Shown here piece by piece: positions 1-64,000 of a DNA stretch of 64,000 bases. Position 1 is the stretch's first letter. Every line of letters starts with the position of its first letter. The notes below the pieces were generated by a model. It was not told the origin of the DNA. It saw only the letters and a program-made list of their open reading frames with translations, and did no database searches. This DNA is from Shewanella sp. KT0246 (GTDB lineage Bacteria > Pseudomonadota > Gammaproteobacteria > Enterobacterales > Shewanellaceae): the NCBI RefSeq assembly GCF_019654955.1, contig NZ_BPEV01000012.1, forward strand, positions 1-64,000, given 5' to 3'. The position numbers and the translations under genes are program-made.

Positions 1-26
1 ATACAGAGTTACACACGGAGTAGAGC

Positions 27-683
27 ATGACACACCCAATTATTACTGATTTAAATAATCGCTACACTGCAAAGCGTTATGATCCGACTAAACGTGTTTC
101 TGCCGATGACCTTGCTGTTATCTATGAAGCCATGCGCCTGTCTGCATCTTCAATTAATTCACAACCTTGGAAGTTTATTGTGATTGAAAGTGATGTAGCA
201 AAACAAAGAATGCATGACACTTTTGCTAATAATTTTCAGTTTAATCAACCACACATTAAGGCTTGTTCTCACGTTATTTTATTTGCACATAATCCAAATT
301 ATACCCGTGAAGATTACGCTAAAGTCGTCGATAAAGGCATTGAGGATAAACGCACTAAAGCAGAAGATCGTGAAGCGGCATTTGGTGGTTTTGCTTTTGT
401 TGAATTGAATACTGATGAACAAGGTAATAATGCGTCTTGGACTAAGTCACAAACCTATTTAGCTTTAGGCAATACATTACATGTACTGGCTCGCCTTGGT
501 ATCGACTCAACCACGATGGAAGGTGTCGATAGCGCATTAATTGGCGAAATATTTGCTGAAGAACTTGGTGGATTTAAATGCGAAGTAGCACTGGCATTTG
601 GCTACCATCACAGCTCAGAAGATTACAATGCTAATTTACCTAAGTCGCGTTTAGCGAAAGAGCAAGTATTGACCGTTCTTTAA
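27..683 (+). CDS. nfsB: Oxygen-insensitive NAD(P)H nitroreductase (NfsB-like)
   Basis: A 218-residue FMN-dependent nitroreductase-family protein, expected to be a cytoplasmic homodimer that reduces nitroaromatics and quinones with NAD(P)H. The N-terminal RYTAKRYDP and SASSINSQPWKF segments and the C-terminal FGYHHSSEDYNANLPKSRL stretch match E. coli NfsB closely in order and total length (217 residues there). The ATG is preceded by a purine-rich ggagtagagc stretch. It stands alone: a strong terminator follows and the next gene runs the other way. The physiological substrate cannot be told from sequence; dihydropteridine reductase activity is a known side activity of this family. Confidence 0.9.
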   Translation: MTHPIITDLNNRYTAKRYDPTKRVSADDLAVIYEAMRLSASSINSQPWKFIVIESDVAKQRMHDTFANNFQFNQPHIKACSHVILFAHNPNYTREDYAKVVDKGIEDKRTKAEDREAAFGGFAFVELNTDEQGNNASWTKSQTYLALGNTLHVLARLGIDSTTMEGVDSALIGEIFAEELGGFKCEVALAFGYHHSSEDYNANLPKSRLAKEQVLTVL

Positions 684-698
684 AGGTAACAAATCTAT

Positions 699-740
699 GA
701 TGCTTTAAGTTGGTAATGCATTACTTAAAGCATCTTTTAT
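699..740 (+). terminator. Rho-independent terminator after nfsB
   Basis: A perfect 12-bp inverted repeat (699-710 with 723-734, arms gatgctttaagt and acttaaagcatc) with a 12-nt loop is followed by ttttat. It lies 15 bases after the nfsB stop codon. Confidence 0.85.
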
Positions 741-781
741 TTAATTTTAAAGGGCTATTTTTTAGTCAATATCATTTCACT

Positions 782-2065
782 TTATGCCGCTTCAAGGGCT
801 TTTGCTTTGCTTAAAACATCATCTGGCTCTTCAGCCCTTAAGGCCATCCCCAAAATAATTAAACCTGGCCAGAATAAGTAAGCTAGGATTTCTAAGTTTT
901 CTCCGAATGTGTATAAGCCAAGCATCAATAAAATTGCCATTCCTACTTTTGCTAATGGGTTACTGAATAGCCTGATGAGCAAAAAGATGAAAGTGACTAA
1001 CATTGGGATAGCCAAAGCGACAGCGCCGACAACACCTTTAACGAATAGTAATCCGTACCATGTGTGATGTGAGCCGATAGGCATGTATTCCACCACATGA
1101 GGCCCCCGTTCTACAATGCCATGACCAAAGATAACCGCTTCATTTAGCCATCTCTCAACGGCAATGTCGGCTAACGTCTGCCTGACTCTAGTTGATCCCG
1201 CGCGTGCGGCTTTTACGGCGGCAATACTTTGCTCAATTTTTGAAATGGTTGACTCACCTATGACCCCGACAAATATCATCACTGGACTGAGTAGCAGGTA
1301 TAACCATGGTGAACGGATAAAACGTAGTGTCGAGAAGAAACCAATTAACGCCAAATAACAAGCAATTGCGAGGCGAGATTGTGATATTAGTATCATTAAT
1401 AAACTGCCAGCAAGCCCCCACCTTTTCCATTTTTGCTGTTTTTCTTGTATTGCAAAAATGAAATATAAGTTGCCTAACATACCTAATGCGGGAGCCCATG
1501 GGGTGAACAATCGCCAGCGGGGTACACCACTACCTGGGTCAATTTCATAAAGGCTGACATTAAAAAATTCAGGCCCTGGTCCACCGATAATACTTAAAGG
1601 CGAAACGTACAGTGTCGTGGGTAAACCCATTTTCCAAGCAAATAGAAAAAACGGGAACAGTAGGATTGTGTGCTTACAAACTCGGCAGCTGGCGCGGTAG
1701 ATAATTTCAGGCCTGATTGGCAAGCAACCTATAATTGGAAAAATCGCCAATAATGCCCAACCTTTAGCCCAACCAATAGAGGACTTAATCAACTTGCCAG
1801 TCCCTAGGCCAAATTGCAGATGACCGACAACTAAGGCAATTAGCATCACCCACATGCCTAGTGCCCAAACATAGTGACTAATGCTAATACGGTATGCAGG
1901 TTGATGTGCGAGTTTTTTAAATATTAAGCGTAAAAATAGAATCCAAGCAATCACAGGTGCAATGACATATAACGCACCTAACAACCAAAATAAGTAACTG
2001 AAACTTATGCAGTTGTAGATGATTTTTTCGTCAACATTTTCCGCAGTAATGGTTTGCGAATCCAT
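782..2065 (-). CDS. O-antigen ligase/polymerase-like membrane protein (Wzy family)
   Basis: A multi-pass inner-membrane protein of 427 residues with about ten hydrophobic segments, probably the polymerase or ligase of the polysaccharide made by this operon. A large periplasmic loop near the C-terminus carries GHGIVERGPH and then GSHHTWYGLLFVKGVVG, the layout of the Wzy_C/O-antigen ligase family. I chose the ATG at 2065, which has an aggatt ribosome site 11 bases upstream; an in-frame GTG at 2104 would add 13 residues. Either start overlaps the end of the upstream Wzz-like gene, so translation is probably coupled. Its nearest functional analogue would be SypL of the Vibrio syp locus; polymerase versus ligase cannot be decided here. 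Confidence 0.75.
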   Translation of the reverse strand: MDSQTITAENVDEKIIYNCISFSYLFWLLGALYVIAPVIAWILFLRLIFKKLAHQPAYRISISHYVWALGMWVMLIALVVGHLQFGLGTGKLIKSSIGWAKGWALLAIFPIIGCLPIRPEIIYRASCRVCKHTILLFPFFLFAWKMGLPTTLYVSPLSIIGGPGPEFFNVSLYEIDPGSGVPRWRLFTPWAPALGMLGNLYFIFAIQEKQQKWKRWGLAGSLLMILISQSRLAIACYLALIGFFSTLRFIRSPWLYLLLSPVMIFVGVIGESTISKIEQSIAAVKAARAGSTRVRQTLADIAVERWLNEAVIFGHGIVERGPHVVEYMPIGSHHTWYGLLFVKGVVGAVALAIPMLVTFIFLLIRLFSNPLAKVGMAILLMLGLYTFGENLEILAYLFWPGLIILGMALRAEEPDDVLSKAKALEAA

Positions 2066-3672
2066 AAAATGCTTAATCCTACTAGTGACATGAATGAGGC
2101 GCACAAACCACCGAACGCAATGAGTATGACAGCCAACTTATCAGGTGATGAAGGCAAGCTTGGCGCAGACAGTAATTGCAGCATAGGGTACGCAGTGTAA
2201 ATATCGGATTTACCCACATCCATTTTGGCCATTGCCGAAGTTAATACTGCTGAAGCAAGTTGATGCTCTCGCTGTAAGTCTGCAAGTTTAGCTGCATCGT
2301 CATTACTGTACTGAAGACGTTGCTCCCAGGTATTAATCTGAGATGTTAACGAGTCAACTTCAGATTGAGTTGCTTTTCGGTCTGATGCAATGGTGATGAA
2401 TTCTTGCATCATTTCAGCTCGGCCATCTAAATCATTCACTGTTAGAATTTTAAGCAGTTCATCGTCTTGAAAACCAATAATGATTTTAAAGCGTTGTTGC
2501 ATGCTTTTTAAAATACTGTCTAGCTCAGCTTGTAAAGTAACAAGCATAGGGTGTCTTGTTCCCAACCTTCCTGCATTTTCAATATATTGTGTATTTGCGG
2601 CATTATGTTTTTCAATCAGTTGTTGAAAAAGTTTATCGTTATTCAGTTTCAATAAAATAGCAGCTTGTGCATCGCTGATACCTAAGTGTTTTTCGTATAA
2701 AAAATAGCTGGCATTTAATCCTTGAAGCTCAGCTAACATGGTTACTTTACTGTGTCTTAATCGCTCAATCGTGATGGCGAGCTCTTTGAACTGATCAAGT
2801 GTTACTAGGCCACGCTCAGACTGGAAATCTAGTAATTGATTCTGGGTTTCCTTTACACGAGATGAATAACTTTTAAGGCCTCTTTTTATGCCTATTTCGC
2901 GCAAGGCTATTTCATCTGCACGTAAGTCAGTTAATATATTTTGCAATGAGCGATACATCGCCCATGCGCGCTCTTGAGCATCCTCAGGGCTTGCGGCTTT
3001 TACGCTATATTCCATTAAACCTGTTTGGCTCGGCAGTTTAAGTTTTGGCTTATTAATTGCTGAAGTCGGTACATCAAGGTAATGCGCTGCGCTTTGCATT
3101 AATAAGGTACTCATTGATATCGCTTTATAATTTTCTCGAGGATCAATGGCTGAGCTCATATAAGGTGACATGCTGGAAGTACTCGCTTGGCCAAGACTAT
3201 CAAGACTTAACGATGATCCAGCTGCTGCACCGGGCAAAATCAGTACCCATTTACTGACATATTGAGTCGGTGCCAGATAGATAAAAATGGCTGCAAAAAT
3301 CCAGATTATGAGTAATGAACCAAACGCTGTTTTAAGGTAAAGACGTTTACGTAACTTAGGTGTGAGTCTACTGCCTTCTAATGTCGCACGTTTAATCCAG
3401 TATAAGTATGCCAATTCAGAAAAACTTGTTTGCTCAATAGGTTCGTCTGCTGCTGTGTATTGAGCTTGTTTGACAGCCTCTTGTTTAGAAGCATCTTGTG
3501 AGGAAATACCTTGTTCGGTTTCTGATGTAGTTATCGCCTCTTCTTCAGAGGCGGGTTGGTTAACGGATGATGGTTGCGTGATGTTTTCACTAGCGTCTTG
3601 ACTAGTGTTTTGACCGCTTTGTTTGCTATCCGTGCTCGTATGAGTCTTATCTTCATCATGAATTCGGCTCAT
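2005..3672 (-). CDS. Polysaccharide chain-length determinant (Wzz/PCP-type)
   Basis: A 555-residue polysaccharide co-polymerase of the inner membrane. The first ~110 residues are a Ser/Thr/Gln/Glu-rich, probably disordered cytoplasmic stretch, unusually long for the family. A first membrane segment (LLIIWIFAAIFIYLAP) follows at about 118-135, then a long periplasmic coiled-coil region, and a second membrane segment near residues 515-540 (LAVILIAFGGLCASFMSLVG). No C-terminal tyrosine-kinase domain or Walker motif is present. An aaggag site sits just before the ATG. It is translated 10 bases after the Wza-like gene and overlaps the Wzy-like gene, so it is part of one operon with them. Confidence 0.85.
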   Translation of the reverse strand: MSRIHDEDKTHTSTDSKQSGQNTSQDASENITQPSSVNQPASEEEAITTSETEQGISSQDASKQEAVKQAQYTAADEPIEQTSFSELAYLYWIKRATLEGSRLTPKLRKRLYLKTAFGSLLIIWIFAAIFIYLAPTQYVSKWVLILPGAAAGSSLSLDSLGQASTSSMSPYMSSAIDPRENYKAISMSTLLMQSAAHYLDVPTSAINKPKLKLPSQTGLMEYSVKAASPEDAQERAWAMYRSLQNILTDLRADEIALREIGIKRGLKSYSSRVKETQNQLLDFQSERGLVTLDQFKELAITIERLRHSKVTMLAELQGLNASYFLYEKHLGISDAQAAILLKLNNDKLFQQLIEKHNAANTQYIENAGRLGTRHPMLVTLQAELDSILKSMQQRFKIIIGFQDDELLKILTVNDLDGRAEMMQEFITIASDRKATQSEVDSLTSQINTWEQRLQYSNDDAAKLADLQREHQLASAVLTSAMAKMDVGKSDIYTAYPMLQLLSAPSLPSSPDKLAVILIAFGGLCASFMSLVGLSILWIRKPLLRKMLTKKSSTTA

Positions 3673-3682
3673 TTATTACTCC

Positions 3683-4891
3683 TTACAACCATCCAATAAG
3701 GGTTGTTGGTACCACTAACTCAGTTACAGTTCGCGCTATTTCACGTATATTGGTCACACGTGAGTCGTAACAAGCTAAACCATCACCAGGAAGTAACACT
3801 GGGTTTGACTGGTCATTCCATGCGCTTTGAATCAGTCCATCTATTGAACGCTCAACAATATCAATTTGGTTCGAAAGTGGATTCTTAGTCACTAAAATAA
3901 CGTATCGACTGGCATTGGTTGTTTGAGCCCCCCCAACACAGTTAGCTGCAATTGCACCATTTAATAATCGTGTACCATATGGGAAACGAGTCGCCTCACG
4001 ATCGACCGCTGACTGGCTATTTGAGCTCGCTGGCTGTGTTAAGTTTGACATAAAAACCCTAATCCCTGGCGCTGTCAGTTGTGATGGTCTAGCTAATTGA
4101 TCATTAAAAGAATGTGTTGATGGGACATGGATATGATCGCCAGCCATTAATGTCATGCTAGGTACTTTCTCACCAGTTAGCATACCACGTAAATCCATAT
4201 TGAAAACCTGTCCATCACGAATCACTTTAATCGCAGATATGTCGGCATCTGGGCGCACTCCACCAGAGGATTTTACCGCTGCTGCAACGCTACGTTTAAT
4301 CGCTTGATCACCTGCATAGTTACTACCGTCATCTTTTAATTCTATAGGCAATTTCTTGTTAATCATGTGCTGACCAGGTTCAAAAACAGCACCTGAGGTG
4401 GTGATTTCAATAGGTGCCCAGCTTATAGGTAAAATACTGATGCGAACGGCGTGCGCTAACATAAGATTTTCATCTATTAATAAGTCATTGATTAATTGGT
4501 TTAACTGTTTAAGCGTTAAACCTTTTGCTGCAATTGCAGGCAAGTAAGGTAGATAAATATTACCATCGGCATCGACTTCAACATCTTTACTAAATTCTTC
4601 GCCATTCAGAATCTTAACTGAGATTTTGTCACCAACTGATAATGATAAGGCTTGTTCAGTATCGACAATCATGGCTTTATTGCCAAATATTGGCGCTGTT
4701 GGAAAAGTGGTGTGATTTGAGGTTACTGCACTGACTTTGCGGTTGTATGGTGTTTGTTGACCAAAGTAATGACAGCTGGTTAATTGCTTTTCTAAATCAC
4801 AAACGTCTTGCTGCGCTGGCTGCGAAGGGGTTACGCAAGCGGTTAAACTTGCGATCATTGCGATTGAAATTAGAGTATTAATCGTTTTCAT
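3683..4891 (-). CDS. Outer-membrane polysaccharide export lipoprotein (Wza-like)
   Basis: A 402-residue export protein. It starts with a lipoprotein signal peptide (lipobox LTAC, acylated Cys at residue 19), so it should be anchored to the outer membrane. A Poly_export domain begins near residue 85 (SVGDKISVKILNGEEFSKDVEVDADG, cut here to its key GDKI and VDADG features), followed by SLBB-like segments with the GDHIHVPS and LPGDGLACYD turns. Wza-type proteins form the channel that carries capsular or exopolysaccharide through the outer membrane. It lies between the STAS gene (74-base gap) and the chain-length gene (10-base gap) and corresponds to SypC in the syp comparison. Confidence 0.85.
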   Translation of the reverse strand: MKTINTLISIAMIASLTACVTPSQPAQQDVCDLEKQLTSCHYFGQQTPYNRKVSAVTSNHTTFPTAPIFGNKAMIVDTEQALSLSVGDKISVKILNGEEFSKDVEVDADGNIYLPYLPAIAAKGLTLKQLNQLINDLLIDENLMLAHAVRISILPISWAPIEITTSGAVFEPGQHMINKKLPIELKDDGSNYAGDQAIKRSVAAAVKSSGGVRPDADISAIKVIRDGQVFNMDLRGMLTGEKVPSMTLMAGDHIHVPSTHSFNDQLARPSQLTAPGIRVFMSNLTQPASSNSQSAVDREATRFPYGTRLLNGAIAANCVGGAQTTNASRYVILVTKNPLSNQIDIVERSIDGLIQSAWNDQSNPVLLPGDGLACYDSRVTNIREIARTVTELVVPTTLIGWL

Positions 4892-4965
4892 TGCGTTATT
4901 CCCTATACGTTTTGATTCAGATATTGATTGATTCGCATGTGTTAAATGAGCTTGTTGTTTAAGTG

Positions 4966-5361
4966 CTAGCTAGCTAAATCTGCGATAACTCTTTTATCGA
5001 AATCTGAGTGCTCAACAATGCTGCTGTGACGCAAAAAATCCAGTGCGAGTTTTTCTGTTTCAAATATTTCAAAAATATGATGTAAGCGAGTCAATTCAAT
5101 CAATGATCTCACTGCTGGAGTCGGTGATAACAATACGATGTTACCTTGATAATTCAGTGCTTGATTACGTGCAGAAATTAACACTGATAAGCCACTAGAA
5201 TCGATGTACTCAAGATGCTGCATATCGATGACTAAACGGGTATGCCCTCTATCGATATAATCAACAAGTGCGGCTCGATAAGTTGGTGTGTGCGCCATAA
5301 ACATTCTGATTGGTAGGGTTACTACGCTCGCATGTTGCGCTACTTTTAATTCAAATTTCAT
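4966..5361 (-). CDS. STAS-domain anti-sigma-factor antagonist (SypA-like)
   Basis: A 131-residue single STAS-domain protein. The phosphorylation loop reads DSSGLSVL with D54-S55-S56-G57, so the serine that RsbW-type kinases phosphorylate is most likely S56. It is the first gene of the polysaccharide operon and sits under a readable sigma-54 promoter at 5431-5450. The matching kinase (5877-6269) and PP2C phosphatase (6505-7740) are encoded just upstream, so a partner-switching module is complete here. As I recall, V. fischeri SypA is a small STAS protein also controlled by phosphorylation at S56 and also the first gene of its locus. The downstream target is unknown; it need not be a sigma factor. 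Confidence 0.85.
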   Translation of the reverse strand: MKFELKVAQHASVVTLPIRMFMAHTPTYRAALVDYIDRGHTRLVIDMQHLEYIDSSGLSVLISARNQALNYQGNIVLLSPTPAVRSLIELTRLHHIFEIFETEKLALDFLRHSSIVEHSDFDKRVIADLAS

Positions 5362-5430
5362 AACGTGCTCCTAGAAATTAATGATGCTTTACAGTGTGCC
5401 GGTGTTATTTCTAATTACGCTCAAATAGAT

Positions 5431-5450
5431 ATTGCAGGGAGTGTGCCAAC
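5431..5450 (-). promoter_or_regulatory. Sigma-54 promoter of the STAS/polysaccharide operon
   Basis: On the minus strand the sequence reads TTGGCACACTCCCTGCAAT: the -24 GG (5447-5446) and -12 GC (5435-5434) are separated by exactly ten bases, and seven bases at -24 match the TTGGCAC consensus fully. It points to the STAS start codon at 5361, about 60 bases beyond the predicted transcription start. Confidence 0.8.
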
Positions 5451-5509
5451 TTTTAAGTTGTTTATTTACAGATGTTTACGTTGTTCTGTTGGAGAGTGGT
5501 TCATACTGG

Positions 5510-5586
5510 TTTGCTGTTTGCAAAGGGATATATTGCTGTTTGCAAAAGATTAACTAGGCGAGATTTTCGATTTTGCATTCTGCAAA
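5510..5586. promoter_or_regulatory. Three upstream activator sites for a sigma-54 enhancer-binding protein
   Basis: Three 15-bp inverted repeats of form TTTGC-N5-GCAAA lie at 5510-5524 (TTTGCTGTTTGCAAA), 5532-5546 (ATTGCTGTTTGCAAA) and 5572-5586 (TTTGCATTCTGCAAA). Their centres are 22 and 40 bases apart, about two and four helical turns, and they begin about 60 bases upstream of the sigma-54 promoter. This is the usual layout of enhancer sites for an NtrC-type activator. The same motif recurs before the PP2C gene. The activator encoded at 11638-13182 is the obvious candidate to bind them (inference). Confidence 0.7.
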
Positions 5587-5676
5587 TAGCAGAAATAACG
5601 TGTTAATGGATTCAGTTTTACTGCAGAGGTAAGTCATTTAATGATTAGGTTTATAGCGGGGGGAAGCTCTAAAGGA

Positions 5677-5711
5677 GAAGTAAGAAGTAAGAATTAAGAA
5701 GTAAGAAGAAA
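5677..5711. repeat. Tandem 7-bp repeat (five units)
   Basis: Five in-phase heptamers: GAAGTAA, GAAGTAA, GAATTAA, GAAGTAA, GAAGAAA. They lie in the non-coding stretch between the STAS gene and the RsbW-like gene, about 90 bases beyond the enhancer sites. The rest of 5362-5876 has no convincing gene. Confidence 0.7.
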
Positions 5712-5716
5712 ATAAT

Positions 5717-5742
5717 AAGCCGTTAAAAAGGGCTAACGGCTT
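5717..5742 (-). terminator. Probable terminator after the RsbW-like gene
   Basis: A perfect 9-bp inverted repeat (aagccgtta with taacggctt) and an 8-nt loop; on the minus strand it is followed by a T-rich run (ttattatttt). It lies about 135 bases after the stop codon of the RsbW-like gene. Confidence 0.55.
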
Positions 5743-5876
5743 AATTTAGTTTCGAGATGATAATACGGTTTTTGATTTCATTTAGTCACCTTGACTGTTT
5801 TCATTATTATGCAAATTCCTATGCTACTTCTCCTAGGCGTTAAATTTAGCATTGAGAAGTCATTAGCTTTCACAAA

Positions 5877-6269
5877 TCACGCCTTTTGGAGGCAAAGCCT
5901 TAAGTGTGTACCAAGCACAGTTGCTTGCTTCTGAACTTGATCCATCCATTGCTCCATAATCCATAAACCTCGACCGTTGGGTTTATCAATTTGTGGACAT
6001 TTCTTAGGCGTTGATAATTCGACAAATTCAGTATTATCTAGAATATCAATGACAATGTTTTCTTGATTGTTTTGCAGCATAACGGTGAGTGTTTCAGCAT
6101 TTTCTGGACAGTGCTGAACGACATTGTTTACTGACTCTAAAATACACAGTATTAGCTTAAATCGTTGTTGTGACTCGATATTGTTAACGATTAAAAATGC
6201 TTCTATATCGTCATATATCTGCTCAGAAGTCATGTCATCTATTGCGATATTTATTTGTAAACTGTTCAT
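5877..6269 (-). CDS. RsbW-like serine kinase / anti-sigma factor (HATPase_c)
   Basis: A 130-residue GHKL ATPase-fold protein of the RsbW/SpoIIAB type, expected to phosphorylate the STAS protein encoded at 4966-5361. The N-box reads ESVNNVVQHC near residues 45-54, the second ATP motif is DILDN near 75-79, and the lid/G2 motif is NGRGLWIMEQWMD near 98-110. It is a single domain with no receiver. In V. fischeri SypE the kinase, receiver and PP2C phosphatase are one protein; here the kinase is separate and encoded after the receiver-PP2C gene on the same strand, with a 21-codon ORF between them. Confidence 0.75.
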   Translation of the reverse strand: MNSLQINIAIDDMTSEQIYDDIEAFLIVNNIESQQRFKLILCILESVNNVVQHCPENAETLTVMLQNNQENIVIDILDNTEFVELSTPKKCPQIDKPNGRGLWIMEQWMDQVQKQATVLGTHLRLCLQKA

Positions 6270-6409
6270 AATAAATCCTTAAAAGCCGTTAAAAAATATT
6301 TGAAATTTGCGGCTTTGGTGAGTACTAAATCTGTCAAAATACTTTTTTACATTAATTAAGACGGTGACATTAATAGCTTGTTTTTGCTGATTAAATCTTT
6401 GTTTCGGTT

Positions 6410-6475
6410 TTAAGTGAACCTCTTGCCATACTTCAACATGAATTGGTGATGCCGGCGTTTACGTCGTCGATTCAT
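6410..6475 (-). CDS. Very small basic protein (21 residues), putative
   Basis: ATG at 6475 and TAA at 6410 give a 21-residue product starting MNRRRKRRHH and ending LKYGKRFT. It has 7 Arg, 3 Lys and 2 His and no acidic residue. An ideal ribosome site (aaaaaggagctaaca before the ATG) precedes it; the neighbouring kinase gene has a weaker one. It lies between the receiver-PP2C gene (29 bases) and the RsbW-like gene (140 bases), on their strand. I do not recognise it. It could be a translated regulatory peptide, a small RNA- or membrane-binding protein, or a leader that sets expression of the kinase. The strong ribosome site is the main argument that it is real. Confidence 0.5.
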   Translation of the reverse strand: MNRRRKRRHHQFMLKYGKRFT

Positions 6476-6504
6476 TGTTAGCTCCTTTTTATTTGCTTGC
6501 TGTA

Positions 6505-7740
6505 TTATTTACTCACTGTGGACATTAATGGCTCTATTTGTGAGTCTTCATTCTCATGCATGGGCGCAGTAAACAGTAATAGTGACATGTCGTCTTGAGG
6601 TTCATTTTGGTTCCACAAATTCAATACATAGGTTAAATGTTCAAGTAATTTATTGGCAGGCATTGCCTTTGCTTCTTGGCAACGCTGCTTGAACCTTTCT
6701 AAACCAAACATGCCATGTTGAGGGTGATTCACTTCATAAACACCATCAGAAAATAACAGCAGTTGTTCACCTGGGTATAGTTGGTATTCACCACTTTCAT
6801 AGTGGCTATGTTTATCAATTCCTATCGGTAAACCTGAGGGAACTTCAAGTGTTTGCACATCTAAACTAGAAATTAAAAGCGGCATCGGGTGACCTGCATT
6901 ACACATTTGAACTTGATGGGTTCTAGTATTAATTTTACCGATAATGACGGTTGCAAACTGGCCTAGATTGGCAGGATCATCAAAAAGGTTATTCAGTCTA
7001 CTCATTAAGACTTCAGGGGGGAGTTGCCAATCCATCCGCTGTGGTGACAAACCTTGGGCTAAAGTAAAACTCAGCATGGCTGAACGTGCGCCATGACCAG
7101 ACACATCAATCACGTAAAAACCAATCCAATCATCGGTAATTTTAAAGCATTGAAATATGTCTCCAGCAAGCTCAGCAGCAGGTTCAAAGTAATGTTTAAT
7201 ATCCCAATTATCGAAAGATAGATCTTCTTTGGGCAGTAGTGATTGCTGTAATGCGGCAGCTTGTTGCAACTCTGTTTGTTTATGACTGAGTAGGGTTTCA
7301 AGTTTTTTATTGCTATCTAGAATCGACTGCTTTGCTTGTATTAGCCTAACTGCGGCAAGAATTTTGACTTTAAGTACTGAGGCGAGAAATGGTTTTGTGA
7401 TGTAATCATCCGCGCCTGTTTCCATGGCAAAAACCATATCTTGAGTTTTATCATTACCCGTTAATAATATAAAAAAGGCTGGATTATTGGTTTCTTTTAA
7501 TCGTTTACAGAATTCGACTCCGCTCATTTTAGGCATTCGCCAGTCACTGACTATTAAGTCGAATTTATGTAATTTGCAGGTATCGAGTGCGGTGAGTCCA
7601 TCTTCACACTGAGTGATGACAAACTCGACATCTTCTGGCTGGAAGCTCTTGATGAGGCTAGCAATGTAATAACGCTCACTAAAAGTGTCTTCGACTAACA
7701 AAATAGACAGTCTTTTTGCGGGAGCACTTGCATTTTGCAT
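6505..7740 (-). CDS. Response regulator with PP2C serine phosphatase domain (SypE/RsbU-like)
   Basis: A 411-residue cytoplasmic protein. Residues ~11-130 are a receiver domain with phospho-acceptor D66 (FDLIVSDWRMPKMSG) and a conserved Lys in YITKPF. A coiled-coil linker (~135-170) leads to a PP2C-type phosphatase domain with metal-binding motifs VIDVSGHGARSAML and LLLFSDGVYE. The expected reaction is dephosphorylation of the STAS protein, controlled by receiver phosphorylation, opposing the RsbW-like kinase. It has a sigma-54 promoter of its own and is divergent from the hybrid kinase gene that may phosphorylate it. CrsR of Shewanella, which controls RpoS, has a related domain set, but the polysaccharide context argues for a SypE-type role. 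Confidence 0.85.
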   Translation of the reverse strand: MQNASAPAKRLSILLVEDTFSERYYIASLIKSFQPEDVEFVITQCEDGLTALDTCKLHKFDLIVSDWRMPKMSGVEFCKRLKETNNPAFFILLTGNDKTQDMVFAMETGADDYITKPFLASVLKVKILAAVRLIQAKQSILDSNKKLETLLSHKQTELQQAAALQQSLLPKEDLSFDNWDIKHYFEPAAELAGDIFQCFKITDDWIGFYVIDVSGHGARSAMLSFTLAQGLSPQRMDWQLPPEVLMSRLNNLFDDPANLGQFATVIIGKINTRTHQVQMCNAGHPMPLLISSLDVQTLEVPSGLPIGIDKHSHYESGEYQLYPGEQLLLFSDGVYEVNHPQHGMFGLERFKQRCQEAKAMPANKLLEHLTYVLNLWNQNEPQDDMSLLLFTAPMHENEDSQIEPLMSTVSK

Positions 7741-7778
7741 AGCTGTTTCCTAAAAATAAAGGGATATAATGTTTTAAA

Positions 7779-7794
7779 GCAATTTATGTTCCTA
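7779..7794 (-). promoter_or_regulatory. Sigma-54 promoter of the receiver-PP2C gene
   Basis: Minus strand TAGGAACATAAATTGCTTT: -24 GG at 7792-7791 and -12 GC at 7780-7779 with the required ten-base gap, and a full TTGCTTT at -12. The predicted start of transcription is about 25 bases before the ATG at 7740. The -24 part deviates at two bases from TTGGCAC. Confidence 0.6.
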
Positions 7795-7833
7795 GTTTTA
7801 TTTGTTGTTTATTATCATTGGTATAGGTGTTAA

Positions 7834-7892
7834 TTCGCAATGTGCGACATTGTGTGTTTTCATTTTGCAAATTAATTTTTGCAAAATGCAAC
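7834..7892. promoter_or_regulatory. Three activator sites between the PP2C and hybrid-kinase genes
   Basis: Three 15-bp sites with the same geometry as those at 5510-5586: TTCGCAATGTGCGAC (7834-7848), TTTTCATTTTGCAAA (7857-7871) and TTTGCAAAATGCAAC (7878-7892). The centres are 23 and 21 bases apart, about two helical turns each. The nearest is some 40 bases upstream of the sigma-54 promoter at 7779-7794. The form TTxxCA-N3-TGC also resembles the SypG site reported in V. fischeri, as far as I recall it. Confidence 0.6.
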
Positions 7893-7994
7893 GAGGTGTT
7901 CCATAGTGAGTTGTGGCGTGCTAAATATTGTATATAGAATCAGTATTTACCCAACAATATGGATAGATGTGCAAACTGCATTAGGAGAAGGAAT

Positions 7995-10900
7995 TTGTCT
8001 TTTAGATTAAAAGCAATCATTGCGATTGGGTTAATGCAAGCCGCGTTACTCTTAATGCTAATTTATAGCAGTTTAGGTGTTATTCAAGTTGCCAATCAGA
8101 CAGAAATTCAACAGCAAGGCCACATATCTGCCATCTTGGTGGCTAATAGTGTAGACGTTAATAACCCACGTCAATCGATACTCCTTCTCAAGCAATCCCT
8201 AGAAGAGCACCACATAAGTCACATCGAATCAGTTCAAGTATTCAAAGGTGATATACGACTTTATGCCGCTCAACGAAATAGCCAAGGTGTTTTTGAATTA
8301 CTTGATGCTGCAATGTCTGTGCGAACTGAGGACTTAGTCTTAGTTGAGGCCGAATCGAATAATGGTACGGGTATCGATATCAAGTTGATGGTCAATACCA
8401 TTGAGTTTGATGCCAGTGTTGAAAATGTAGCGATTAAATACAGCGCATTGATGTTACTGGTTATTATTTTGATTTCTATTTTGTCTTGGTTTCAAGGCTT
8501 ACAGCTTATTAAGCATGTATTTAATATTCAACATGCTTCAAAGAGAGTGCTTGAAGGGGAAATGGGAGTGCAGGTTGATGAACCTGGCACCCAAGATATT
8601 ATCGATACCACCAATGCGTTTAATGAAATGCTAAAAACCGTCGATGAAGAACGTCACGATTTAAAAGGCGCGAATGTGCGACTTAATACCATTCTCGATT
8701 CTGCCGCTGATGGTTTTGTCATAATCGATGTCGACGGTGTGATTAATGAAGTGAACAATGCGGTAAATAAGCTGTTTGGTTACCAAAAGGAAGAGTTAAT
8801 TGATGAAAACGTATCAATCCTCATGCCGATGGCAGACCGTTTTATGCATGATGGTTATATTCAAGATTACTTGAACGGTGGCGATGCTAAAATTATTGGC
8901 TTTAGTCGTGGTCGTGAGCTTCAAGCGCAGCATAAAGAGGGACACCTATTTCCTATAGAGTTATCAATTTCTAAAATGGAGATTGATGGTCAAGTGTTAT
9001 TTTTAGGCTTTATAAAAGATGTATCCGAACTTAAAAACGAGCAAGCTTCAGCTGCAAGAACCCAATCGATTCACTTAGCCACGCTAGAGGCGAGTCATGA
9101 TGCGTTAATTACCATTAATATTGCAGGGCGTGTAGAAGAGTTTAATGCTGCGGCGGTAAAACTATTTGGTTATGAGCGAGAAGAAGCCCTTGGAGAATTA
9201 CTGGAAGATTTAATTATTCCTGATGGTTTTCACAAGGCGCACAAAAATGGCATGGACCATCACCGTAAGACCGGTGAAGGCCCTGTATTGAATAATCGAA
9301 TAGAAGTACCAGCACACAATAAAGCGGGTGATGAGTTCCCTGTCGAATTAAGGGTCATCCCTGTTCAGCTTGGTGATGAGATGTATTACACCGCGTTTTT
9401 ACGTAATATTTCAGAGCAAAAATCTAAAGAAGAAGAATTACGCCAAGCCAAAGAACAAGCGGAAGAAGGCAGTAAAGCTAAATCGCGCTTCTTAGCCACC
9501 ATGAGCCATGAAATTCGCTCGCCTCTTAACGCTGTTTTAGGCAGTGTCGACTTATTACTTGATTCAAGTCTTGAAAAAGGTCAGCGAATGTATGCTCGCA
9601 CAGCTAAAGAGGCTGGTTCGGTTTTATTAAGTACCATTAATGACATTCTCGACTTTTCAAAAATCGAAGCCGGCCAAATGGTACTTGAGCCGAAAGAGTT
9701 CGAGCCTGATCAATTAGTTGCACAAGTGCTGCAAATTCTATCTCATAAAGCTCATGATAAAGGCGTGCACTTAGCCAGTTACATTAACCGAAATGTACCG
9801 CAAATGCTGGTGGGTGATGCTCAGCGTATTAGGCAAGTTGTGCAGAACTTAGTGGATAATGCGATTAAGTTTTCGACCAGTGGTTGTATATCCGTTGAAG
9901 TATGGATCCCTAATCGCGGCAATGACAAGGTGGAACTATGTTGTCGTGTGACCGATCAAGGAATTGGGATAGGTGAAGCTTCCCAGGAAAAACTATTCCG
10001 TGAATTTTCTCAAGTACATGATACCCACACCACCAGTTACGCTGGGACGGGGTTAGGTTTGGCGATATGTTCAGAGCTGGCCAAAATGATGGGAGGCTCG
10101 ATATCAGTAACGAGCACGCTAGGCGAAGGAAGTCAGTTCACATTATCTGTGCTATTGGATGAGTCCAGCCAAGCCACTAATCATAATGTGAGGCTGCCAG
10201 AGCATCCAAGAGTCTTATTACTACACCCTGATGAAACCGTATGTAAGCTAATTAAGAAGCAATATAGTCAATATGGCGTTGAAACTAGATATGAGCATCA
10301 GGTTAATAACGTATTTAATAGTGTTCGTGTGCGCGGACGTTTTGATTTGGTGATGATAGATGATACCTGTTTAATAGCGGCGAAAGAAAAAGAGATTGGC
10401 TTATTAAGAAGCGATTATTTGTTTGAGTCAGGTTATATCTCGGCATTATCTTCTGGAGGCCATAACGATATTCAGAAGACGATCTCATCTTTTGGGATAG
10501 AGGAATCAGTAAGCAAGCCACTAAGTCGTGAAATGTTACTGAGCCTGATAAGTGGCGCAACTGCAGATAATAACCATGAAAAGCCATTAGAAAAAATTGC
10601 GAGTTTGCCTGAAGGTTGCCGTATTTTATTGGCTGAAGATAGCCCTGCCAATCAAATGGTTGCAGGCACAATGTTAACTAACGAAGGCGCCGTGATGACT
10701 TACGCCAATAATGGCGTCGAAGCTGTAGAGCAAGCACTTAACCATGATTTTGATTTAATCCTGATGGATATCAGAATGCCTGAGATGGATGGTCTTGAAG
10801 CTTGTCAGAAAATTTTGGCTCATAAACCAGACCAAATTATTCTGGCAATGACGGCAAACGTGTTTAGTGAAGAGATAGCAGCTTGTAAAGCTGTTGGAAT

Positions 10901-11537
10901 GTTAGATTGTATTGGTAAACCGGTTAATAAATCTGACTTGATTTCTGGTGTCAGTCATTGGCTTGGGCAAGTGAAGCAAGACTCGGCAATGGGAATGGGC
11001 ATGCAATTAAATCATTCTGTTGATAGCGATATAGATTCTAACAATGTTTCTAATTGCGATGCTAATGCTAATGCTGATAAGCATGAGAAAGATACAGCAG
11101 CTGAAGCAACTGCAGTTAGTGAAAACACGATTTTAAGTGACACTAATACTAATACTGATACTGACACTGCTAGTGTAAGTAAAGAAGCTTCATTATTAAA
11201 TCAGCAAGTGTTTGATGAATTACAACATGCAGTTGGTAAAGCCAGTTTAGCTAAAATGATGAATGTGTTTTATGGCGAAACTAAAATGAGGATTGATACC
11301 TTAAAAGAGCTGACGCCAGAAGGAAATCGAGAAGAAATTGAAGATCAAGTTCATACCATAAAGAGTAGTGCCGGTAGCTTTGGCGCACAAAAGCTATCAG
11401 AAGTCGCAACCGAGTTAGAAGCGGCTTCAAGAACAAGTGACGAGCCATTAACAGCACTGTTTGAACAAATATTTACAGTCTCTGAGCAAAGCTTATTACA
11501 GATTAAGCTGAGGTTTGATATTAAATCTGAAGATTAA
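7995..11537 (+). CDS. Membrane hybrid sensor histidine kinase (HAMP-PAS-PAS-HisKA-HATPase-REC-REC-HPt)
   Basis: About 1180 residues. Two membrane segments (near residues 8-32 and 150-174) flank a ~115-residue periplasmic sensor region. Then come HAMP, two PAS domains, a HisKA box with His505 (ATMSHEIRSPLN), an ATPase domain (NLVDNAIKFS, DQGIGIG, GTGLGLAI), a receiver-like domain lacking the usual acidic pair (LLLHPDE), a canonical receiver with D925 (LILMDIRMPEMDG) and a C-terminal HPt with His1120 (VHTIKSSAGSFG). A low-complexity Asn/Asp/Thr linker precedes the HPt. I chose TTG at 7995 because aggagaagg lies just before it; an ATG at 7959 would add 12 residues but has no ribosome site. It is transcribed with the sigma-54 activator downstream and corresponds to SypF/RscS-type kinases. 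Confidence 0.88.
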   Translation: MSFRLKAIIAIGLMQAALLLMLIYSSLGVIQVANQTEIQQQGHISAILVANSVDVNNPRQSILLLKQSLEEHHISHIESVQVFKGDIRLYAAQRNSQGVFELLDAAMSVRTEDLVLVEAESNNGTGIDIKLMVNTIEFDASVENVAIKYSALMLLVIILISILSWFQGLQLIKHVFNIQHASKRVLEGEMGVQVDEPGTQDIIDTTNAFNEMLKTVDEERHDLKGANVRLNTILDSAADGFVIIDVDGVINEVNNAVNKLFGYQKEELIDENVSILMPMADRFMHDGYIQDYLNGGDAKIIGFSRGRELQAQHKEGHLFPIELSISKMEIDGQVLFLGFIKDVSELKNEQASAARTQSIHLATLEASHDALITINIAGRVEEFNAAAVKLFGYEREEALGELLEDLIIPDGFHKAHKNGMDHHRKTGEGPVLNNRIEVPAHNKAGDEFPVELRVIPVQLGDEMYYTAFLRNISEQKSKEEELRQAKEQAEEGSKAKSRFLATMSHEIRSPLNAVLGSVDLLLDSSLEKGQRMYARTAKEAGSVLLSTINDILDFSKIEAGQMVLEPKEFEPDQLVAQVLQILSHKAHDKGVHLASYINRNVPQMLVGDAQRIRQVVQNLVDNAIKFSTSGCISVEVWIPNRGNDKVELCCRVTDQGIGIGEASQEKLFREFSQVHDTHTTSYAGTGLGLAICSELAKMMGGSISVTSTLGEGSQFTLSVLLDESSQATNHNVRLPEHPRVLLLHPDETVCKLIKKQYSQYGVETRYEHQVNNVFNSVRVRGRFDLVMIDDTCLIAAKEKEIGLLRSDYLFESGYISALSSGGHNDIQKTISSFGIEESVSKPLSREMLLSLISGATADNNHEKPLEKIASLPEGCRILLAEDSPANQMVAGTMLTNEGAVMTYANNGVEAVEQALNHDFDLILMDIRMPEMDGLEACQKILAHKPDQIILAMTANVFSEEIAACKAVGMLDCIGKPVNKSDLISGVSHWLGQVKQDSAMGMGMQLNHSVDSDIDSNNVSNCDANANADKHEKDTAAEATAVSENTILSDTNTNTDTDTASVSKEASLLNQQVFDELQHAVGKASLAKMMNVFYGETKMRIDTLKELTPEGNREEIEDQVHTIKSSAGSFGAQKLSEVATELEAASRTSDEPLTALFEQIFTVSEQSLLQIKLRFDIKSED

Positions 11538-11637
11538 ATATCAAATCATAGTTATGGAAATCTGAATGGTTAAATAAAGAATCATTGGGTTAAGAGTCGT
11601 TGAAACAAAAGACATTGAAATAAAAAGGAATTACCTC

Positions 11638-13182
11638 ATGGGATTTAGTGCCATTCTTGTAGAAGACAGCATGTCATTAGGCGCGTTATACAGTGAATAC
11701 CTCTGCGCAGAAGGCGCGGAAGTCACCCATGTTAATTTTGGTGAAGACGCATTAAAAGAATTAGCGCTAAAGCAGCCTGATTTATTGGTATTGGATATCA
11801 AATTACCTGATATGTCAGGTATGGATATTTTGACGAAAGTACAAAAAGAATACCCAAATATTACGGTCATAATGATCACTGCCCACGGCACCATTGATTT
11901 AGCTGTCGATGCTATGCGTGCAGGTGCGTTTGATTTTTTGATTAAACCTTTTGATAGTAAAAGGTTGTCAATTACAGTTCGAAACGCCCTAAAGCAACGT
12001 GATTTACTCGCGTTAGTTTCAAACTATGAAAGTAGTTTACCGAAAACAAATTTTCATGGTTTTATTGGTGATTCATTGGCGATGCAAACGGTTTATAACA
12101 CCATTGATTGTGTTGCGAACAGCAAAGCATCTGTATTTGTCGTGGGTGAAAGTGGCACAGGTAAAGAGGTATGTGCGCAAGCGATTCATGAAGCTGGAAT
12201 TCGAGCGCAGGAACCATTTATAGCGTTAAACTGTGCATCTATACCTAAAGACTTGATTGAGAGTGAGATATTCGGCCACACCAAAGGGGCGTTCACCGGC
12301 GCTGTAAGTAATCGTGATGGCGCTGCAACACGAGCAGATGGTGGTACTTTATTTCTTGATGAATTATGTGAGATGGATTTAGAGTTGCAAAGTAAATTGC
12401 TGCGCTTCATCCAAACAGGTGTCTTTCAGCGAGTCGGTGGTAGTAAAGAAGAAAAAGTCGATGTACGTTTTATTAGTGCAACCAACAGAGATCCTTGGAA
12501 AGAAGTTCAAGATGGTCGCTTCAGAGAAGATTTATATTATCGCCTCCATGTTATTCCCATTGAATTACCGCCATTAAGGCAACGTGGAAAAGACGTTATT
12601 TCAATTGCGAAAAAACTGCTTAAACAATACAGCAAAGAAGAGGGTAAGACCTTTAAGCGTTTTAGCACAGAAGTTGAGCGTTGCTTCACTCAATATTCTT
12701 GGCCTGGTAATGTGCGTCAGCTGCAAAATGTCATACGGCAGGTTGTAGTACTTAATATTGCTGACGAAGTGAGTGTATCGATGCTTCCAGTTCAAGTTAC
12801 AGCCGCGTTAACCTTAAAAGATAAGGTTGCTGGACAAGGAAGTACAATTGCGACAGTGACTGAGATTAATGCTAAATCATTATCTGAATTGGAAGCTCAA
12901 ACGGAACAACAATTGCAATCATCTGTAGAATCATCTGTTAACTCACAACAAATTACCAGTGCAAGTATTGCTTCGAGTGCGTCAGCTGCTGTTGCTGAAT
13001 CGGTCGCTAGCGCAGTGGTATCAGAAGAGGACATTCAGCCATTGTGGTTAACCGAAAAAATCACGATTGAAACTGCGATAGCACAATGTGATGGTAATAT
13101 TCCCAAAGCAGCAGCTTTATTGGATGTAAGTCCATCAACAATTTATCGTAAAAAACAGCAATGGGAAGATAAAGGCTTATAA
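11638..13182 (+). CDS. Sigma-54-dependent response regulator (NtrC family, SypG-like)
   Basis: A 514-residue activator. An N-terminal receiver has phospho-acceptor D53 ([13 protein letters not shown]). The AAA+ domain has Walker A GESGTGKE (about residue 170), the sigma-54-contacting GAFTGA loop (about 217) and Walker [14 protein letters not shown] Ser/Ala/Val-rich linker of ~70 residues leads to a Fis-type helix-turn-helix near the end ([22 protein letters not shown] region). The intact GAFTGA loop means true sigma-54 activation. It follows the hybrid kinase by 100 bases and probably receives phosphate from it. It is the likely binder of the TTTGC-N5-GCAAA sites at 5510-5586 and 7834-7892 (inference). 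Confidence 0.92.
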
Positions 13183-13205
13183 CGACAGGTTCGTTTCAAC
13201 GCTAT

Positions 13206-13238
13206 AAAAAAGCCCATCAAACGTGATGGGCTTTGTTT
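13206..13238. terminator. Bidirectional terminator between convergent genes
   Basis: An 8-bp perfect stem (agcccatc 13211-13218 with gatgggct 13225-13232). On the plus strand it is followed by ttgttt, on the minus strand by tttttat. It separates the activator gene from the convergent Wzi-like gene. Confidence 0.85.
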
Positions 13239-13291
13239 CTATCATATTAAATACCAAGAATGATTTTTAACTTAACTCTTGCTATTGGGGG

Positions 13292-14761
13292 TTAAAAATC
13301 ACGTTCCCAACCTGCATAGAAGGTGGTCTCCCAGTCGCTACTGGTGTCGATTTCTGGGTATTCGCTATAACCGACAGTACCACCAAGTTTGAGTTTTCCG
13401 TCATAGAAAGGGCGGTGATAGCTAGCATCTAATTGGTAAAGGCGTTCATAACGACCTGGAGAAACAGGGTTACCTCCACTTGGTCTTCCAGTATCAGTGC
13501 CGTCAAAGTTTAATTTGGCATAACGCAACTTAGTACTTAGGCTCTGCCCGTGCTCTAATTGGGTTATACCACCTAGAACCATCACTCGAGAATCATTATC
13601 ATAGGTGCTACCGAGACTTCTTCCGTAATAGCGGTAACCATCTTGGTAGAATCCATGCTCATACATACAGTTATAAACATCTGACTCAATCCCACATGCT
13701 GCCGCTGTGTCAGAATACTCAGCAAAAAAGCGTGTGCTTAACTTAGCAATGTAGATATCTATGCCACCCATGTTGGATGCATTAATTAACTGGTTTTTTC
13801 CGTTGTGGTAATCTTCGTGAATTCGTTCGTAATAAATGCCGTATGGCACGCCCCAGGCAGTATCTGACCATCTGAAATCATAGCCTGCAAGCATGTTTTC
13901 TTGACCATTTTCATAGTCACCTTCATCGACGCCGCCATTGGTTAGGCCATCCCACCAATCAGATAAGCTATTACCATAGCCTTCACCGCCCCATTGCATG
14001 GTCCATGAAAAGCCAACTTCTAACTTAGAAATAGGCTTGAAGGTACCGCGTGCGCCCCAATGCTGGGTATCAGGTACATAGCGGTCACTTTCCATTTGGC
14101 TAAAACTGGTGGTAAATGTCCATGGGCCAATCCAGTTAAGCCATGGCGTTTCAAAAGCATTACTGTTGTTACGTGATAAAGTCACACCAGGCATTGGACG
14201 AGCATTGGTGGTTTGAATTAAGCCTGAATCCCAACCTGGTCCCCAGTACTTTTGCACAGCGCCGCCAGTGAGTATCCAGTTGCCAAGTTTCACCGCTGCA
14301 AAACTGTTATCAAGACGAGACTCATTACCATCAATAGCATCGTAATGATAACTTGCAGCAAGGCGACCACTAAACCAGTCTTGCGTCACTTCAGCAGTGA
14401 ATTCTACTTCGGCTTTATCACGGTAATCATTACCGTAACCGATAAACCTAGCTTGTTCGTTCGCACCTGCAAGGCTGGCACCTAAATTGACCGCTTGGTG
14501 ATCTTTGTTATAAGCGCGCATCACACGATGAAAAGCATCTTTTTGATGAACCGTCATCGGGCTTTCTGCAGCATTATCAAGATCTGATTTTATTCCAGAC
14601 CACATTAATGGGAAAGTCGTTACAGGTTGGAGAATAATACCTGTATCGGCTAAAAGTTGAATGTCGGCGCGAAGTGGTAAGTCGGTAGGTTCAATCCACC
14701 AAGCCGCTTGTGTTGAAAAGCTACTCAGTAATGCTATCCCTGCTAGTATTTTTAACTTCAT
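13292..14761 (-). CDS. Capsule assembly Wzi-family outer-membrane protein
   Basis: A 489-residue protein with a signal peptide (MKLKILAGIALLSSFSTQA, then AWW) and many alternating aromatic/polar strands ending in a terminal aromatic (GWERDF), as expected for an outer-membrane beta-barrel. The N-terminal WIEPTDLPLRADIQLLADTG segment and the KYWGPGWDSG motif are typical of the Wzi family, which holds surface polysaccharide to the cell. I chose the ATG at 14761, where the signal peptide begins; an ATG at 14794 would start inside the T-run of the upstream terminator. Its position beside the polysaccharide regulators suggests it serves the same polymer. Confidence 0.85.
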   Translation of the reverse strand: MKLKILAGIALLSSFSTQAAWWIEPTDLPLRADIQLLADTGIILQPVTTFPLMWSGIKSDLDNAAESPMTVHQKDAFHRVMRAYNKDHQAVNLGASLAGANEQARFIGYGNDYRDKAEVEFTAEVTQDWFSGRLAASYHYDAIDGNESRLDNSFAAVKLGNWILTGGAVQKYWGPGWDSGLIQTTNARPMPGVTLSRNNSNAFETPWLNWIGPWTFTTSFSQMESDRYVPDTQHWGARGTFKPISKLEVGFSWTMQWGGEGYGNSLSDWWDGLTNGGVDEGDYENGQENMLAGYDFRWSDTAWGVPYGIYYERIHEDYHNGKNQLINASNMGGIDIYIAKLSTRFFAEYSDTAAACGIESDVYNCMYEHGFYQDGYRYYGRSLGSTYDNDSRVMVLGGITQLEHGQSLSTKLRYAKLNFDGTDTGRPSGGNPVSPGRYERLYQLDASYHRPFYDGKLKLGGTVGYSEYPEIDTSSDWETTFYAGWERDF

Positions 14762-14795
14762 TTGGTTCTCATTTAGATGAAAGTGTTGCATCAAA

Positions 14796-14836
14796 AAATA
14801 AAAATAGGCTGTTATCAGTAATGATAACAGCCTATT
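14796..14836 (-). terminator. Strong terminator after the 150-residue unknown gene
   Basis: A perfect 15-bp stem (14803-14817 with 14822-14836) and a 4-nt gtaa loop. On the minus strand it is followed by a run of T residues (ttttatttttt). It ends only about 35 bases before the Wzi start, so the Wzi-like gene either has a promoter within or next to it, or depends on read-through. Confidence 0.85.
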
Positions 14837-14945
14837 GAATATGAGACCTAATATTGAAGTGAATTTTTTACTGCTTGTTACACATGAGTAAGAGGGTCAG
14901 AAACTATAGTTAATGTAATTAATATAAATGTTATACATTAGCCAT

Positions 14946-15398
14946 TTAAACACTTTCATTAATACTTTGCGTCGTTTCAATATAAGTATTCAACATATCT
15001 TGTTGATTGTTCATGTTGGCAGCTTGAACGGTTGCAGCTCTAGCATCATCATTATTTTTAACCATATAGACTGAGGTTGCGCTCATCGAACCATCATTAC
15101 CGTTAGCAACGCCAGCTAAGTCAGAATAGAACTGATATTGTGCTTGGGCTTTTTTGTAATGAACATAGTTCTCAACTTTTTCCCCGTCATTTGGCAGTGT
15201 TGGCTGAGTTTCTGGCTCAGAGTGTGTTTTAGCTGCTTCAGACAGAGATATTGCTTTAGCACTTAAGTTCACGGTATCTGATTGAGGGTTCGATTGGGCT
15301 ATGGTTGAAGTCGCGATAGGTTGTGCAACTGCAGTGTTATTATCCACAGAACTTGAGGTATTGACTTGATAACTATTGACTGAAGATTGAACCTGCAT
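14946..15398 (-). CDS. Hypothetical protein, Ser/Asn/Gln-rich, 150 residues
   Basis: I do not recognise a family. The product is hydrophilic and has no signal peptide or membrane segment. Residues 1-45 are rich in Ser, Thr, Val and Asn; a short DTVNLSAKAISLSEAA segment (about 41-56) resembles the ordered peptide seen in FlgM-like and other flagellar or secreted regulators, but the match is too short to name it. The second half (YVHYKKAQAQYQFYSDLAG and the C-terminal NMNNQQDMLNTYIETTQSIN) looks helical. An aggag-type site (taggagttcga before the ATG) supports the start, and a strong terminator follows. Confidence 0.65.
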   Translation of the reverse strand: MQVQSSVNSYQVNTSSSVDNNTAVAQPIATSTIAQSNPQSDTVNLSAKAISLSEAAKTHSEPETQPTLPNDGEKVENYVHYKKAQAQYQFYSDLAGVANGNDGSMSATSVYMVKNNDDARAATVQAANMNNQQDMLNTYIETTQSINESV

Positions 15399-15938
15399 TT
15401 CGAACTCCTAAATTAAAAATAATATTTATAACCACTCACCCAGACTAACAGTAGATGCTAATTCTAGAAGTTAATTGTAAACATAGTTCTTCACGGTATC
15501 AGCTGTTTTTATAATTGATTTGACTAAATATATGAGTCTATGAATTCAACTATAGCCTAGTTTAGCTTAACTGTTATTGAACCAACTCGTTATAAGCCAT
15601 TTCTTGCTTATATAAGGTGAGGGTTCTATTTTCTTCAGCTAAATGAGCGATATCATTTAGAAACGGCATCTCGAAATCTACCCCAAAAGAACGGTATGAA
15701 AATATAAGTCATTATTATAATGTTTACGTGCAATGTGCGTCATTGGTTTATTTTTCCGCAGTAAAACGAGTGCGATCTGCGCAACATCTGTATGTTATAG
15801 GTTATATCTTTAGCTGTTTTATATTAACAATTGATCTTTGGTTTAACATGCTAGAGGTTGATTATGGTCTTGAACTAAGGTTCATTGTTTTAGAGAGAAT
15901 GTAAGCTTATTGATAGAGTTTATTGTTTTTTGGGAAAT
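15399..15938. other. Non-coding stretch with one palindrome
   Basis: No gene of useful length is seen. The clearest element is the 15-bp palindrome CAATGTGCGTCATTG at 15731-15745, almost identical to one in the hybrid-kinase promoter (7838-7852). No sigma-54 promoter could be found between it and the gene starting at 15398. Confidence 0.5.
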
Positions 15939-16562
15939 TCAAATATTCACAGCGATTAATACTCCAGCGATAAGCATAATACTACCTGCAACTCGATTTA
16001 TAACTCTATGAGCCTTAGCTGAACTGAATATTTTTTTAGCTTTTACAGCCATTAATGCATAACACAAGTTGATACTGCCAAATGCAAGGGTTGCAATCCC
16101 CATGACGATAGCTGCATCATTAAAGCTAATATTACTCGAAGGGACAAATGCTGGAAAAAATCCAACATAAAATATAATCGCTTTAGGGTTACTTAGTCCT
16201 ATCATTAAGCCTGTTACTGTATTTTTAATTCCGTTTGAATATATTCCGTCTGTGATTTCGGTTATTTCAGCCGTATGTATTTTGCTAGAAATGAGTTGAT
16301 ACCCTAACCAGCAAAGGTAAGTGGCACTTAAGTATTTTATAACCACGAATGCTGTTCCCATTACGCTTGCTAATGCGGTTAGGCCAAACAGTGCAATACA
16401 AATAAATAAGTAATCTGCTATTAAAACCCCGACAAATAATTGTATTGCAGGGACTAAGCCGTGAGAAAAGGAGCGTGAAATTATTGCAAATACTACTGGG
16501 CCTGGAACCATTGCGAGGACTAGCATGGTAAATAAAAGGCTGAGTGATTGCTGTAGTTCCAT
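15939..16562 (-). CDS. LysE/RhtB-family amino-acid exporter
   Basis: A 207-residue inner-membrane protein with five to six hydrophobic segments. The N-terminal MVPGPVVFAIISRSFSHG is the family signature, and the GLSNPKAIIFYVGFFPAFV stretch in the middle is equally typical. These proteins export amino acids or related small metabolites with the proton gradient; the substrate cannot be told. I chose the ATG at 16562, preceded by caggaagc, over an in-frame TTG at 16616 without a site. It is divergent from the DTW-domain gene. Confidence 0.88.
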   Translation of the reverse strand: MELQQSLSLLFTMLVLAMVPGPVVFAIISRSFSHGLVPAIQLFVGVLIADYLFICIALFGLTALASVMGTAFVVIKYLSATYLCWLGYQLISSKIHTAEITEITDGIYSNGIKNTVTGLMIGLSNPKAIIFYVGFFPAFVPSSNISFNDAAIVMGIATLAFGSINLCYALMAVKAKKIFSSAKAHRVINRVAGSIMLIAGVLIAVNI

Positions 16563-16666
16563 TATAATTGTGCTTCCTGTGATATGAGTTGCTGAGCTTA
16601 TCTTAATTAAATACAAAAACGCAATGTCCTCTTAATGCGTAATGCTGAGTTAAAAATCCTTTTAAA

Positions 16667-17194
16667 ATGAAAATTATATTGCTCACCCATCAAAAAGAAA
16701 CTACCAGACCGACTAATACTGGCCGTTGGGTCAAACAGATTATGGATGACAACGCGTTAGTTATTGAATGGGATAGAGTTAACCCAAATATTGATCTGAT
16801 TAGATTCATAAATGAGGCAAGAGTAGGCTTACTATTTCCTGACACTACCCAGCAACATACTTTATCTAATTCTGCTGTTCATTCTGTGACTTCTTCTGTT
16901 CGTACTAGCGATAAAGAGACCAATGATGTGTCAGATTTTGATGCATTAATTATTATTGACTCTACATGGCAAGAAGCCCGTAAAATATACAATCGTAGTC
17001 CTTATTTAAAGGAACTAAAAAAGGTGTCAATTGATAGTTCTGTTGGTTCTATTTATGAACTAAGAAGAAATCAGCTAGAAGGTGGTTTGTGCACTGCAGA
17101 GTGCGCAGCGCATATTTTAAAACAATGCGGTAATTTACAATCCGCTGAGAAAATTATGGATTTACTTAGGTTACAAATCTCAGTTACAAATTGA
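16667..17194 (+). CDS. DTW-domain protein, putative tRNA aminocarboxypropyltransferase
   Basis: A 175-residue DTW-domain protein. The signature appears as DSTWQEARKIYNRSPYL (about 105-121), with the N-terminal LTHQKETTRPTNTGRW and the C-terminal GLCTAECAAHIL segments expected for the family. DTW proteins such as E. coli TapT add a 3-amino-3-carboxypropyl group from SAM to uridine in tRNA. This one is shorter than E. coli TapT (about 230 residues) and lacks its N-terminal cysteine cluster. The ribosome site before the ATG is weak. The specific tRNA position is inferred only from the family. Confidence 0.75.
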   Translation: MKIILLTHQKETTRPTNTGRWVKQIMDDNALVIEWDRVNPNIDLIRFINEARVGLLFPDTTQQHTLSNSAVHSVTSSVRTSDKETNDVSDFDALIIIDSTWQEARKIYNRSPYLKELKKVSIDSSVGSIYELRRNQLEGGLCTAECAAHILKQCGNLQSAEKIMDLLRLQISVTN

Positions 17195-17225
17195 ATTGAA
17201 AGAATAGCGAGAACATGGACGTATT

Positions 17226-17603
17226 ATGATTAGAAAATTATTAGCAGTCTTATTAATTCTATATGGGTTAATTGCTGCTATGTTATTGATGTTCGCACAG
17301 CCGACTCATACACAATGGTTTTATCAGTTTAGTTATAGCCTAGTGTTTATTGGTACTCCTTTTGCTGGGAGTTACTGCGTGCTTAAAGAAAATAGATGGG
17401 GAATATTTCCTTTGGTGTTTTTGTTTGCCACGCAAATCATAAGACCATTAACACCCTTTGAGTATTTTCCTTTTCAGGCGCCTTTTTCTCTTGCAATCCC
17501 TTTTGGTAACTTGTCACAGGGAGAAGGTTATCTAGTCGATTTTTTTGCTATTACCATGTTACTTGTTGTCGTCTTAATGTTAGCTAAACAGAAAGTTAAA
17601 TAG
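17226..17603 (+). CDS. Small membrane protein, unknown function
   Basis: A 125-residue protein with three to four hydrophobic helices (about 4-24, 33-50, 56-72 and 100-120) and a short basic C-terminus (AKQKVK). I do not recognise a family. It follows the DTW gene by 31 bases and may share its transcript. The aromatic/proline-rich loop PLTPFEYFPFQAPFSL lies between the last two helices. Confidence 0.6.
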   Translation: MIRKLLAVLLILYGLIAAMLLMFAQPTHTQWFYQFSYSLVFIGTPFAGSYCVLKENRWGIFPLVFLFATQIIRPLTPFEYFPFQAPFSLAIPFGNLSQGEGYLVDFFAITMLLVVVLMLAKQKVK

Positions 17604-17725
17604 GAATTGTGATTATATTTCGGAACTCGAGGCTAGTTATTCAGTCTTATTAAACATCAAATATCAAGTCGGTGCCTCCAATAGCGCTTTTGGGTAAGGT
17701 GTTCAAATAGATTAAGGGAAGAGTA

Positions 17726-18187
17726 ATGTTTATCATCAAGGGATTGTTAATCACCGCTGCAGTAGTTGTTGCACTTTATCCATTATGGGGAGTATTGCAG
17801 CCAATGAGTTATTTGGCTGAAATACTAGAGACGTATCCATTTGCAAAGGGGGCTAATGAGGCGCAAATTAGAATAGCTTCAGGGTTACTTTTAATTAGTA
17901 ACAGTATTATGAGCTTATCGCTTTTATTTATTTCATTTTACATAACACGTCCAATATCTACACATTTTTTAAAGTTATCTGCTTTATTGCTGATTAGTTA
18001 CCCTTTAATATTAAGCGTTGTTGAAGTTTTTTCTTCTAAAGAGTTATCAAGACATTTGGACTCACCAATAGTTACGTTAGAGTTTTCAGCCATTAAATTG
18101 CTCTATATGGTATTCGGTATCGCTTTATTCGGCATTTATAAAACGCTAAAGCAAACAGAGCCTGCAAAACTTGGATCTAGAAGCTAG
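17726..18187 (+). CDS. Small membrane protein, unknown function
   Basis: A 153-residue protein with four hydrophobic segments (about 4-25, 48-72, 80-100 and 118-138). The aagggaagagta before the ATG is a good ribosome site. No family is recognised. It is the last gene of the rightward group and is followed by a hairpin. Confidence 0.6.
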   Translation: MFIIKGLLITAAVVVALYPLWGVLQPMSYLAEILETYPFAKGANEAQIRIASGLLLISNSIMSLSLLFISFYITRPISTHFLKLSALLLISYPLILSVVEVFSSKELSRHLDSPIVTLEFSAIKLLYMVFGIALFGIYKTLKQTEPAKLGSRS

Positions 18188-18212
18188 AAGTTAGAAACTG
18201 AAGAACGAATAA

Positions 18213-18250
18213 CGTAAACCGAGAGTGAATTTGCTCGGTTTACGCAGTTT
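18213..18250. terminator. Hairpin terminator between convergent genes
   Basis: A perfect 11-bp stem (cgtaaaccgag with ctcggtttacg) and a 10-nt loop, followed on the plus strand by cagtttt. It separates the small membrane protein from the convergent GH3 gene. Confidence 0.6.
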
Positions 18251-18282
18251 TGAAGGATGGACTTTAGCTCAGTTCTATTAAG

Positions 18283-20952
18283 CTATTGTTGATATTGAAA
18301 ACTTTTATGTAATCGAATGTCTTCGACTGATGAACCAAGCATAACCTTAAACTCACCTGATTCAGCTAACCAGTCATTGGTTTTTACATCCCAAAACGAT
18401 AAGTCACGCTTATTAAGATTAAAACTTACTTTGCCTGTCTGGCCAGCTTTAAGCCAAACTTTATCAAAACCTTTCAGCTCTTTAAGCGGACGAGGCACAC
18501 TGGCCTTCATATCATAAAGATAAAGCTGCACAACTTCAGCGCCATCGGTTTTGCTGGTATTGGTGATACTGGCAGAAACAGTTAACGTGTCATCTCCGCT
18601 GAGCTTGCTACTGGAGAATTTAATATCGTCATAGCTAAATTCACTGTAAGACAAACCATGGCCAAACGGGAATTCTGGCGCAATTTTTTGTTGCTCAAAC
18701 CAGCGATAACCAATAAATACGCCTTCAGAATATAACGACTCTTTTTCGTTATAGTCATTTAAAGCGATTGGCGCAGTATCTTGCAGCTTTTTAGGTAAAG
18801 TAATCGGCAATTTACCGCTTGGGTTAACATCTCCAAATAAGACATCGGTATAAGCATGGCCAGCTTCCATACCACCATACCATCCCCAAGCAATGGCATT
18901 CGCTTTTTCAGCCCAAGGCATTTCAACGGCAGAGCCACCAATTATGAATATTACGGTGTTAGGGTTAACAGACAATAGCTTGCTAATGATTTCATCTTGC
19001 TGGCCAGGTAATTTCATGTCTGGTCTATCAATGGATTCGCGGTCATCAGCATGGCTTAAACCTGCGTAATAAATGACCGCATCAGCACTTTTGGCAGCGT
19101 TTAAATACTCTGACTCTGAGTTATACAAGCTATTGGGTGTTTCCCAACCTAATGTGACATTTTTCTTACCTTGGTAAACTAATTTAAAGGCATAAGTTTC
19201 ACCAGCTTTAAGTTCAATATCTTCATTAATCACATTGGTATGCTGAGCGTTTTGGCTAAATAATAGTTTATCATTAATCAGCAGAGAAACCTTACCATCA
19301 CCTAGGACTTTTAATGTGTGTTTACCTGATTCCATCGGTTTGATATTTGCCTGTATTTCAACGTTTTGTTGCTGACCTTTGGCATCAAACTGCGGATCTG
19401 CTATCCATGACTCACTGGTTAACTGTTTAAGTTGATTATCTGCATAATAGTTAATTTGCCAAGAAGGGGTACCAGTCCAGTGACGTGTGGTTAAGTAGTC
19501 ATTGGGAATAGGCATAAATTTGCTACTTGCTGGGCGCATATGCTGGATATTGACCTTGTTACCTACTTGCTCAAACTTGGCTTTTAGGCCATCAAGCGGG
19601 CTAACTTCATATAAAGCTTTTACCTCTGATGAACCGCCACCAAAACCGTGTCGTTTATCTGCGTTAGGTCCTAATACTAAGATGTTTTCGACCTTATTTG
19701 TATCAAGGGGTAATACTTGATTATTGTTCTTTAATAGCACCACGCCATTGGCCGCTATAGTGCGGGCATCTTCACGGTGGGCTTGAGTATTGCGCTCACC
19801 TGATAAACGTTGTTTGTCCATCATACCGATGCTTAATTGCACTCTAAGAATACGGCGAACTTTGTCGTCAAGCTCAGATTCAGGCACTTTACCGGCTTTT
19901 ATCATCGCTAGTAGTGGATCTGCTAAAAAGTATTCATCATAACTTTCGACAGCGGTGCCCATTTCAATATCTAGGCCGTTCATGGCAGCGTCATAGGTAT
20001 TGATGTCGACATTCCAGTCAGTAAGGAGCACACCTTCGTAGGCCCATTCACCTTTTAAAATAGTTTTAATAAGATGATGGCTTTGGTTAGCATTAGTGCC
20101 GCGAAACTCATTATATGCCCCCATAATGGCATGCACATTGGCTTCTTTTACAGCAGCTTCGAATGCGGGTAAATAAACTTCACGCAGAGTACGCTCATCG
20201 GGTTTCGCATTCACACCTGTACGGTTTAGCTCTTGGGTATTAAGGGCATAGTGTTTAACCGTTGCCCCTACGTCATTTTCTTGAATTGCCTTGACTGTGG
20301 GAACGACCAAAGTAGCAGCTAAATAAGGGTCTTCGCCCATGTATTCGAAATTACGTCCGTAAAGCGGCAATCTGGCAAGGTTAACCCCAGGCCCGAGAAT
20401 AAGGTCTTTATTACGGTGGCGCGCCTCAGCGCCAAGAACATTACCATGAAGACTTGCCATTTCAGGATCCCAACTTGCGGCTACGGCCGTGAGTGGTGGT
20501 AGATAAGTTGAATAGTCATTGGTCCAGCCAGCAGGTGCCCAAGAGTTTCTGTCAATTTCGTAACGTACACCGTGGGGACCGTCAGACATCCACATTTCAT
20601 GGATATTTAATCGCTCAATAGCGGGGATATGAAACTTACCGCCGGCATGCACCAGTGATACTTTTTCTTCTAAAGTGAGCTGTGGCAGTAAACGTTCAAT
20701 TTCAGATTCAACCGTAGATAAGCGAGCTTGTAAGCGTTGTTGTTCGCTATTGCTAAGAACAGAAAGGGCATGAGATTGACTGACCATACTCTCTGAAGGT
20801 GCCGCAACCGTTACAGTTGTACTAAGCAATAACATTGAAGCTGAAATGGGCAATGAAACCGACAATGTTCTAAGCATACGATTATTGAACATTTTTGTGT
20901 CTATCACACCTTTTGTAAGCGCTTTCATTTTTGGCCGTTTTTTGGCTGTCAT
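18283..20952 (-). CDS. GH3 beta-glucosidase with inserted PA14 domain
   Basis: An 889-residue secreted or periplasmic glycoside hydrolase family 3 enzyme. A basic N-terminal stretch leads into a hydrophobic segment ending TVTVAA (about 33-51), a signal peptide. The first catalytic domain has KHYALNTQE and the nucleophile D312 in GVLLTDWN. A PA14-like insert (about 480-600, with the LGDGKVSLLINDKLLF stretch) sits inside the second domain, and a fibronectin-III-like domain ends the protein (NTSKTDGAEVVQLYL). It should remove glucose from the ends of beta-glucan oligosaccharides. An aaggag site 8 bases before the ATG fixes the start. It is the last gene of the leftward halogenase group. Confidence 0.9.
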   Translation of the reverse strand: MTAKKRPKMKALTKGVIDTKMFNNRMLRTLSVSLPISASMLLLSTTVTVAAPSESMVSQSHALSVLSNSEQQRLQARLSTVESEIERLLPQLTLEEKVSLVHAGGKFHIPAIERLNIHEMWMSDGPHGVRYEIDRNSWAPAGWTNDYSTYLPPLTAVAASWDPEMASLHGNVLGAEARHRNKDLILGPGVNLARLPLYGRNFEYMGEDPYLAATLVVPTVKAIQENDVGATVKHYALNTQELNRTGVNAKPDERTLREVYLPAFEAAVKEANVHAIMGAYNEFRGTNANQSHHLIKTILKGEWAYEGVLLTDWNVDINTYDAAMNGLDIEMGTAVESYDEYFLADPLLAMIKAGKVPESELDDKVRRILRVQLSIGMMDKQRLSGERNTQAHREDARTIAANGVVLLKNNNQVLPLDTNKVENILVLGPNADKRHGFGGGSSEVKALYEVSPLDGLKAKFEQVGNKVNIQHMRPASSKFMPIPNDYLTTRHWTGTPSWQINYYADNQLKQLTSESWIADPQFDAKGQQQNVEIQANIKPMESGKHTLKVLGDGKVSLLINDKLLFSQNAQHTNVINEDIELKAGETYAFKLVYQGKKNVTLGWETPNSLYNSESEYLNAAKSADAVIYYAGLSHADDRESIDRPDMKLPGQQDEIISKLLSVNPNTVIFIIGGSAVEMPWAEKANAIAWGWYGGMEAGHAYTDVLFGDVNPSGKLPITLPKKLQDTAPIALNDYNEKESLYSEGVFIGYRWFEQQKIAPEFPFGHGLSYSEFSYDDIKFSSSKLSGDDTLTVSASITNTSKTDGAEVVQLYLYDMKASVPRPLKELKGFDKVWLKAGQTGKVSFNLNKRDLSFWDVKTNDWLAESGEFKVMLGSSVEDIRLHKSFQYQQ

Positions 20953-21086
20953 CTCAGGCTCCTTGCTGATTGGTTATTGATTAAGTATTGATTGGGATAT
21001 CTGTTAAATGCTCTATTCGAGTGAGCAATTTTTGTGATGACTCATTTGAAGCTACACCTAGAAGCAATGTTAAATAGAACTAAATC

Positions 21087-21842
21087 CTAGCTAACATTGA
21101 TAAATATATTGGCAGTCAAACGTCCAGTTTTGGGGTTACTGTCAATATCAGTTTGGTAATTAACTAAAGTCGAATGCAATAAATTCCCTGGGTATATGAC
21201 CAAGCGATGCTGTTTGTATTCTATGTGATGATGCTGTTGATAATGCTCGTTACTTTCAACAAAATATTGAGCCGGAAAGGGGGCTAACTCTTGCAAATAG
21301 GGCTCCGCGGCTCTGAAGTATTTGTCCATGTTTGACTGGGTTATACGCTCATAACCTGTGGGTTGGTGCTTAAAAAATGCAGTGGCACCATGAGGGCTAT
21401 CATTGAGATATTGGAGTACAGCAAAGTAATAAGGTGCTGGTGTGTCAAAGTGTGGAATACGCTGTAAAGTACTCAAGCTTTCAGGCTGTCGATTGATTAA
21501 TGAAAAGTAAGTCGCTTGAGGTTTGATACGTAAATTAGTTGGGATCTTGTAAACATCATAAATTAATTGAAAAACATGGTTCAGCACTTCGATGACGTAA
21601 TCTTTTGGCAACTTAGCCCTTACTCCTGGGTAGTAAGAGCCTTTATCTAAATCAAAGTCGACTTGGTTAGCACAGTGTTGTAGTTCAGAGATATCAGCAG
21701 TAAAGTTATCGATGACAATCACAGGTGTGCGCAGCTCACCGATATAATGAATCTCAGGCTTCATTGGCTTATTCACCAATATCAGCGGATTAAGATCTGT
21801 TATGTCCTGTGCTTGTTTACGCTGTGTATTTTGATCTGTCAT
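21087..21842 (-). CDS. DUF6445-type protein with 2-oxoglutarate/Fe(II)-oxygenase-like motif
   Basis: About 251 residues, cytoplasmic. The order H131-F-D133 (IPHFDTP), H223 (NLLHSTL) and R241 (TGRLTANIFI) is the HxD...H...R pattern of Fe(II)/2-oxoglutarate-dependent oxygenases. I think this is the DUF6445 family, whose members travel with tryptophan-halogenase homologues and TonB receptors. The substrate is unknown. I chose ATG 21842, with an aagg site 7 bases upstream, over the in-frame TTG at 21848. It lies 46 bases after the halogenase gene and is probably cotranscribed. Confidence 0.7.
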   Translation of the reverse strand: MTDQNTQRKQAQDITDLNPLILVNKPMKPEIHYIGELRTPVIVIDNFTADISELQHCANQVDFDLDKGSYYPGVRAKLPKDYVIEVLNHVFQLIYDVYKIPTNLRIKPQATYFSLINRQPESLSTLQRIPHFDTPAPYYFAVLQYLNDSPHGATAFFKHQPTGYERITQSNMDKYFRAAEPYLQELAPFPAQYFVESNEHYQQHHHIEYKQHRLVIYPGNLLHSTLVNYQTDIDSNPKTGRLTANIFINVS

Positions 21843-21887
21843 ATACAACCTTACTGACTCGCTATTTAAATAATACTACAAGTGGAT

Positions 21888-23420
21888 TTACAACATTTTT
21901 GACTTGCAATAATTCTGCACAAAATCGTAATGATCAGGCAAGTTAGCTACTTTTTGCTTCGCTTTTAACTTTATATTACCTAAAAAATGCTCAAGCTCTT
22001 CATCTTCCATCATATCGACAATAGGGTGATATTGCTTAGGTGCGAGCCCTTGACCCATCATCACCTGTATCCATGAGCTTTCGCCAAATAACTCATTGCC
22101 GTGCTTATAGACTTTGCCTGAGGCATCAAACATATCGATACGATGCTGCAGCGACGCTGGCACACTCATGTTTTTACAATAGCGCCAAAAGCGAGTATCA
22201 GTGCGGTCAGTGACTTTATAATGCAACACAATAAAATCACGGATATTTTCAGTTTCAGTGCGGGTTTGTTCGTTAAATTCATTAATGTCTTCTTCAACAA
22301 TACCTTGTGAAGGGAACATCTGGAGTAGGCGAACAATACCGCGTTGAATAAGGTGGATGCTGGTGGACTCTAATGGTTCTAAAAAACCAGATGATAGTCC
22401 TATTGCAACACAGTTTTTATGCCATGTTTTACGGCGGCTACCAGTGCGGAATTTGATCACCCGAGGGTCGGTTAACGGCTCACCTTCAATGTTGTTCATT
22501 AAGGTGGCTTTGGCATCTTCATCACTCATGTATTTACTGCAAAAAACGATACCATTACCGGTACGGCTTTGTAGTGGAATACGCCATTGCCAACCTGAAT
22601 CTCGAGCGATTGAACGAGTGTATGGGATCGTTTTTTCGGTGGTTTTAGTTTGCACTGCAATAGCGCTATCACACGGTAACCAATGGCTCCAATCATCAAA
22701 ACCTGTATTAAGTGTGCCTTCGATAAGCATGGCTCTAAAACCCGTGCAATCAAGGAATAAGTCACCCTCAACCAGTTCACCTGACATCAGCTTTAAACCA
22801 CTGATATTACCAGTATCTTCATGCTGAAGAACATCTGAAATCTTGCCTTCTATACGGGTAATACCGTGTTTTTCAGCGATGACCCGTAAGAACTTGGCAT
22901 AAAGTGTTGCATCCATATGATAAGCATGGTTGTAATCTTGATTCGGCAGCACAGCAAAGCGGCCTTCACGGGCTGCTAAATGCTCGGTGCAGTAATCGCC
23001 AATTTCACTGACGATACCGCGCTGTTGTCCTTTAAGCCAAAAATGTTGGAAACCACAAGCCCAGCAGTCTTTACCCAAAAATCCAAAGGAGTGAATATAG
23101 TCTTTGCCTACATCATGCCAATTTTCAAATGAAATCCCGAGCTTGAATGTGGCATTAGTCGCTGCCATGACATCTTGTTCTTTAATGCCCAGTAACCGAT
23201 GAAAAATATGTAATGTGGGAATCGTGGCTTCGCCAACACCGACAGTACCAATCTCGTCAGACTCAACGAGTACTACTTCTAAATTTTTACCTAATAGTTT
23301 TGTTAATGCAGCGGCCGCCATCCAACCAGCAGTTCCGCCACCTGCGATAACCACTTTTTTAATCGGCTTGTTGCCAGTGTTAGCTTTACTGTTTTCATTA
23401 CTGGAGTGTTGCTTTTGCAT
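21888..23420 (-). CDS. Flavin-dependent tryptophan halogenase homologue (first)
   Basis: A 510-residue flavoprotein. FAD-binding GGGTAG at 27-32, the family lysine K93 (NATFKLGISFENW), the WxWxIP motif complete at W277-W279-I281-P282 (GWQWRIPLQ), and SGFLEPLESTSIHL near 350. With all key residues kept it should be a working FADH2-dependent halogenase, or at least bind flavin in that way; the substrate need not be free tryptophan. An aagg site 12 bases before the ATG supports the start. Similar genes beside TonB receptors are known in Caulobacterales and Xanthomonas. A separate flavin reductase would be needed and none is in the window. Confidence 0.88.
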   Translation of the reverse strand: MQKQHSSNENSKANTGNKPIKKVVIAGGGTAGWMAAAALTKLLGKNLEVVLVESDEIGTVGVGEATIPTLHIFHRLLGIKEQDVMAATNATFKLGISFENWHDVGKDYIHSFGFLGKDCWACGFQHFWLKGQQRGIVSEIGDYCTEHLAAREGRFAVLPNQDYNHAYHMDATLYAKFLRVIAEKHGITRIEGKISDVLQHEDTGNISGLKLMSGELVEGDLFLDCTGFRAMLIEGTLNTGFDDWSHWLPCDSAIAVQTKTTEKTIPYTRSIARDSGWQWRIPLQSRTGNGIVFCSKYMSDEDAKATLMNNIEGEPLTDPRVIKFRTGSRRKTWHKNCVAIGLSSGFLEPLESTSIHLIQRGIVRLLQMFPSQGIVEEDINEFNEQTRTETENIRDFIVLHYKVTDRTDTRFWRYCKNMSVPASLQHRIDMFDASGKVYKHGNELFGESSWIQVMMGQGLAPKQYHPIVDMMEDEELEHFLGNIKLKAKQKVANLPDHYDFVQNYCKSKML

Positions 23421-23538
23421 AACAGGATTTCCTTAGGACTAAGCCACTAAATAGTGATTTACTCTTTGTTATTCGTTTCTAAAGTTATCAATGAGCACTT
23501 TATTAATCAGTTATATGTTTAGTTGTGCTCATACACGA

Positions 23539-24552
23539 TTATCGTTTTAGTTTATTAATTAAATCAGCTCTTAATTTTCTGGCATTTAATTCATCAAGCG
23601 GCTTGGTTTGCATCCCTTGGGCATCTTGGGGGATGTGACTAACATCATCGTCATCATGATCGAAAATATAATGATCGAAGTGTGCTTTCCAGGCTTGTCT
23701 TTGCGCTTTAGGTAGTGAGCGAAGGCTTAACATTGCCATAGCGAGGGCGTTATTGGGTCTACCAAGGTAAGCGGGCGTATCACGCCACCAGTGGGTAATT
23801 AATACGTTAAATGATTCAATACCACTCACTTGATGCCACCACATGCTTGGCACATAAAGTACATCACCAGCTTCAAGTTCTGCGGTTTTTGCAGCGGCTA
23901 ATGCCTGCTTGTATTTAGGATATTTTTCAAAGTCTGGATTATCAAAATCAACCATACTGATTTCTTGACCACCGGGAGCAAACTCCATAGGGCCGATATA
24001 CAAATTACTCACTTGTTCAGGTGGGAAAAGGGTAAAGGTTCGTTTGCCAACTACATTACAAGCGAGATTTTGAGGAAAATCAAAATGGGCTGCGATTCTT
24101 GATTGATTGCCTAGCCAAACACTGGTTAAAGGTCTAATAGGCTCAAGCTTTAAGCTATTGTCATCAGCTAACCCCGGCAGGAACTGATTAATTTCAGTAG
24201 AGCCCATATAAATGCTTGGTGGCAGTTCGTCATCTTTATGGGCGAATAGCTTATCAATTACTTGATTTAAATTAAGTTGAGCAGCTTGGTAATTAAAACC
24301 ATTAACCTGCTCATTATAAAACACTCGGCCTTTATGTTTAGGCTCAACATAATAAGCCGTTACAGGTGTATCTTTATAAAAACTAAGTAAGTAGTCAGCT
24401 GCTGCTTTAGCGGAATCTAAACCAGCTTGCACAAGTGGCCATGCCAGACAAGCGCCTTTAAAAATGACTGGCTCATCCGTTTGAGCCATCATTAATGCGA
24501 TATCAGATAATGGACAATTTTCAATTACCTTAACTGTCTGACTATGTTCCAT
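23539..24552 (-). CDS. Cupin/JmjC-like (cupin_8) oxygenase-type protein
   Basis: A 337-residue protein. The metal triad of JmjC/FIH-type oxygenases is visible: H156-F-D158 (RIAAHFDFPQN) and H240 (PSMWWHQVSG), with the KRTFTLFPPEQ strand expected between them. Relatives hydroxylate protein side chains or RNA bases with 2-oxoglutarate. In this locus it lies between a SapC gene and a halogenase gene, 48 and 118 bases away, on the same strand. The real substrate is unknown. Confidence 0.8.
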   Translation of the reverse strand: MEHSQTVKVIENCPLSDIALMMAQTDEPVIFKGACLAWPLVQAGLDSAKAAADYLLSFYKDTPVTAYYVEPKHKGRVFYNEQVNGFNYQAAQLNLNQVIDKLFAHKDDELPPSIYMGSTEINQFLPGLADDNSLKLEPIRPLTSVWLGNQSRIAAHFDFPQNLACNVVGKRTFTLFPPEQVSNLYIGPMEFAPGGQEISMVDFDNPDFEKYPKYKQALAAAKTAELEAGDVLYVPSMWWHQVSGIESFNVLITHWWRDTPAYLGRPNNALAMAMLSLRSLPKAQRQAWKAHFDHYIFDHDDDDVSHIPQDAQGMQTKPLDELNARKLRADLINKLKR

Positions 24553-24600
24553 CTACAACAACCTTGTTTACCTAGTTACGGCTAATGACATAGCCTAATG

Positions 24601-25320
24601 TTATTGAGCGTTTTTAAAATTCAATAACTGCCTGATATTGGATTGTGACGCCAAGGTCATATAGATTGCATTGAGATAACCTTGCTGATGGAGTTCTGCC
24701 AATGTTTCAGCTGGGAGAGCTGCGAGGGTTTCTTCATTAATGGTATAAAAACCGATCATCTGATGCTTTTCACCGTTATCTAACTCAATATCTAAAGTAA
24801 ATGACTCAAGTAATTCGAGTTTGATTAAGGTTTCAATAAAGTTTTTGCTATCAATTAACCCATGGTGAATGGTTTCTAGCATTTCACCGACTTCATCAAG
24901 ATAAGGCGTATTACCTCCATAAGGGAAGAACAACGGTTCACCTTCTTCCTCATTGATTCTTGGATGATTTGGGTCTAAGTGGATCACGCGTTGAATTTGT
25001 TCTACGCCATCTTCTTGAACGGTTTGCTGACCGATTAAAAATGGCTGACGGCGAACGGTTAATGGAATATAGGCAGCTTGCCATTTTCCATCTTGGAGGA
25101 ATAGATTCTCTTTATGTTGGAAACCAAACATTGCAATTGAGTAAAATTGACCAGTATTGCTGTCTTTTTGAAAAAAGATGGGATAGTGCGCTTGAACACT
25201 TCTAAATTCGGCTGGGAAAGTCACTGTATACCAAAGATTGTCACCATACTTTTCTGAACGTTCGGTGATGATTTTTAGATCTTTATGATCGACACTATTA
25301 AGTAATACTGGTTTGTTCAT
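24601..25320 (-). CDS. SapC-family protein
   Basis: A 239-residue protein of the SapC family, with no signal peptide. The conserved N-terminal part includes HYPIFFQKDSNTGQFYSIAMFG and the following PLTVRRQPFLIG strand (about 45-100). SapC was first named for an S-layer-associated protein of Campylobacter, but its biochemical role is not established; members next to tryptophan halogenases and TonB receptors are common. It lies between the second halogenase and the cupin-type gene in one leftward group. Confidence 0.8.
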   Translation of the reverse strand: MNKPVLLNSVDHKDLKIITERSEKYGDNLWYTVTFPAEFRSVQAHYPIFFQKDSNTGQFYSIAMFGFQHKENLFLQDGKWQAAYIPLTVRRQPFLIGQQTVQEDGVEQIQRVIHLDPNHPRINEEEGEPLFFPYGGNTPYLDEVGEMLETIHHGLIDSKNFIETLIKLELLESFTLDIELDNGEKHQMIGFYTINEETLAALPAETLAELHQQGYLNAIYMTLASQSNIRQLLNFKNAQ

Positions 25321-25423
25321 GCTGACATCCTAATCAAATACAGCCATAGCTGTGCTTATTTTTTAATGATAATTTTTTAGTTTTAATGCTCATTTATTAC
25401 AGCTCAAATATTCTTGTTTAGAG

Positions 25424-27007
25424 CTAAATCTTAGGTAATCCATATTGGGCAATTTTTGCCAATAACTCACGGTTAGTGGGCAAAAGTTGTTTCAATCCTT
25501 GGGTGCGTTTTACATTTTCAGCAAACAGTTGTTGTGCTCGGTTTTGCAGTGATGGTTTTAAATGGCTTGGGCTCATAGTTTGAAACTCCATGCCGTAGAG
25601 CACGAACTGAAAACTGGCGGCAGGAAATAATACATCGGTGTATTGAATATCATGCTTGTTTGGTGTTTGAGTTCGCCATAATTCAATTTGCTGTTGCAGT
25701 GAATCTGGTATGGTTGATGATTCACGATGGTCGTGCCAATAGTCACTGTCACTGCGTTTACTAAGCACATAATGTAACTTTAAAAATTCAATAATTTGTT
25801 GCCAATGCTGGCCAAACCTTTGATTGACTCGCGCAGCAATAATATCCATAACTTGTCTGTTACTCGGTAGCTGTTTTGCTAATGTATTGGCACTCCATTC
25901 AACTAATGCTAAAGCTGAAGCTTCAAGCGGCTCAATAAACCCAGAGGCCATGCCGATAGCCATACAATTGTTTTTCCAACATACTTTTCGATGACCAGGT
26001 GCAATCGATAGCTTTCTTATATCGAGGTTATCAACATCAATATTGACAGTGGGCCTTAGGTATTCAATTAATTGTTGTTCAGCTTGTGCTTGGTCAGTAT
26101 GGCTTGATGAATATACATGACCGACCCCGCGTCTGGTAGGTAAGCCTATATCCCAAATCCAGCCATTGGTTTGTGCAGTCGAATGAGTACAAGAGGCAAT
26201 TTCAGAATCAGCTTGTGGGTAAGGGACTTGTATAGCTAACGCAGAGTCGTTAAATAACACCGACTTTTGACACACAAAGGGAACGTTTAATTGCTCGCCG
26301 AGCAATAAAGATTGTACCCCAGTGCAATCGACAAAAAAGTCACCTTGTAGTTCTCCAGATTGTTTAGTCGATAAATGATTGATATCCCCACGGTCATTTT
26401 TATGAATTGCAGTCACATGGTCTCGAATGTGTCTGACACCAAGTTTTTCAGTGCAATGCTTTTGCAGTAATTGGCTAAATTTCCCTGCATCGAGGTGGTA
26501 GCCATAATTGTTTTGAAACTGATATTCGCCAGTGGTGATTTGTTTAGGCGCTAAACTGCACTGACTTAATTGATTTTGCTGGCCAACGGCATCAGCAAAG
26601 CTAACTTGCTCTTGATGAGGCAACCAGTAAGGGCAAAGGTCTAATTCATTAGTACCGATAGGCAAGCTAAAAGGGTGCAGATAATGATCTGCTGAACTGT
26701 TATTAGCTTGGTGATCATGAGTCCAATTAATAAACCGTGAGCCTTGCTTAAAACTCGCATCGCAGCTCATTAAAAAATCGGTTTCACTAATACCGATGTT
26801 TTTTAGCGTGGTACGCATCGAAGGCCAGGTGCCTTCGCCGACCCCAATGGTCGGTACATCAGGAGATTCTATTAAAGTAATATTGAGTTTAGGGGAGGGC
26901 GATAGTTTGCCATTATCAGCGTTATGCTCAGCAGCCAGTATCCCTGCTGTTAACCAACCTGCAGTGCCGCCGCCAACAATAATGATGTTTTGTATCGCTT
27001 GTTCCAT
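25424..27007 (-). CDS. Flavin-dependent tryptophan halogenase homologue (second, variant motif)
   Basis: A 527-residue homologue of the halogenase at 21888-23420. It has the FAD motif GGGTAG (12-17), the family lysine K87 (DASFKQGSRFINW) and SGFIEPLEASAL near 355. The WxWxIP motif is altered to WIWDIG (W283, W285, I287, G288): the proline is missing, and the conserved ESTSIH of the first copy is EASALA. It may therefore have a different substrate, or act as a flavin oxygenase or as a non-catalytic partner. It is the first gene of the leftward group after the TonB receptor terminator. Confidence 0.85.
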   Translation of the reverse strand: MEQAIQNIIIVGGGTAGWLTAGILAAEHNADNGKLSPSPKLNITLIESPDVPTIGVGEGTWPSMRTTLKNIGISETDFLMSCDASFKQGSRFINWTHDHQANNSSADHYLHPFSLPIGTNELDLCPYWLPHQEQVSFADAVGQQNQLSQCSLAPKQITTGEYQFQNNYGYHLDAGKFSQLLQKHCTEKLGVRHIRDHVTAIHKNDRGDINHLSTKQSGELQGDFFVDCTGVQSLLLGEQLNVPFVCQKSVLFNDSALAIQVPYPQADSEIASCTHSTAQTNGWIWDIGLPTRRGVGHVYSSSHTDQAQAEQQLIEYLRPTVNIDVDNLDIRKLSIAPGHRKVCWKNNCMAIGMASGFIEPLEASALALVEWSANTLAKQLPSNRQVMDIIAARVNQRFGQHWQQIIEFLKLHYVLSKRSDSDYWHDHRESSTIPDSLQQQIELWRTQTPNKHDIQYTDVLFPAASFQFVLYGMEFQTMSPSHLKPSLQNRAQQLFAENVKRTQGLKQLLPTNRELLAKIAQYGLPKI

Positions 27008-27212
27008 GAGCTGCCTATTTTTAGTGTTATTGATAAGGCTATACTTTTGTTGTGCTAACTAATTTGAATTGAGGTAACACTTACCTAGCATTGAATATTT
27101 TTCAATCGCTTACAAGTGTTTGTAAGTAATAATTTGTAATAATGAAATAGAATTGTAAGTTCGTAAAAAAGGTGCAACTTCCTTGTTGCAAATTGGATGT
27201 AGCTTAAAAAAA

Positions 27213-27235
27213 GAGGTGACCATGGCGGCCACCTC
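27213..27235 (-). terminator. Terminator after the TonB-receptor gene
   Basis: On the minus strand a 9-bp stem with one G-U pair (gaggtggcc with ggtcacctc) is followed by seven T residues. It lies about 30 bases after the receptor stop codon, so the halogenase group is likely to have its own promoter or use read-through. Confidence 0.9.
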
Positions 27236-27263
27236 AAACGACCTAATCTTTACAAAAGTACTA

Positions 27264-30263
27264 TTAGAATGTGTAACGAGCACCTAGGCTATAACGAGCT
27301 CCAGTTTGGGTATAGTTAAGTACTTGGCTGTACGAACGACCATGAGTACGAGTATTTTCTTCAGTAATGTTTAAACCTTCAAAGAATACCGTTAGGCCTT
27401 CAACCGCAGCGATGTCATAACCAATATTGAAGTCAACTTGTGAGTATTCTTCGGTATAACTTGGGTTAGCACCAGTACCATCACCTGTTGAGTTCAAGAA
27501 CTCATCACGCCAGTTCCATGCAAGACGTGCAGAGAAACCGTAGTTTTCGTAGATAGCAACAACGTTAGCTGTATCACTGATATTAGTTAGTACATTTTGT
27601 GGGTCATCACCTGGACGGTTTAAATTAGCATTGTCATAAGTGTCGCCCGCATCAACTAAGGTGTAGTTAGCTTGCATACCAAAGCCTGATTCACCGAAGA
27701 AGTGTTGAACTGCGAATTCCCAACCATCAATCACTGAACTATCACTACTGTTTGAAGGAGTAGTTAAAACAAAGTTCAAGTCTGGATCACCAGGGTTACC
27801 AGTAATCTCAATATTGCCGTTGTCTGGATTAAGTGTCACATTCGGATCAGTAGCACCGTAGTTGTCATAAATCCACTGACGTTGACCAATAGCCGTTGTT
27901 TCACCAGCTGCAATTGCTTCTTGAACATAAGCGCCATTTGATGGGTCTGGAATATTATAGATTGTTGAGTTAACTGGGTTACTATCGATAAAGTTCGTTA
28001 CGTCTTTACGGAAGTAACCAATAGATACGTAACTTGCGTCAGCGTAGTACCACTCACCAGAGAAGTCATAGTTTGTAGACTCAAGTGGAAGTAGGCTTGG
28101 GTTACCGCTTGAACCACTACCACCGCCTCGGTTAGCGAGTGTACCGACTGTAGTACCACCTTGAATTGAGGTGTAATCAGGACGACCAATTGTTTCACTG
28201 TATGCTGCACGTAAGTAAACATCTTCTACCACTTCGATATTGAAGTTAAAGCTTGGTAAGAAGTAATCATAAGAACCTGTTTGCTTACCAAATACTCGGT
28301 TATCTGAAGTCGTGCTCTCAAGTGCGATTTCTGTTTCAGCAATCCAAGTAGCTTGGTCATATGAAGATACAGCTGACTTAGATTCAACATCGGTTTTTTC
28401 ATAACGTACGCCGAAGTGAACATCAAATGGCATATCGCCCCAGTCACCTTCGTAGTTATATTGGATATAAGCTGATTGTGATTCTTCTTGAGTGAAACGG
28501 TCGGTATCGCTAGCGTAATCTGTAGATGGACAGAAGCCATTACCACAGTCACCAATTGCTGACGAACCATATAATTCAGCTGCACGAGCTCTAACAGCTT
28601 CAAAGTCCCAAAGGAAAATCACATCTTGTGGGTCGATAGATGCAGAACCTTGGTAATCAGAGAAGTCACCTTGTGAACCATCAAACTTATCTTGAACACT
28701 ACCTGCTGGGAACCAAGAAGGGTCGAAATCGCCTTCAGCGCCAACACCACCCCAGTCATTACGCTGTACGTTTACTGATTGAGAGTGATTGTTTACGTCA
28801 GTAGCTGCGATACCAAAGTCAATGCTACCTGCTTCTTCAAAGACGTAAGTACCATTGATTTGAAGTTGCTCAACTTCTGATTTATTTCGAGCATTACCAA
28901 ATACAGAACCAGTTACACGCATATCTTCAGGGCGAACAGCATTACCACCGCCAACAGCTAATACAGGAACATCGCCTGTGAAGTCTGTTGCAGCACTTGT
29001 ACGAATAAATGCCGCCGTACTTAAGTTACTGTTACTACCATTTTTATTATTTGGTGAACGTTCAGCTTCTGAAGTATGGTAATCCAATGATAAGAATAAG
29101 TTATCAGTAGCATCCCACTCTAAGTTAAAACCTAAAGAACCACTTTCATCACGGGTACCGTAATCACCCGCAGCCATTGATAAATCAGCGCCGCCATCAG
29201 GGTAAGTTTCAGAATAAACCAGTGGAGAAGATACTGGGCCGTCAGACCAAGTACTTTCTTGAGTTGGAACAAAGTTAAACCATGCAGAAACATCGTGTGA
29301 CTGTGTATCTACATCATTTTGCATATAGGTGTAGTCTAATGTTGCACGTAACGAGTCAATAGGCTCATATTGCAACACTAACTGACCGTTAGTTCGGGTA
29401 CGTTGTTGCTCTTCAAAACGGTAAACCGTGGTTTGAGGAACAGCATATACATCTCCTTCACCTGGGCGGTTTATTTGATTGTCATCTTTTGGAACACCAC
29501 CCCATTCAGCGTTATCGCCGCCCCAGTCTTGGTCAACAATACCTGGGAAACTACGCCAACCTGTACCAACTTGTGCTTGTTGGTTACCACTTTCACGTTC
29601 TTGGTAACTGGCAGAAATCGAAATACCAAATTTGCCATCTGCAAAAGTGTTTGAGTATAAACCTGAAAGTTCTGGTGTGACTGAGCCTTCATCAGTTGAT
29701 TGATCATCAACAGCTTTAACACCAAAGGTCGCTTTTAAACCTGGAGAGCTTAATGGGCGATGAGTTAGAACATTAATGGTTGCACCGATACCACCAGTTG
29801 AGTTTTTCGCTTGGCTAGTTTTTTCAACTTCAACTGCACTGATTGCTTCAGATGCAATGTTGGCGAAGTCGAAAGAGCGAGAACCCGTTGTTACTGGCAT
29901 TTGACGATTATTGAGCATAACCAAGTTTTGGTCTGCACCGAAACCACGAACAGATACACGGCTACCTTCACCATTTTGTCTGTCGATTGATACACCAGTA
30001 ATACGTTGTAAAGACTCTGCTAAGTTACTGTCTGGGAACTTACCAATGTCTTCAGCGTTAATTGCATCTACGATACCGTCAGAGCTACGCTTTAAATCCA
30101 TAGATTTAATTAAGCTTCCACGAATACCAGTGACCTTAAGTACTTCAATGTTTTCATCTGCAGCGACTTCGTCGGCTGCAAATGCTGGCATCATGGTACT
30201 TGCACTCAGTACTACCGACAAACTAGTGGCAATTCTGGTCTTTTTAAATGTTCTAAATTTCAT
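27264..30263 (-). CDS. TonB-dependent receptor (Xanthomonas/Caulobacter type)
   Basis: A 999-residue outer-membrane receptor. It has a signal peptide ending MPAFA, a TonB-box-like segment after it (ENIEVLKVTGIRGSL), a plug domain with NLAESLQRITGVSIDRQ and SVRGFGADQNLVML, and a 22-strand barrel ending in the terminal RYTF. It matches the TonB-receptor subgroup that often accompanies glycoside hydrolases and tryptophan-halogenase homologues. It should import beta-glucan oligosaccharides across the outer membrane. A LacI-type operator overlaps its promoter at 30389-30434. No SusD-like partner is present, as usual for gammaproteobacteria. Confidence 0.92.
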   Translation of the reverse strand: MKFRTFKKTRIATSLSVVLSASTMMPAFAADEVAADENIEVLKVTGIRGSLIKSMDLKRSSDGIVDAINAEDIGKFPDSNLAESLQRITGVSIDRQNGEGSRVSVRGFGADQNLVMLNNRQMPVTTGSRSFDFANIASEAISAVEVEKTSQAKNSTGGIGATINVLTHRPLSSPGLKATFGVKAVDDQSTDEGSVTPELSGLYSNTFADGKFGISISASYQERESGNQQAQVGTGWRSFPGIVDQDWGGDNAEWGGVPKDDNQINRPGEGDVYAVPQTTVYRFEEQQRTRTNGQLVLQYEPIDSLRATLDYTYMQNDVDTQSHDVSAWFNFVPTQESTWSDGPVSSPLVYSETYPDGGADLSMAAGDYGTRDESGSLGFNLEWDATDNLFLSLDYHTSEAERSPNNKNGSNSNLSTAAFIRTSAATDFTGDVPVLAVGGGNAVRPEDMRVTGSVFGNARNKSEVEQLQINGTYVFEEAGSIDFGIAATDVNNHSQSVNVQRNDWGGVGAEGDFDPSWFPAGSVQDKFDGSQGDFSDYQGSASIDPQDVIFLWDFEAVRARAAELYGSSAIGDCGNGFCPSTDYASDTDRFTQEESQSAYIQYNYEGDWGDMPFDVHFGVRYEKTDVESKSAVSSYDQATWIAETEIALESTTSDNRVFGKQTGSYDYFLPSFNFNIEVVEDVYLRAAYSETIGRPDYTSIQGGTTVGTLANRGGGSGSSGNPSLLPLESTNYDFSGEWYYADASYVSIGYFRKDVTNFIDSNPVNSTIYNIPDPSNGAYVQEAIAAGETTAIGQRQWIYDNYGATDPNVTLNPDNGNIEITGNPGDPDLNFVLTTPSNSSDSSVIDGWEFAVQHFFGESGFGMQANYTLVDAGDTYDNANLNRPGDDPQNVLTNISDTANVVAIYENYGFSARLAWNWRDEFLNSTGDGTGANPSYTEEYSQVDFNIGYDIAAVEGLTVFFEGLNITEENTRTHGRSYSQVLNYTQTGARYSLGARYTF

Positions 30264-30388
30264 CTAAGTCTCCCCTCGACTAGATCTCAGGCTACTACTC
30301 TCTGATTTTTTTATTCGGATTACGAATGAACGTAATGTGTTTTATTCATCATTTGTAAACGCTTTTAAAAGCCTTTATGTAAAAGTTA

Positions 30389-30434
30389 ATGTAAGCGCTT
30401 ACATAAAACTAGATTAATTTGTTAACAGCGTCAA
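30389..30434 (-). promoter_or_regulatory. TonB-receptor promoter with LacI-family operator
   Basis: On the minus strand TTGACG (-35, 30434-30429) and TAGTTT (-10, 30411-30406) are 17 bases apart. Directly after the -10 lies the perfect 16-bp palindrome ATGTAAGCGCTTACAT (30389-30404), covering the expected start of transcription. The central AAGCGCTT is typical of LacI/GalR-type operators, and the repressor gene is next door. A weaker partial match (TTGTAAACGCTTTTAA) follows at about 30352-30367. Confidence 0.8.
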
Positions 30435-30449
30435 CAATAATTACTACAA

Positions 30450-31122
30450 AAAATTACAATCCGTTAACCTTGTTTTTGTACTAGCACAATTATCACTCTT
30501 GTAAGTTGTTGAAATCATTTGTTTAAAATAAGTAGATTACGATTCTCAACAAAAGTAATAAATGAAATAATTTTGTGATAGCGCTTACATTTTTTTTGTT
30601 TTATCTGGGTTAGGGAGGTGCTTTGTTGCAGATAGAGGAAGGTCATTTTGTTACAAAGACAGTTTCATCATGATACATAGTTAACTTTGCCTATTTTGTA
30701 TGACAAATAAACAGTTCTTTATCAACAGAATAATGAGCGAAATTAAGCTCATTACGTAGGCATGTAAATGACATTGTTTATTGAGATAAGTTAACTATCT
30801 GAGATATCAAAAGTTGCAAAGAATCATTGGTTTTTTACTTTTAATAGGCTTAATTAGCTATTAATTGGCAATATTAAAGTTAATAGAAAGCCAAATCCAA
30901 ACGTTACATGGGAAATGAGCAACAAAGTTAATTGAAAAGCTAGAAGAAAAATAACTTAAAAAGTCTTAGAGGCTATGGCATTTAAAAGCTTGAAAGGGTG
31001 GGACAAGATCTTTTTTAAAAAGAATTATTGATACAGATGACCTTTGAGCCTTATTGTCTCTAATACTGCTAATTAATTGTTGTACTTTGCCTTAAACAAG
31101 TGTGAAAAAAATGGGCAATAAA
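30450..31122. other. Long non-coding region upstream of the TonB-receptor promoter
   Basis: No gene is seen. One site stands out: TGTGATAGCGCTTACA at 30574-30589. It is half LacI-type operator (AGCGCTTACA) and also fits the CRP pattern TGTGA-N6-TCACA with one mismatch. It lies about 140 bases upstream of the -35 element. Confidence 0.4.
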
Positions 31123-31153
31123 AAGCCGTAACTTAATATTTAAGTTACGGCTT
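31123..31153 (-). terminator. Terminator after the LacI-type repressor gene
   Basis: A perfect 14-bp stem (aagccgtaacttaa with ttaagttacggctt) with a 3-nt loop; on the minus strand it is followed by tttttatt. Confidence 0.85.
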
Positions 31154-31195
31154 ATAAAGGTTAGCCTTTAAGCTTTAGTCTAAGATATCAAAGTA

Positions 31196-32203
31196 TTACT
31201 TACTCATTGGCTTAGTCGCAGAGTCTCTTACGATAAGTGCTGGATTAAATGTGTTTTCAACTAATGGTTTAGGGTCATTATAAATATGCTTCAGCACCCA
31301 TAAGGCTGCCATTTTACCCATTTCATGAATTGGGTTATTCACTGTGGTGAGTTTTGGTGAGATATATTGCGGAAAAGGAATGTTGTCGTAGCCAACAAAC
31401 GATAGCTCTTCAGGAATACTCATGCCTTTCTTAAGACAAACCGCAATAGCACCAGAAGCCATTTGATCATTGGCACACACTACAGCTGTAAAGGGTTTAT
31501 TAACTTTGAACAGTGCATCCATGGCTTCACTGCCACCTTGCTCTTTATAGTTTCCTTCGTAAAAAAGCTGTTGATCAAACTCAATGTTAAATTCAGCTAA
31601 AGCACGCTTATGGCCAGACAAACGGTCTTGCGAGTCGAGTTTAAACAGTGGCCCAGAAATATAGGCCAGGTCTTTGTGACCATGCTCCAGTATATGTTTT
31701 GTTGCTAGGTAACCACCAAGCTCATTATCTAGATATACACAGCGCTCACTGATTTCGTCAATGTAACGGTTAATGAGTACAATAGGAGTATTACCTTGGT
31801 GAAGCTTGATGAGGTATTCATCATCAACGGCTTCAACATCTAGAATTAATGCATCGCAGCCTCGGCTAATTAAAAACTCTACACCGTCTCTTTCTTGAGA
31901 TTCGTCGCTGTGACCTGCTGCAATGATAACGTGCTTATTACCTGCACGAAGGGCTGTCTCAATTTCGGTCATCATCGGACCGTAGAATGGACCGTCAAGT
32001 TGCGAGACAAGAACGCCAACACTATTAGAGCGGCTAGACGCAAGTGATTGAGCAATGGTATTTGGGCGGTAACCCAATTGATCCATCGCACTCATCACTT
32101 TTTGTCTGGTTTTTTCACTGACCTTGGTGTTGTTATTCATCACGCGTGAAACGGTTGCCAGTGATACGCCAGCTAAGACTGATACGTCGTATATTGTCGC
32201 CAT
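31196..32203 (-). CDS. LacI-family transcriptional repressor of the beta-glucan locus
   Basis: A 335-residue LacI/GalR regulator. The N-terminal helix-turn-helix and hinge are typical (TIYDVSVLAGVSLATVSRVMNNN; YRPNTIAQSLA), followed by a periplasmic-binding-like sensor domain. It sits between the TonB-receptor gene and the permease/GH1 genes. The two near-identical palindromes at 30389-30404 and 35313-35328 are its likely operators; the inducer would be a sugar such as glucose, cellobiose or laminaribiose (inference). No such palindrome is seen before its own gene. Confidence 0.9.
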   Translation of the reverse strand: MATIYDVSVLAGVSLATVSRVMNNNTKVSEKTRQKVMSAMDQLGYRPNTIAQSLASSRSNSVGVLVSQLDGPFYGPMMTEIETALRAGNKHVIIAAGHSDESQERDGVEFLISRGCDALILDVEAVDDEYLIKLHQGNTPIVLINRYIDEISERCVYLDNELGGYLATKHILEHGHKDLAYISGPLFKLDSQDRLSGHKRALAEFNIEFDQQLFYEGNYKEQGGSEAMDALFKVNKPFTAVVCANDQMASGAIAVCLKKGMSIPEELSFVGYDNIPFPQYISPKLTTVNNPIHEMGKMAALWVLKHIYNDPKPLVENTFNPALIVRDSATKPMSK

Positions 32204-32435
32204 ATATCCCTATTTAATACTGTTTAGCTTATGAAAATCAAAACGTCGGTTAGACTAGCATGAACTATTTAGCATAATCATTAAAAAAAAGTCTTAAACA
32301 GCGAAGAATAATGAAACAACTTAACTGTTAAATAGTTTTTTCTATTGAATGTATAAATTGTATCAGGCCATAAAACCGTTAACTATATACAATTTTGAAT
32401 AGTTCATAAGAAATTCTTAAGCAATAAGTATCTGT

Positions 32436-33755
32436 TTATTGAGTTATTGCTGCATGCACTTCTTCAACTTGTTTATTGTCTAATTTATACCACTTCATCA
32501 CTATTGCTACGATAATAGAACCTACAGCAGGGTAGATAGTGAATGAAATTAAAATACCTTGCTGAGTCGCTGCTGTTTGTTCAACATCGGCTTGATAACC
32601 ATATAACGCTAGTAACCAACCTGCAGCTGCCCCGCCAATTGCGACACCTAATTTGATAAAGAAAATCACCGATGAATAAATCATTCCGGTTATTCTAACG
32701 CCGGTTTTATATTGGCCGTAATCAACAACATCAGCCATTTTAGCCCAAAGCAGTGGCGTGCCCATATTGAAGGTAAAGCCCCACAATATAAATAAGGCAA
32801 AAGCGATTTCAACTTGATCACCTGAGACAAAATAAGCAGCAATACAGAGGGCTGCAGCGATAAATTGAATCGTAATGTAGGCTTTGACTTTACAAACCCG
32901 TTTAGCTAATGGCTCAGCTAAAATACAACCAAAAATGTTACCAATCATACCTAAGGTAATAAAGAGAGTGATAGAGTCAGGCATATGCAAATAATATTTA
33001 ACGTAATAAATCGCTAAACTGGTTTTAAGTACCATACCCGATAACAACCAAATTGCGGCAATAGAGAGGATGCGCCATTGGTCGTTTTGCCAAAGTAACT
33101 TGAAGTCTCTTTTAAAGCTCAAGTTTTGATCTTTAGGTGGGTGTAAACGCTCTTTAGTACCTAAAAAGCATAAGACAAACATCACTACGCCTAACGCACT
33201 CATTGCCGCTATTGTAAGTTGGTAGCCTTTTGCTTGGTCGCCTTGGCCGAAATATTCCACTAACGGTAAAGTTAATGCCGACACCATTAATCCGCCAATC
33301 ATGGCAAATACAAAGCGATATGATTGGACTGACACGCGTTCTTTAGGATCTGCAGTTAATACACCGCCTAATGCACAGTAGGGAATATTAATAGCTGTAT
33401 AAACCATCATTAATGCCGTATAAGTGACGAAGGCATATATCATTTTACCTTCTTCGGCTAAATCTGGTGTGGTAAAAGCAAGTACACTGATTAAGCCAAA
33501 CGGCAGCGCGAACCACATAAGGTAGGGACGAAACTTACCCCATTTGGTTTCTGTTCTATCAGTTAATGCGCCCATTAGCGGGTCTGTTATCGCATCGATA
33601 AAGCGAACGGCAAGAAACATGGTGCCGACAAATGCAGGTGAAATACCAAAAATATCAGTATAAAAAAAGGTTAAAAACAACATTACTGTTTGGAACACTA
33701 TATTACTGGCTGTATCACCTAATCCATAGGCTATTTTCTCTTTAACGCTAATCAT
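32436..33755 (-). CDS. GPH-family sugar:cation symporter
   Basis: A 439-residue inner-membrane transporter with twelve hydrophobic segments, of the glycoside-pentoside-hexuronide (MelB-like) family. Signature: KIAYGLGDTASN at the N-terminus and FIDAITDPLMGALTDRT with KWGKFRPYLMW (about 53-78). It should take up disaccharides or glucosides. It is encoded 85 bases after the GH1 beta-glucosidase gene on the same strand, so uptake and intracellular cleavage of a beta-glucoside are probably coupled. Confidence 0.88.
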   Translation of the reverse strand: MISVKEKIAYGLGDTASNIVFQTVMLFLTFFYTDIFGISPAFVGTMFLAVRFIDAITDPLMGALTDRTETKWGKFRPYLMWFALPFGLISVLAFTTPDLAEEGKMIYAFVTYTALMMVYTAINIPYCALGGVLTADPKERVSVQSYRFVFAMIGGLMVSALTLPLVEYFGQGDQAKGYQLTIAAMSALGVVMFVLCFLGTKERLHPPKDQNLSFKRDFKLLWQNDQWRILSIAAIWLLSGMVLKTSLAIYYVKYYLHMPDSITLFITLGMIGNIFGCILAEPLAKRVCKVKAYITIQFIAAALCIAAYFVSGDQVEIAFALFILWGFTFNMGTPLLWAKMADVVDYGQYKTGVRITGMIYSSVIFFIKLGVAIGGAAAGWLLALYGYQADVEQTAATQQGILISFTIYPAVGSIIVAIVMKWYKLDNKQVEEVHAAITQ

Positions 33756-33840
33756 GCGAACCTCTTTCGGGTCATTATTATTTTTAAAGTATAAAGTAGG
33801 GTATCAAGCACATACCTGTGCTGATTGGTGCCGGTAGTAA

Positions 33841-35175
33841 TTATTTAGCTCTTTGGCTAATAAAATCACGATAAGCTAATCCGCTTCGCTTAATGGTGCG
33901 TTGTTGAGTTTGATAGTCAACATACACTATCCCGAAGCGTTTTAAATAGCCTTCAGCCCATTCAAAATTATCCATTAAGCTCCAAGCAAAATAACCATCT
34001 ACTTTAACACCTTGCTCTATAGCATCATTAACCGCATTTAAATGCGCTTGATAATATTCAAGTCGGTCTAAATCATTTACAGCGTCATCAACAATTTTAT
34101 CGTCCATCGCTGCGCCATTTTCGGTGATGTAAATTGGCGGCAATGTATAGGTGTTATGTAAGCTAGTTAATAAGTCAGTGAAAGCGGCTGGATAAATTTC
34201 CCACCCGATATCGGTTTTAGGGGCATCTTTCATGTCTATTTGGACAAATTGATTGTCACTGCAGGCTTGATATACAGCGCGGGTATAAAAGTTAATCCCC
34301 AAGAAATCAATTGGCTGGCTAATAATATCCATATCACCAGGTTCAATATTAGGTTTGTCACCATCATCAAAGTCATTAATGATGGCTGGATACTCACCAT
34401 CCATAATGGGTTTCATGTACCACTGGTTAAAGTAGTCATCAGCGATTTGAGCAGCCTTTTTATCTGCGGGGCTATCTGAATAGGCATAACAAGGGGTGAA
34501 GTTGAGTACGATACCGTTTAAAGAGTCAGGGCTATTTTTTTGAATAACTTCCATCGCAAGACCGTGAGCTAATAATAAATGGTGAGCTGACTTACGTCCG
34601 AATGCTTTAGTCGCAAGCCCTGGAGCATGAATACCGATTTCATATCCTAAGTAAGAGCTACAAAAAGGCTCATTCAATGTGGCGTAGGAATGAACACGGT
34701 TACCTAGAGCTTGCGTTATTTTATCGGCATAGTCTTGAAAAAGATAAGCAGTGTTGCGGTTAAGCCAGCCACCTTGATCTTCAATGTGTTGTGGTAAATC
34801 CCAATGGTAGAGGGTTGCGTATACTTTAATACCACGGCTGATGAGTTCGTCCATTAGCTTGGTATAAAAGCTCACACCTTCTTGATTCAGGCTGCCATCT
34901 TGATTAATCACGCGTCCCCAAGAGATCGATAATCGATAAGCATCAACGCCCAATGACTGGATAAGCTCAACATCATTTTTCCATAATGCCACATGTTCAC
35001 AAGCTTGCTTGCCGTCAGAACCATCACGAATTTTTTGTGGCGTCGCACAGAAGGTATCCCAGATACAAGGTAAGCGAGAATCTGCCGCTCCTTCAATTTG
35101 AAAAGAGGCGGTAGCAACCCCAAAAGTAAAATCCTTTGAGTGCATTTTAGAATCTGATGGTAAAGATATTTTCAT
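33841..35175 (-). CDS. GH1 beta-glucosidase
   Basis: A 444-residue cytoplasmic enzyme (no signal peptide) of glycoside hydrolase family 1. The acid/base is E169 (YATLNEPF) and the nucleophile E352 (IYITENGA); SFQIEGA and the C-terminal WSLMDNFEWAEGY complete the family features. It hydrolyses beta-glucosides imported by the permease next to it. The gene is divergent from the GluP-type permease gene, and the shared intergenic region holds the LacI-type operator. The ribosome site before the ATG is weak; a second ATG ten codons in is possible. Confidence 0.9.
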   Translation of the reverse strand: MKISLPSDSKMHSKDFTFGVATASFQIEGAADSRLPCIWDTFCATPQKIRDGSDGKQACEHVALWKNDVELIQSLGVDAYRLSISWGRVINQDGSLNQEGVSFYTKLMDELISRGIKVYATLYHWDLPQHIEDQGGWLNRNTAYLFQDYADKITQALGNRVHSYATLNEPFCSSYLGYEIGIHAPGLATKAFGRKSAHHLLLAHGLAMEVIQKNSPDSLNGIVLNFTPCYAYSDSPADKKAAQIADDYFNQWYMKPIMDGEYPAIINDFDDGDKPNIEPGDMDIISQPIDFLGINFYTRAVYQACSDNQFVQIDMKDAPKTDIGWEIYPAAFTDLLTSLHNTYTLPPIYITENGAAMDDKIVDDAVNDLDRLEYYQAHLNAVNDAIEQGVKVDGYFAWSLMDNFEWAEGYLKRFGIVYVDYQTQQRTIKRSGLAYRDFISQRAK

Positions 35176-35285
35176 ATTTATTATTCACTTAATATGTTTC
35201 TGACGTATTCCTGTCAATTCAACTCCAATAGCTGAAACTCAAGCTGTTATTGAAGTGCTGTTACAATTTTTACTAACAAAAATCG

Positions 35286-35328
35286 TTGACTTTCGTTATC
35301 GGTATGTTAAAAATGAAAGCGCTTACAT
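35286..35328 (+). promoter_or_regulatory. Promoter with LacI-family operator between GH1 and permease genes
   Basis: TTGACT (-35, 35286-35291) and AAAAAT (-10, 35309-35314) are 17 bases apart on the plus strand; the 16-bp operator ATGAAAGCGCTTACAT (35313-35328) starts at the -10. It matches the receptor operator at 14 of 16 positions and has the same place relative to the promoter. It may also control the divergent GH1-permease operon. Confidence 0.7.
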
Positions 35329-35473
35329 CGAGACTAGTGATTAATTAACAAAAGGTCAATAATTGATTTAGATAATTCTCGAAACAGCCTATCTGTGTAC
35401 TACAAAAGGTGTAGAACAAGCGTGTTTAGATAGTCTTTGACCATAAATACATAATAATTAAAGAGGAAATGTC

Positions 35474-36787
35474 ATGGCTAGCGCACCGGTAAATGCAGAT
35501 GCTGCTGAAATGGGAAGTGTTCATCAAACGGGGAATTTCAAATTTGCCCTGATGGCATTAACGTCACTATTTTTTATGTGGGGTTTTCTAACCTGCTTAA
35601 ATGACATCTTAATTCCTTATTTAAAAAATATGTTCGAATTAAGCTATACCCAAGCCATGTTAGTGCAATTTTGCTTCTTTGGTGCTTATTTTATTGTATC
35701 TATTCCAGCAGGGCATCTTGTCGGAAAAATTGGCTATCAAAAGGGCATTGTTACTGGGCTTGCCATTGCCTGTGTTGGCTGCTTGATGTTCTATCCATCA
35801 GCAAGTTACGCATCTTATTGGATGTTCTTGAGCGCTTTTTTTGTTCTTGCTGCAGGGATTACTATTTTACAAGTCGCAGCAAACCCATATGTCAGTGCAC
35901 TTGGGCCTGCTGAAACGGCTTCATCAAGATTGACCATGACCCAGGCTTTTAACGCCTTAGGTACAACGGTCGCGCCATTTTTCGGTAGTTACCTTATTTT
36001 AAGCAACATGAGTCATGGCTCAGAATCAGGAGGGGCTGATTCGGCAGTGTCAACAGCAACGGTTGAAGCTGTTCATCAAGCCAGTACAGTGCAAGTGCCT
36101 TATTTAATGTTAGCTGGCGCATTATGTGTGTTAGCGATTATTTTCTTCGTTCTTAAACTACCAGTACTGGGTATTAATGAGCAAAAAGCTGACACAGATT
36201 CAACAGCAACAGGCAGTGCGTGGAAATATCCTCATCTTGTATTAGGTGCAGTGGGTATTTTTGTTTATGTCGGTGCTGAAGTCGGTATAGGTAGCTTTTT
36301 AATTAACTTTTTAACCCAACCTGATATTGGCGGCTTTACTGAAGCACAAGCAGCCAAGTACATCGCATACTACTTTGGCGGCGCTATGGTTGGTCGTTTT
36401 ATTGGGGCGTTAGTAATGCAGAAAATTGCTGCAGGTAAAGTACTGGCATTTAACGCGACGTGTGCAGTGCTGTTAGTTGCAGTAGCAATGCTTGCAGAAG
36501 GCACCACAGCTATGTGGGCATTATTATTAGTTGGATTATGTAACTCCATTATGTTCCCAACGATTTTCAGTTTAGCGCTGGCTGATTTAAAACAACATAC
36601 TAGTCAGGGCTCAGGTGTGTTGTGTTTAGCTATTGTGGGCGGAGCAATCGTGCCGTTATTACAAGGCATGCTAGCTGATTCATTTGGTATTCAATTGGCA
36701 TTTATTTTACCGCTAGTTTGTTATGCATTTATCGCTTATTACGGTTTAGTGGGCAGTAAAGCCAAGCGTCCACAACAAGCGGTTTAA
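35474..36787 (+). CDS. gluP: Glucose/galactose MFS transporter (GluP/FucP-type)
   Basis: A 437-residue, twelve-segment sugar:proton symporter of the FucP family. It has [17 protein letters not shown] and the [17 protein letters not shown] stretch (about 36-85) typical of GluP. It should carry the monosaccharide freed by the periplasmic glycosidases. An aagaggaaat site precedes the ATG. It leads a rightward group with the GH3 and GH16 genes and has the LacI-type operator about 145 bases upstream. Confidence 0.88.
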
Positions 36788-36874
36788 TTAAGTTTTAACT
36801 GAGTGGCTGACATCGTGAATTCATTCAGGCAATCAAATTTAGACATTACTAAAAGAATAGATAAGGCAAAATTT

Positions 36875-39502
36875 ATGAAAAAGGCAAATAGGGTTATCGC
36901 AAGGAAGCAATTAACGTTGCCACTGCAAATCATCGCCGTATTGGTTGGACTGTCTGCTTGCTCGGATGATGATAAAAAGGCTATCCCAACTGAAGTTGAG
37001 TCAGATCAACAAGTGGTAGTGAAAGTTGCACAAACAAATGAAGATGCTATCACAATGGAAAATAACATTGATATTTGGCCTACCTTAGATATTCCGTTAG
37101 CAAAAGACGCTGAACTTGAGGCGCGTATTTCTAAGTTAATGGATAAGATGACTTTAGATCAAAAAATTGCCCAAATGATCCAACCAGAAATTCGCGACAT
37201 CACTGTTGAAGATATGCGTAAATATGGTTTTGGTTCTTACTTGAATGGTGGTGGTGCGTATCCCAATGATGATAAACACGCGACACCTGCTGATTGGATT
37301 AAATTAGCTGAAGATATGTATCAAGCCTCAATGGATGACAGCCTTGATGGCATCGCGATTCCAACAATGTGGGGAACGGATGCGGTACATGGTCACAACA
37401 ACGTGATTGGCGCGACTTTATTCCCACATAACATTGGTTTAGGTGCAGCGAATAATCCTGAACTTATTCGAGATATTGCCGCGATTACCGCTAAAGAAGT
37501 GATGGTTACCGGTATTGATTGGGTGTTTGCACCAACAGTTGCAGTGGTACGTGATGATCGCTGGGGACGAACGTATGAAGGTTATTCAGAAGATCCTCGC
37601 ATTGTGAAAGCGTATTCGCACTCAATTGTAGAAGGTTTACAGGGTAAGGTTGGTGATGACTTTTTATCTGATCAACATGTTATTTCTACCGTTAAGCACT
37701 TTTTAGGTGATGGCGGTACCGAGAAGGGCATCGATCAAGGCCAGAACATGGACTCTGAACAAGAGTTATTTGATATTCATGCTCAGGGGTATGTCGGTGG
37801 ATTAACCGCTGGTGCACAAACTGTCATGGCATCATTTAACAGCTGGCAAGGCAAAAAAATTCATGGCGAGAAGTATCTGCTGAATGATGTACTAAAAGAC
37901 AAAATGGGTTTTGATGGTTTTGTAGTTGGTGATTGGAATGGTCATGGCCAAGTTGATGGTTGTACAAATGAATCTTGTGCCCAAGCTGCAAATGCTGGTT
38001 TAGATGTATTTATGGTACCAACAAGTGCTTGGAAGCCATTATATGAAAACACGATTGCACAAGTAAAAAGCGGTGAAATTACTCAAGCTCGAGTTGATGA
38101 CGCGGTTCGCCGTATTTTAAGAGTTAAGTTCCGCGCTGGTTTATTTGAAAAACCAAGCCCAGCTAACCGTGCTATTTCAGGTAAAACTGAATTAATTGGC
38201 GCCAAAGCACATCGTGATGTCGCAAGACAAGCTGTGCGTGAATCATTAGTGCTATTGAAAAATAACGCTAATATTTTACCGCTAGCACCTAATTCTAAAG
38301 TTCTTGTTGCTGGTGATGCTGCGGACAACATTGGTAAACAGTCAGGTGGCTGGAGTATTACTTGGCAGGGTACGGATAACTTAAACGAAGACTTCCCTGG
38401 CGCAACGTCTATTTATGCTGGTATTGAGCAAACAGTCAATGCGGCTGGCGGACAAGCTTGGTTAAGTGTTGATGGCCAATTTGAAGCCGTGAATAAACCC
38501 GACGTTGCGATTGTAGTATTTGGTGAAGAGCCCTACGCTGAAGGTAACGGTGATATTGATAACCTTGAATATCAGCGTGGTGATAAGCGTGATTTAGCCT
38601 TGCTAAACTCTTTTAAGTCACAGGGTATTCCAGTTGTTTCAGTCTTTATCAGTGGTCGCCCTATGTGGGTTAACCCTGAATTGAATGCATCAGATGCCTT
38701 TGTTGCTGCATGGTTACCGGGTACTGAAGGTGACGGTGTTGCTCAAGTATTATTTTCAAATGTTGATGGCAAAGTGAATGCTGACTTTGTCGGTAAGCTT
38801 TCATTCTCATGGCCAACGACACCGCAGCAAACCACAGTCAATGTGAATGATGAAAATTACCAGCCATTATTTGCCTATGGATATGGTCTTAAATACGGTG
38901 AAAAAAGCCAAGTTTCCGATAGTCTTTCAGAAGATAACTTTGCATCTGAAGCCAAACTTGAGCCGTTAGCTTTATTTGAACGTGCAGTGAAAGCGCCATG
39001 GAAATTGATTATTGGTACTGAGAGCACAATGGACACTGTAAGTAGCAGTATTCAACAGAATGATGCATTGACCCTAAGAACCTTTGATAAAGCTGTTCAA
39101 GAAGATGCTCGTTTGGTTAACTTTAACGGCACAGGTCTGGGTTTTGTTGGCTTAATCAGTAACTTCCCGCGTGACTTACGAGCTTATTCAAACAGTAATG
39201 CTGCCTTATCTGTTTTAATCAAAACCACCAATAAGGTTGAAAAACCTGTCATGCTGGGTGTTGCGTGTGATAGAGATTGCCGCGCAGATGTTGATATTGC
39301 TGGTGCTTTAAATTCTTCAGTTGGTGATTGGCAAACCATTAGTGTTGATTTGAAATGCTTTGCTAACCAGCAAGTTGACTTCGGTAATATTAATACGCCT
39401 TTCTATTTGGCAACCGATGGTAAAGCTGAAATTAACTTCAGTGATTTATTAATTGTTCCAAATGCGGCAGATGACGCCACGATTACCTGTCCAGCTTCAT
39501 AA
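36875..39502 (+). CDS. GH3 exo-beta-glucanase, lipoprotein (ExoP-like)
   Basis: About 875 residues. A lipoprotein signal peptide with lipobox LSAC (Cys29) anchors it to a membrane. The GH3 catalytic domain has KHFLGDGGTEKGIDQG and the nucleophile D353 (VVGDWNGHG). After the second GH3 domain a ~170-residue C-terminal domain follows, starting near ERAVKAPWKL, like that of the marine exo-1,3/1,4-beta-glucanase ExoP. I chose the ATG at 36875, where the signal peptide begins and aagg lies 9 bases upstream; a GTG at 36803 would add 24 residues. The gene starts about 90 bases after the permease gene and is probably cotranscribed. Confidence 0.88.
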   Translation: MKKANRVIARKQLTLPLQIIAVLVGLSACSDDDKKAIPTEVESDQQVVVKVAQTNEDAITMENNIDIWPTLDIPLAKDAELEARISKLMDKMTLDQKIAQMIQPEIRDITVEDMRKYGFGSYLNGGGAYPNDDKHATPADWIKLAEDMYQASMDDSLDGIAIPTMWGTDAVHGHNNVIGATLFPHNIGLGAANNPELIRDIAAITAKEVMVTGIDWVFAPTVAVVRDDRWGRTYEGYSEDPRIVKAYSHSIVEGLQGKVGDDFLSDQHVISTVKHFLGDGGTEKGIDQGQNMDSEQELFDIHAQGYVGGLTAGAQTVMASFNSWQGKKIHGEKYLLNDVLKDKMGFDGFVVGDWNGHGQVDGCTNESCAQAANAGLDVFMVPTSAWKPLYENTIAQVKSGEITQARVDDAVRRILRVKFRAGLFEKPSPANRAISGKTELIGAKAHRDVARQAVRESLVLLKNNANILPLAPNSKVLVAGDAADNIGKQSGGWSITWQGTDNLNEDFPGATSIYAGIEQTVNAAGGQAWLSVDGQFEAVNKPDVAIVVFGEEPYAEGNGDIDNLEYQRGDKRDLALLNSFKSQGIPVVSVFISGRPMWVNPELNASDAFVAAWLPGTEGDGVAQVLFSNVDGKVNADFVGKLSFSWPTTPQQTTVNVNDENYQPLFAYGYGLKYGEKSQVSDSLSEDNFASEAKLEPLALFERAVKAPWKLIIGTESTMDTVSSSIQQNDALTLRTFDKAVQEDARLVNFNGTGLGFVGLISNFPRDLRAYSNSNAALSVLIKTTNKVEKPVMLGVACDRDCRADVDIAGALNSSVGDWQTISVDLKCFANQQVDFGNINTPFYLATDGKAEINFSDLLIVPNAADDATITCPAS

Positions 39503-39511
39503 CTAACCTTG

Positions 39512-39542
39512 CTACTTGGCTAGAAATTGGCTAGCCAAGTAG
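39512..39542 (+). terminator. Hairpin between GH3 and GH16 genes
   Basis: A perfect 12-bp stem (ctacttggctag with ctagccaagtag) and a 7-nt loop, followed by gtcttta. The T-run is poor, so it may be a partial terminator or an mRNA-stability element rather than a full stop before GH16. Confidence 0.5.
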
Positions 39543-39638
39543 GTCTTTACTCCTGCACTGCTGTGAACTTGCAATTAACTTTGTAAGGGATTTTGTTGGA
39601 TTTTTTTCAAGATTTTTTGCTATTTCCTTGGGGGGAAA

Positions 39639-41717
39639 ATGAAAAAATTACCACCAGTTTTAACTCTCACTAGTGTTAGTGCTTTAGCTGCATTGTTAAT
39701 CGCTTGCGGTTCAGACAATACATCAGAGGAGGTTGTAAATGATACCGCAGCCGCTGATAACAGTGTTGAACAACCACAAGAAAGTCCTTGGACGCTTATT
39801 TGGAGCGACGAGTTTGATGGGACTGCGATTGACTTAGATAAATGGAATCTCGCCCACAATTGTTATGGTGGCGGTAATCAAGAACATCAGTGTTATACCC
39901 AACGGGATGAAAACAGTAAGGTCGCTGACGGTTTATTGGTTATCACTGCAGAACGTGAAGATTTCAGTGGTCCAGCCGTTGCCTTGGGCGATCCTAATTA
40001 TGATGCTGCAGACACTTCTAAACAGCAGCCATATACTTCGGCGCGATTAGATTCGACTAATAAAGGAGATTGGAAATACGGCCGCTTTGAAATCCGCGCC
40101 AAAATGCCACAGGGTCAAGGTACTTGGCCTGCAATCTGGATGTTACCGACAGACTGGGTTTATGGTCCTTGGGCAGGATCCGGTGAAATCGATATTATGG
40201 AGGCGGTAAACCTGAAAGTGGTCACAGAAGGCTCTGAACCTGAAGCTAAAGTGCATGGCACTTTGCATTACGGTAAAGCGTGGCCAGGCAATGTTTACTC
40301 AGGTGCTGAGTATACATTGCCAGAAGGCGCTAACCCTGCTGATGATTTTCATGTCTACGCCCTTGAATGGGAAAAAGATGAAATTCGCTGGTACGTTGAT
40401 GATGTTCACTTTGCTACACAGCGCTCAACAGGTTGGTATAGCCAATACACAGACAGCGATGGCAATCTACAAAATGCCTTGGAAGATGGCCCATACAATC
40501 AATCATTTCATATGATTTTGAATTTGGCTGTCGGTGGTACTTGGGCTGCAAATGTCAATAATACGGGGGTAGATGAAAGTGTATTCCCACAAACTTTAGA
40601 AGTTGATTATGTACGTGTTTATGAGTGCAGTGTTTCGCCTGAAACTGGACAAGGTTGTGCTTCTATAGATGAAGCAGCAGCAGAAGTGGTCGAAGGACAT
40701 TTAGCACCAGAAATTAGCACACCATCAACAGATATTGGTGCAGGTCCTGAGTTCATTATGTACAACGATGCCCTAGCTGAAGGGTTGAGTTTAGACAGCT
40801 ATAACCCAGATAATTCAGTGACGTTAACCTCAGTTCAGGTTGAAGACCGTGGTGAAGTACTTCAATTGGATAAAGTGGGTGCAACGGGTAACGCGTATTT
40901 TGCTTACCCGCCAACAGCAGACTTGTCCCACTGGTCAGCTAACGGTGTTTTGGTATTTGATTTAAACGTGATGAGCACTGACAACGATGTCGATTTGTTG
41001 GTCAAAATTGACAGTGGTTGGCCTAATGTCAGTGATACTAATGTTGAACTACCTGCGTTAAATACTTGGACAGAAATTCGCTTACCGATTGATGAACTTG
41101 TAGCAAGTGGTAATCAATTTTCACCGGGTAGTTTTGCTGATTTAGCATCCGTTTCAAATCCATTTGTTATCGAGCCATTGGGTAATATGAGTTTGCAAAT
41201 TGATAATGTGCGTTATGAATATGATGTGGCACAAACAGATGAACTGATTGTATATGATGATGCTGTCAAAGCGCCTTTTGAAATTGGTCATTATGCGGCA
41301 ACAGGGAGTGTCGGGATTGAGCAAGTTGATGTGGGCGGTGATAACGGATTAGTAAGTCAATTTAGTTTCAATACAAACGAAGCGGTGGTTTATTTTCAAA
41401 GTCCTAATTTTCAACAAGATGTGAGTAGTTTTAATTTTGTTGAATTTGACTTAAATGTCACCACAGATCCCAGAGAAGTTCGAGACTTTAATATCAAAAT
41501 TGATTGCGGACACCCTTGTAGTTCGGGAGATTTTGCTATCAATGCACCAGCAGTAGGCGCATGGACTCACTATAAAGTAGCCTTAGCAGATGTAGTAGCC
41601 AATACTGGTTCTAGTTTAGATTTAACCAAAGTTGATACGCCTTTAGTTGTTTTCCCTGCATGGGGAAATCAAAATGGTGTGGTCATGCAAGTTGATAACG
41701 TCATGCTGACTAAATAA
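39639..41717 (+). CDS. GH16 endo-beta-1,3-glucanase (laminarinase-type), lipoprotein
   Basis: A 692-residue lipoprotein (lipobox LIAC, Cys23). The GH16 catalytic domain covers about 45-330, with the catalytic ExDxxE as E183-I-D185-I-M-E188 and family strands WSDEFDGTAID and WPAIWMLPTD. Two tandem beta-rich C-terminal domains follow (about 365-525 and 540-692), each beginning with an YxDAxxxx-type segment and ending in QIDNVRYE or QVDNVMLT; they may bind glucan. The enzyme should cut laminarin or mixed-linkage glucan on the cell surface. A gggggaaa site lies before the ATG. Confidence 0.9.
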   Translation: MKKLPPVLTLTSVSALAALLIACGSDNTSEEVVNDTAAADNSVEQPQESPWTLIWSDEFDGTAIDLDKWNLAHNCYGGGNQEHQCYTQRDENSKVADGLLVITAEREDFSGPAVALGDPNYDAADTSKQQPYTSARLDSTNKGDWKYGRFEIRAKMPQGQGTWPAIWMLPTDWVYGPWAGSGEIDIMEAVNLKVVTEGSEPEAKVHGTLHYGKAWPGNVYSGAEYTLPEGANPADDFHVYALEWEKDEIRWYVDDVHFATQRSTGWYSQYTDSDGNLQNALEDGPYNQSFHMILNLAVGGTWAANVNNTGVDESVFPQTLEVDYVRVYECSVSPETGQGCASIDEAAAEVVEGHLAPEISTPSTDIGAGPEFIMYNDALAEGLSLDSYNPDNSVTLTSVQVEDRGEVLQLDKVGATGNAYFAYPPTADLSHWSANGVLVFDLNVMSTDNDVDLLVKIDSGWPNVSDTNVELPALNTWTEIRLPIDELVASGNQFSPGSFADLASVSNPFVIEPLGNMSLQIDNVRYEYDVAQTDELIVYDDAVKAPFEIGHYAATGSVGIEQVDVGGDNGLVSQFSFNTNEAVVYFQSPNFQQDVSSFNFVEFDLNVTTDPREVRDFNIKIDCGHPCSSGDFAINAPAVGAWTHYKVALADVVANTGSSLDLTKVDTPLVVFPAWGNQNGVVMQVDNVMLTK

Positions 41718-42093
41718 CTTGAACTTGGTTTAAGGCGTATTATTTAATCCTAGTTGGGTTTTAACAGTTTGAATACGAATGCAGTCAAGGCGTTGAGGGT
41801 TTTATGCTCATCGTTCTTGGCTTACTATCAAACTGAGGTTACAAATAAGTAACAATGGTGTGTTTGTTATTTAGGTTCGAATACGTAAATTAGGAATTTT
41901 TTATATAAGTGCATTCATACAAATGAATTTGTACAAGTACATTTATATAAGTGGATTCATATAAGTAATTTTAATAGGCAGTTTTTAATGTCTAAGACAA
42001 ACTAAATAGTTATAAATCTTTAATACAGTCAATGGCATAATGTGAGCTGATTATTTTCTGGCTTAAAAGTCAGTATTTTCTAAGGAATGACCT
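41718..42093. other. Non-coding stretch with short imperfect repeats
   Basis: No gene or clear terminator. Between about 41900 and 41970 the AT-rich sequence repeats variants of catttatataagtg and attcatataagt. Confidence 0.4.
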
Positions 42094-42912
42094 TTGACAA
42101 TTAAAGCATTAGAACAACAAATTAGTTTAACTAAAGCACAACTAGATATCGTGATTGCCATTGCTAGACAAGCAGGCGATGCCATTATGCAAGTGTATTC
42201 GACACCTGACTTGCAAGTAGAGCAAAAACAGGATGACAGCCCGGTAACAGCGGCTGATATCGCCAGCCACAATGTGATTGTGGGCGAGCTTGAAAAATAT
42301 TTTGCTGATATTCCAGTGATGAGCGAAGAAGCTGCGGATATTGACTGGGACGTACGTAAAACATGGGCCACTTACTGGTTAATCGATCCATTAGATGGCA
42401 CCAAAGAGTTTATTAAACGTAATGGTGAGTTTACCGTCAATATTGCGCTTATTCATCAAGGTAAAGCGGTTGCAGGTGTTGTTTACGCCCCCGTTTTAGA
42501 TAAATGTTATTCAGGAATAGTAGGTCAAGGAGCTTGGCTTGAAAGTGATAATACGCAACAAGTATTGGATATCAGTGAGCAACCCATTAATGCTAAACCT
42601 ATTGTCGTAGGTAGCCGCTCACATATTAGCCCAGGCCTTGCTGAGTACGTTGCCAATATTGGTGAGCATCAAATGCATAGCGTTGGTAGTTCGCTTAAGT
42701 TTTGTTTAGTAGCTGAAGGCAATGCCGATGTTTATCCACGTTTAGGATTAACAAGTGAGTGGGACACTGGAGCTGCGCAAGCCGTATTAGAAAGTGCAGG
42801 TGGTCAGGTGCTTAAATTCCCTGAGTTAACTCCACTTGAGTACAACCAAAAAGAAGATATTTTAAATCCGTATTTTATTGCCGCATCACCTAAATGGTTT
42901 GAGCGTAAATAG
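42094..42912 (+). CDS. cysQ: 3'(2'),5'-bisphosphate nucleotidase CysQ
   Basis: A 272-residue member of the lithium-sensitive inositol-monophosphatase superfamily. Metal-site motifs are DDSPVTAAD (about 49-57), SEEAADI and WLIDPLDGTKEF (about 96-107), with EWDTGAAQAVLESAGG in the last third, as in CysQ. It removes the 3' phosphate of PAP produced during sulfate assimilation. The start is a TTG with taagga 8 bases upstream. It is followed, 150 bases on, by a sugar kinase with no obvious functional link. Confidence 0.88.
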   Translation: MTIKALEQQISLTKAQLDIVIAIARQAGDAIMQVYSTPDLQVEQKQDDSPVTAADIASHNVIVGELEKYFADIPVMSEEAADIDWDVRKTWATYWLIDPLDGTKEFIKRNGEFTVNIALIHQGKAVAGVVYAPVLDKCYSGIVGQGAWLESDNTQQVLDISEQPINAKPIVVGSRSHISPGLAEYVANIGEHQMHSVGSSLKFCLVAEGNADVYPRLGLTSEWDTGAAQAVLESAGGQVLKFPELTPLEYNQKEDILNPYFIAASPKWFERK

Positions 42913-43060
42913 TTTTTGTATCAAGGTTTGATTGAACATCTGAGTGTATTTAAGTCATAGCACACAGTTATTTCATCAAGGATACAGGCTTTACACAATC
43001 AAGATTGCAGCACCAAATGCGTATTTAGCTACAAATTATAATTAAATGGAGAGAGAAGTT

Positions 43061-43966
43061 ATGATGCGCATGGGTGTTGACCTTGGCGGGACAAAAATTG
43101 AGTTAGTGGCGTTAGCGGAAGATGGCAGTGAGCTGTTTCGTAAACGTGTTCCTACTCCTAAAAATTATCCAGGCACTCTAGATGCCATTATAGGTTTAGT
43201 GGATGAAGCCGAAGCTGAAACTAAACAAAAAGGTTCTGTTGGTGTTGGGATCCCTGGTGTGGTTTCTCCTTTTACAGGCTTAGTTAAAAACTCAAACTCG
43301 ACTTGGATTAATGGTCATCCATTAGATAAAGATTTAAGCGCTCGACTTGATAGAGAAGTTCGCGTGGCAAATGATGCTAACTGTTTTGCGGTTTCTGAAG
43401 CTGTGGATGGCGCTGCAGCGGGCAAAGGTGTGGTCTTTGGCGTTATCATTGGCACGGGTTGTGGCGGCGGACTATCGATAAATGGTCGAGTTCATGGTGG
43501 CGGTAATGGTATCGCAGGTGAGTGGGGACATAATCCACTACCTTGGATGACATCTGATGAATTTAATTCGACTTCATGCTTTTGTGGCAATAAAGATTGT
43601 ATTGAAACCTTTATTTCAGGTACTGGCTGGGTTCGTGATTTTCGCCGTGCAGGCGGTGAAGCGGATAGTGGCATTCAAATTTCTCAAATGATGTCAGAAG
43701 GACATCCGTTAGCCACACAAGCATTTGTGCGCTATATCGATCGTTTAGCGCGCTCACTAGCACATTTGATTAATATGATTGACCCTGATGTGATTGTTTT
43801 AGGTGGCGGGGTTTCAAACATTGATGCCATTTATAACGAACTACCAAAAGTATTGCCTAAATATGTCGTCGGACGAGAGTGCGATACCATTGTGGTTAAA
43901 AACCAATTTGGCGCTTCTTCAGGTGTTCGTGGCGCTGCTTGGCTTTGGGGCAAAAACGAACATTAA
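43061..43966 (+). CDS. mak: ROK-family fructokinase (Mak-like)
   Basis: About 301 residues. It begins [11 protein letters not shown] (phosphate-1 motif) and has [17 protein letters not shown], the catalytic-loop segment [12 protein letters not shown], and the zinc motif with Cys residues in [19 protein letters not shown]. These stretches agree very closely with E. coli Mak, which phosphorylates fructose and, weakly, other hexoses. I chose ATG 43061 after ggagagagaa; the next codon is also ATG, and one at 43046 has no site. Glucokinase-like use on sugars freed by the nearby glucanases is possible. Confidence 0.8.
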
Positions 43967-43998
43967 ATTACAGTTTAAAATGTTTGAAAAAATATTTA

Positions 43999-44024
43999 AC
44001 GGCGCTTTTTAGCGTCGTTTTTTA
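43999..44024 (+). terminator. Terminator after mak
   Basis: An 8-bp stem (acggcgct with agcgtcgt, one G-U) with a tttt loop and a run of T residues. Confidence 0.88.
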
Positions 44025-44141
44025 TTGTGAAATTGATGATTAAAGTGATTGATATCTGCTTATTTTCGCAATCTACTTCAACAGTCGATACAATAGGGGA
44101 ATTCCACTTTAGCTAACTCTAATTGAGCAGATTAACAGCAG

Positions 44142-44930
44142 ATGAAATTGATGTTTTGGTTTAAAAAAGTCCTGTCGCAATTTGTCATGCCAGTTCCATT
44201 TATATTGATATGCTTATTTGTTGCGCTTTTTATATGGCGTTTTAAAGCTAAAAAACTCAAATCATTTGGTCAGTTCTGTTTAGCGATGGGGTTATCGGTT
44301 TTAATGCTATTGAGTAACTCTTTTATATCTGCCAATCTCGCAGAAAGTTTAGAGTCTAGATACCCTGTAAATGAACTCCCTCTAACACAAATAAATCAAG
44401 ATGCATGTTATGTGATGGTGCTAGGTTCAGGACATCGCGAAAAGCAAAACATCAGCGCGGTGCAGCAATTATCATCTACGGCATTATCTAGACTTTCAGA
44501 AGGGATTAGACAGCTTAAGCTGGCTGGTAGTCACTGTACTTTAGTTGTCAGTGGTTGGAGCGGTGGGCTAACTCCAACTCCTCATGCTGTGATCATGAGA
44601 CAAGCTGCCATTGAACTTGGTGTTGCTGCTGACAACATCGTTATTTTTCCTGATGCGCTAGATACCATTGAAGAGGCACAATCGATGAAATCGCTTGTGG
44701 GTAACACCCCATTTATTTTAGTGACTTCAGCAACTCATATGCCTCGCTCAATGATGATTTTTACCACCAATAAGCTTTATCCCGTTGCCGCACCCACTAA
44801 CTTTCTAAGTTCGCTAGGGTACTGGTGGCGATTCAGTGCAGAAAATTTATTTATCTCTCAGCGCGCGATTCACGAATATGTCGGTATGCTTTGGATAAAT
44901 GTTAAAGGGCTCATCACCAATGTCTTATGA
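44142..44930 (+). CDS. ElyC/SanA/YdcF-family envelope protein (DUF218)
   Basis: A 262-residue inner-membrane protein. Two membrane segments lie near 12-32 and 42-62; the DUF218 domain follows with YVMVLGSGH (about 89-97), VVSGWSGGLTPTPHA, DTIEEAQSM and LVTSATHMPRSMMIF. E. coli ElyC is needed for peptidoglycan synthesis at low temperature through its effect on the lipid carrier. Its stop overlaps the start of the DUF2982 gene, so the two are coupled. Confidence 0.85.
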   Translation: MKLMFWFKKVLSQFVMPVPFILICLFVALFIWRFKAKKLKSFGQFCLAMGLSVLMLLSNSFISANLAESLESRYPVNELPLTQINQDACYVMVLGSGHREKQNISAVQQLSSTALSRLSEGIRQLKLAGSHCTLVVSGWSGGLTPTPHAVIMRQAAIELGVAADNIVIFPDALDTIEEAQSMKSLVGNTPFILVTSATHMPRSMMIFTTNKLYPVAAPTNFLSSLGYWWRFSAENLFISQRAIHEYVGMLWINVKGLITNVL

Positions 44931-45648
44931 AACACCTGAAACTGATAATCAGACCAACAAAAACAAAGGTCCAAACCAACAGACTACAAAAACACAGCTG
45001 ATTAGTCCTTATGGCAAACGAAATGGCATAACACTCAGTGTGTTTGGCGCGATAGCGCTGTTTATCAGCCTTATTTTATTTATTAATGCTAAAAGCTTGT
45101 TTGGTATTGGCATTGTGTTATTTGGTTTCGGCAGTGTGAGCATAATTTTAGGTATCGCCAAAATTAATCAGCCTAAAGCCAGTTTTAAACTTACTGAGAC
45201 AGGGCTAGATTTTTTTCACCAACGGGGCACAGTTCATATTGGTTGGGACAATATTCAAAGAGTGGATGTGTCACGGGTCACTCAAAATCTTGAGTTAATT
45301 GAACTACCCTACATTGGGTTTAAATTAAAACGAATAAACCCCATTCTTGATTGTATTTCACCGCGTTTGGCAACGGGTTTATTAACAGAGCAACGTCCAT
45401 TGCTCATGACTGCTGCAACCCAAGATGAAGACTTACAGAGTTTAGAAACCTATTTAGGGGCCGAGTTTACGCCACTTGTAGTCAATGGGGATAGGTATCG
45501 TGGAGTGTTAGCAATGTTCGGGCATCGTTGCCAAACATTAGAGAGTCACTTAGGATTTCATCTTTATATTTCAATAGATAGCCTTGATAGACCACCCGCA
45601 GAGTTTGTTGAGCTATTACGCGAGTGGCAACAAGAGCATTTACTTTAA
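44920..45648 (+). CDS. DUF2982 membrane protein
   Basis: About 242 residues. A hydrophilic N-terminus rich in Asn, Gln and Lys is followed by two close membrane segments (about 38-58 and 64-82) and a soluble domain with HIGWDNIQRVDVSR and LESHLGFHLYIS. It belongs to DUF2982, found in Shewanella and relatives; function unknown. I chose the ATG at 44920, which overlaps the upstream stop by 11 bases; another ATG-free start further up is not needed. Confidence 0.75.
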   Translation: MSYETPETDNQTNKNKGPNQQTTKTQLISPYGKRNGITLSVFGAIALFISLILFINAKSLFGIGIVLFGFGSVSIILGIAKINQPKASFKLTETGLDFFHQRGTVHIGWDNIQRVDVSRVTQNLELIELPYIGFKLKRINPILDCISPRLATGLLTEQRPLLMTAATQDEDLQSLETYLGAEFTPLVVNGDRYRGVLAMFGHRCQTLESHLGFHLYISIDSLDRPPAEFVELLREWQQEHLL

Positions 45649-45734
45649 TAGAGTTAACTTCAGTAAGGCTTACTTCAATAAGCCCATTGAGCTTAAGCTA
45701 TTTAGTTTATGGCAGATAGCTCATGGCAGATAGC

Positions 45735-46163
45735 CTACACACTAACTGCAGAAAGCTGTGGGCTTTCAGCTGGTTCATCAGAAGGACTGACGACTTTTTC
45801 ATTTAGCAAGCTGTTGTGCTCTAAGCTTTCATCATAGGCTTTGCGGTAACCAATAAACTGGCCGTTATCTAAGATTTCCATACGTTTACTGTATACTTCG
45901 CCATCGAAAGTACCTGTGTTAGTGATGGACAGTTTTTCACAGGTGATATTGCCACTCATTAGGCCAGATACTGTAGCTTCAATACAGACTACTCCGCCTG
46001 TTACCACGCCAGAAGGTTCTACTGTTACATTGCCAGATGCGCGAATTTCACCATTGATTTTACCAGCGATGAGCACATCTCCAGCGACTTTTATATTACC
46101 CGTTAATTCACAATCATTAGCGATGAAACTTAAGTTACTGGTAGGGCTTTTTTTACTAAACAT
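45735..46163 (-). CDS. Bactofilin (polymer-forming cytoskeletal protein)
   Basis: A 142-residue bactofilin. The DUF583 core (about 15-110) is a run of short beta-helix rungs rich in Gly, Val and Ile, such as GNIKVAGDVLIAGKINGEI and GVVTGGVVCIEATVSG. Bactofilins assemble without nucleotide into filaments that help place cell-wall or envelope enzymes. I chose ATG 46163 with gagag upstream over an in-frame TTG at 46184. It is convergent with the DUF2982 gene; in the gap, the 11-bp tggcagatagc is repeated in tandem near 45713-45733. Confidence 0.88.
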   Translation of the reverse strand: MFSKKSPTSNLSFIANDCELTGNIKVAGDVLIAGKINGEIRASGNVTVEPSGVVTGGVVCIEATVSGLMSGNITCEKLSITNTGTFDGEVYSKRMEILDNGQFIGYRKAYDESLEHNSLLNEKVVSPSDEPAESPQLSAVSV

Positions 46164-46323
46164 GTAGGCTCTCTTTTTTCGCAAATTAGTCCACTATCAA
46201 TAAGCGACCGAAATGGCTTTATTATAAAATTTAACAATTAATATAACGGCAAATAAAATCAAAAAAAACCATTAAATTTTGACTACCATGTCTTTTTCTG
46301 GCGGATAGTAGAATAAATCACTA

Positions 46324-46818
46324 CTATTCACTGATTTTTGACTCATTGATACTAATTGACGCAGCAGGACAAGGGGATACACAAGCACCGCAGCCTGTAC
46401 ATGCATCGGTATCAACAATGGGTTTAGGCACTTGACCGACAGCCATTTTAAAGCTGATGGCGCGAGGATCGCAGGCATCTTTGCAACTTTGACACCAAAC
46501 ACCTTTATATGTCAGGCAAGAGTCATTAATGATGGCTTTGATCGTCCAAGGAGTAGCTTGAGTAAGATCAAAAATAGGTTCTTTACATACAAGAGCGCAT
46601 TGCTGACAAAAAGTACACTCTTCTTCGGTAAATTTGATTTCAGGGAACCCGCCATCTCCTTTGATTAATACTTTGGTTTCGCATGCATCAATACAAGCAT
46701 TGCAGCGAGTACACTCGTCGGTAAACTCGATTTCTGATTTAACCCATGGTGGCCTTTGTGCATCAAACTTTTTGCGACGAAACAAATTTCTGCGACTGTG
46801 ATTAATTGATTGGCTCAT
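46324..46818 (-). CDS. napF: Ferredoxin-type protein NapF
   Basis: A 164-residue iron-sulfur protein with three [4Fe-4S] motifs: CTRCNACIDAC, CTFCQQCALVC and CTGCGACVSPC, and an additional CQSCKDAC segment before the last. Basic residues begin the protein (HSRRNLFRRKK), as in NapF. NapF helps mature the periplasmic nitrate reductase NapA in the cytoplasm. No other nap gene is nearby; a lone napF is common in Shewanella. Confidence 0.88.
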   Translation of the reverse strand: MSQSINHSRRNLFRRKKFDAQRPPWVKSEIEFTDECTRCNACIDACETKVLIKGDGGFPEIKFTEEECTFCQQCALVCKEPIFDLTQATPWTIKAIINDSCLTYKGVWCQSCKDACDPRAISFKMAVGQVPKPIVDTDACTGCGACVSPCPAASISINESKISE

Positions 46819-46903
46819 ATTTATTCCGATGACACTGATGTCGTAGTTTGACTATTACTTTAACGAACTCTTGATTTAACTTCAGAGCGATTGATTGCAC
46901 TTT

Positions 46904-47917
46904 TTAATCGTTATAACCATTAGGATTAGTTGATTGCCACAACCAGCTGCTTTCAACCATTGACTCAAGTGTATGTACTGGTTGCCAGTCTAATTCTTCA
47001 TAAGCAAGAGTAGCGTCGGCAAAGTATGCCGCAAGATCGCCATCACGACGCTCACTAAAACGGTATGGGATTTTCTTACCGCAAACTTGCTCAAAGGCCT
47101 TAATGATTTCGATTACGCTATAGCCGCGACCGGTGCCAAGGTTATAGGTTACGATTCCGGGCTGTTTAGCTAATTTTTGCAGTGCTTTTAGGTGGCCTTG
47201 GGCGAGGTCTACCACATGAATATAATCTCTAACGCCTGTGCCATCTGGGGTGAGGTAATCACTACCAAAAATGTACAGTTCGGGAAGTTTACCCACTGCA
47301 ACTTGGCAAATAAACGGCATTAAGTTATTTGGTGTATCAGTTGGATCTTCACCAATTAATCCGCTTTCATGGGCACCGACAGGATTAAAGTACCTCAACA
47401 CAGCAATATTCCATTGCTTATCAGCAATTTGTAAATCTGTTAATAGCTGCTCAACCATCAGTTTTGATTGGCCGTAAGGGTTAGTTGCACCTGTGGAAAA
47501 GTCTTCACGAATCGGTAAACTCTCAGGGATCCCATAAACTGTGGCCGATGAGCTAAATACCAATTGTTTAACGTTATGCTCTGACATCACCTGGCATAAA
47601 ATAATCGTTCCTGTGACATTGGTCTCGTAGTACTGCAGTGGTTTATTGACCGACTCGCCAACGGCTTTTAAGCCAGCAAAATGAATTACCGCGTCTATTT
47701 GATGATCTGTAAAAATTTTATGTAATAAGGCTTTATTGAGCACACTGCCTTGGTAAAACACACAAACATTACCAGTTATCTTTTCGATACGATCTAGAGC
47801 GTTGACGTTGGCATTAGATAAATTATCTAAAATGATAACTTGCTGCCCAGCATTCAAAAGTTCAACAACAGTGTGGCTTCCAATGTATCCCGCACCGCCT
47901 GTTACTAAAATTGCCAT
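46904..47917 (-). CDS. galE: UDP-glucose 4-epimerase GalE
   Basis: A 337-residue short-chain dehydrogenase/reductase-fold epimerase. NAD motif GGAGYIGSH (7-15), catalytic S124 (FSSSATVYG), Y148 and K152 (NPYGQSK), and the C-terminal WQPVHTLE are all as in E. coli GalE. It interconverts UDP-glucose and UDP-galactose, giving precursors for surface polysaccharide and for galactose use. It is transcribed alone; an aaagg site lies before the ATG. Confidence 0.93.
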   Translation of the reverse strand: MAILVTGGAGYIGSHTVVELLNAGQQVIILDNLSNANVNALDRIEKITGNVCVFYQGSVLNKALLHKIFTDHQIDAVIHFAGLKAVGESVNKPLQYYETNVTGTIILCQVMSEHNVKQLVFSSSATVYGIPESLPIREDFSTGATNPYGQSKLMVEQLLTDLQIADKQWNIAVLRYFNPVGAHESGLIGEDPTDTPNNLMPFICQVAVGKLPELYIFGSDYLTPDGTGVRDYIHVVDLAQGHLKALQKLAKQPGIVTYNLGTGRGYSVIEIIKAFEQVCGKKIPYRFSERRDGDLAAYFADATLAYEELDWQPVHTLESMVESSWLWQSTNPNGYND

Positions 47918-48228
47918 GGTCTTTCCTTAACTCTGTAGAGCAACACTTTTTGTTGAGTCATGTGTCATATTACTAACTGTTTAGCACAACAGTGCTGAAA
48001 TTGGGGCTGACCAACCTAATACAACAAAAGCTAACCTATTGTCGTTATTGTACTGAAGTTATCGGTTTGAATATAACATTTGTTGTTTTAAATCATTTTA
48101 AACCACTAAACCGTGAATCCGTAGCCTAGTAAACTGGGGATTTTTTCAATAGTTCTTCTTGTTTGTCAAACATTAACTACATTTTAGTTTATTGATTTTA
48201 AATGACTAAATAGCATTATATCGATGGT

Positions 48229-48246
48229 TGTAGTGAAAAGTTTACG
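48229..48246 (+). promoter_or_regulatory. TyrR box upstream of phhA
   Basis: TGTAGT-N6-TTTACG matches the TyrR consensus TGTAAA-N6-TTTACA at 9 of 12 fixed positions. It lies about 100 bases before the phhA start. The rest of the 47918-48348 interval holds no gene. Confidence 0.6.
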
Positions 48247-48348
48247 TTTATAGCTACCACATGAACCAAGAATAAACCCTGAGGTTGTTAACAAATATGA
48301 AACCTTAGCACACTATGAAGGGAGAGAAGTTTACGTAAAGTGACACTT

Positions 48349-49146
48349 ATGAGCAAAGTAACAAATTACACAGCAAAAATTCCTGACAGTCAGGGTTATA
48401 TTCAGTACACAGATGTAGAACATGATGTGTGGCATGAGCTGTATCAACGCCAAGCGATCAATATGCCTGGCAGAGCTTGTGAAGCCTATATGAAAGGCTT
48501 AGATGCGCTGGCAATGCCAAGCAATCGGGTACCACAATTAAAAGAAATTGATAAAGTGCTAGTTGAAGCTACTGGCTGGAAAACCGAAGGCGTGCCTGCA
48601 CTTATCTCATTTGGGAAGTTCTTCGAATTATTGGCGAATAAGCAGTTTCCTGTAGCCACATTTATTCGAACTAAAGAAGAATTTGATTATCTACAAGAGC
48701 CTGATATTTTTCACGAAATTTTTGGGCATTGTCCGCTATTAACCAATCCTTCATTTGCTCACTTTTCCCATATTTATGGGCAATTGGGACTTGCAGCTTC
48801 GAAAGAAGAAAGAGTTTATTTAGCACGTCTTTATTGGTTTACCGTAGAGTTTGGTTTAGTGAAAGGTGATGATGGTGAGTTGAATATTTATGGTGGCGGT
48901 ATTTTAAGCTCACCAGGCGAGACCTTGTATGCATTAAGTGACGAGCCTGAACGAAAGCCGTTTGATTTAATTGAAGTATTAAGAACGCCGTATCGCATCG
49001 ACATCATGCAGCCAATTTATTATGTCATTGACAGTGTTGATTATCTTGATGAAATTGCCGAGATGGACATTATGGCTGCAGTGACAGAAGCACGTAAACT
49101 AGGCATGCTTGAACCTAAGTTCGCACCTAAAACGATTGCTAGCTAG
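48349..49146 (+). CDS. phhA: Phenylalanine-4-hydroxylase
   Basis: A 265-residue tetrahydrobiopterin-dependent aromatic amino-acid hydroxylase that turns phenylalanine into tyrosine. Iron ligands are H122 and H127 (DIFHEIFGHCP) and E167 (YWFTVEFGL). Its size matches the bacterial single-domain enzymes. A GTG three codons upstream (48340) is an alternative start. The pterin-recycling gene phhB follows 65 bases later and the regulator tyrR after that. A TyrR box upstream suggests induction by phenylalanine or tyrosine. Confidence 0.93.
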   Translation: MSKVTNYTAKIPDSQGYIQYTDVEHDVWHELYQRQAINMPGRACEAYMKGLDALAMPSNRVPQLKEIDKVLVEATGWKTEGVPALISFGKFFELLANKQFPVATFIRTKEEFDYLQEPDIFHEIFGHCPLLTNPSFAHFSHIYGQLGLAASKEERVYLARLYWFTVEFGLVKGDDGELNIYGGGILSSPGETLYALSDEPERKPFDLIEVLRTPYRIDIMQPIYYVIDSVDYLDEIAEMDIMAAVTEARKLGMLEPKFAPKTIAS

Positions 49147-49211
49147 CCTTAACGATCGTTAGTTAACATTATAAAATTTAAATAAAAATACAATATTATT
49201 CAGGAGTTGTT

Positions 49212-49550
49212 ATGTCTGATTTATCAGAGTTGAAGTGTGAAGCTTGCCAAATTGATGCCCCAAAAGTGACTGAGCAAGAAATGATTGAGTTCAGCAAAAT
49301 GATCCCTGAGTGGCGCGTTGAAAATCGTGATGGGATTAATCAATTAGAACGGGTATATAAATTTAAAAACTTTAAGCTTGCGATGGTATTTACTAATCAA
49401 TTAGCGGAACTTGCTGAAGCAGAGTTTCACCACCCGGGAATCTTAACTGAATGGGGCAAAGTCACCGTAACTTGGTGGTCACATTCAATTAAAGGCCTGC
49501 ATAAAAATGATTTTATTATGGCTGCGAAAACAGACCAGTTAATCGGTTAA
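49212..49550 (+). CDS. phhB: Pterin-4a-carbinolamine dehydratase
   Basis: A 112-residue DCoH-family protein that dehydrates the 4a-hydroxy-pterin made by PhhA and so recycles its cofactor. The family motif [22 protein letters not shown] is present (shown here as EFHHPG and VTVTWWSH), with the two active-site histidines. A caggagttgtt site lies before the ATG. It is in an operon with phhA and is followed by a palindromic hairpin. Confidence 0.92.
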
Positions 49551-49571
49551 TCATCTTAACTATTAATTTCA

Positions 49572-49600
49572 GCAGGTTACGTTAACGTAACCTGCCTTTG
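49572..49600 (+). terminator. Hairpin after phhB
   Basis: A perfect 10-bp stem (gcaggttacg with cgtaacctgc) with a ttaa loop. The T-run (ctttg) is short, so termination may be partial. Confidence 0.55.
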
Positions 49601-49766
49601 TACTTCCTCTGTTACAATTCTACTGTAAACAACACTTGCCACACGCCTCATAACCTTTTAACGTATCGCTCACAAATAAAGAAGGATGGTATTTCTCATT
49701 ATTTTTTAATGAGTTTTCTTTAATCCTCGTATATTCCAGAAAATGACTGATAGGGAATAGTTGTAT

Positions 49767-51308
49767 ATGCGTTTGGAAGTGAGCTGTTTAGATCGCATCG
49801 GCCTTGCGAAAGATATTCTCGAAGTATTAGAAAACTATGGCATTAACTTAATCGCCATTGATGCCAGTAATAAAGGTTTCTTGTACTTACAATTTGCTGA
49901 AATTGGTTTTGAAACCTTAAGCGAATTAATGCCCCTTATACGAAAAGTAGAAAGTGTTCATGATGTTCGTACTGTGTCATTTATGCCTTCAGAACAAGAA
50001 CATTATGCATTAAAAACCTTATTGCAAACCTTACCAGACTCGGTTTTTTCCATTAATTCAAAAGGTCGCATTCGCATTGTGAATGAATCTGCATTGCTGA
50101 CCTTAAACATGCATGAGCATGAGGTCATTGATGAGTCATTAAATCATTGGGTTCAAGGTTTTAACTTTTCACGTTGGTTGACTGAAGCGCCAGTACTTGC
50201 ACAAGCAACCCGAGTGCAAATTGGTAGTAACGAATACTTAGCCGAAATGCTGCCGATATATCTGCCGGATGAAAACAATGCCAGTATCCTTGCTGGCGCA
50301 GTTGTGTCGCTTAAATCTCCAGCAAGAGTGGGCAAGCAATTTAATGCACTGCAAAACCAAACCACAGGGTTTGACAACGTGTTAGCGGTGAGTGACAAGA
50401 TGAAAGATGTGCTTAAGCAAGCAAAGCGCATGGCACAATTGGATGCACCGTTACTTATTACTGGTGAAACAGGTACAGGTAAAGAGTTAATGGCTAAAGC
50501 GAGCCATGACGCTAGCATGCGCCGTGAACATCCCTTTATCCCAATTAACTGCGCCGCACTGCCTGACAGCGTTGCTGAAGAAGAATTATTTGGATTCGTT
50601 TCTAATGACGGTCAAGTGGTAAAACGTGGTTTGTTTGAAGAAGCTAAGGGCGGCACAGTCTTCTTAGATGAAATAGCTGAAATGTCGAAAGCGGCGCAAG
50701 TGAAACTGCTTCGATTACTACAAGATGGCACCTTTAGGCGTATTGGTGGCGATGAAGAAGTAAGAGCCGATGTACGTATAATTTGTTCTACCCAGAAAAA
50801 TCTGGCTGAGTTATGCCAATCTGGTGAGTTCAGAGAAGACTTATATTATCGCATTCATGTGCTGAGTTATCACATGCCGTCATTGCGCGAGCGTAAAGTC
50901 GATGTCATACCGCTAACGGAAATGTTCTTAGAGCACTACAGCCAGCAGCTTTCTAGTCCACTTCGTCGTATTTCAGCTACTTGCCGAGATTACCTATTTA
51001 CCTATGCGTGGCCAGGCAATGTCCGTCAATTAAAGAATGCAATTTTTAGAGCTGTATCGATGTGGGATGGTTCTGCTGAGTTAACTGTGGAGCAATTAAA
51101 ACTACCATCTTATGCTGAAGGTTTTGGCTATTTTGATGAAGAGTTCGAAGGCAGTTTAGATCAAGCCATGAAAGAATATGAAGCGAGTTTATTAAGACGC
51201 TTATATCCAGCTTATCCAAGCACTCGTCAATTAGCGAAAAAACTTGGGGTTTCCCACACGGCGATTGCCAACAAACTGAGAGATTACAAAATTACCAAAA
51301 AGCGTTAA
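49767..51308 (+). CDS. tyrR: Aromatic amino-acid regulator TyrR
   Basis: A 513-residue regulator. An N-terminal ACT domain (MRLEVSCLDRIGLAKDIL) and a PAS domain (~80-190) precede an AAA+ domain with Walker A GETGTGKE and Walker B GGTVFLDEIAEM; a C-terminal helix-turn-helix ends it (TRQLAKKLGVSHTAIANKL). The GAFTGA loop is replaced by FVSNDGQ, so like other TyrR proteins it acts with sigma-70. The ATG at 49767, after an aggga site, matches the known start of TyrR. A weak TyrR-like box (TGTAAA-N6-TTGCCA) at 49624-49641 could allow self-regulation. Confidence 0.94.
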   Translation: MRLEVSCLDRIGLAKDILEVLENYGINLIAIDASNKGFLYLQFAEIGFETLSELMPLIRKVESVHDVRTVSFMPSEQEHYALKTLLQTLPDSVFSINSKGRIRIVNESALLTLNMHEHEVIDESLNHWVQGFNFSRWLTEAPVLAQATRVQIGSNEYLAEMLPIYLPDENNASILAGAVVSLKSPARVGKQFNALQNQTTGFDNVLAVSDKMKDVLKQAKRMAQLDAPLLITGETGTGKELMAKASHDASMRREHPFIPINCAALPDSVAEEELFGFVSNDGQVVKRGLFEEAKGGTVFLDEIAEMSKAAQVKLLRLLQDGTFRRIGGDEEVRADVRIICSTQKNLAELCQSGEFREDLYYRIHVLSYHMPSLRERKVDVIPLTEMFLEHYSQQLSSPLRRISATCRDYLFTYAWPGNVRQLKNAIFRAVSMWDGSAELTVEQLKLPSYAEGFGYFDEEFEGSLDQAMKEYEASLLRRLYPAYPSTRQLAKKLGVSHTAIANKLRDYKITKKR

Positions 51309-51373
51309 CGCTTATTAGAGTTGCGGTTGTCATCAGTGACTCGATGGTATAAACAAAGTATGTGTAACGATTT

Positions 51374-51406
51374 AATGCCAGCCATATGCTGGCATTGTCG
51401 TGTTTT
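51374..51406 (+). terminator. Hairpin terminator after tyrR
   Basis: A perfect 9-bp stem (aatgccagc with gctggcatt) and catat loop, then gtcgtgttttt. Confidence 0.65.
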
Positions 51407-51445
51407 TAAGACGTATATTGGCTTAATTGGCAATAAGTTGAGCAA

Positions 51446-51502
51446 TGTATCAAAAGGTTTACAAAACTGCTGACACCTTGCAAAAATGTGATTTGCCTCA
51501 CG
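51446..51502 (+). promoter_or_regulatory. TyrR box and CRP site upstream of fah
   Basis: TGTATC-N6-TTTACA at 51446-51463 is a strong TyrR box (10 of 12). Twenty-three bases further on, TGTGATTTGCCTCACG at 51487-51502 fits the CRP pattern TGTGA-N6-TCACA with one mismatch. Together they suggest activation by tyrosine and by carbon limitation. Confidence 0.65.
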
Positions 51503-51686
51503 CTATATTAATTTGGCTAAGCTTAAGGTATTTCTAGCCTTAAGAAGGCTATTTTTGTTGATATTAACCTGCGAAAGTCATGATTGAATCATCAGTTAAC
51601 GAGATTGATGGATTCAATATACTTAGCAGCAATGATAATTTTATAAATTTAATATCGACCTTATTTGTACCTATTTAGGAGTCAAA

Positions 51687-52673
51687 ATGAAACTTGCAAG
51701 TTATAACAACGGTCGCCGTGATGGCCAACTTATGTTAGTTAGCAAAGATTTAACTAAAGCCGTTGCAGTACCTGCTATTGCTAAAACAATGCAGCAATTA
51801 CTTGATGCTTGGGATTTACTTAATCCTCAACTACAAGAGTTGTATGAAGCGTTAAACGCAGGTCAAATGGATAATGCAGTGGATTTTGACGAAGCTCGTT
51901 GTTTATCTCCGCTTCCTCGTGCTTACCAGTGGGCTGACGGTAGTGCTTATGTGAACCATGTTGAATTAGTGCGTAAAGCTCGTGGCGCTGAAATGCCTGA
52001 AAGTTTTTGGACGGATCCTTTAGTTTATCAAGGTGGCTCAGATTGTTTTATCGCACCTAAAGCTGATATTGAAATGGCCAGTGAAGAATATGGTATCGAC
52101 TTTGAATCTGAAATTGCTGTCGTAACAGATGACGTTGCTATGGGCGTTGATACTGAAAATGCGGCTAAGCACATAAAACTATTAATGTTAGTAAATGACG
52201 TGTCGCTACGTAATCTTATCCCTGGTGAGCTAGCTAAAGGTTTTGGCTTTTTCCAATCAAAGCCATCAAGTGCATTTTCGCCAGTGGCAATCACTCCCGA
52301 CGAGTTAGGGGACAAGTGGCAAGATTCTAAAGTTCATTTACCATTAGTGACCCACTTAAATGGTGAATTATTCGGCCGCCCAAATGCGGGCGTAGATATG
52401 ACGTTTGATTTTAGTCAGTTAGTGGCACATGTTGCCAAAACTCGTCCATTATGTGCTGGCGCTGTGATTGGTTCAGGAACTATTTCAAACTACGACCGTA
52501 GTGCTGGTTCTAGCTGTTTAGCAGAAAAACGTATGTTAGAAATCATTGCAGACGGCAAGCCAGCAACGCCATTTATGCGCTTTGGTGATACCGTTCGCAT
52601 TGAGATGTTTGACGAAAACGACAGCAGTATTTTTGGTTCTATCGATCAAAAAGTTGTCGAATACAAAGGTTAA
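51687..52673 (+). CDS. fah: Fumarylacetoacetate hydrolase
   Basis: A 328-residue FAH-family hydrolase, the last step of tyrosine breakdown, giving fumarate and acetoacetate. The metal-binding acidic residues lie in IDFESEIAVVTDDV (about 133-146), and GSGTISNYDRSAGSSCLAE (about 258-276) is the typical substrate loop. A taggag site precedes the ATG. The next gene, maiA, does the preceding step. It could act on related diketo acids, but the neighbourhood makes the tyrosine role most likely. Confidence 0.88.
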   Translation: MKLASYNNGRRDGQLMLVSKDLTKAVAVPAIAKTMQQLLDAWDLLNPQLQELYEALNAGQMDNAVDFDEARCLSPLPRAYQWADGSAYVNHVELVRKARGAEMPESFWTDPLVYQGGSDCFIAPKADIEMASEEYGIDFESEIAVVTDDVAMGVDTENAAKHIKLLMLVNDVSLRNLIPGELAKGFGFFQSKPSSAFSPVAITPDELGDKWQDSKVHLPLVTHLNGELFGRPNAGVDMTFDFSQLVAHVAKTRPLCAGAVIGSGTISNYDRSAGSSCLAEKRMLEIIADGKPATPFMRFGDTVRIEMFDENDSSIFGSIDQKVVEYKG

Positions 52674-52704
52674 TCCTTCATATTAATGAAGCATTTAATT
52701 AATC

Positions 52705-52738
52705 AAAAGCAATAACGTTGTGCGTTATTGCTTTTTTT
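52705..52738 (+). terminator. Terminator between fah and maiA
   Basis: A perfect 10-bp stem (agcaataacg with cgttattgct), a 5-nt loop and seven T residues. maiA begins 66 bases later, so it either uses read-through or has its own promoter. Confidence 0.88.
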
Positions 52739-52804
52739 ATACCTATTAAACACTCAGTTCAACACTGATAAGCTTTACGCAAGATTGATGAATAAGGATA
52801 TACG

Positions 52805-53455
52805 ATGAAACTATACGGCTACTGGCGCTCTAGTGCGGCCTATAGAGTGCGAATTGCACTTAATTTGAAGCAACTTAACGCTGAACAACTCTCAATTCAT
52901 TTAGTTAAAAATGGAGGAGAGCAGCACAGTGAGATGTTTAGTCAGTTGAATCCACATCACTTAGTGCCAGCTTTAATCGATGAAGATGAGCAAGGGGAAT
53001 TTACACTTACTCAGTCAATGGCCATTGTAGAGTACCTTGAAGAGCAATATCCTCAGCACCCGATATTACCAACAAACCTGAAAGAACGCGCTATAGTCCG
53101 CGCAATGTCGCAGTCTATTGCTTGTGAAATTCATCCGTTAGATAACCTGCGTGTATTGCAGTTTTTAGCCAAAGAAATGGGCGTGGATGAAGAAGCCAAA
53201 ATGAAGTGGTATCACCATTGGATCCATCTTGGTTTTAAAGCGCTTGAAGTTCAATTAGCTGACACCGCCGGACAATTTTGTTTCGGTGATTCGCCGACAA
53301 TGGCAGATATCTGTCTGATCCCTCAGGTTTATAATGCATACCGATTTAATGTCGATATGACACATTATCCAAACATCGTCAGGATTTGGCTGCAGTGTAA
53401 TCAATTGCCTGCATTTGCCAATGCCGCACCTGAAGCACAAGATGATGCTAGTTAG
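52805..53455 (+). CDS. maiA: Maleylacetoacetate isomerase (GST zeta class)
   Basis: A 216-residue glutathione S-transferase of the zeta class. The catalytic motif SSAAYRVRIAL (9-19) and the N-terminal MKLYGYWRS are typical, and QSMAIVEYLEE forms the glutathione-binding helix. It isomerises maleylacetoacetate to fumarylacetoacetate, feeding Fah. An aagga site precedes the ATG. Confidence 0.92.
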   Translation: MKLYGYWRSSAAYRVRIALNLKQLNAEQLSIHLVKNGGEQHSEMFSQLNPHHLVPALIDEDEQGEFTLTQSMAIVEYLEEQYPQHPILPTNLKERAIVRAMSQSIACEIHPLDNLRVLQFLAKEMGVDEEAKMKWYHHWIHLGFKALEVQLADTAGQFCFGDSPTMADICLIPQVYNAYRFNVDMTHYPNIVRIWLQCNQLPAFANAAPEAQDDAS

Positions 53456-53636
53456 GACTTTATTTCGAGATAATAATTCGTAAAGTTTACATGTTATTGA
53501 GTGAAGCCCGAAAAAGATTGTGTTAGCTTTAGCTGATAAAAGCACGCTATTGATTACATTTGTTGTCAACTCATTTGCAATGATTATGTATTAATATTCT
53601 GTTTTTATTGGCTATTAACCATTATCGGTATTTTCT

Positions 53637-54188
53637 ATGAACTATGAAACTCAGTTAAAAAATTGGTTGTTAAGTGAACCAATAAGAATGTCTGCGCTTA
53701 AGTTAGTTGCGGATTTTTTTGCTGAAAATGAAGTTCAAGATTGGTACATAGCAGCAGGGTTTGTACGAAATCTAGTGTGGGATAAATTACACGATGCTCC
53801 GGTGTCTGAATTAAAAGATATTGACGTCATTTATTGGTGCCATGAAGAAACCAGTATTTATCGAGATAAACTCATTGAGTTGGCATTAACGGAGCAAATC
53901 AATTTACCTTGGTCTGTTAAAAATCAGGCGAGAATGCATAAGAAAAACAAGCATCCAGCTTACAGTTCTTGCTTAAATGCAATGTCATATTGGCCCGAAA
54001 AACAAACAGCTGTTGCAGTAAAGCTAGATGAAAATGATGAGCTTGTTATTAATTCGGTGTTTGGTTTGGAGACGGTATTCAACTTAACAGTTAATTATAA
54101 TCCCAAAGCAGATGAGTCAGTTTTTATGAAGCGGGTATCAAGTAAACCTTGGTTTAATAACTATCCAAAATTGTCGTTAGAGCTATAG
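53637..54188 (+). CDS. Nucleotidyltransferase-like protein (NTP_transf_6 / DUF925)
   Basis: A 183-residue protein of the DUF925 group. The signature is AAGFVRNLVWDKLHD followed by ELKDIDVIYW (about 41-68), with the DxD pair of the nucleotidyltransferase fold, and later FGLETVFNLTVNYNP. No function has been established for the family. It is convergent with the next gene, with 23 bases between stops. Confidence 0.8.
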   Translation: MNYETQLKNWLLSEPIRMSALKLVADFFAENEVQDWYIAAGFVRNLVWDKLHDAPVSELKDIDVIYWCHEETSIYRDKLIELALTEQINLPWSVKNQARMHKKNKHPAYSSCLNAMSYWPEKQTAVAVKLDENDELVINSVFGLETVFNLTVNYNPKADESVFMKRVSSKPWFNNYPKLSLEL

Positions 54189-54211
54189 ATCTAAACCCAA
54201 ATAAGGCCTAA

Positions 54212-55351
54212 CTAGATATTCTGAAACAAGATCTCTAATGTGAATGTAAGCACCACTTGATTGATTCTTTCAGCATCCTCTTCCTTAGTCCAAGTGTATT
54301 CAGGTGTTAATGCAAAAAACAGCCACTCTCTTAAATAGTTCTGACGATATGTTAGTCCAACACTGGCTGTCTCTATATAGTTGTACGGCTCAGTTACACC
54401 ATTAATTCTTGCTTGATAACTGATTGCCTGTGTATCACTAATATATTGATAGAGTTGCAATCCTGTTCCTAATTCCCAACCATTATTTCTATTCTCATAT
54501 TGAACCGCACTATTCCAGCGTAGTAAAAACTCGTCATTAAAAGCGTGTTCGAAATCGAACTCTGAGGTTTCACCGGTGACTTTTTTCTCTTGATATAGTG
54601 TCTGTGTAAATCGCCACAGGGTATTTTGAGATATTGGGTAGGTATAGCGATAGCGCGCTTCAATTTTAGGTTTAAAGCTGGCTTTTATGTTAAAGCTGGT
54701 TCTATCTTTTGCGTACCAGTCATAGCGCAAACTGACGTCGCGTTCATTGTCATCATCTGGGCTTTTGATAAATGAAAAGGGATCATCTTCGCCAGTTGAA
54801 TCAAATATCAGCTTAAGCTTTTTACTCATACCAGGCAGATTCAAGTGAGCTTTGATATTAGAGCGATATTTAAAGCCTTCTTTTTCAAAATATGTAAAAT
54901 CGTTGTACCAGCGAATAATGGTTCCCGCTCTTGCGTCGTCAGTAATTCGCTCATCAACAAAAAAGCTATCGAACCAAATTGCAGGCTGACAAAATTTGGT
55001 ATTTAAATAAGCAAAGGTTTTGTCTAATGGCATATCGGTTTGCGAGCGGCTGTAGCAAGGTGAGTTTTCTATGCTTTCAGAGATAGACTCATCGACGTCT
55101 TTATTAACTGATTGCTGGTTTGACTCATTAGACTTTGTGGTTTTTTGAGGGTTAGCTTTAGTTTCCGTGCTTTTTGCAATGTCACTTTTAACACTACTTT
55201 CAATTTTGCTATTATTTTCAATCGTTCCCTCTAACTTTCTGTCCCTGATACTGCTTGTAATATTAGAAACGTGAGCAGCGTTTGCAGAATTGATACTTAT
55301 CACAATTGAATTGATTGTTAGCCATAACATGGTTTTCCATTTACACGTCAT
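54212..55351 (-). CDS. Probable outer-membrane beta-barrel protein, unknown function
   Basis: A 379-residue protein with a signal peptide ending INSANA. Residues ~25-100 are Ser/Lys/Asn-rich and probably disordered. From ~130 on, alternating strands (DVSLRYDWYAKDRTSFNIKAS; KIEARYRYTYPISQNTLWRF, cited in part) continue to the end, giving roughly ten strands and a C-terminal hydrophobic strand ending LFQNI. That suggests an outer-membrane barrel. I do not recognise the family. The ATG has a weak site. Confidence 0.6.
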   Translation of the reverse strand: MTCKWKTMLWLTINSIVISINSANAAHVSNITSSIRDRKLEGTIENNSKIESSVKSDIAKSTETKANPQKTTKSNESNQQSVNKDVDESISESIENSPCYSRSQTDMPLDKTFAYLNTKFCQPAIWFDSFFVDERITDDARAGTIIRWYNDFTYFEKEGFKYRSNIKAHLNLPGMSKKLKLIFDSTGEDDPFSFIKSPDDDNERDVSLRYDWYAKDRTSFNIKASFKPKIEARYRYTYPISQNTLWRFTQTLYQEKKVTGETSEFDFEHAFNDEFLLRWNSAVQYENRNNGWELGTGLQLYQYISDTQAISYQARINGVTEPYNYIETASVGLTYRQNYLREWLFFALTPEYTWTKEEDAERINQVVLTFTLEILFQNI

Positions 55352-55595
55352 TTGAAAAGAGCACTACCCAAAACTATTAAACACTTGTATCTCAATCGTA
55401 TCATTTTTCGGCCTGTAAAGGTTTGCTAGATAAAATTTATTCACAGTTTGAATGTTGTAATTATGTAAGCAAAGTGCATATTTCAAGTAATTCTCTAGGG
55501 GCAGGGAAAGGACTATTAAGTGGTTATTTAATCGACAGTCGCGCTCTTTAAACATACATATAATAAGCATCTTTGTCATGAATTTAGTTGTTTTT

Positions 55596-55659
55596 GTGAT
55601 CGAGATCAATCTAAGTGAGTACCTATTTAGGTGTAAGGGGTTTTATTGATCTGTATCAA
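55596..55659 (+). promoter_or_regulatory. Two FNR/EtrA-type boxes upstream of ompW
   Basis: TTGATCTGTATCAA at 55646-55659 is a perfect FNR box (TTGAT-N4-ATCAA). GTGATCGAGATCAA at 55596-55609 has one mismatch and lies exactly 50 bases upstream on the same face of the helix. The interval 55352-55752 otherwise holds no gene. Confidence 0.7.
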
Positions 55660-55752
55660 TATTGTAACGATTAAACTCTGGCAGTGTAGCGCCAATTGTT
55701 AAATGTGTTTACGTAAAAGCACTAATTATGTTGCATACATGGAGTCGTCATA

Positions 55753-56400
55753 ATGAATAAAAAATTAGCCCTTAGTCTTGTTGCCGCCAGCATTTTATCT
55801 GCTGGAGTTTCTACTTCTGCATTCGCTCACCAAGCTGGTGATTTCATCGTTCGAGTGGGTGCTGCAGCCGTTGTGCCAAATGAATCAAGTCCAGTCATTG
55901 CTGGTATTTCTGAATTTAGTGTTGATGATAATACTCAAGTGGGTCTTAACTTCACCTATATGCTTACAGATAATTGGGCCGTTGAGTTATTAGCTGCGAC
56001 TCCATTTAGTCATGATATTTCACTAGAGGGTGTGGGGAAAATTGCTGAAACTAAGCACTTACCGCCGACTTTAGTGGCTCAGTACTACTTTGGTGATGCA
56101 AACTCGAAATTACGTCCTTATGTTGGTGTTGGTGTGAACTTTACTAATTTCTATGATAACGAAATTACTAATGAAACCTCACTTGAATTAAACAATTTAA
56201 GTCTTAGTAACTCATGGGGTTTAGCTGCTCAAGTGGGTATAGATTATCAAGTGAATCAAAACTGGCTAGTCAATGCTTCAGTTTGGTATGCTGACATTTC
56301 AACAGATGTGAACTTCAATGCGGGTGAGACTGCATACCCTGAAACGACTGTTGATATTAACCCTTGGGTTTACATGGTCAGTGTTGGTTACGCTTTTTAG
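55753..56400 (+). CDS. ompW: Outer-membrane protein OmpW
   Basis: A 215-residue eight-stranded outer-membrane barrel with signal peptide ending STSAFA and then HQAGDFIVRVGAAAV, the OmpW start; TWNWAVELLAATPFSHDI-like and GLAAQVGIDYQVNQNW strands follow and the chain ends in Phe. OmpW is thought to let small hydrophobic compounds cross the outer membrane. The ATG follows a tggagtcgtca site. FNR-type boxes upstream agree with the known oxygen control of ompW in enterobacteria. Confidence 0.92.
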   Translation: MNKKLALSLVAASILSAGVSTSAFAHQAGDFIVRVGAAAVVPNESSPVIAGISEFSVDDNTQVGLNFTYMLTDNWAVELLAATPFSHDISLEGVGKIAETKHLPPTLVAQYYFGDANSKLRPYVGVGVNFTNFYDNEITNETSLELNNLSLSNSWGLAAQVGIDYQVNQNWLVNASVWYADISTDVNFNAGETAYPETTVDINPWVYMVSVGYAF

Positions 56401-56451
56401 AGTTAGAACTATTTTGAAGATATCTTAATGAATTAATCTTCCCCCCAAAAT

Positions 56452-56480
56452 AAACAGGAGCCTAGAGCTCCTGTTTTTAT
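56452..56480 (+). terminator. Terminator after ompW
   Basis: A perfect 10-bp stem (aaacaggagc with gctcctgttt) and ctaga loop followed by tttat. On the other strand it also ends the convergent SDR gene, though with a weaker T-run. Confidence 0.85.
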
Positions 56481-56498
56481 TTGATATTACTCAATATT

Positions 56499-57239
56499 TT
56501 ACTTTTTCTTTTTAGCTTTCCAGTGACGGGTATTATAAATAAACTCTGGTAAGCCCATTGTTAACCAAGCCACTAAACGCCAACGCTTAGTCACATATAC
56601 TCTCCGCTTACCTTTCTGCATCGCTTTGATGATTTGTGTCGCGACTTTAGGCAATGGCGGCAGCCACAATTTACTCTGCTGCATTGCTGCTTTATCTAAT
56701 AAGCCTAATTGAATATCAGTGATGGTAATAGGTAACTTCAAGCGCTGTGCGTGCATACTCAAACCTTCAAGATAGTTTTGTGCATAAGCCTTTGAAGCAT
56801 GATAAGCCACACTTGGTCCGCCACGTAAACCTGCGATTGAGTTTATAGCAGCAATTTGGCCGTAGCCTTGTTCACGCATCAAACGGAATGTCGTATTACA
56901 AATGGCGGTAAAGCCGCTGACATTCACATCAATAATATCTTGCTCTAATTGCCAAGGCAGTGATTCGTGATATCCATTTAATCCAGTATTGACCAATACC
57001 AGATGGGCACCATCCATGCTTAACCAGACTTTCTCTAATTGGCTAATAATTGCAGCTGGATTTTCAATATCCAATGGTAAAACGTCAACTTTAGTAGGAA
57101 GTTGCTGGGCAAACTCCTTCATGTCATCAGGATTTTGAACAAATAGCACTAATGAAACGTTTTGCTGCGCTAATTGGCTTGCGATTTCTTTACTAAGGTG
57201 TGAGCTAGCGCCCACTATTATTGCGTTTGCTTGTGTCAT
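56499..57239 (-). CDS. Short-chain dehydrogenase/reductase
   Basis: About 246 residues, an SDR-family oxidoreductase. The nucleotide motif is GASSHLSKEIA (changed from GxxxGxG), with VLVNTGLNG, INSIAG (catalytic Ser) and YHASKA (catalytic Tyr and Lys). The C-terminus is basic (KAKKKK) after a membrane-leaning segment. The substrate is unknown. I chose the ATG at 57239, where homology begins; an in-frame TTG at 57296 would add 19 residues. It is divergent from the lipoprotein gene and shares its intergenic MetJ-like sites. Confidence 0.75.
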   Translation of the reverse strand: MTQANAIIVGASSHLSKEIASQLAQQNVSLVLFVQNPDDMKEFAQQLPTKVDVLPLDIENPAAIISQLEKVWLSMDGAHLVLVNTGLNGYHESLPWQLEQDIIDVNVSGFTAICNTTFRLMREQGYGQIAAINSIAGLRGGPSVAYHASKAYAQNYLEGLSMHAQRLKLPITITDIQLGLLDKAAMQQSKLWLPPLPKVATQIIKAMQKGKRRVYVTKRWRLVAWLTMGLPEFIYNTRHWKAKKKK

Positions 57240-57317
57240 ACGCTTTATGGCTTCGAAATGATGGCCTATCATAAAAACAACTGCTTTCGATAACAAGTAA
57301 GAATATTATTCAAGATG

Positions 57318-57341
57318 AGACGTATAGACTTCTAGAAGTCT
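57318..57341 (+). promoter_or_regulatory. Three tandem MetJ-like boxes
   Basis: Three contiguous 8-mers in exact phase: AGACGTAT (57318-57325), AGACTTCT (57326-57333) and AGAAGTCT (57334-57341). They match the met box AGACGTCT at 6, 7 and 7 of 8 positions; the last two form a perfect 16-bp palindrome. They lie just before the YbaY-like gene, with metA next. Confidence 0.65.
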
Positions 57342-57365
57342 TAATGTATGATAAGGAGATTGGTT

Positions 57366-57791
57366 ATGGGGAAAACGATGAAACACACACTCGCTAAATT
57401 AGTAATGCCTGTTGCGTTATCTTTTGCGTTAGTTGTAGGACTGGTTGGTTGTGCTTCACATAATGATCTGGTGACGATTTCAGGCGATGTGATGTATCGA
57501 GAACGCATTGCATTACCAGCAGATGCGGTCATTAAAGTGCAGTTAAATGACGTCTCATTGCAAGATACAAAAGCGATTGTGATGGCAGAAATGATCACTG
57601 ATAACGTGACAACACCGCATCAGTTTGAGTTTCAACTTGCCAGAGATCAGTTTCAACAAGGCCATACTTATGCAATTGGTGCACGCATCGAAGTTGATGG
57701 CAAATTGTGGTTTATCAATACCCAGTCTTACGTTGTAGACATTAATGGAACTGAACCCGTTAATGTACTCGTGAATAAAGTCGGTGGGTAA
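57366..57791 (+). CDS. YbaY-family lipoprotein
   Basis: A 141-residue lipoprotein (lipobox LVGC). The mature part, beginning ASHNDLVTISGDVMYRERIALP, and the strand VIKVQLNDVSLQD followed by HQFEFQLARDQ are typical of the YbaY domain. Function unknown. I chose ATG 57366, which has an aaggag site 8 bases upstream. It lies between MetJ-like boxes and metA, 93 bases before it. Confidence 0.8.
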   Translation: MGKTMKHTLAKLVMPVALSFALVVGLVGCASHNDLVTISGDVMYRERIALPADAVIKVQLNDVSLQDTKAIVMAEMITDNVTTPHQFEFQLARDQFQQGHTYAIGARIEVDGKLWFINTQSYVVDINGTEPVNVLVNKVGG

Positions 57792-57801
57792 TCATTACAG
57801 T

Positions 57802-57836
57802 GCATTGAGTTAATATCTTGATAATTAACTCAATGC
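57802..57836 (+). other. Hairpin between the YbaY-like gene and metA
   Basis: A perfect 13-bp stem (gcattgagttaat with attaactcaatgc) and 9-nt loop, without a following T-run. It is unlikely to be a simple terminator; it may stabilise mRNA or modulate read-through into metA. Confidence 0.5.
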
Positions 57837-57884
57837 AATAATGGTTTATTGCACCGAATGTTTTTGTATTAAAAGGTGCCTTTA

Positions 57885-58829
57885 ATGCCGGTTAGAATTC
57901 CAGACAATTTACCTGCTGCAGAAATTTTAGAATCAGAAAATATCTTCGTGATGTCCGAAACTCGGGCTGCAAACCAAGATATTCGACCTATGCGGGTACT
58001 TATTCTAAATCTTATGCCAAATAAGATTGAAACCGAAACTCAACTCTTACGTTTATTAGGTAACACACCTTTGCAAGTGGACGTCGACTTATTGCGTATT
58101 CACGACAAAGCATCAAAGCATACTTCTATTGACCATATGAACACCTTTTATCGTGATTTTGAGGCGGTAAAAAGTAAAAACTACGATGGCTTAATAATCA
58201 CTGGCGCGCCCCTTGGCCAATTGGATTTTGAAGATGTGGTGTATTGGGAGCACATAAAAGAGATTATTGATTGGTCGCAGCAACATGTAACTTCAGTATT
58301 ATTTTTGTGCTGGGCCGCTCATGCTGGTCTGTTTCACTTATATGATTTGCATCGTAAATTATTAGATGAGAAACGCTCAGGGGTATTTTGTCACCGTCGT
58401 TCAACGAAACCGCATCCTTTGTTACGCGGATTTGATGATGAGTTTTTTGCACCGCACTCCCGTTTTGCTGAGATGAATGTGGAAGACATTAAACAACATC
58501 CAGATCTTGAAGTATTGGCAGAGTCTGAACAAGCTGGCGCCTATATTGTGCTGAGCCGCAATAGCCGTAACTTGTTTGTAATGGGTCACCCTGAGTATCA
58601 AAAGTCGACTTTACAAGATGAATACGAGCGAGATCTTGCACAAGGACTTAATCCATCAGTGCCGAGTCATTACTTTAGAAATGACGACCCAAACGAAGAA
58701 GCAATTGCAAGGTGGCACAGTCATGGCAGTTTACTTGTCAGTAATTGGCTAAACTATTACGTTTATCAGCTTACGCCATATGATCTTTCTGATATGAGCG
58801 GCATCACACCGTGGGAATCTGAAAATTAA
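57885..58829 (+). CDS. metA: Homoserine O-acyltransferase (succinyl-type) MetA
   Basis: A 314-residue enzyme, the first committed step of methionine synthesis from homoserine. Catalytic C142 ([10 protein letters not shown]), H235 and E237 (VMGHPEYQK) fall at the same numbers as in E. coli MetA. I chose the ATG at 57885 ([10 protein letters not shown] matches the known start); a GTG at 57876 is in frame. MetJ-like boxes before the preceding lipoprotein gene suggest both are repressed by methionine/SAM. Succinyl versus acetyl specificity is not certain from sequence. Confidence 0.93.
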
Positions 58830-58875
58830 CTCTGTTACCTTTTTCTGAATAAACTCCGTTAAAACACTTGTTTGA

Positions 58876-58907
58876 GAGTCATTTAGTCTTACTAGATGGC
58901 TCTTTTT
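58876..58907 (+). terminator. Terminator after metA
   Basis: An 11-bp stem with two G-U pairs (gagtcatttag with ctagatggctc) and tctta loop followed by five T residues. Confidence 0.75.
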
Positions 58908-59102
58908 GTATATATGCTAAATATAAAAATACCCATAAGAATTAGAGATTGATGCTGGCTTCATACTTGGGGATGAAATGTTTTACCGACTATGTCGTCA
59001 TAGAGTTTCTTCGGTTAGGATTTTTGAATACTTAGTTAACGTAGCCGAGTCTTTCTGAGTAGAAATTTCAAACGGAACTGATTTTTATACGAGGGTATTC
59101 AA

Positions 59103-61430
59103 TTGAATAACAACAAATTAATCCCACTAGCGTTCGCTATTGCTGGGCTCTCAGGAAGTTTGCAGGCTGCAGAGCATGCTCCAATACCACAAACCGGTGC
59201 TTTTGATATGGTGATTGCTGATGAGCAAAAACTAATTCAAATGCTTAAAAATTCTGGAAAAATATCGCAAACAGCCTCTTTAAAAGAAGCTGAGTCGGCG
59301 CTAAAAGTGTATTTGAAAAAGCGTCAAGCTGAAGCAATCGTGAATGCAGCAGCTCAAGATGCAGCAATCACCAATCATTATTCAATGACTCAGGAAATTA
59401 AAAGTAAAACTAAAATGGACCGCCGCCACGAAGCATCGAAAGGCAGCTTAACAGGGCGCTCTATTCGTAATAGTCCCGGTAATGTACAAGAAGAGTTATA
59501 TGATGGTCCAACTCGTGAAGCACGAGTTCTCGCTATTCTAATGGAGTTTCCAGATTTTGTTCATAACTCAATCTTGCCAGAAGAGTCAGGCATGTATTAC
59601 GAGGATTATAATCAAGATCATTACCGTCAAATCCTCTTTGGAGATGATGGTTGGGTAGCACCAAATGGTCATCATGCCAATTCGTTTCGACAATTCTATG
59701 AAAAGCAATCTGGTGATAGCTACACTGTCACTGGCGATGTTGCTGGTTGGTATATGGCAACAATGCCAGCGGCATTTTACGGTAATAATGTCGATGGTGA
59801 TGCCCGTAGTTTAATTCGTGAGGCGCTAACAGCGGCATCATTAGATCCAACATTAGATTTGAGTCAATTTGATATTGAAGATCGCTACGATCTTGATGGA
59901 GATGGTAACTATTGGGAGCCTGATGGATTAGTGGATCACGTGATGGTGTTCCATTCTACCGTGGGTGAAGAGGCTGGGGGAGGCCAAGTCGGTGAAGATG
60001 CTATTTGGTCACATCGCTGGAACCTCGGTGGTGTATACGGTATTCCTGGTTCGGCAACTGATGTTCCTTATTGGGGAGGTGTGATGGGGGCTTTTGATTA
60101 TACAATTGCTCCTATTGATAGTGCTGTGGGTGTAATCAGCCATGAGTATGGCCATGATTTAGGGTTACCCGATGAATATGATACGCAATACACAGGTGAA
60201 GGCGAGCCAGTATCCATGTGGTCAGTCATGTCTTCTGGTAGTTGGGCAGGTGAATTAGGCGGTACTGAGCCTGTAGGCTTTAGTCCATTTGCTAAAGAGC
60301 ATCTTCAAGCCACTCTTGGTGGTAACTGGCAACATGGTGCGATTGTTAACTTTGATGATATTCCTCGTCGTGGAGTTGTGGGTTTACTGGACCAAGCATC
60401 CAGTAAAGGAACGAATCATGATGTAATTAAAATTACCCTTCCTAACAAGGTGCAAGTGGTTACTGAGCCGACAAGTGGTGAGTATGCTTATTTCAGTGGT
60501 TCTGGAGATAACTTACAAAACTTGATGGGAATGGCTGTCGATTTAACAGCTGCTACAACTTCCTCAATTCAGTTCCAAACGTGGTATGACATTGAAACTG
60601 ATTGGGATTACGCTTACGTAATGGCGGTAGGTGATTTTGGTCAAGTGATGCTAGAGGGTAATATTACCTCTACAACTAACCCAAATGATACCAATCTAGG
60701 TAATGGAATCACGGGGGCATCTTCAGGTTGGATTAATGCTGAATTTGATTTAACGTCTCTTGCTGGTAATGCGTTTAATTTATACGTCATGTATCAAACT
60801 GATGCTGCCGTTTCTAACCCTGGAATGTACGTTGACGATATTAGTCTAGTCGTTGATGAAGTAGAGACCTTTGCTGCGAATGCTGATTCATCGCCAGAAA
60901 TGATGATGTTAGATGGCTTTGAAATATCTTCTGGCTCTTCTGAAACTGAGCATTATTATCTGGTCGAGTGGCGTACTCATCATGATGTTGATAGCGGCTT
61001 AGAGCATATAAATGTAGCTGGCCAACCGATGACCTATGAGAAAGGTATGTTGATTTGGTATGTCGATAATCAATTTTCTGACAACTGGGTTGGTGTGCAC
61101 CCTGGCGATGGTTTCTTAGGTGTGGTTGATGCTGATCAAAATACCTTGTCTTGGAGTAATGGCAATGTTGCGACGACTCGTTATCAAATTCACGATGCAA
61201 CCTTCAGAATAGATAGACCTGAAAAAATGTTTATCGATTTGTCGGAGCAATATGGCATCACTATGTATGATAACCGCACTCGTGCGCAACGTACATTTAG
61301 AGATTCGCGTGATTACACTGGCGGTGATTTACTTGACGCTGGACGAAATATTCCAGAATACGGACTAACGATTCGATTAATCAATCAAAGTGAAGACAGA
61401 AGTGTAGGTGCTGTGATGATTACCAAATAA
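59103..61430 (+). CDS. Secreted M6-family metalloprotease (immune inhibitor A-like)
   Basis: A 775-residue secreted zinc protease. Signal peptide ends LSGSLQA. A propeptide of about 100 residues leads to the M6 domain; the zinc motif is H347-E348-x-x-H351 (VISHEYGHDLGLPDE) and a Met-turn SVMSSGSW follows about 30 residues later. The later part has beta-sandwich segments like those of immune inhibitor A (FQTWYDIETDWDYAYV). It digests extracellular protein. The start is a TTG with gaggg 8 bases upstream. Confidence 0.9.
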   Translation: MNNNKLIPLAFAIAGLSGSLQAAEHAPIPQTGAFDMVIADEQKLIQMLKNSGKISQTASLKEAESALKVYLKKRQAEAIVNAAAQDAAITNHYSMTQEIKSKTKMDRRHEASKGSLTGRSIRNSPGNVQEELYDGPTREARVLAILMEFPDFVHNSILPEESGMYYEDYNQDHYRQILFGDDGWVAPNGHHANSFRQFYEKQSGDSYTVTGDVAGWYMATMPAAFYGNNVDGDARSLIREALTAASLDPTLDLSQFDIEDRYDLDGDGNYWEPDGLVDHVMVFHSTVGEEAGGGQVGEDAIWSHRWNLGGVYGIPGSATDVPYWGGVMGAFDYTIAPIDSAVGVISHEYGHDLGLPDEYDTQYTGEGEPVSMWSVMSSGSWAGELGGTEPVGFSPFAKEHLQATLGGNWQHGAIVNFDDIPRRGVVGLLDQASSKGTNHDVIKITLPNKVQVVTEPTSGEYAYFSGSGDNLQNLMGMAVDLTAATTSSIQFQTWYDIETDWDYAYVMAVGDFGQVMLEGNITSTTNPNDTNLGNGITGASSGWINAEFDLTSLAGNAFNLYVMYQTDAAVSNPGMYVDDISLVVDEVETFAANADSSPEMMMLDGFEISSGSSETEHYYLVEWRTHHDVDSGLEHINVAGQPMTYEKGMLIWYVDNQFSDNWVGVHPGDGFLGVVDADQNTLSWSNGNVATTRYQIHDATFRIDRPEKMFIDLSEQYGITMYDNRTRAQRTFRDSRDYTGGDLLDAGRNIPEYGLTIRLINQSEDRSVGAVMITK

Positions 61431-61463
61431 AGTGTTTTGAAGCGAAAGCAGATTAAACCTTAC

Positions 61464-61494
61464 AAAAAGCGCTGATATCAGCGCTTTTTTATTT
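61464..61494 (+). terminator. Terminator after the M6 protease gene
   Basis: A perfect 26-bp palindrome (left arm aaaaagcgctgat) followed by more T residues. Confidence 0.85.
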
Positions 61495-61710
61495 TATTTT
61501 TTAAGCCTAATTACGGAGTAATCTATTGCAATTATTGTTTCTATAGCTAAGTTGAATGAGAAAAACTTAAACCTTAGAATTTTTGACTAATAATTGACTT
61601 TTAATCGCTTAAATACCTATGACTTAGTTTCTGATTTTTCACTGCTTTTCAGACAAAGTCACTATTGTTGTTATAATGTTAAAGTCGACATGGCTCAATA
61701 GGGACTTTCA

Positions 61711-63708
61711 GTGATTTTATACTCCTTCATGCATCACACACATACCAGACTTTGTCGATACGCTTCTGTCATTTCGCTATTGAGCGCAATGGCATTGAGC
61801 AGTTCAGTACTCGCAGGCGATTTTCTAACTACTGAAGCGGGGACTGCAAATGCCTCAAAAACAATCACGGAAGCTGCTGTTGAAGGCAGTAATGAAGTAA
61901 GAATTGAAGAATATCTCGAAAAGAATATTGAACAACTAAAACTCAAATTATCTACGATTGAAGCGACTGATGCCCGTTTAGCTTTTTTATTGGATCAAAA
62001 AGAGAAACTAGCTGATTGGAGCATACAACAACGAGCGCAGTTTTATCATTTGTTAGCGATTGAACAAGAGGCGAATGCGCAACTGGATAACGCTTATGCC
62101 AGCTACAATGATGCGATTGCGATACTTGAAACAGAGCCTGTGTCTGACATGCTGGTGACAAGTTACATTGAGCGCTCCTATATCATCTATTTACAAACTA
62201 ACTCACAAGCCACTTATTGCCCTGACAGAGAACACGCATTAACCCTTGCTAGGCAATTAAGCTCCCCAGATATTCTCGTTAAAGCTCTGACTCAAAGTGC
62301 GTTTTGCTATGCAGATGTGGACCGATTCGAAGAAGGACTGAGTCGACTAGATGAAGCTTTGATATTAGCAAGAAAACATCAGTTTACGGCCAATAGACAA
62401 GCTATGATTTATAACTCCACTGGAGCTATTTATCGCTCTAATGGCTTACATAAATATGCCTTTGAGTATTTCCGTGAAGCTTATAATTTATGGCGTTCAG
62501 TTAACGATTATCAAGATATGTTTAACATGCTTCATAATATGGTGGGTGAATCGATAAAAGTATCGGATTGGGAAACGGCCGAAATTAATGTTGCTGCTTT
62601 ATTTACATTAGCTGAGCAACACCCAGACTTTAACGATTTCCTGTTTTTTGCTTATAGTAATGCAGGAAGAACTCAGTTCTTTCAACAAAACTTTGATCAA
62701 GCTATCGAACATTTAGAGGCGGCATTACTGATAAAAGACACCACCAAAGAAACATATTTCATCGATTTGATTTATGGCTATTTATCCCTAAGTTATATGC
62801 AACAAAATGATGCTGAAAAAGCTTTTGAAATGGCATCTTTATTTATCAACTCTAATAGTTATCAGTCGAGTCCCATTTTTTTAAAATCTTCAGTATTGGC
62901 ATTGGAGAAGTTCGCTGTTCAGGATTATCAGCAAAGCTTTAATTTATTACTCAATAGCCTTGGTAATGAACGAAAAACCTACGCTTCAATGATGGATAAA
63001 GATGTTATTTACTCTTCTTTAGAGCACAGTGCCAAAGTTTCAGAATACGAAGTGCAAATTCTTGAAAATCAGTTATCAATAAACTTACTCAAACTTAAAT
63101 CAGAAACAGACAAGCAACAGATTTCAAAACTGAGCTTATTAGTCACAGCCCTTATTATTGCGGTACTTTTGGTGATAATGGCATTTTTAGTACAGTCGCG
63201 CCGTTTTTTTAAGCGTCGCTCGCAGACAGACTATATGACGGGGATTGCTAACCGTCGATATACCATGGAGAAGGGCGGAAAAATATTTGCAGCTGCGCAA
63301 AAACGCAATGAAACTTTGGCTGTCATTATTTTTGATATCGATAAATTTAAAGCCATTAATGATACATATGGCCATGGAATTGGTGATTTGGCGATTAAAG
63401 CCACGGCAAGTAAAGCTAGAAATTGGTTTAAGAAGCGTGATTTGCTTGGCCGAATTGGTGGTGAAGAGTTTTTATTGATTCTTCCAAATACTAATTTAGA
63501 CCAAGCTGTGGATATTGCTGAACGTCTGCGTTTGAGTATTGAGCAACACCAATTTCAATTTAACGATATAAAACTTCAGTTTACAATCAGCTTAGGGGTT
63601 AGCGTAAAGTTGGATGACACAGAAAGTCTGGCTCAATTAATCAAATGTGCAGATACAGCGTTATATAAAGCAAAAAACAACGGACGTAATCAGGTGTTTT
63701 CAGCTTAG
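61711..63708 (+). CDS. TPR-repeat membrane diguanylate cyclase (GGDEF)
   Basis: A 665-residue protein. A signal/anchor segment (~18-36) starts it; residues ~75-440 are TPR-like helical repeats in the periplasm; a membrane segment lies at ~472-494; a GGDEF domain ends it. The active site reads GGEEF (583-587), so it should make c-di-GMP; DIDKFKAINDTYGHGIGD is intact. The inhibitory site is KKRD (574-577) instead of RxxD, so product inhibition may be weak. The GTG start at 61711 has an aggga site; an ATG at 61729 has none. c-di-GMP could act on the polysaccharide locus at the other end of the window, but nothing links them directly. Confidence 0.9.
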   Translation: MILYSFMHHTHTRLCRYASVISLLSAMALSSSVLAGDFLTTEAGTANASKTITEAAVEGSNEVRIEEYLEKNIEQLKLKLSTIEATDARLAFLLDQKEKLADWSIQQRAQFYHLLAIEQEANAQLDNAYASYNDAIAILETEPVSDMLVTSYIERSYIIYLQTNSQATYCPDREHALTLARQLSSPDILVKALTQSAFCYADVDRFEEGLSRLDEALILARKHQFTANRQAMIYNSTGAIYRSNGLHKYAFEYFREAYNLWRSVNDYQDMFNMLHNMVGESIKVSDWETAEINVAALFTLAEQHPDFNDFLFFAYSNAGRTQFFQQNFDQAIEHLEAALLIKDTTKETYFIDLIYGYLSLSYMQQNDAEKAFEMASLFINSNSYQSSPIFLKSSVLALEKFAVQDYQQSFNLLLNSLGNERKTYASMMDKDVIYSSLEHSAKVSEYEVQILENQLSINLLKLKSETDKQQISKLSLLVTALIIAVLLVIMAFLVQSRRFFKRRSQTDYMTGIANRRYTMEKGGKIFAAAQKRNETLAVIIFDIDKFKAINDTYGHGIGDLAIKATASKARNWFKKRDLLGRIGGEEFLLILPNTNLDQAVDIAERLRLSIEQHQFQFNDIKLQFTISLGVSVKLDDTESLAQLIKCADTALYKAKNNGRNQVFSA

Positions 63709-64000
63709 AGTCATTTACTTAATTAAGCTGACTGTATAAACCTAAACCCGCAAGCGAGTTTGTTGTGACTTAAATACATATAACCAAGTGCAAATGGTTT
63801 AGGCTCAGCTGTTGTTTATGATGGCAGCTTATAGCTTGACTATTATAGCTTGACTACCTAAAGTTTAGCCCTTAGACATTGCAGCAATCAACCTCGAAAC
63901 CTTATCATAGCCCAACACCATGGTTTTCATATTCTAATACTCCACTTCCACACCTTAATACTTAATTCTTCCCCAGTATAGAGTTGTTCCATATCGGATG
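63709..64000. other. Right end of the window, no gene seen
   Basis: No ORF of use. A short direct repeat (tatagcttgacta) occurs at about 63831-63856. Confidence 0.4.

Follow-up and report, generated by a model that had tools for sequence, protein, structure and literature searches.

A set of two flavin-dependent halogenases, two putative 2OG-Fe(II) oxygenases and a SapC-family protein is encoded behind a TonB-dependent receptor in a beta-glucan locus of Shewanella sp. KT0246, and halogenases stand behind receptors in four polysaccharide loci of this one genome, which suggests that the enzyme set belongs to the receptor and not to the sugar. We tentatively propose, with a confidence somewhat short of even, that these cytoplasmic enzymes add halogen and hydroxyl groups to side chains of the neighbouring surface protein, the receptor.

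Gene content and control of the locus

The group lies on the minus strand (30263-21087) of the window, the stretch of 64,000 nucleotides analysed here, in the order receptor, HalB, SapC, Cupin_8, HalA, DUF6445 protein. The five ORFs behind the receptor were confirmed at the positions and on the strand given in the earlier note, and in a Pfam scan each matched its family far above cut-off. The features of the locus are as follows.

18283..20952, minus: GH3 enzyme downstream of the cassette, signal-peptide-like start; Pfam GH3 N and C, PA14, Fn3-like
20913..20928, no strand: operator-like site, third copy (2 mismatches), immediately upstream of the probable GH3 start at 20892
21087..21848, minus: DUF6445 protein, assigned to the 2OG-Fe(II) oxygenases on motif and fold; PF20043 1.1e-64
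21888..23420, minus: HalA, flavin-dependent halogenase, BrvH clade; PF04820 1.7e-189
23539..24552, minus: Cupin_8/JmjC-like Fe(II)/2OG oxygenase; PF13621 1.5e-66 (JmjC_2 3.6e-05)
24601..25320, minus: SapC-family protein; PF07277 1.4e-73
25424..27007, minus: HalB, flavin-dependent halogenase, 2PYX-like clade; PF04820 1.6e-113
27213..27235, minus: terminator-like hairpin plus T7, directly past the receptor stop codon and ahead of HalB
27264..30263, minus: OmpBgl-like TonB-dependent receptor, proposed substrate, opening the gene group; TIGR01782 624 bits (cut-off 310), Pfam Plug and beta-barrel; heads the same cassette in other genomes
30389..30404, no strand: perfect 16-bp palindrome ATGTAAGCGCTTACAT, LacI-family (BglR-like) operator candidate, upstream of the receptor gene
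31196..32203, minus: LacI-family regulator (BglR candidate)
32436..33755, minus: GPH-family sugar symporter (BglT-like); TIGR00792 over cut-off
33841..35175, minus: GH1 beta-glucosidase; TIGR03356 over cut-off
35313..35328, no strand: operator-like site, second copy (1 mismatch), lying between the GH1 operon and the divergent MFS/GH3 operon
35474..36787, plus: MFS transporter, divergent operon
36803..39502, plus: GH3 enzyme, divergent operon
39639..41717, plus: GH16 beta-glucanase candidate

HalB starts 256 bp past the stop codon of the receptor gene, the first of the group. The DUF6445 ORF as listed has a TTG start, with an ATG two codons further on, and the true start of the downstream GH3 gene is probably codon 21 (20892). 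Inspection by eye and a simple hydropathy scan gave no evident export signal at any of the five starts, in agreement with the earlier note; in HalA and HalB the hydrophobic N-terminal part contains the nucleotide-binding motif GGGTAGW.

The assignment to a beta-glucan locus is likewise borne out by the GH1, two GH3, GH16, GPH symporter and LacI genes of the window, which resemble the Bgl system predicted for Shewanella (PMC2996990). Three operator-like sites are present in the window where 0.03 were expected, and BglR-like candidate sites precede the receptor, the GH1 and the MFS/GH3 operons, the LacI-family protein (31196-32203) being their putative binder. The palindrome was matched 16/16 in 6 of the 11 named loci tested. 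Co-expression of the receptor and the enzymes is at this stage a prediction from these operator-like sites. Terminator-like hairpins occur in 53 of 130 receptor-to-enzyme gaps (0.7 expected from mononucleotide shuffles), in contrast to 1 of 70 enzyme-to-enzyme gaps.

Association of the cassette with TonB-dependent receptors

Five PF04820 matches in the genome are full-length or truncated solely by the end of a contig, and all of them are located in groups behind receptors, four in total. The corresponding loci are directed at beta-glucan (the window, with two halogenases), GlcNAc/chitin (with GH20, amidohydrolase, SIS and BadF), alpha-glucan (with an alpha-amylase) and agar/porphyran (with an agarase-CBM/porphyranase). 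Because the receptor-following halogenases are spread over four different polysaccharide loci, the suggestion that they modify an aromatic imported in connection with the sugar is weakened.

The gene order is shared with other genomes of the order and with named Gamma-, Beta- and Alphaproteobacteria, and the gene set is thus not a product of chance. A same-strand upstream receptor was found within 6.5 kb of 91 of the 102 halogenases in the order-level sample. Among the assessable named loci, the receptor is directly upstream in 66 of 73, and 71 of 73 have a TonB receptor somewhere in the fetched stretch; SapC is present in 79 of 80 named loci. On the receptor tree, cassette linkage requires 13 changes versus a shuffled mean of 41.5, and linkage therefore tracks receptor sub-clades.

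Of the 11 order-level halogenases that lack a same-strand upstream receptor, some converge on a receptor-halogenase pair or are truncated where the contig stops. The receptor profile search detected no receptor within 19.5 kb in two loci (L075 and L095) and none in the fetched stretch of two others (L198 and L205). The L075 operon combines its halogenase with SSF, GDE_C, GH31 and DUF6445 genes. No same-strand upstream receptor precedes 24 of 61 SapC genes, 22 of which also have no same-strand halogenase within 2.5 kb.

The earlier note had proposed a search for conserved small peptides nearby, and this gave none: the gaps of 66 bp or longer contained 553 small ORFs of at least 20 residues, and each of these had relatives in three other loci at most. 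This result, which concerns the gaps only, argues against a RiPP-like pathway in which a ribosomal peptide, encoded within the group or close by, would be the substrate. Peptide halogenation is known from MibH (cited in PMC7336383), and SapC could, speculatively, be a peptide-binding partner; we consider such a pathway very unlikely.

Sets of halogenases and oxygenases are typical of natural-product clusters, which speaks for a detached pathway, also raised in the earlier note, in which these enzymes would finish a halogenated product, its core being assembled by genes in another part of the genome. A cyanophage halogenase/2OG/cupin set has been interpreted as serving secondary metabolism or capsule decoration (PMC7824862). 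The idea is weakened since a receptor accompanies nearly all assessable named loci, the gaps hold no conserved peptide, and a Pfam scan of 20 window proteins showed no PKS or NRPS; the presence of several separate sets with different receptors in one genome argues against it as well, and we judge it distinctly improbable.

Enzymes and possible substrates

HalA and HalB both match PF04820 above cut-off over nearly their full length. Across both halogenase clades, window proteins included, the Gly positions of the FAD motif GxGxxG and the catalytic Lys are kept in 101 of 101 sequences, and the catalytic Glu of FxEPLE in 100 of 101. HalA carries GxGxxG, Lys93, WxWxIP and FLEPLES, and the WxWxIP Pro is found in 54 of 55 members of its clade. 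HalB has WIWDIG in place of WxWxIP; in its clade this Pro is present in 6 of 46 sequences, absent from 40 and replaced by Gly in 31. The closest solved structures for HalA are 6y1w, which we take to be Xcc4156 (2e-195), and 6frl, BrvH (4e-144), while the best solved relative of HalB is 2pyx, presumably from Shewanella frigidimarina (E 4.5e-251, whole-length match).

HalB also shows weak matches, far below cut-off, to QhpG, GoxB and LodB. Together with the Gly substitution in its clade, these are consistent with redox or oxidant flavoproteins that would supply hypohalite as a local oxidant, or carry out hydroxylations or crosslinks with flavin, as QhpG, LodB and GoxB do, and not transfer halogen to a fixed substrate. 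We regard this as unlikely, given that the catalytic Lys and, with one exception, Glu are conserved and that HalB is accompanied in the window by HalA, with its intact WxWxIP.

The HxD...H motif of Cupin_8 is kept in all 70 aligned copies. In sequence the protein resembles FIH (5.7e-18), JMJD5 (1.4e-13) and JMJD7, and also the tRNA enzyme C2orf60; its likeness to FIH and JMJD5 is the basis on which it may be a protein-side-chain hydroxylase. In the DUF6445 protein, H133, D135, H225 and R243 (HxD...H triad and 2OG-binding Arg) are invariant in 22 of 22 sequences. Its AF2 model (pLDDT 93.0) matches 15 PDB chains at E<=0.001, of which 13 are named as dioxygenases of the 2OG or a related type and the other 2 are uncharacterised, with TM values of 0.34-0.49, indicating a similar but not close fold. 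Motif and modelled fold point to a 2OG-Fe(II) oxygenase with a double-stranded beta-helix. The AF2 model of SapC is also confident (mean pLDDT 95.3); comparison of its fold with the PDB gave no hit at E<=0.001 or at Z>=2, and comparison with BFVD none at E<=0.001.

In keeping with the earlier note, which calls their natural role unsettled, no natural substrate is known for BrvH-like halogenases (PMC5945002, PMC7336383). BrvH and the Xcc enzymes brominate free indoles in vitro (PMC5945002, PMC7336383), an activity in line with the main rival to receptor modification: a small aromatic or signal molecule, Trp-, indole- or tyrosine-derived for example, identical across receptor loci, with the receptor neighbourhood reflecting shared regulation. 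This would accommodate the loci without a receptor, as well as the small-molecule enzymes HygX, KanJ and AndA among the nearest solved folds of DUF6445. Indole is a poor substrate of BrvH, however, and free Trp is none (PMC5945002); beyond the listed enzymes no further gene recurred in the groups, as judged from sampled flanking genes, and the tail-fibre neighbourhood of phage halogenases would be left unexplained. We consider a shared small molecule rather doubtful.

For the phage comparison, 14 phages were picked by hand, 13 of which are Kyanoviridae and hence not independent. A tail-fibre, tail-fibre-assembly or adhesin gene lies around the halogenase in 10 of 14 stretches, versus 1 of 14 control stretches about half a genome away, or 2 of 14 when a tail-fibre connector is counted (one-sided Fisher 0.0007 or 0.003). 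DUF6445-type oxygenases are also encoded around the phage halogenases. Genes for 2OG enzymes are not clearly enriched (10/14 versus 5/14 controls, p 0.06), and SapC had no match in the 14 stretches.

If the receptor is modified, HalB and HalA would convert FADH2, O2 and halide, likely bromide by analogy with BrvH, to hypohalous acid and halogenate aromatic side chains, while Cupin_8 and the DUF6445 protein would hydroxylate further side chains and SapC could serve as partner, adaptor or substrate presenter. The substrate would most likely be the receptor precursor, in the cytoplasm prior to export. LacI-type control at the receptor promoter would have receptor and enzymes made together, the hairpin behind the receptor gene would lower the enzyme level, and a possible benefit is that the cell surface binds ligands or phages differently.

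Receptor modification draws on the receptor linkage, the kept catalytic residues, the 2OG fold of DUF6445, the likeness of Cupin_8 to FIH and JMJD proteins, the open active site of BrvH-type enzymes, for which peptide substrates have been proposed (PMC7336383), the lack of a conserved gap peptide, the tail-fibre parallel and the hairpin. Counting against it are the receptor-less loci and SapC genes, the 2OG genes and non-independence of the phage sample, and the location of the enzymes in the cytoplasm, where the receptor does not reside. To our knowledge, no modified protein has been described, which also counts against it.

No receptor residue that tracks the cassette was found between linked and unlinked receptors, a further point against, with variable loops and modification in trans still compatible with this result. 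Trp content is 1.35 versus 1.32%, and no aromatic alignment column separates the two groups. The best candidate, W640, is present in 60 of 61 receptors with Cupin_8 cassettes; it was rejected as a cassette-specific site, as the unlinked members of that receptor clade retain it too. Protein side-chain modification is the best fit among the options of the earlier note, yet unproven, the residue-level tests having yielded nothing.

More broadly, and with clearly less than even confidence, surface proteins of bacteria and phages may be the targets of one dedicated chemistry of protein halogenation and hydroxylation. Flavin-dependent halogenases and 2OG oxygenases, joined in bacteria by SapC, would introduce brominated or chlorinated aromatic residues and hydroxylated ones into TonB receptors and marine-phage tail fibres, and so tune ligand, phage and host recognition. 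Were receptor proteins the substrates, the natural-substrate question of BrvH-type enzymes would be reduced to a single experiment in mass spectrometry, bacteria would be found to have a novel protein modification, and the cyanophage halogenase and 2OG-oxygenase genes would gain a testable role in receptor-binding proteins. Even with a small substrate, the rule that the set goes with the receptor, whatever the sugar, gives the substrate search a new direction, and SapC, common and without a fold match, becomes worth a structure.

Comparison with known systems

TonB-receptor loci of the CUT/PUL type have adjoining receptor, regulator, transporter and GH genes, as here; this locus differs in its additional halogenase/oxygenase/SapC set, which has no evident sugar-degrading use. 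With the Bgl (beta-glucoside) system of Shewanella it shares GH1-GPH-LacI, the divergent MFS-GH3 pair, an endo-glucanase and a receptor with its own operator site, whereas halogenase and SapC, both present in the cassette, receive no mention in the main text of PMC2996990.

Cupin_8 is bacterial, unlike the protein hydroxylases FIH and JMJD5, and shares with them the JmjC core (residues about 143-261) and HxD...H. The cyanophage sets of prnA-type halogenase and 2OG oxygenase, for which antibiotic, DNA-repair or secondary-metabolite roles have been suggested in the literature, differ from the cassette in having no SapC match in the phage stretches; they comprise the same enzyme families and often adjoin surface-protein genes.

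HalB is alike to the 2PYX-type halogenase over its full length, its clade mostly lacking the WxWxIP Pro. HalA shares family, GxGxxG, catalytic Lys, WxWxIP and FxEPLES with the BrvH (6frl) type of flavin-dependent halogenases, 'group C' of PMC8269204, and with Xcc4156. TonB and SapC are not mentioned in the main texts of the BrvH papers (PMC5945002, PMC7336383), which do not appear to describe the wider gene set seen here; BrvH likewise has a second halogenase gene adjoining its own (PMC5945002).

Organization of the cassette and conserved residues

The five open reading frames described in the earlier note are indeed present, and lie on the minus strand behind a TonB receptor gene that is transcribed ahead of them. 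The order of transcription, which continues into a GH3 enzyme gene, is:

27264-30263, minus strand, TonB receptor (TIGR01782)
25424-27007, minus strand, HalB, 2PYX-like flavin-dependent halogenase
24601-25320, minus strand, SapC
23539-24552, minus strand, Cupin_8 (JmjC-like), candidate 2OG-Fe(II) oxygenase
21888-23420, minus strand, HalA, BrvH-like flavin-dependent halogenase
21087-21848, minus strand, DUF6445, candidate 2OG-Fe(II) oxygenase

None of the five proteins carries an evident signal peptide, as had been claimed, and HalB shares 88% identity with its S. electrodiphila counterpart. The proposed beta-glucan setting also holds, since LacI, GPH symporter and GH1 genes on one side and MFS, GH3 and GH16 genes on the other flank a divergent promoter region. 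The true start of the GH3 reading frame (18283-20952) is probably codon 21 (MFNNRM..., then a signal-peptide-like stretch); the longer version, through its segment 20892-20952, encloses an operator-like site at 20913-20928. Elsewhere, the window carries a gene for an InhA-like M6 metallopeptidase (PF05547; 59103-61430) and, between 6505 and 14794, genes for a SpoIIE-type response regulator (6505-7740), a hybrid histidine kinase (7959-11537), a sigma-54 response regulator (11638-13182) and a Wzi-like capsule protein (13292-14794).

The catalytic lysine is kept in all 101 halogenases of at least 470 residues, and the glutamate of the FxEPLE motif in 100 of them. The proline of WxWxIP is retained in 54 of the 55 members of the HalA clade, and the same position in the HalB clade is occupied by Gly (31), Ala (8), Pro (6) or Ser (1). 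In DUF6445, HxD...H and an arginine are invariant across 22 sequences, and 13 of the 15 chains that match its AF2 model (pLDDT 93.0) with E ≤ 0.001 are 2OG oxygenases, the remaining two being uncharacterised. Cupin_8, which is similar in sequence to FIH and JMJD5, displays HxD...H in 70/70 sequences.

The confident AF2 model of SapC (pLDDT 95.3) gave no match in Foldseek searches of PDB and BFVD or with VIA-align, and a phmmer search of PDB with its sequence was empty at E 1; a missing match to a predicted model should not be taken as proof of a new fold. Its invariant residues are H12, E38, P47, G66, P86, F94, F131, G135 and S225. At the level of the order, SapC genes with no adjoining halogenase are found in L019, L020, L027-L029, L031, L032, L038, L044, L051, L052, L054, L057, L058, L064, L066 and L070; in L051 a receptor is located approximately 4.4 kb upstream of SapC, and in L027 SapC adjoins MraW and peptidase M19 genes. 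When ten neighbour proteins from nine halogenase-free loci were scanned, no common clue was found: two had no match and eight matched unrelated families (MraW, peptidase M19, AstE/AspA, zinc dehydrogenase, sulfatase/EptA, two pyridine-nucleotide oxidoreductases and adenosine deaminase).

Operator-like sites and the receptor-HalB gap

A perfect palindrome, ATGTAAGCGCTTACAT, is located upstream of the receptor gene, and operator-like copies lie between the divergent operons (one mismatch) and ahead of the probable true GH3 start (two mismatches), giving three sites in the window versus 0.03 expected. Upstream of the receptor in 11 named loci tested, the site scored 16/16 in six and 15, 14, 13, 12 and 10 of 16 in the others, as compared to a baseline of mostly 9 to 12 of 16 for random 900-base pieces of the window. 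Because these sites are present, the cassette is predicted to be co-expressed with the receptor and GH genes.

The receptor-HalB gap of the window contains a hairpin followed by seven T, and no promoter-like site was listed there on the minus strand. Hairpins were detected in 53 of 130 receptor-to-enzyme gaps (0.7 expected from mononucleotide shuffles), at a median of 27 bases past the receptor stop, versus 1 of 70 enzyme-to-enzyme gaps. Gaps between enzyme genes measure 39 to 118 bp in the window; across loci, medians for the commonest ones range from 8 to 32 bp. The simplest reading would be a single unit, in which the receptor is abundant and the enzymes are scarce.

Association with receptors and possible substrates

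The genome of Shewanella sp. KT0246 has seven PF04820 matches, two of which are in the window. Three further halogenases are located behind receptors in a GlcNAc/chitin locus (GH20, amidohydrolase, SIS, BadF), an agarase-CBM/porphyranase locus and an alpha-amylase (alpha-glucan) locus, the last being truncated at a contig end and outside the set of 102 described below; a contig-end fragment (C79) and a weak match (C15) were left out. Within the order, SapC is present in 30/118 genomes and PF04820 in 58/118 among the matches listed, many of them weak (at most 12 candidates scored per genome, the weakest unlisted); matches of about 55 bits or less were excluded from counts. The 86 stretches fetched from all SapC and strong halogenase matches contain 102 halogenases of at least 400 residues, among them one doubtful case (L074, 456 aa). 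A same-strand receptor gene precedes 91 of these 102 at no more than 6.5 kb, and 37 of 61 SapC genes likewise have a receptor upstream on their own strand. The most frequent orders were receptor-HalA (19), receptor-HalB-SapC (13), receptor-HalB-SapC-Cupin_8-HalA (6) and the latter plus DUF6445 (4), with other variants occurring one to three times each.

A search of named genomes with a HalB alignment, from which the best 80 of at least 579 confirmed HalB relatives were taken and which is thus biased to near ones, yielded loci from Gamma-, Beta- and Alphaproteobacteria. Once seven loci with less than 3.2 kb upstream were set aside, the receptor was directly upstream of the halogenase in 66/73 and within the stretch in 71/73. 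Among these best 80, SapC was found in 79, Cupin_8 in 64, DUF6445 in 20, GH1 in at least 15 and GH3 in at least 25, the last two being lower bounds from narrow home-made profiles. The anatomy, the kept catalytic residues and this receptor rule are solid.

On a tree of 124 receptors (FastTree, with several long branches), linkage to a cassette requires 13 changes, versus a mean of 41.5 in 500 shuffles, none of which was as low; linkage tracks receptor sub-clades, yet was repeatedly gained or lost. Four loci in which no receptor was found in the stretch covered (L075, L095, L198, L205) count against an obligate receptor-cassette pair. L075 carries same-strand HalA, DUF6445, SSF transporter, GDE_C, GH31 and esterase genes (2343-12002), with no TonB receptor in 19.5 kb by our own profile. 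In another locus, L060, HalB-SapC-DUF6445 is near a gene of the FecR family, which is known from receptor signalling.

The idea that an imported aromatic is modified loses weight, since the sugar varies while the enzymes stay constant across receptor loci. A search for conserved small peptides, such as a RiPP precursor, covered the gaps within loci, where no small ORF was conserved beyond three other loci. Tailoring of the receptor itself, by halogenation and hydroxylation of its side chains, is the best reading, which we hold tentatively. Trp content did not differ between receptors with and without an adjoining cassette, and among columns of Trp, Tyr, His, Phe, Cys and Met, no aromatic one was found to separate them, where the unlinked receptors came from 10/118 genomes plus the fetched stretches. 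Most of those examined are from genomes that also hold halogenases; this null result is weak, since modification in trans is conceivable for unlinked receptors and variable loops may contain the targets. The main rival, in which the enzymes act on a common small molecule, we consider less likely. W640 stood out when the receptors of Cupin_8 cassettes, 60/61 of which carry it, were compared with the rest. It was rejected as a mark of the cassette: receptors from that clade with no cassette beside them share this residue, and it thus marks the clade.

Phage halogenases and comparison with known systems

A tblastn search with HalA identified 78 phage records, mostly cyanophages, from which 14 were hand-picked (12 cyanophages and one phage each of Pelagibacter and Campylobacter), leaving out e.g. 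S-PM2, S-CREM1, S-H38 and Syn1. A tail-fibre, tail-fibre-assembly or adhesin gene lies in the stretch around the halogenase in 10/14, all cyanophages, versus 1/14 controls placed at a distance of about half a genome, or 2/14 with a tail-fibre connector included (Fisher 0.0007 or 0.003, the phages being related and kinship uncorrected). Test and control were of equal length in 13 of the 14 pairs (in the remaining one, syn9, 21.6 kb versus 15.6 kb), and two controls were shifted to remain inside the record. A tail-fibre gene and an adhesin tip gene flank the S-SRM01 halogenase, whose counterpart in S-SSM7 has the tail fibre at a distance of about 9 kb. Among the four phages outside the 10, the halogenase is in a baseplate/sheath region in two and elsewhere in two. 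Annotated 2OG oxygenases occur in 10/14 test versus 5/14 control stretches (p 0.06). The DUF6445 profile hits three genes (best 2e-18) whose annotation reads 'minor coat protein':

S-SSM7 (L345), 15637-16335, 'minor coat protein', DUF6445-like
S-SSM7 (L345), 4145-4804, 'minor coat protein', DUF6445-like
syn9 (L346), 16930-17541, 'minor coat protein', DUF6445-like

Judged by sequence, these genes look like 2OG-Fe(II) oxygenases. Cupin matches in the phage stretches were weak (best 4e-5), and a profile search of these stretches gave no SapC match. Some papers that mention both halogenase and tail fiber propose other roles for phage halogenases. The faecal 'Bacteriophage sp.' record MT835646, which may be bacterial DNA, has HalA-, SapC- and DUF6445-like genes (50.8, 36.4 and 31.3% identity), and IMG/VR contigs L264, L295, L319 and L341 carry one to three halogenase and one or two DUF6445-like genes.

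The cassette consists of known families in a recurring arrangement, of which we found no description in the literature searched, mostly without subscription papers; no paper combining SapC and halogenase was found there. The Bgl system predicted for Shewanella comprises BglR, BglT, BglAI, GlcP, BglAII, LamA and OmpBgl (PMC2996990), and the main text of that paper mentions neither halogenase nor SapC. The window locus matches this predicted system.
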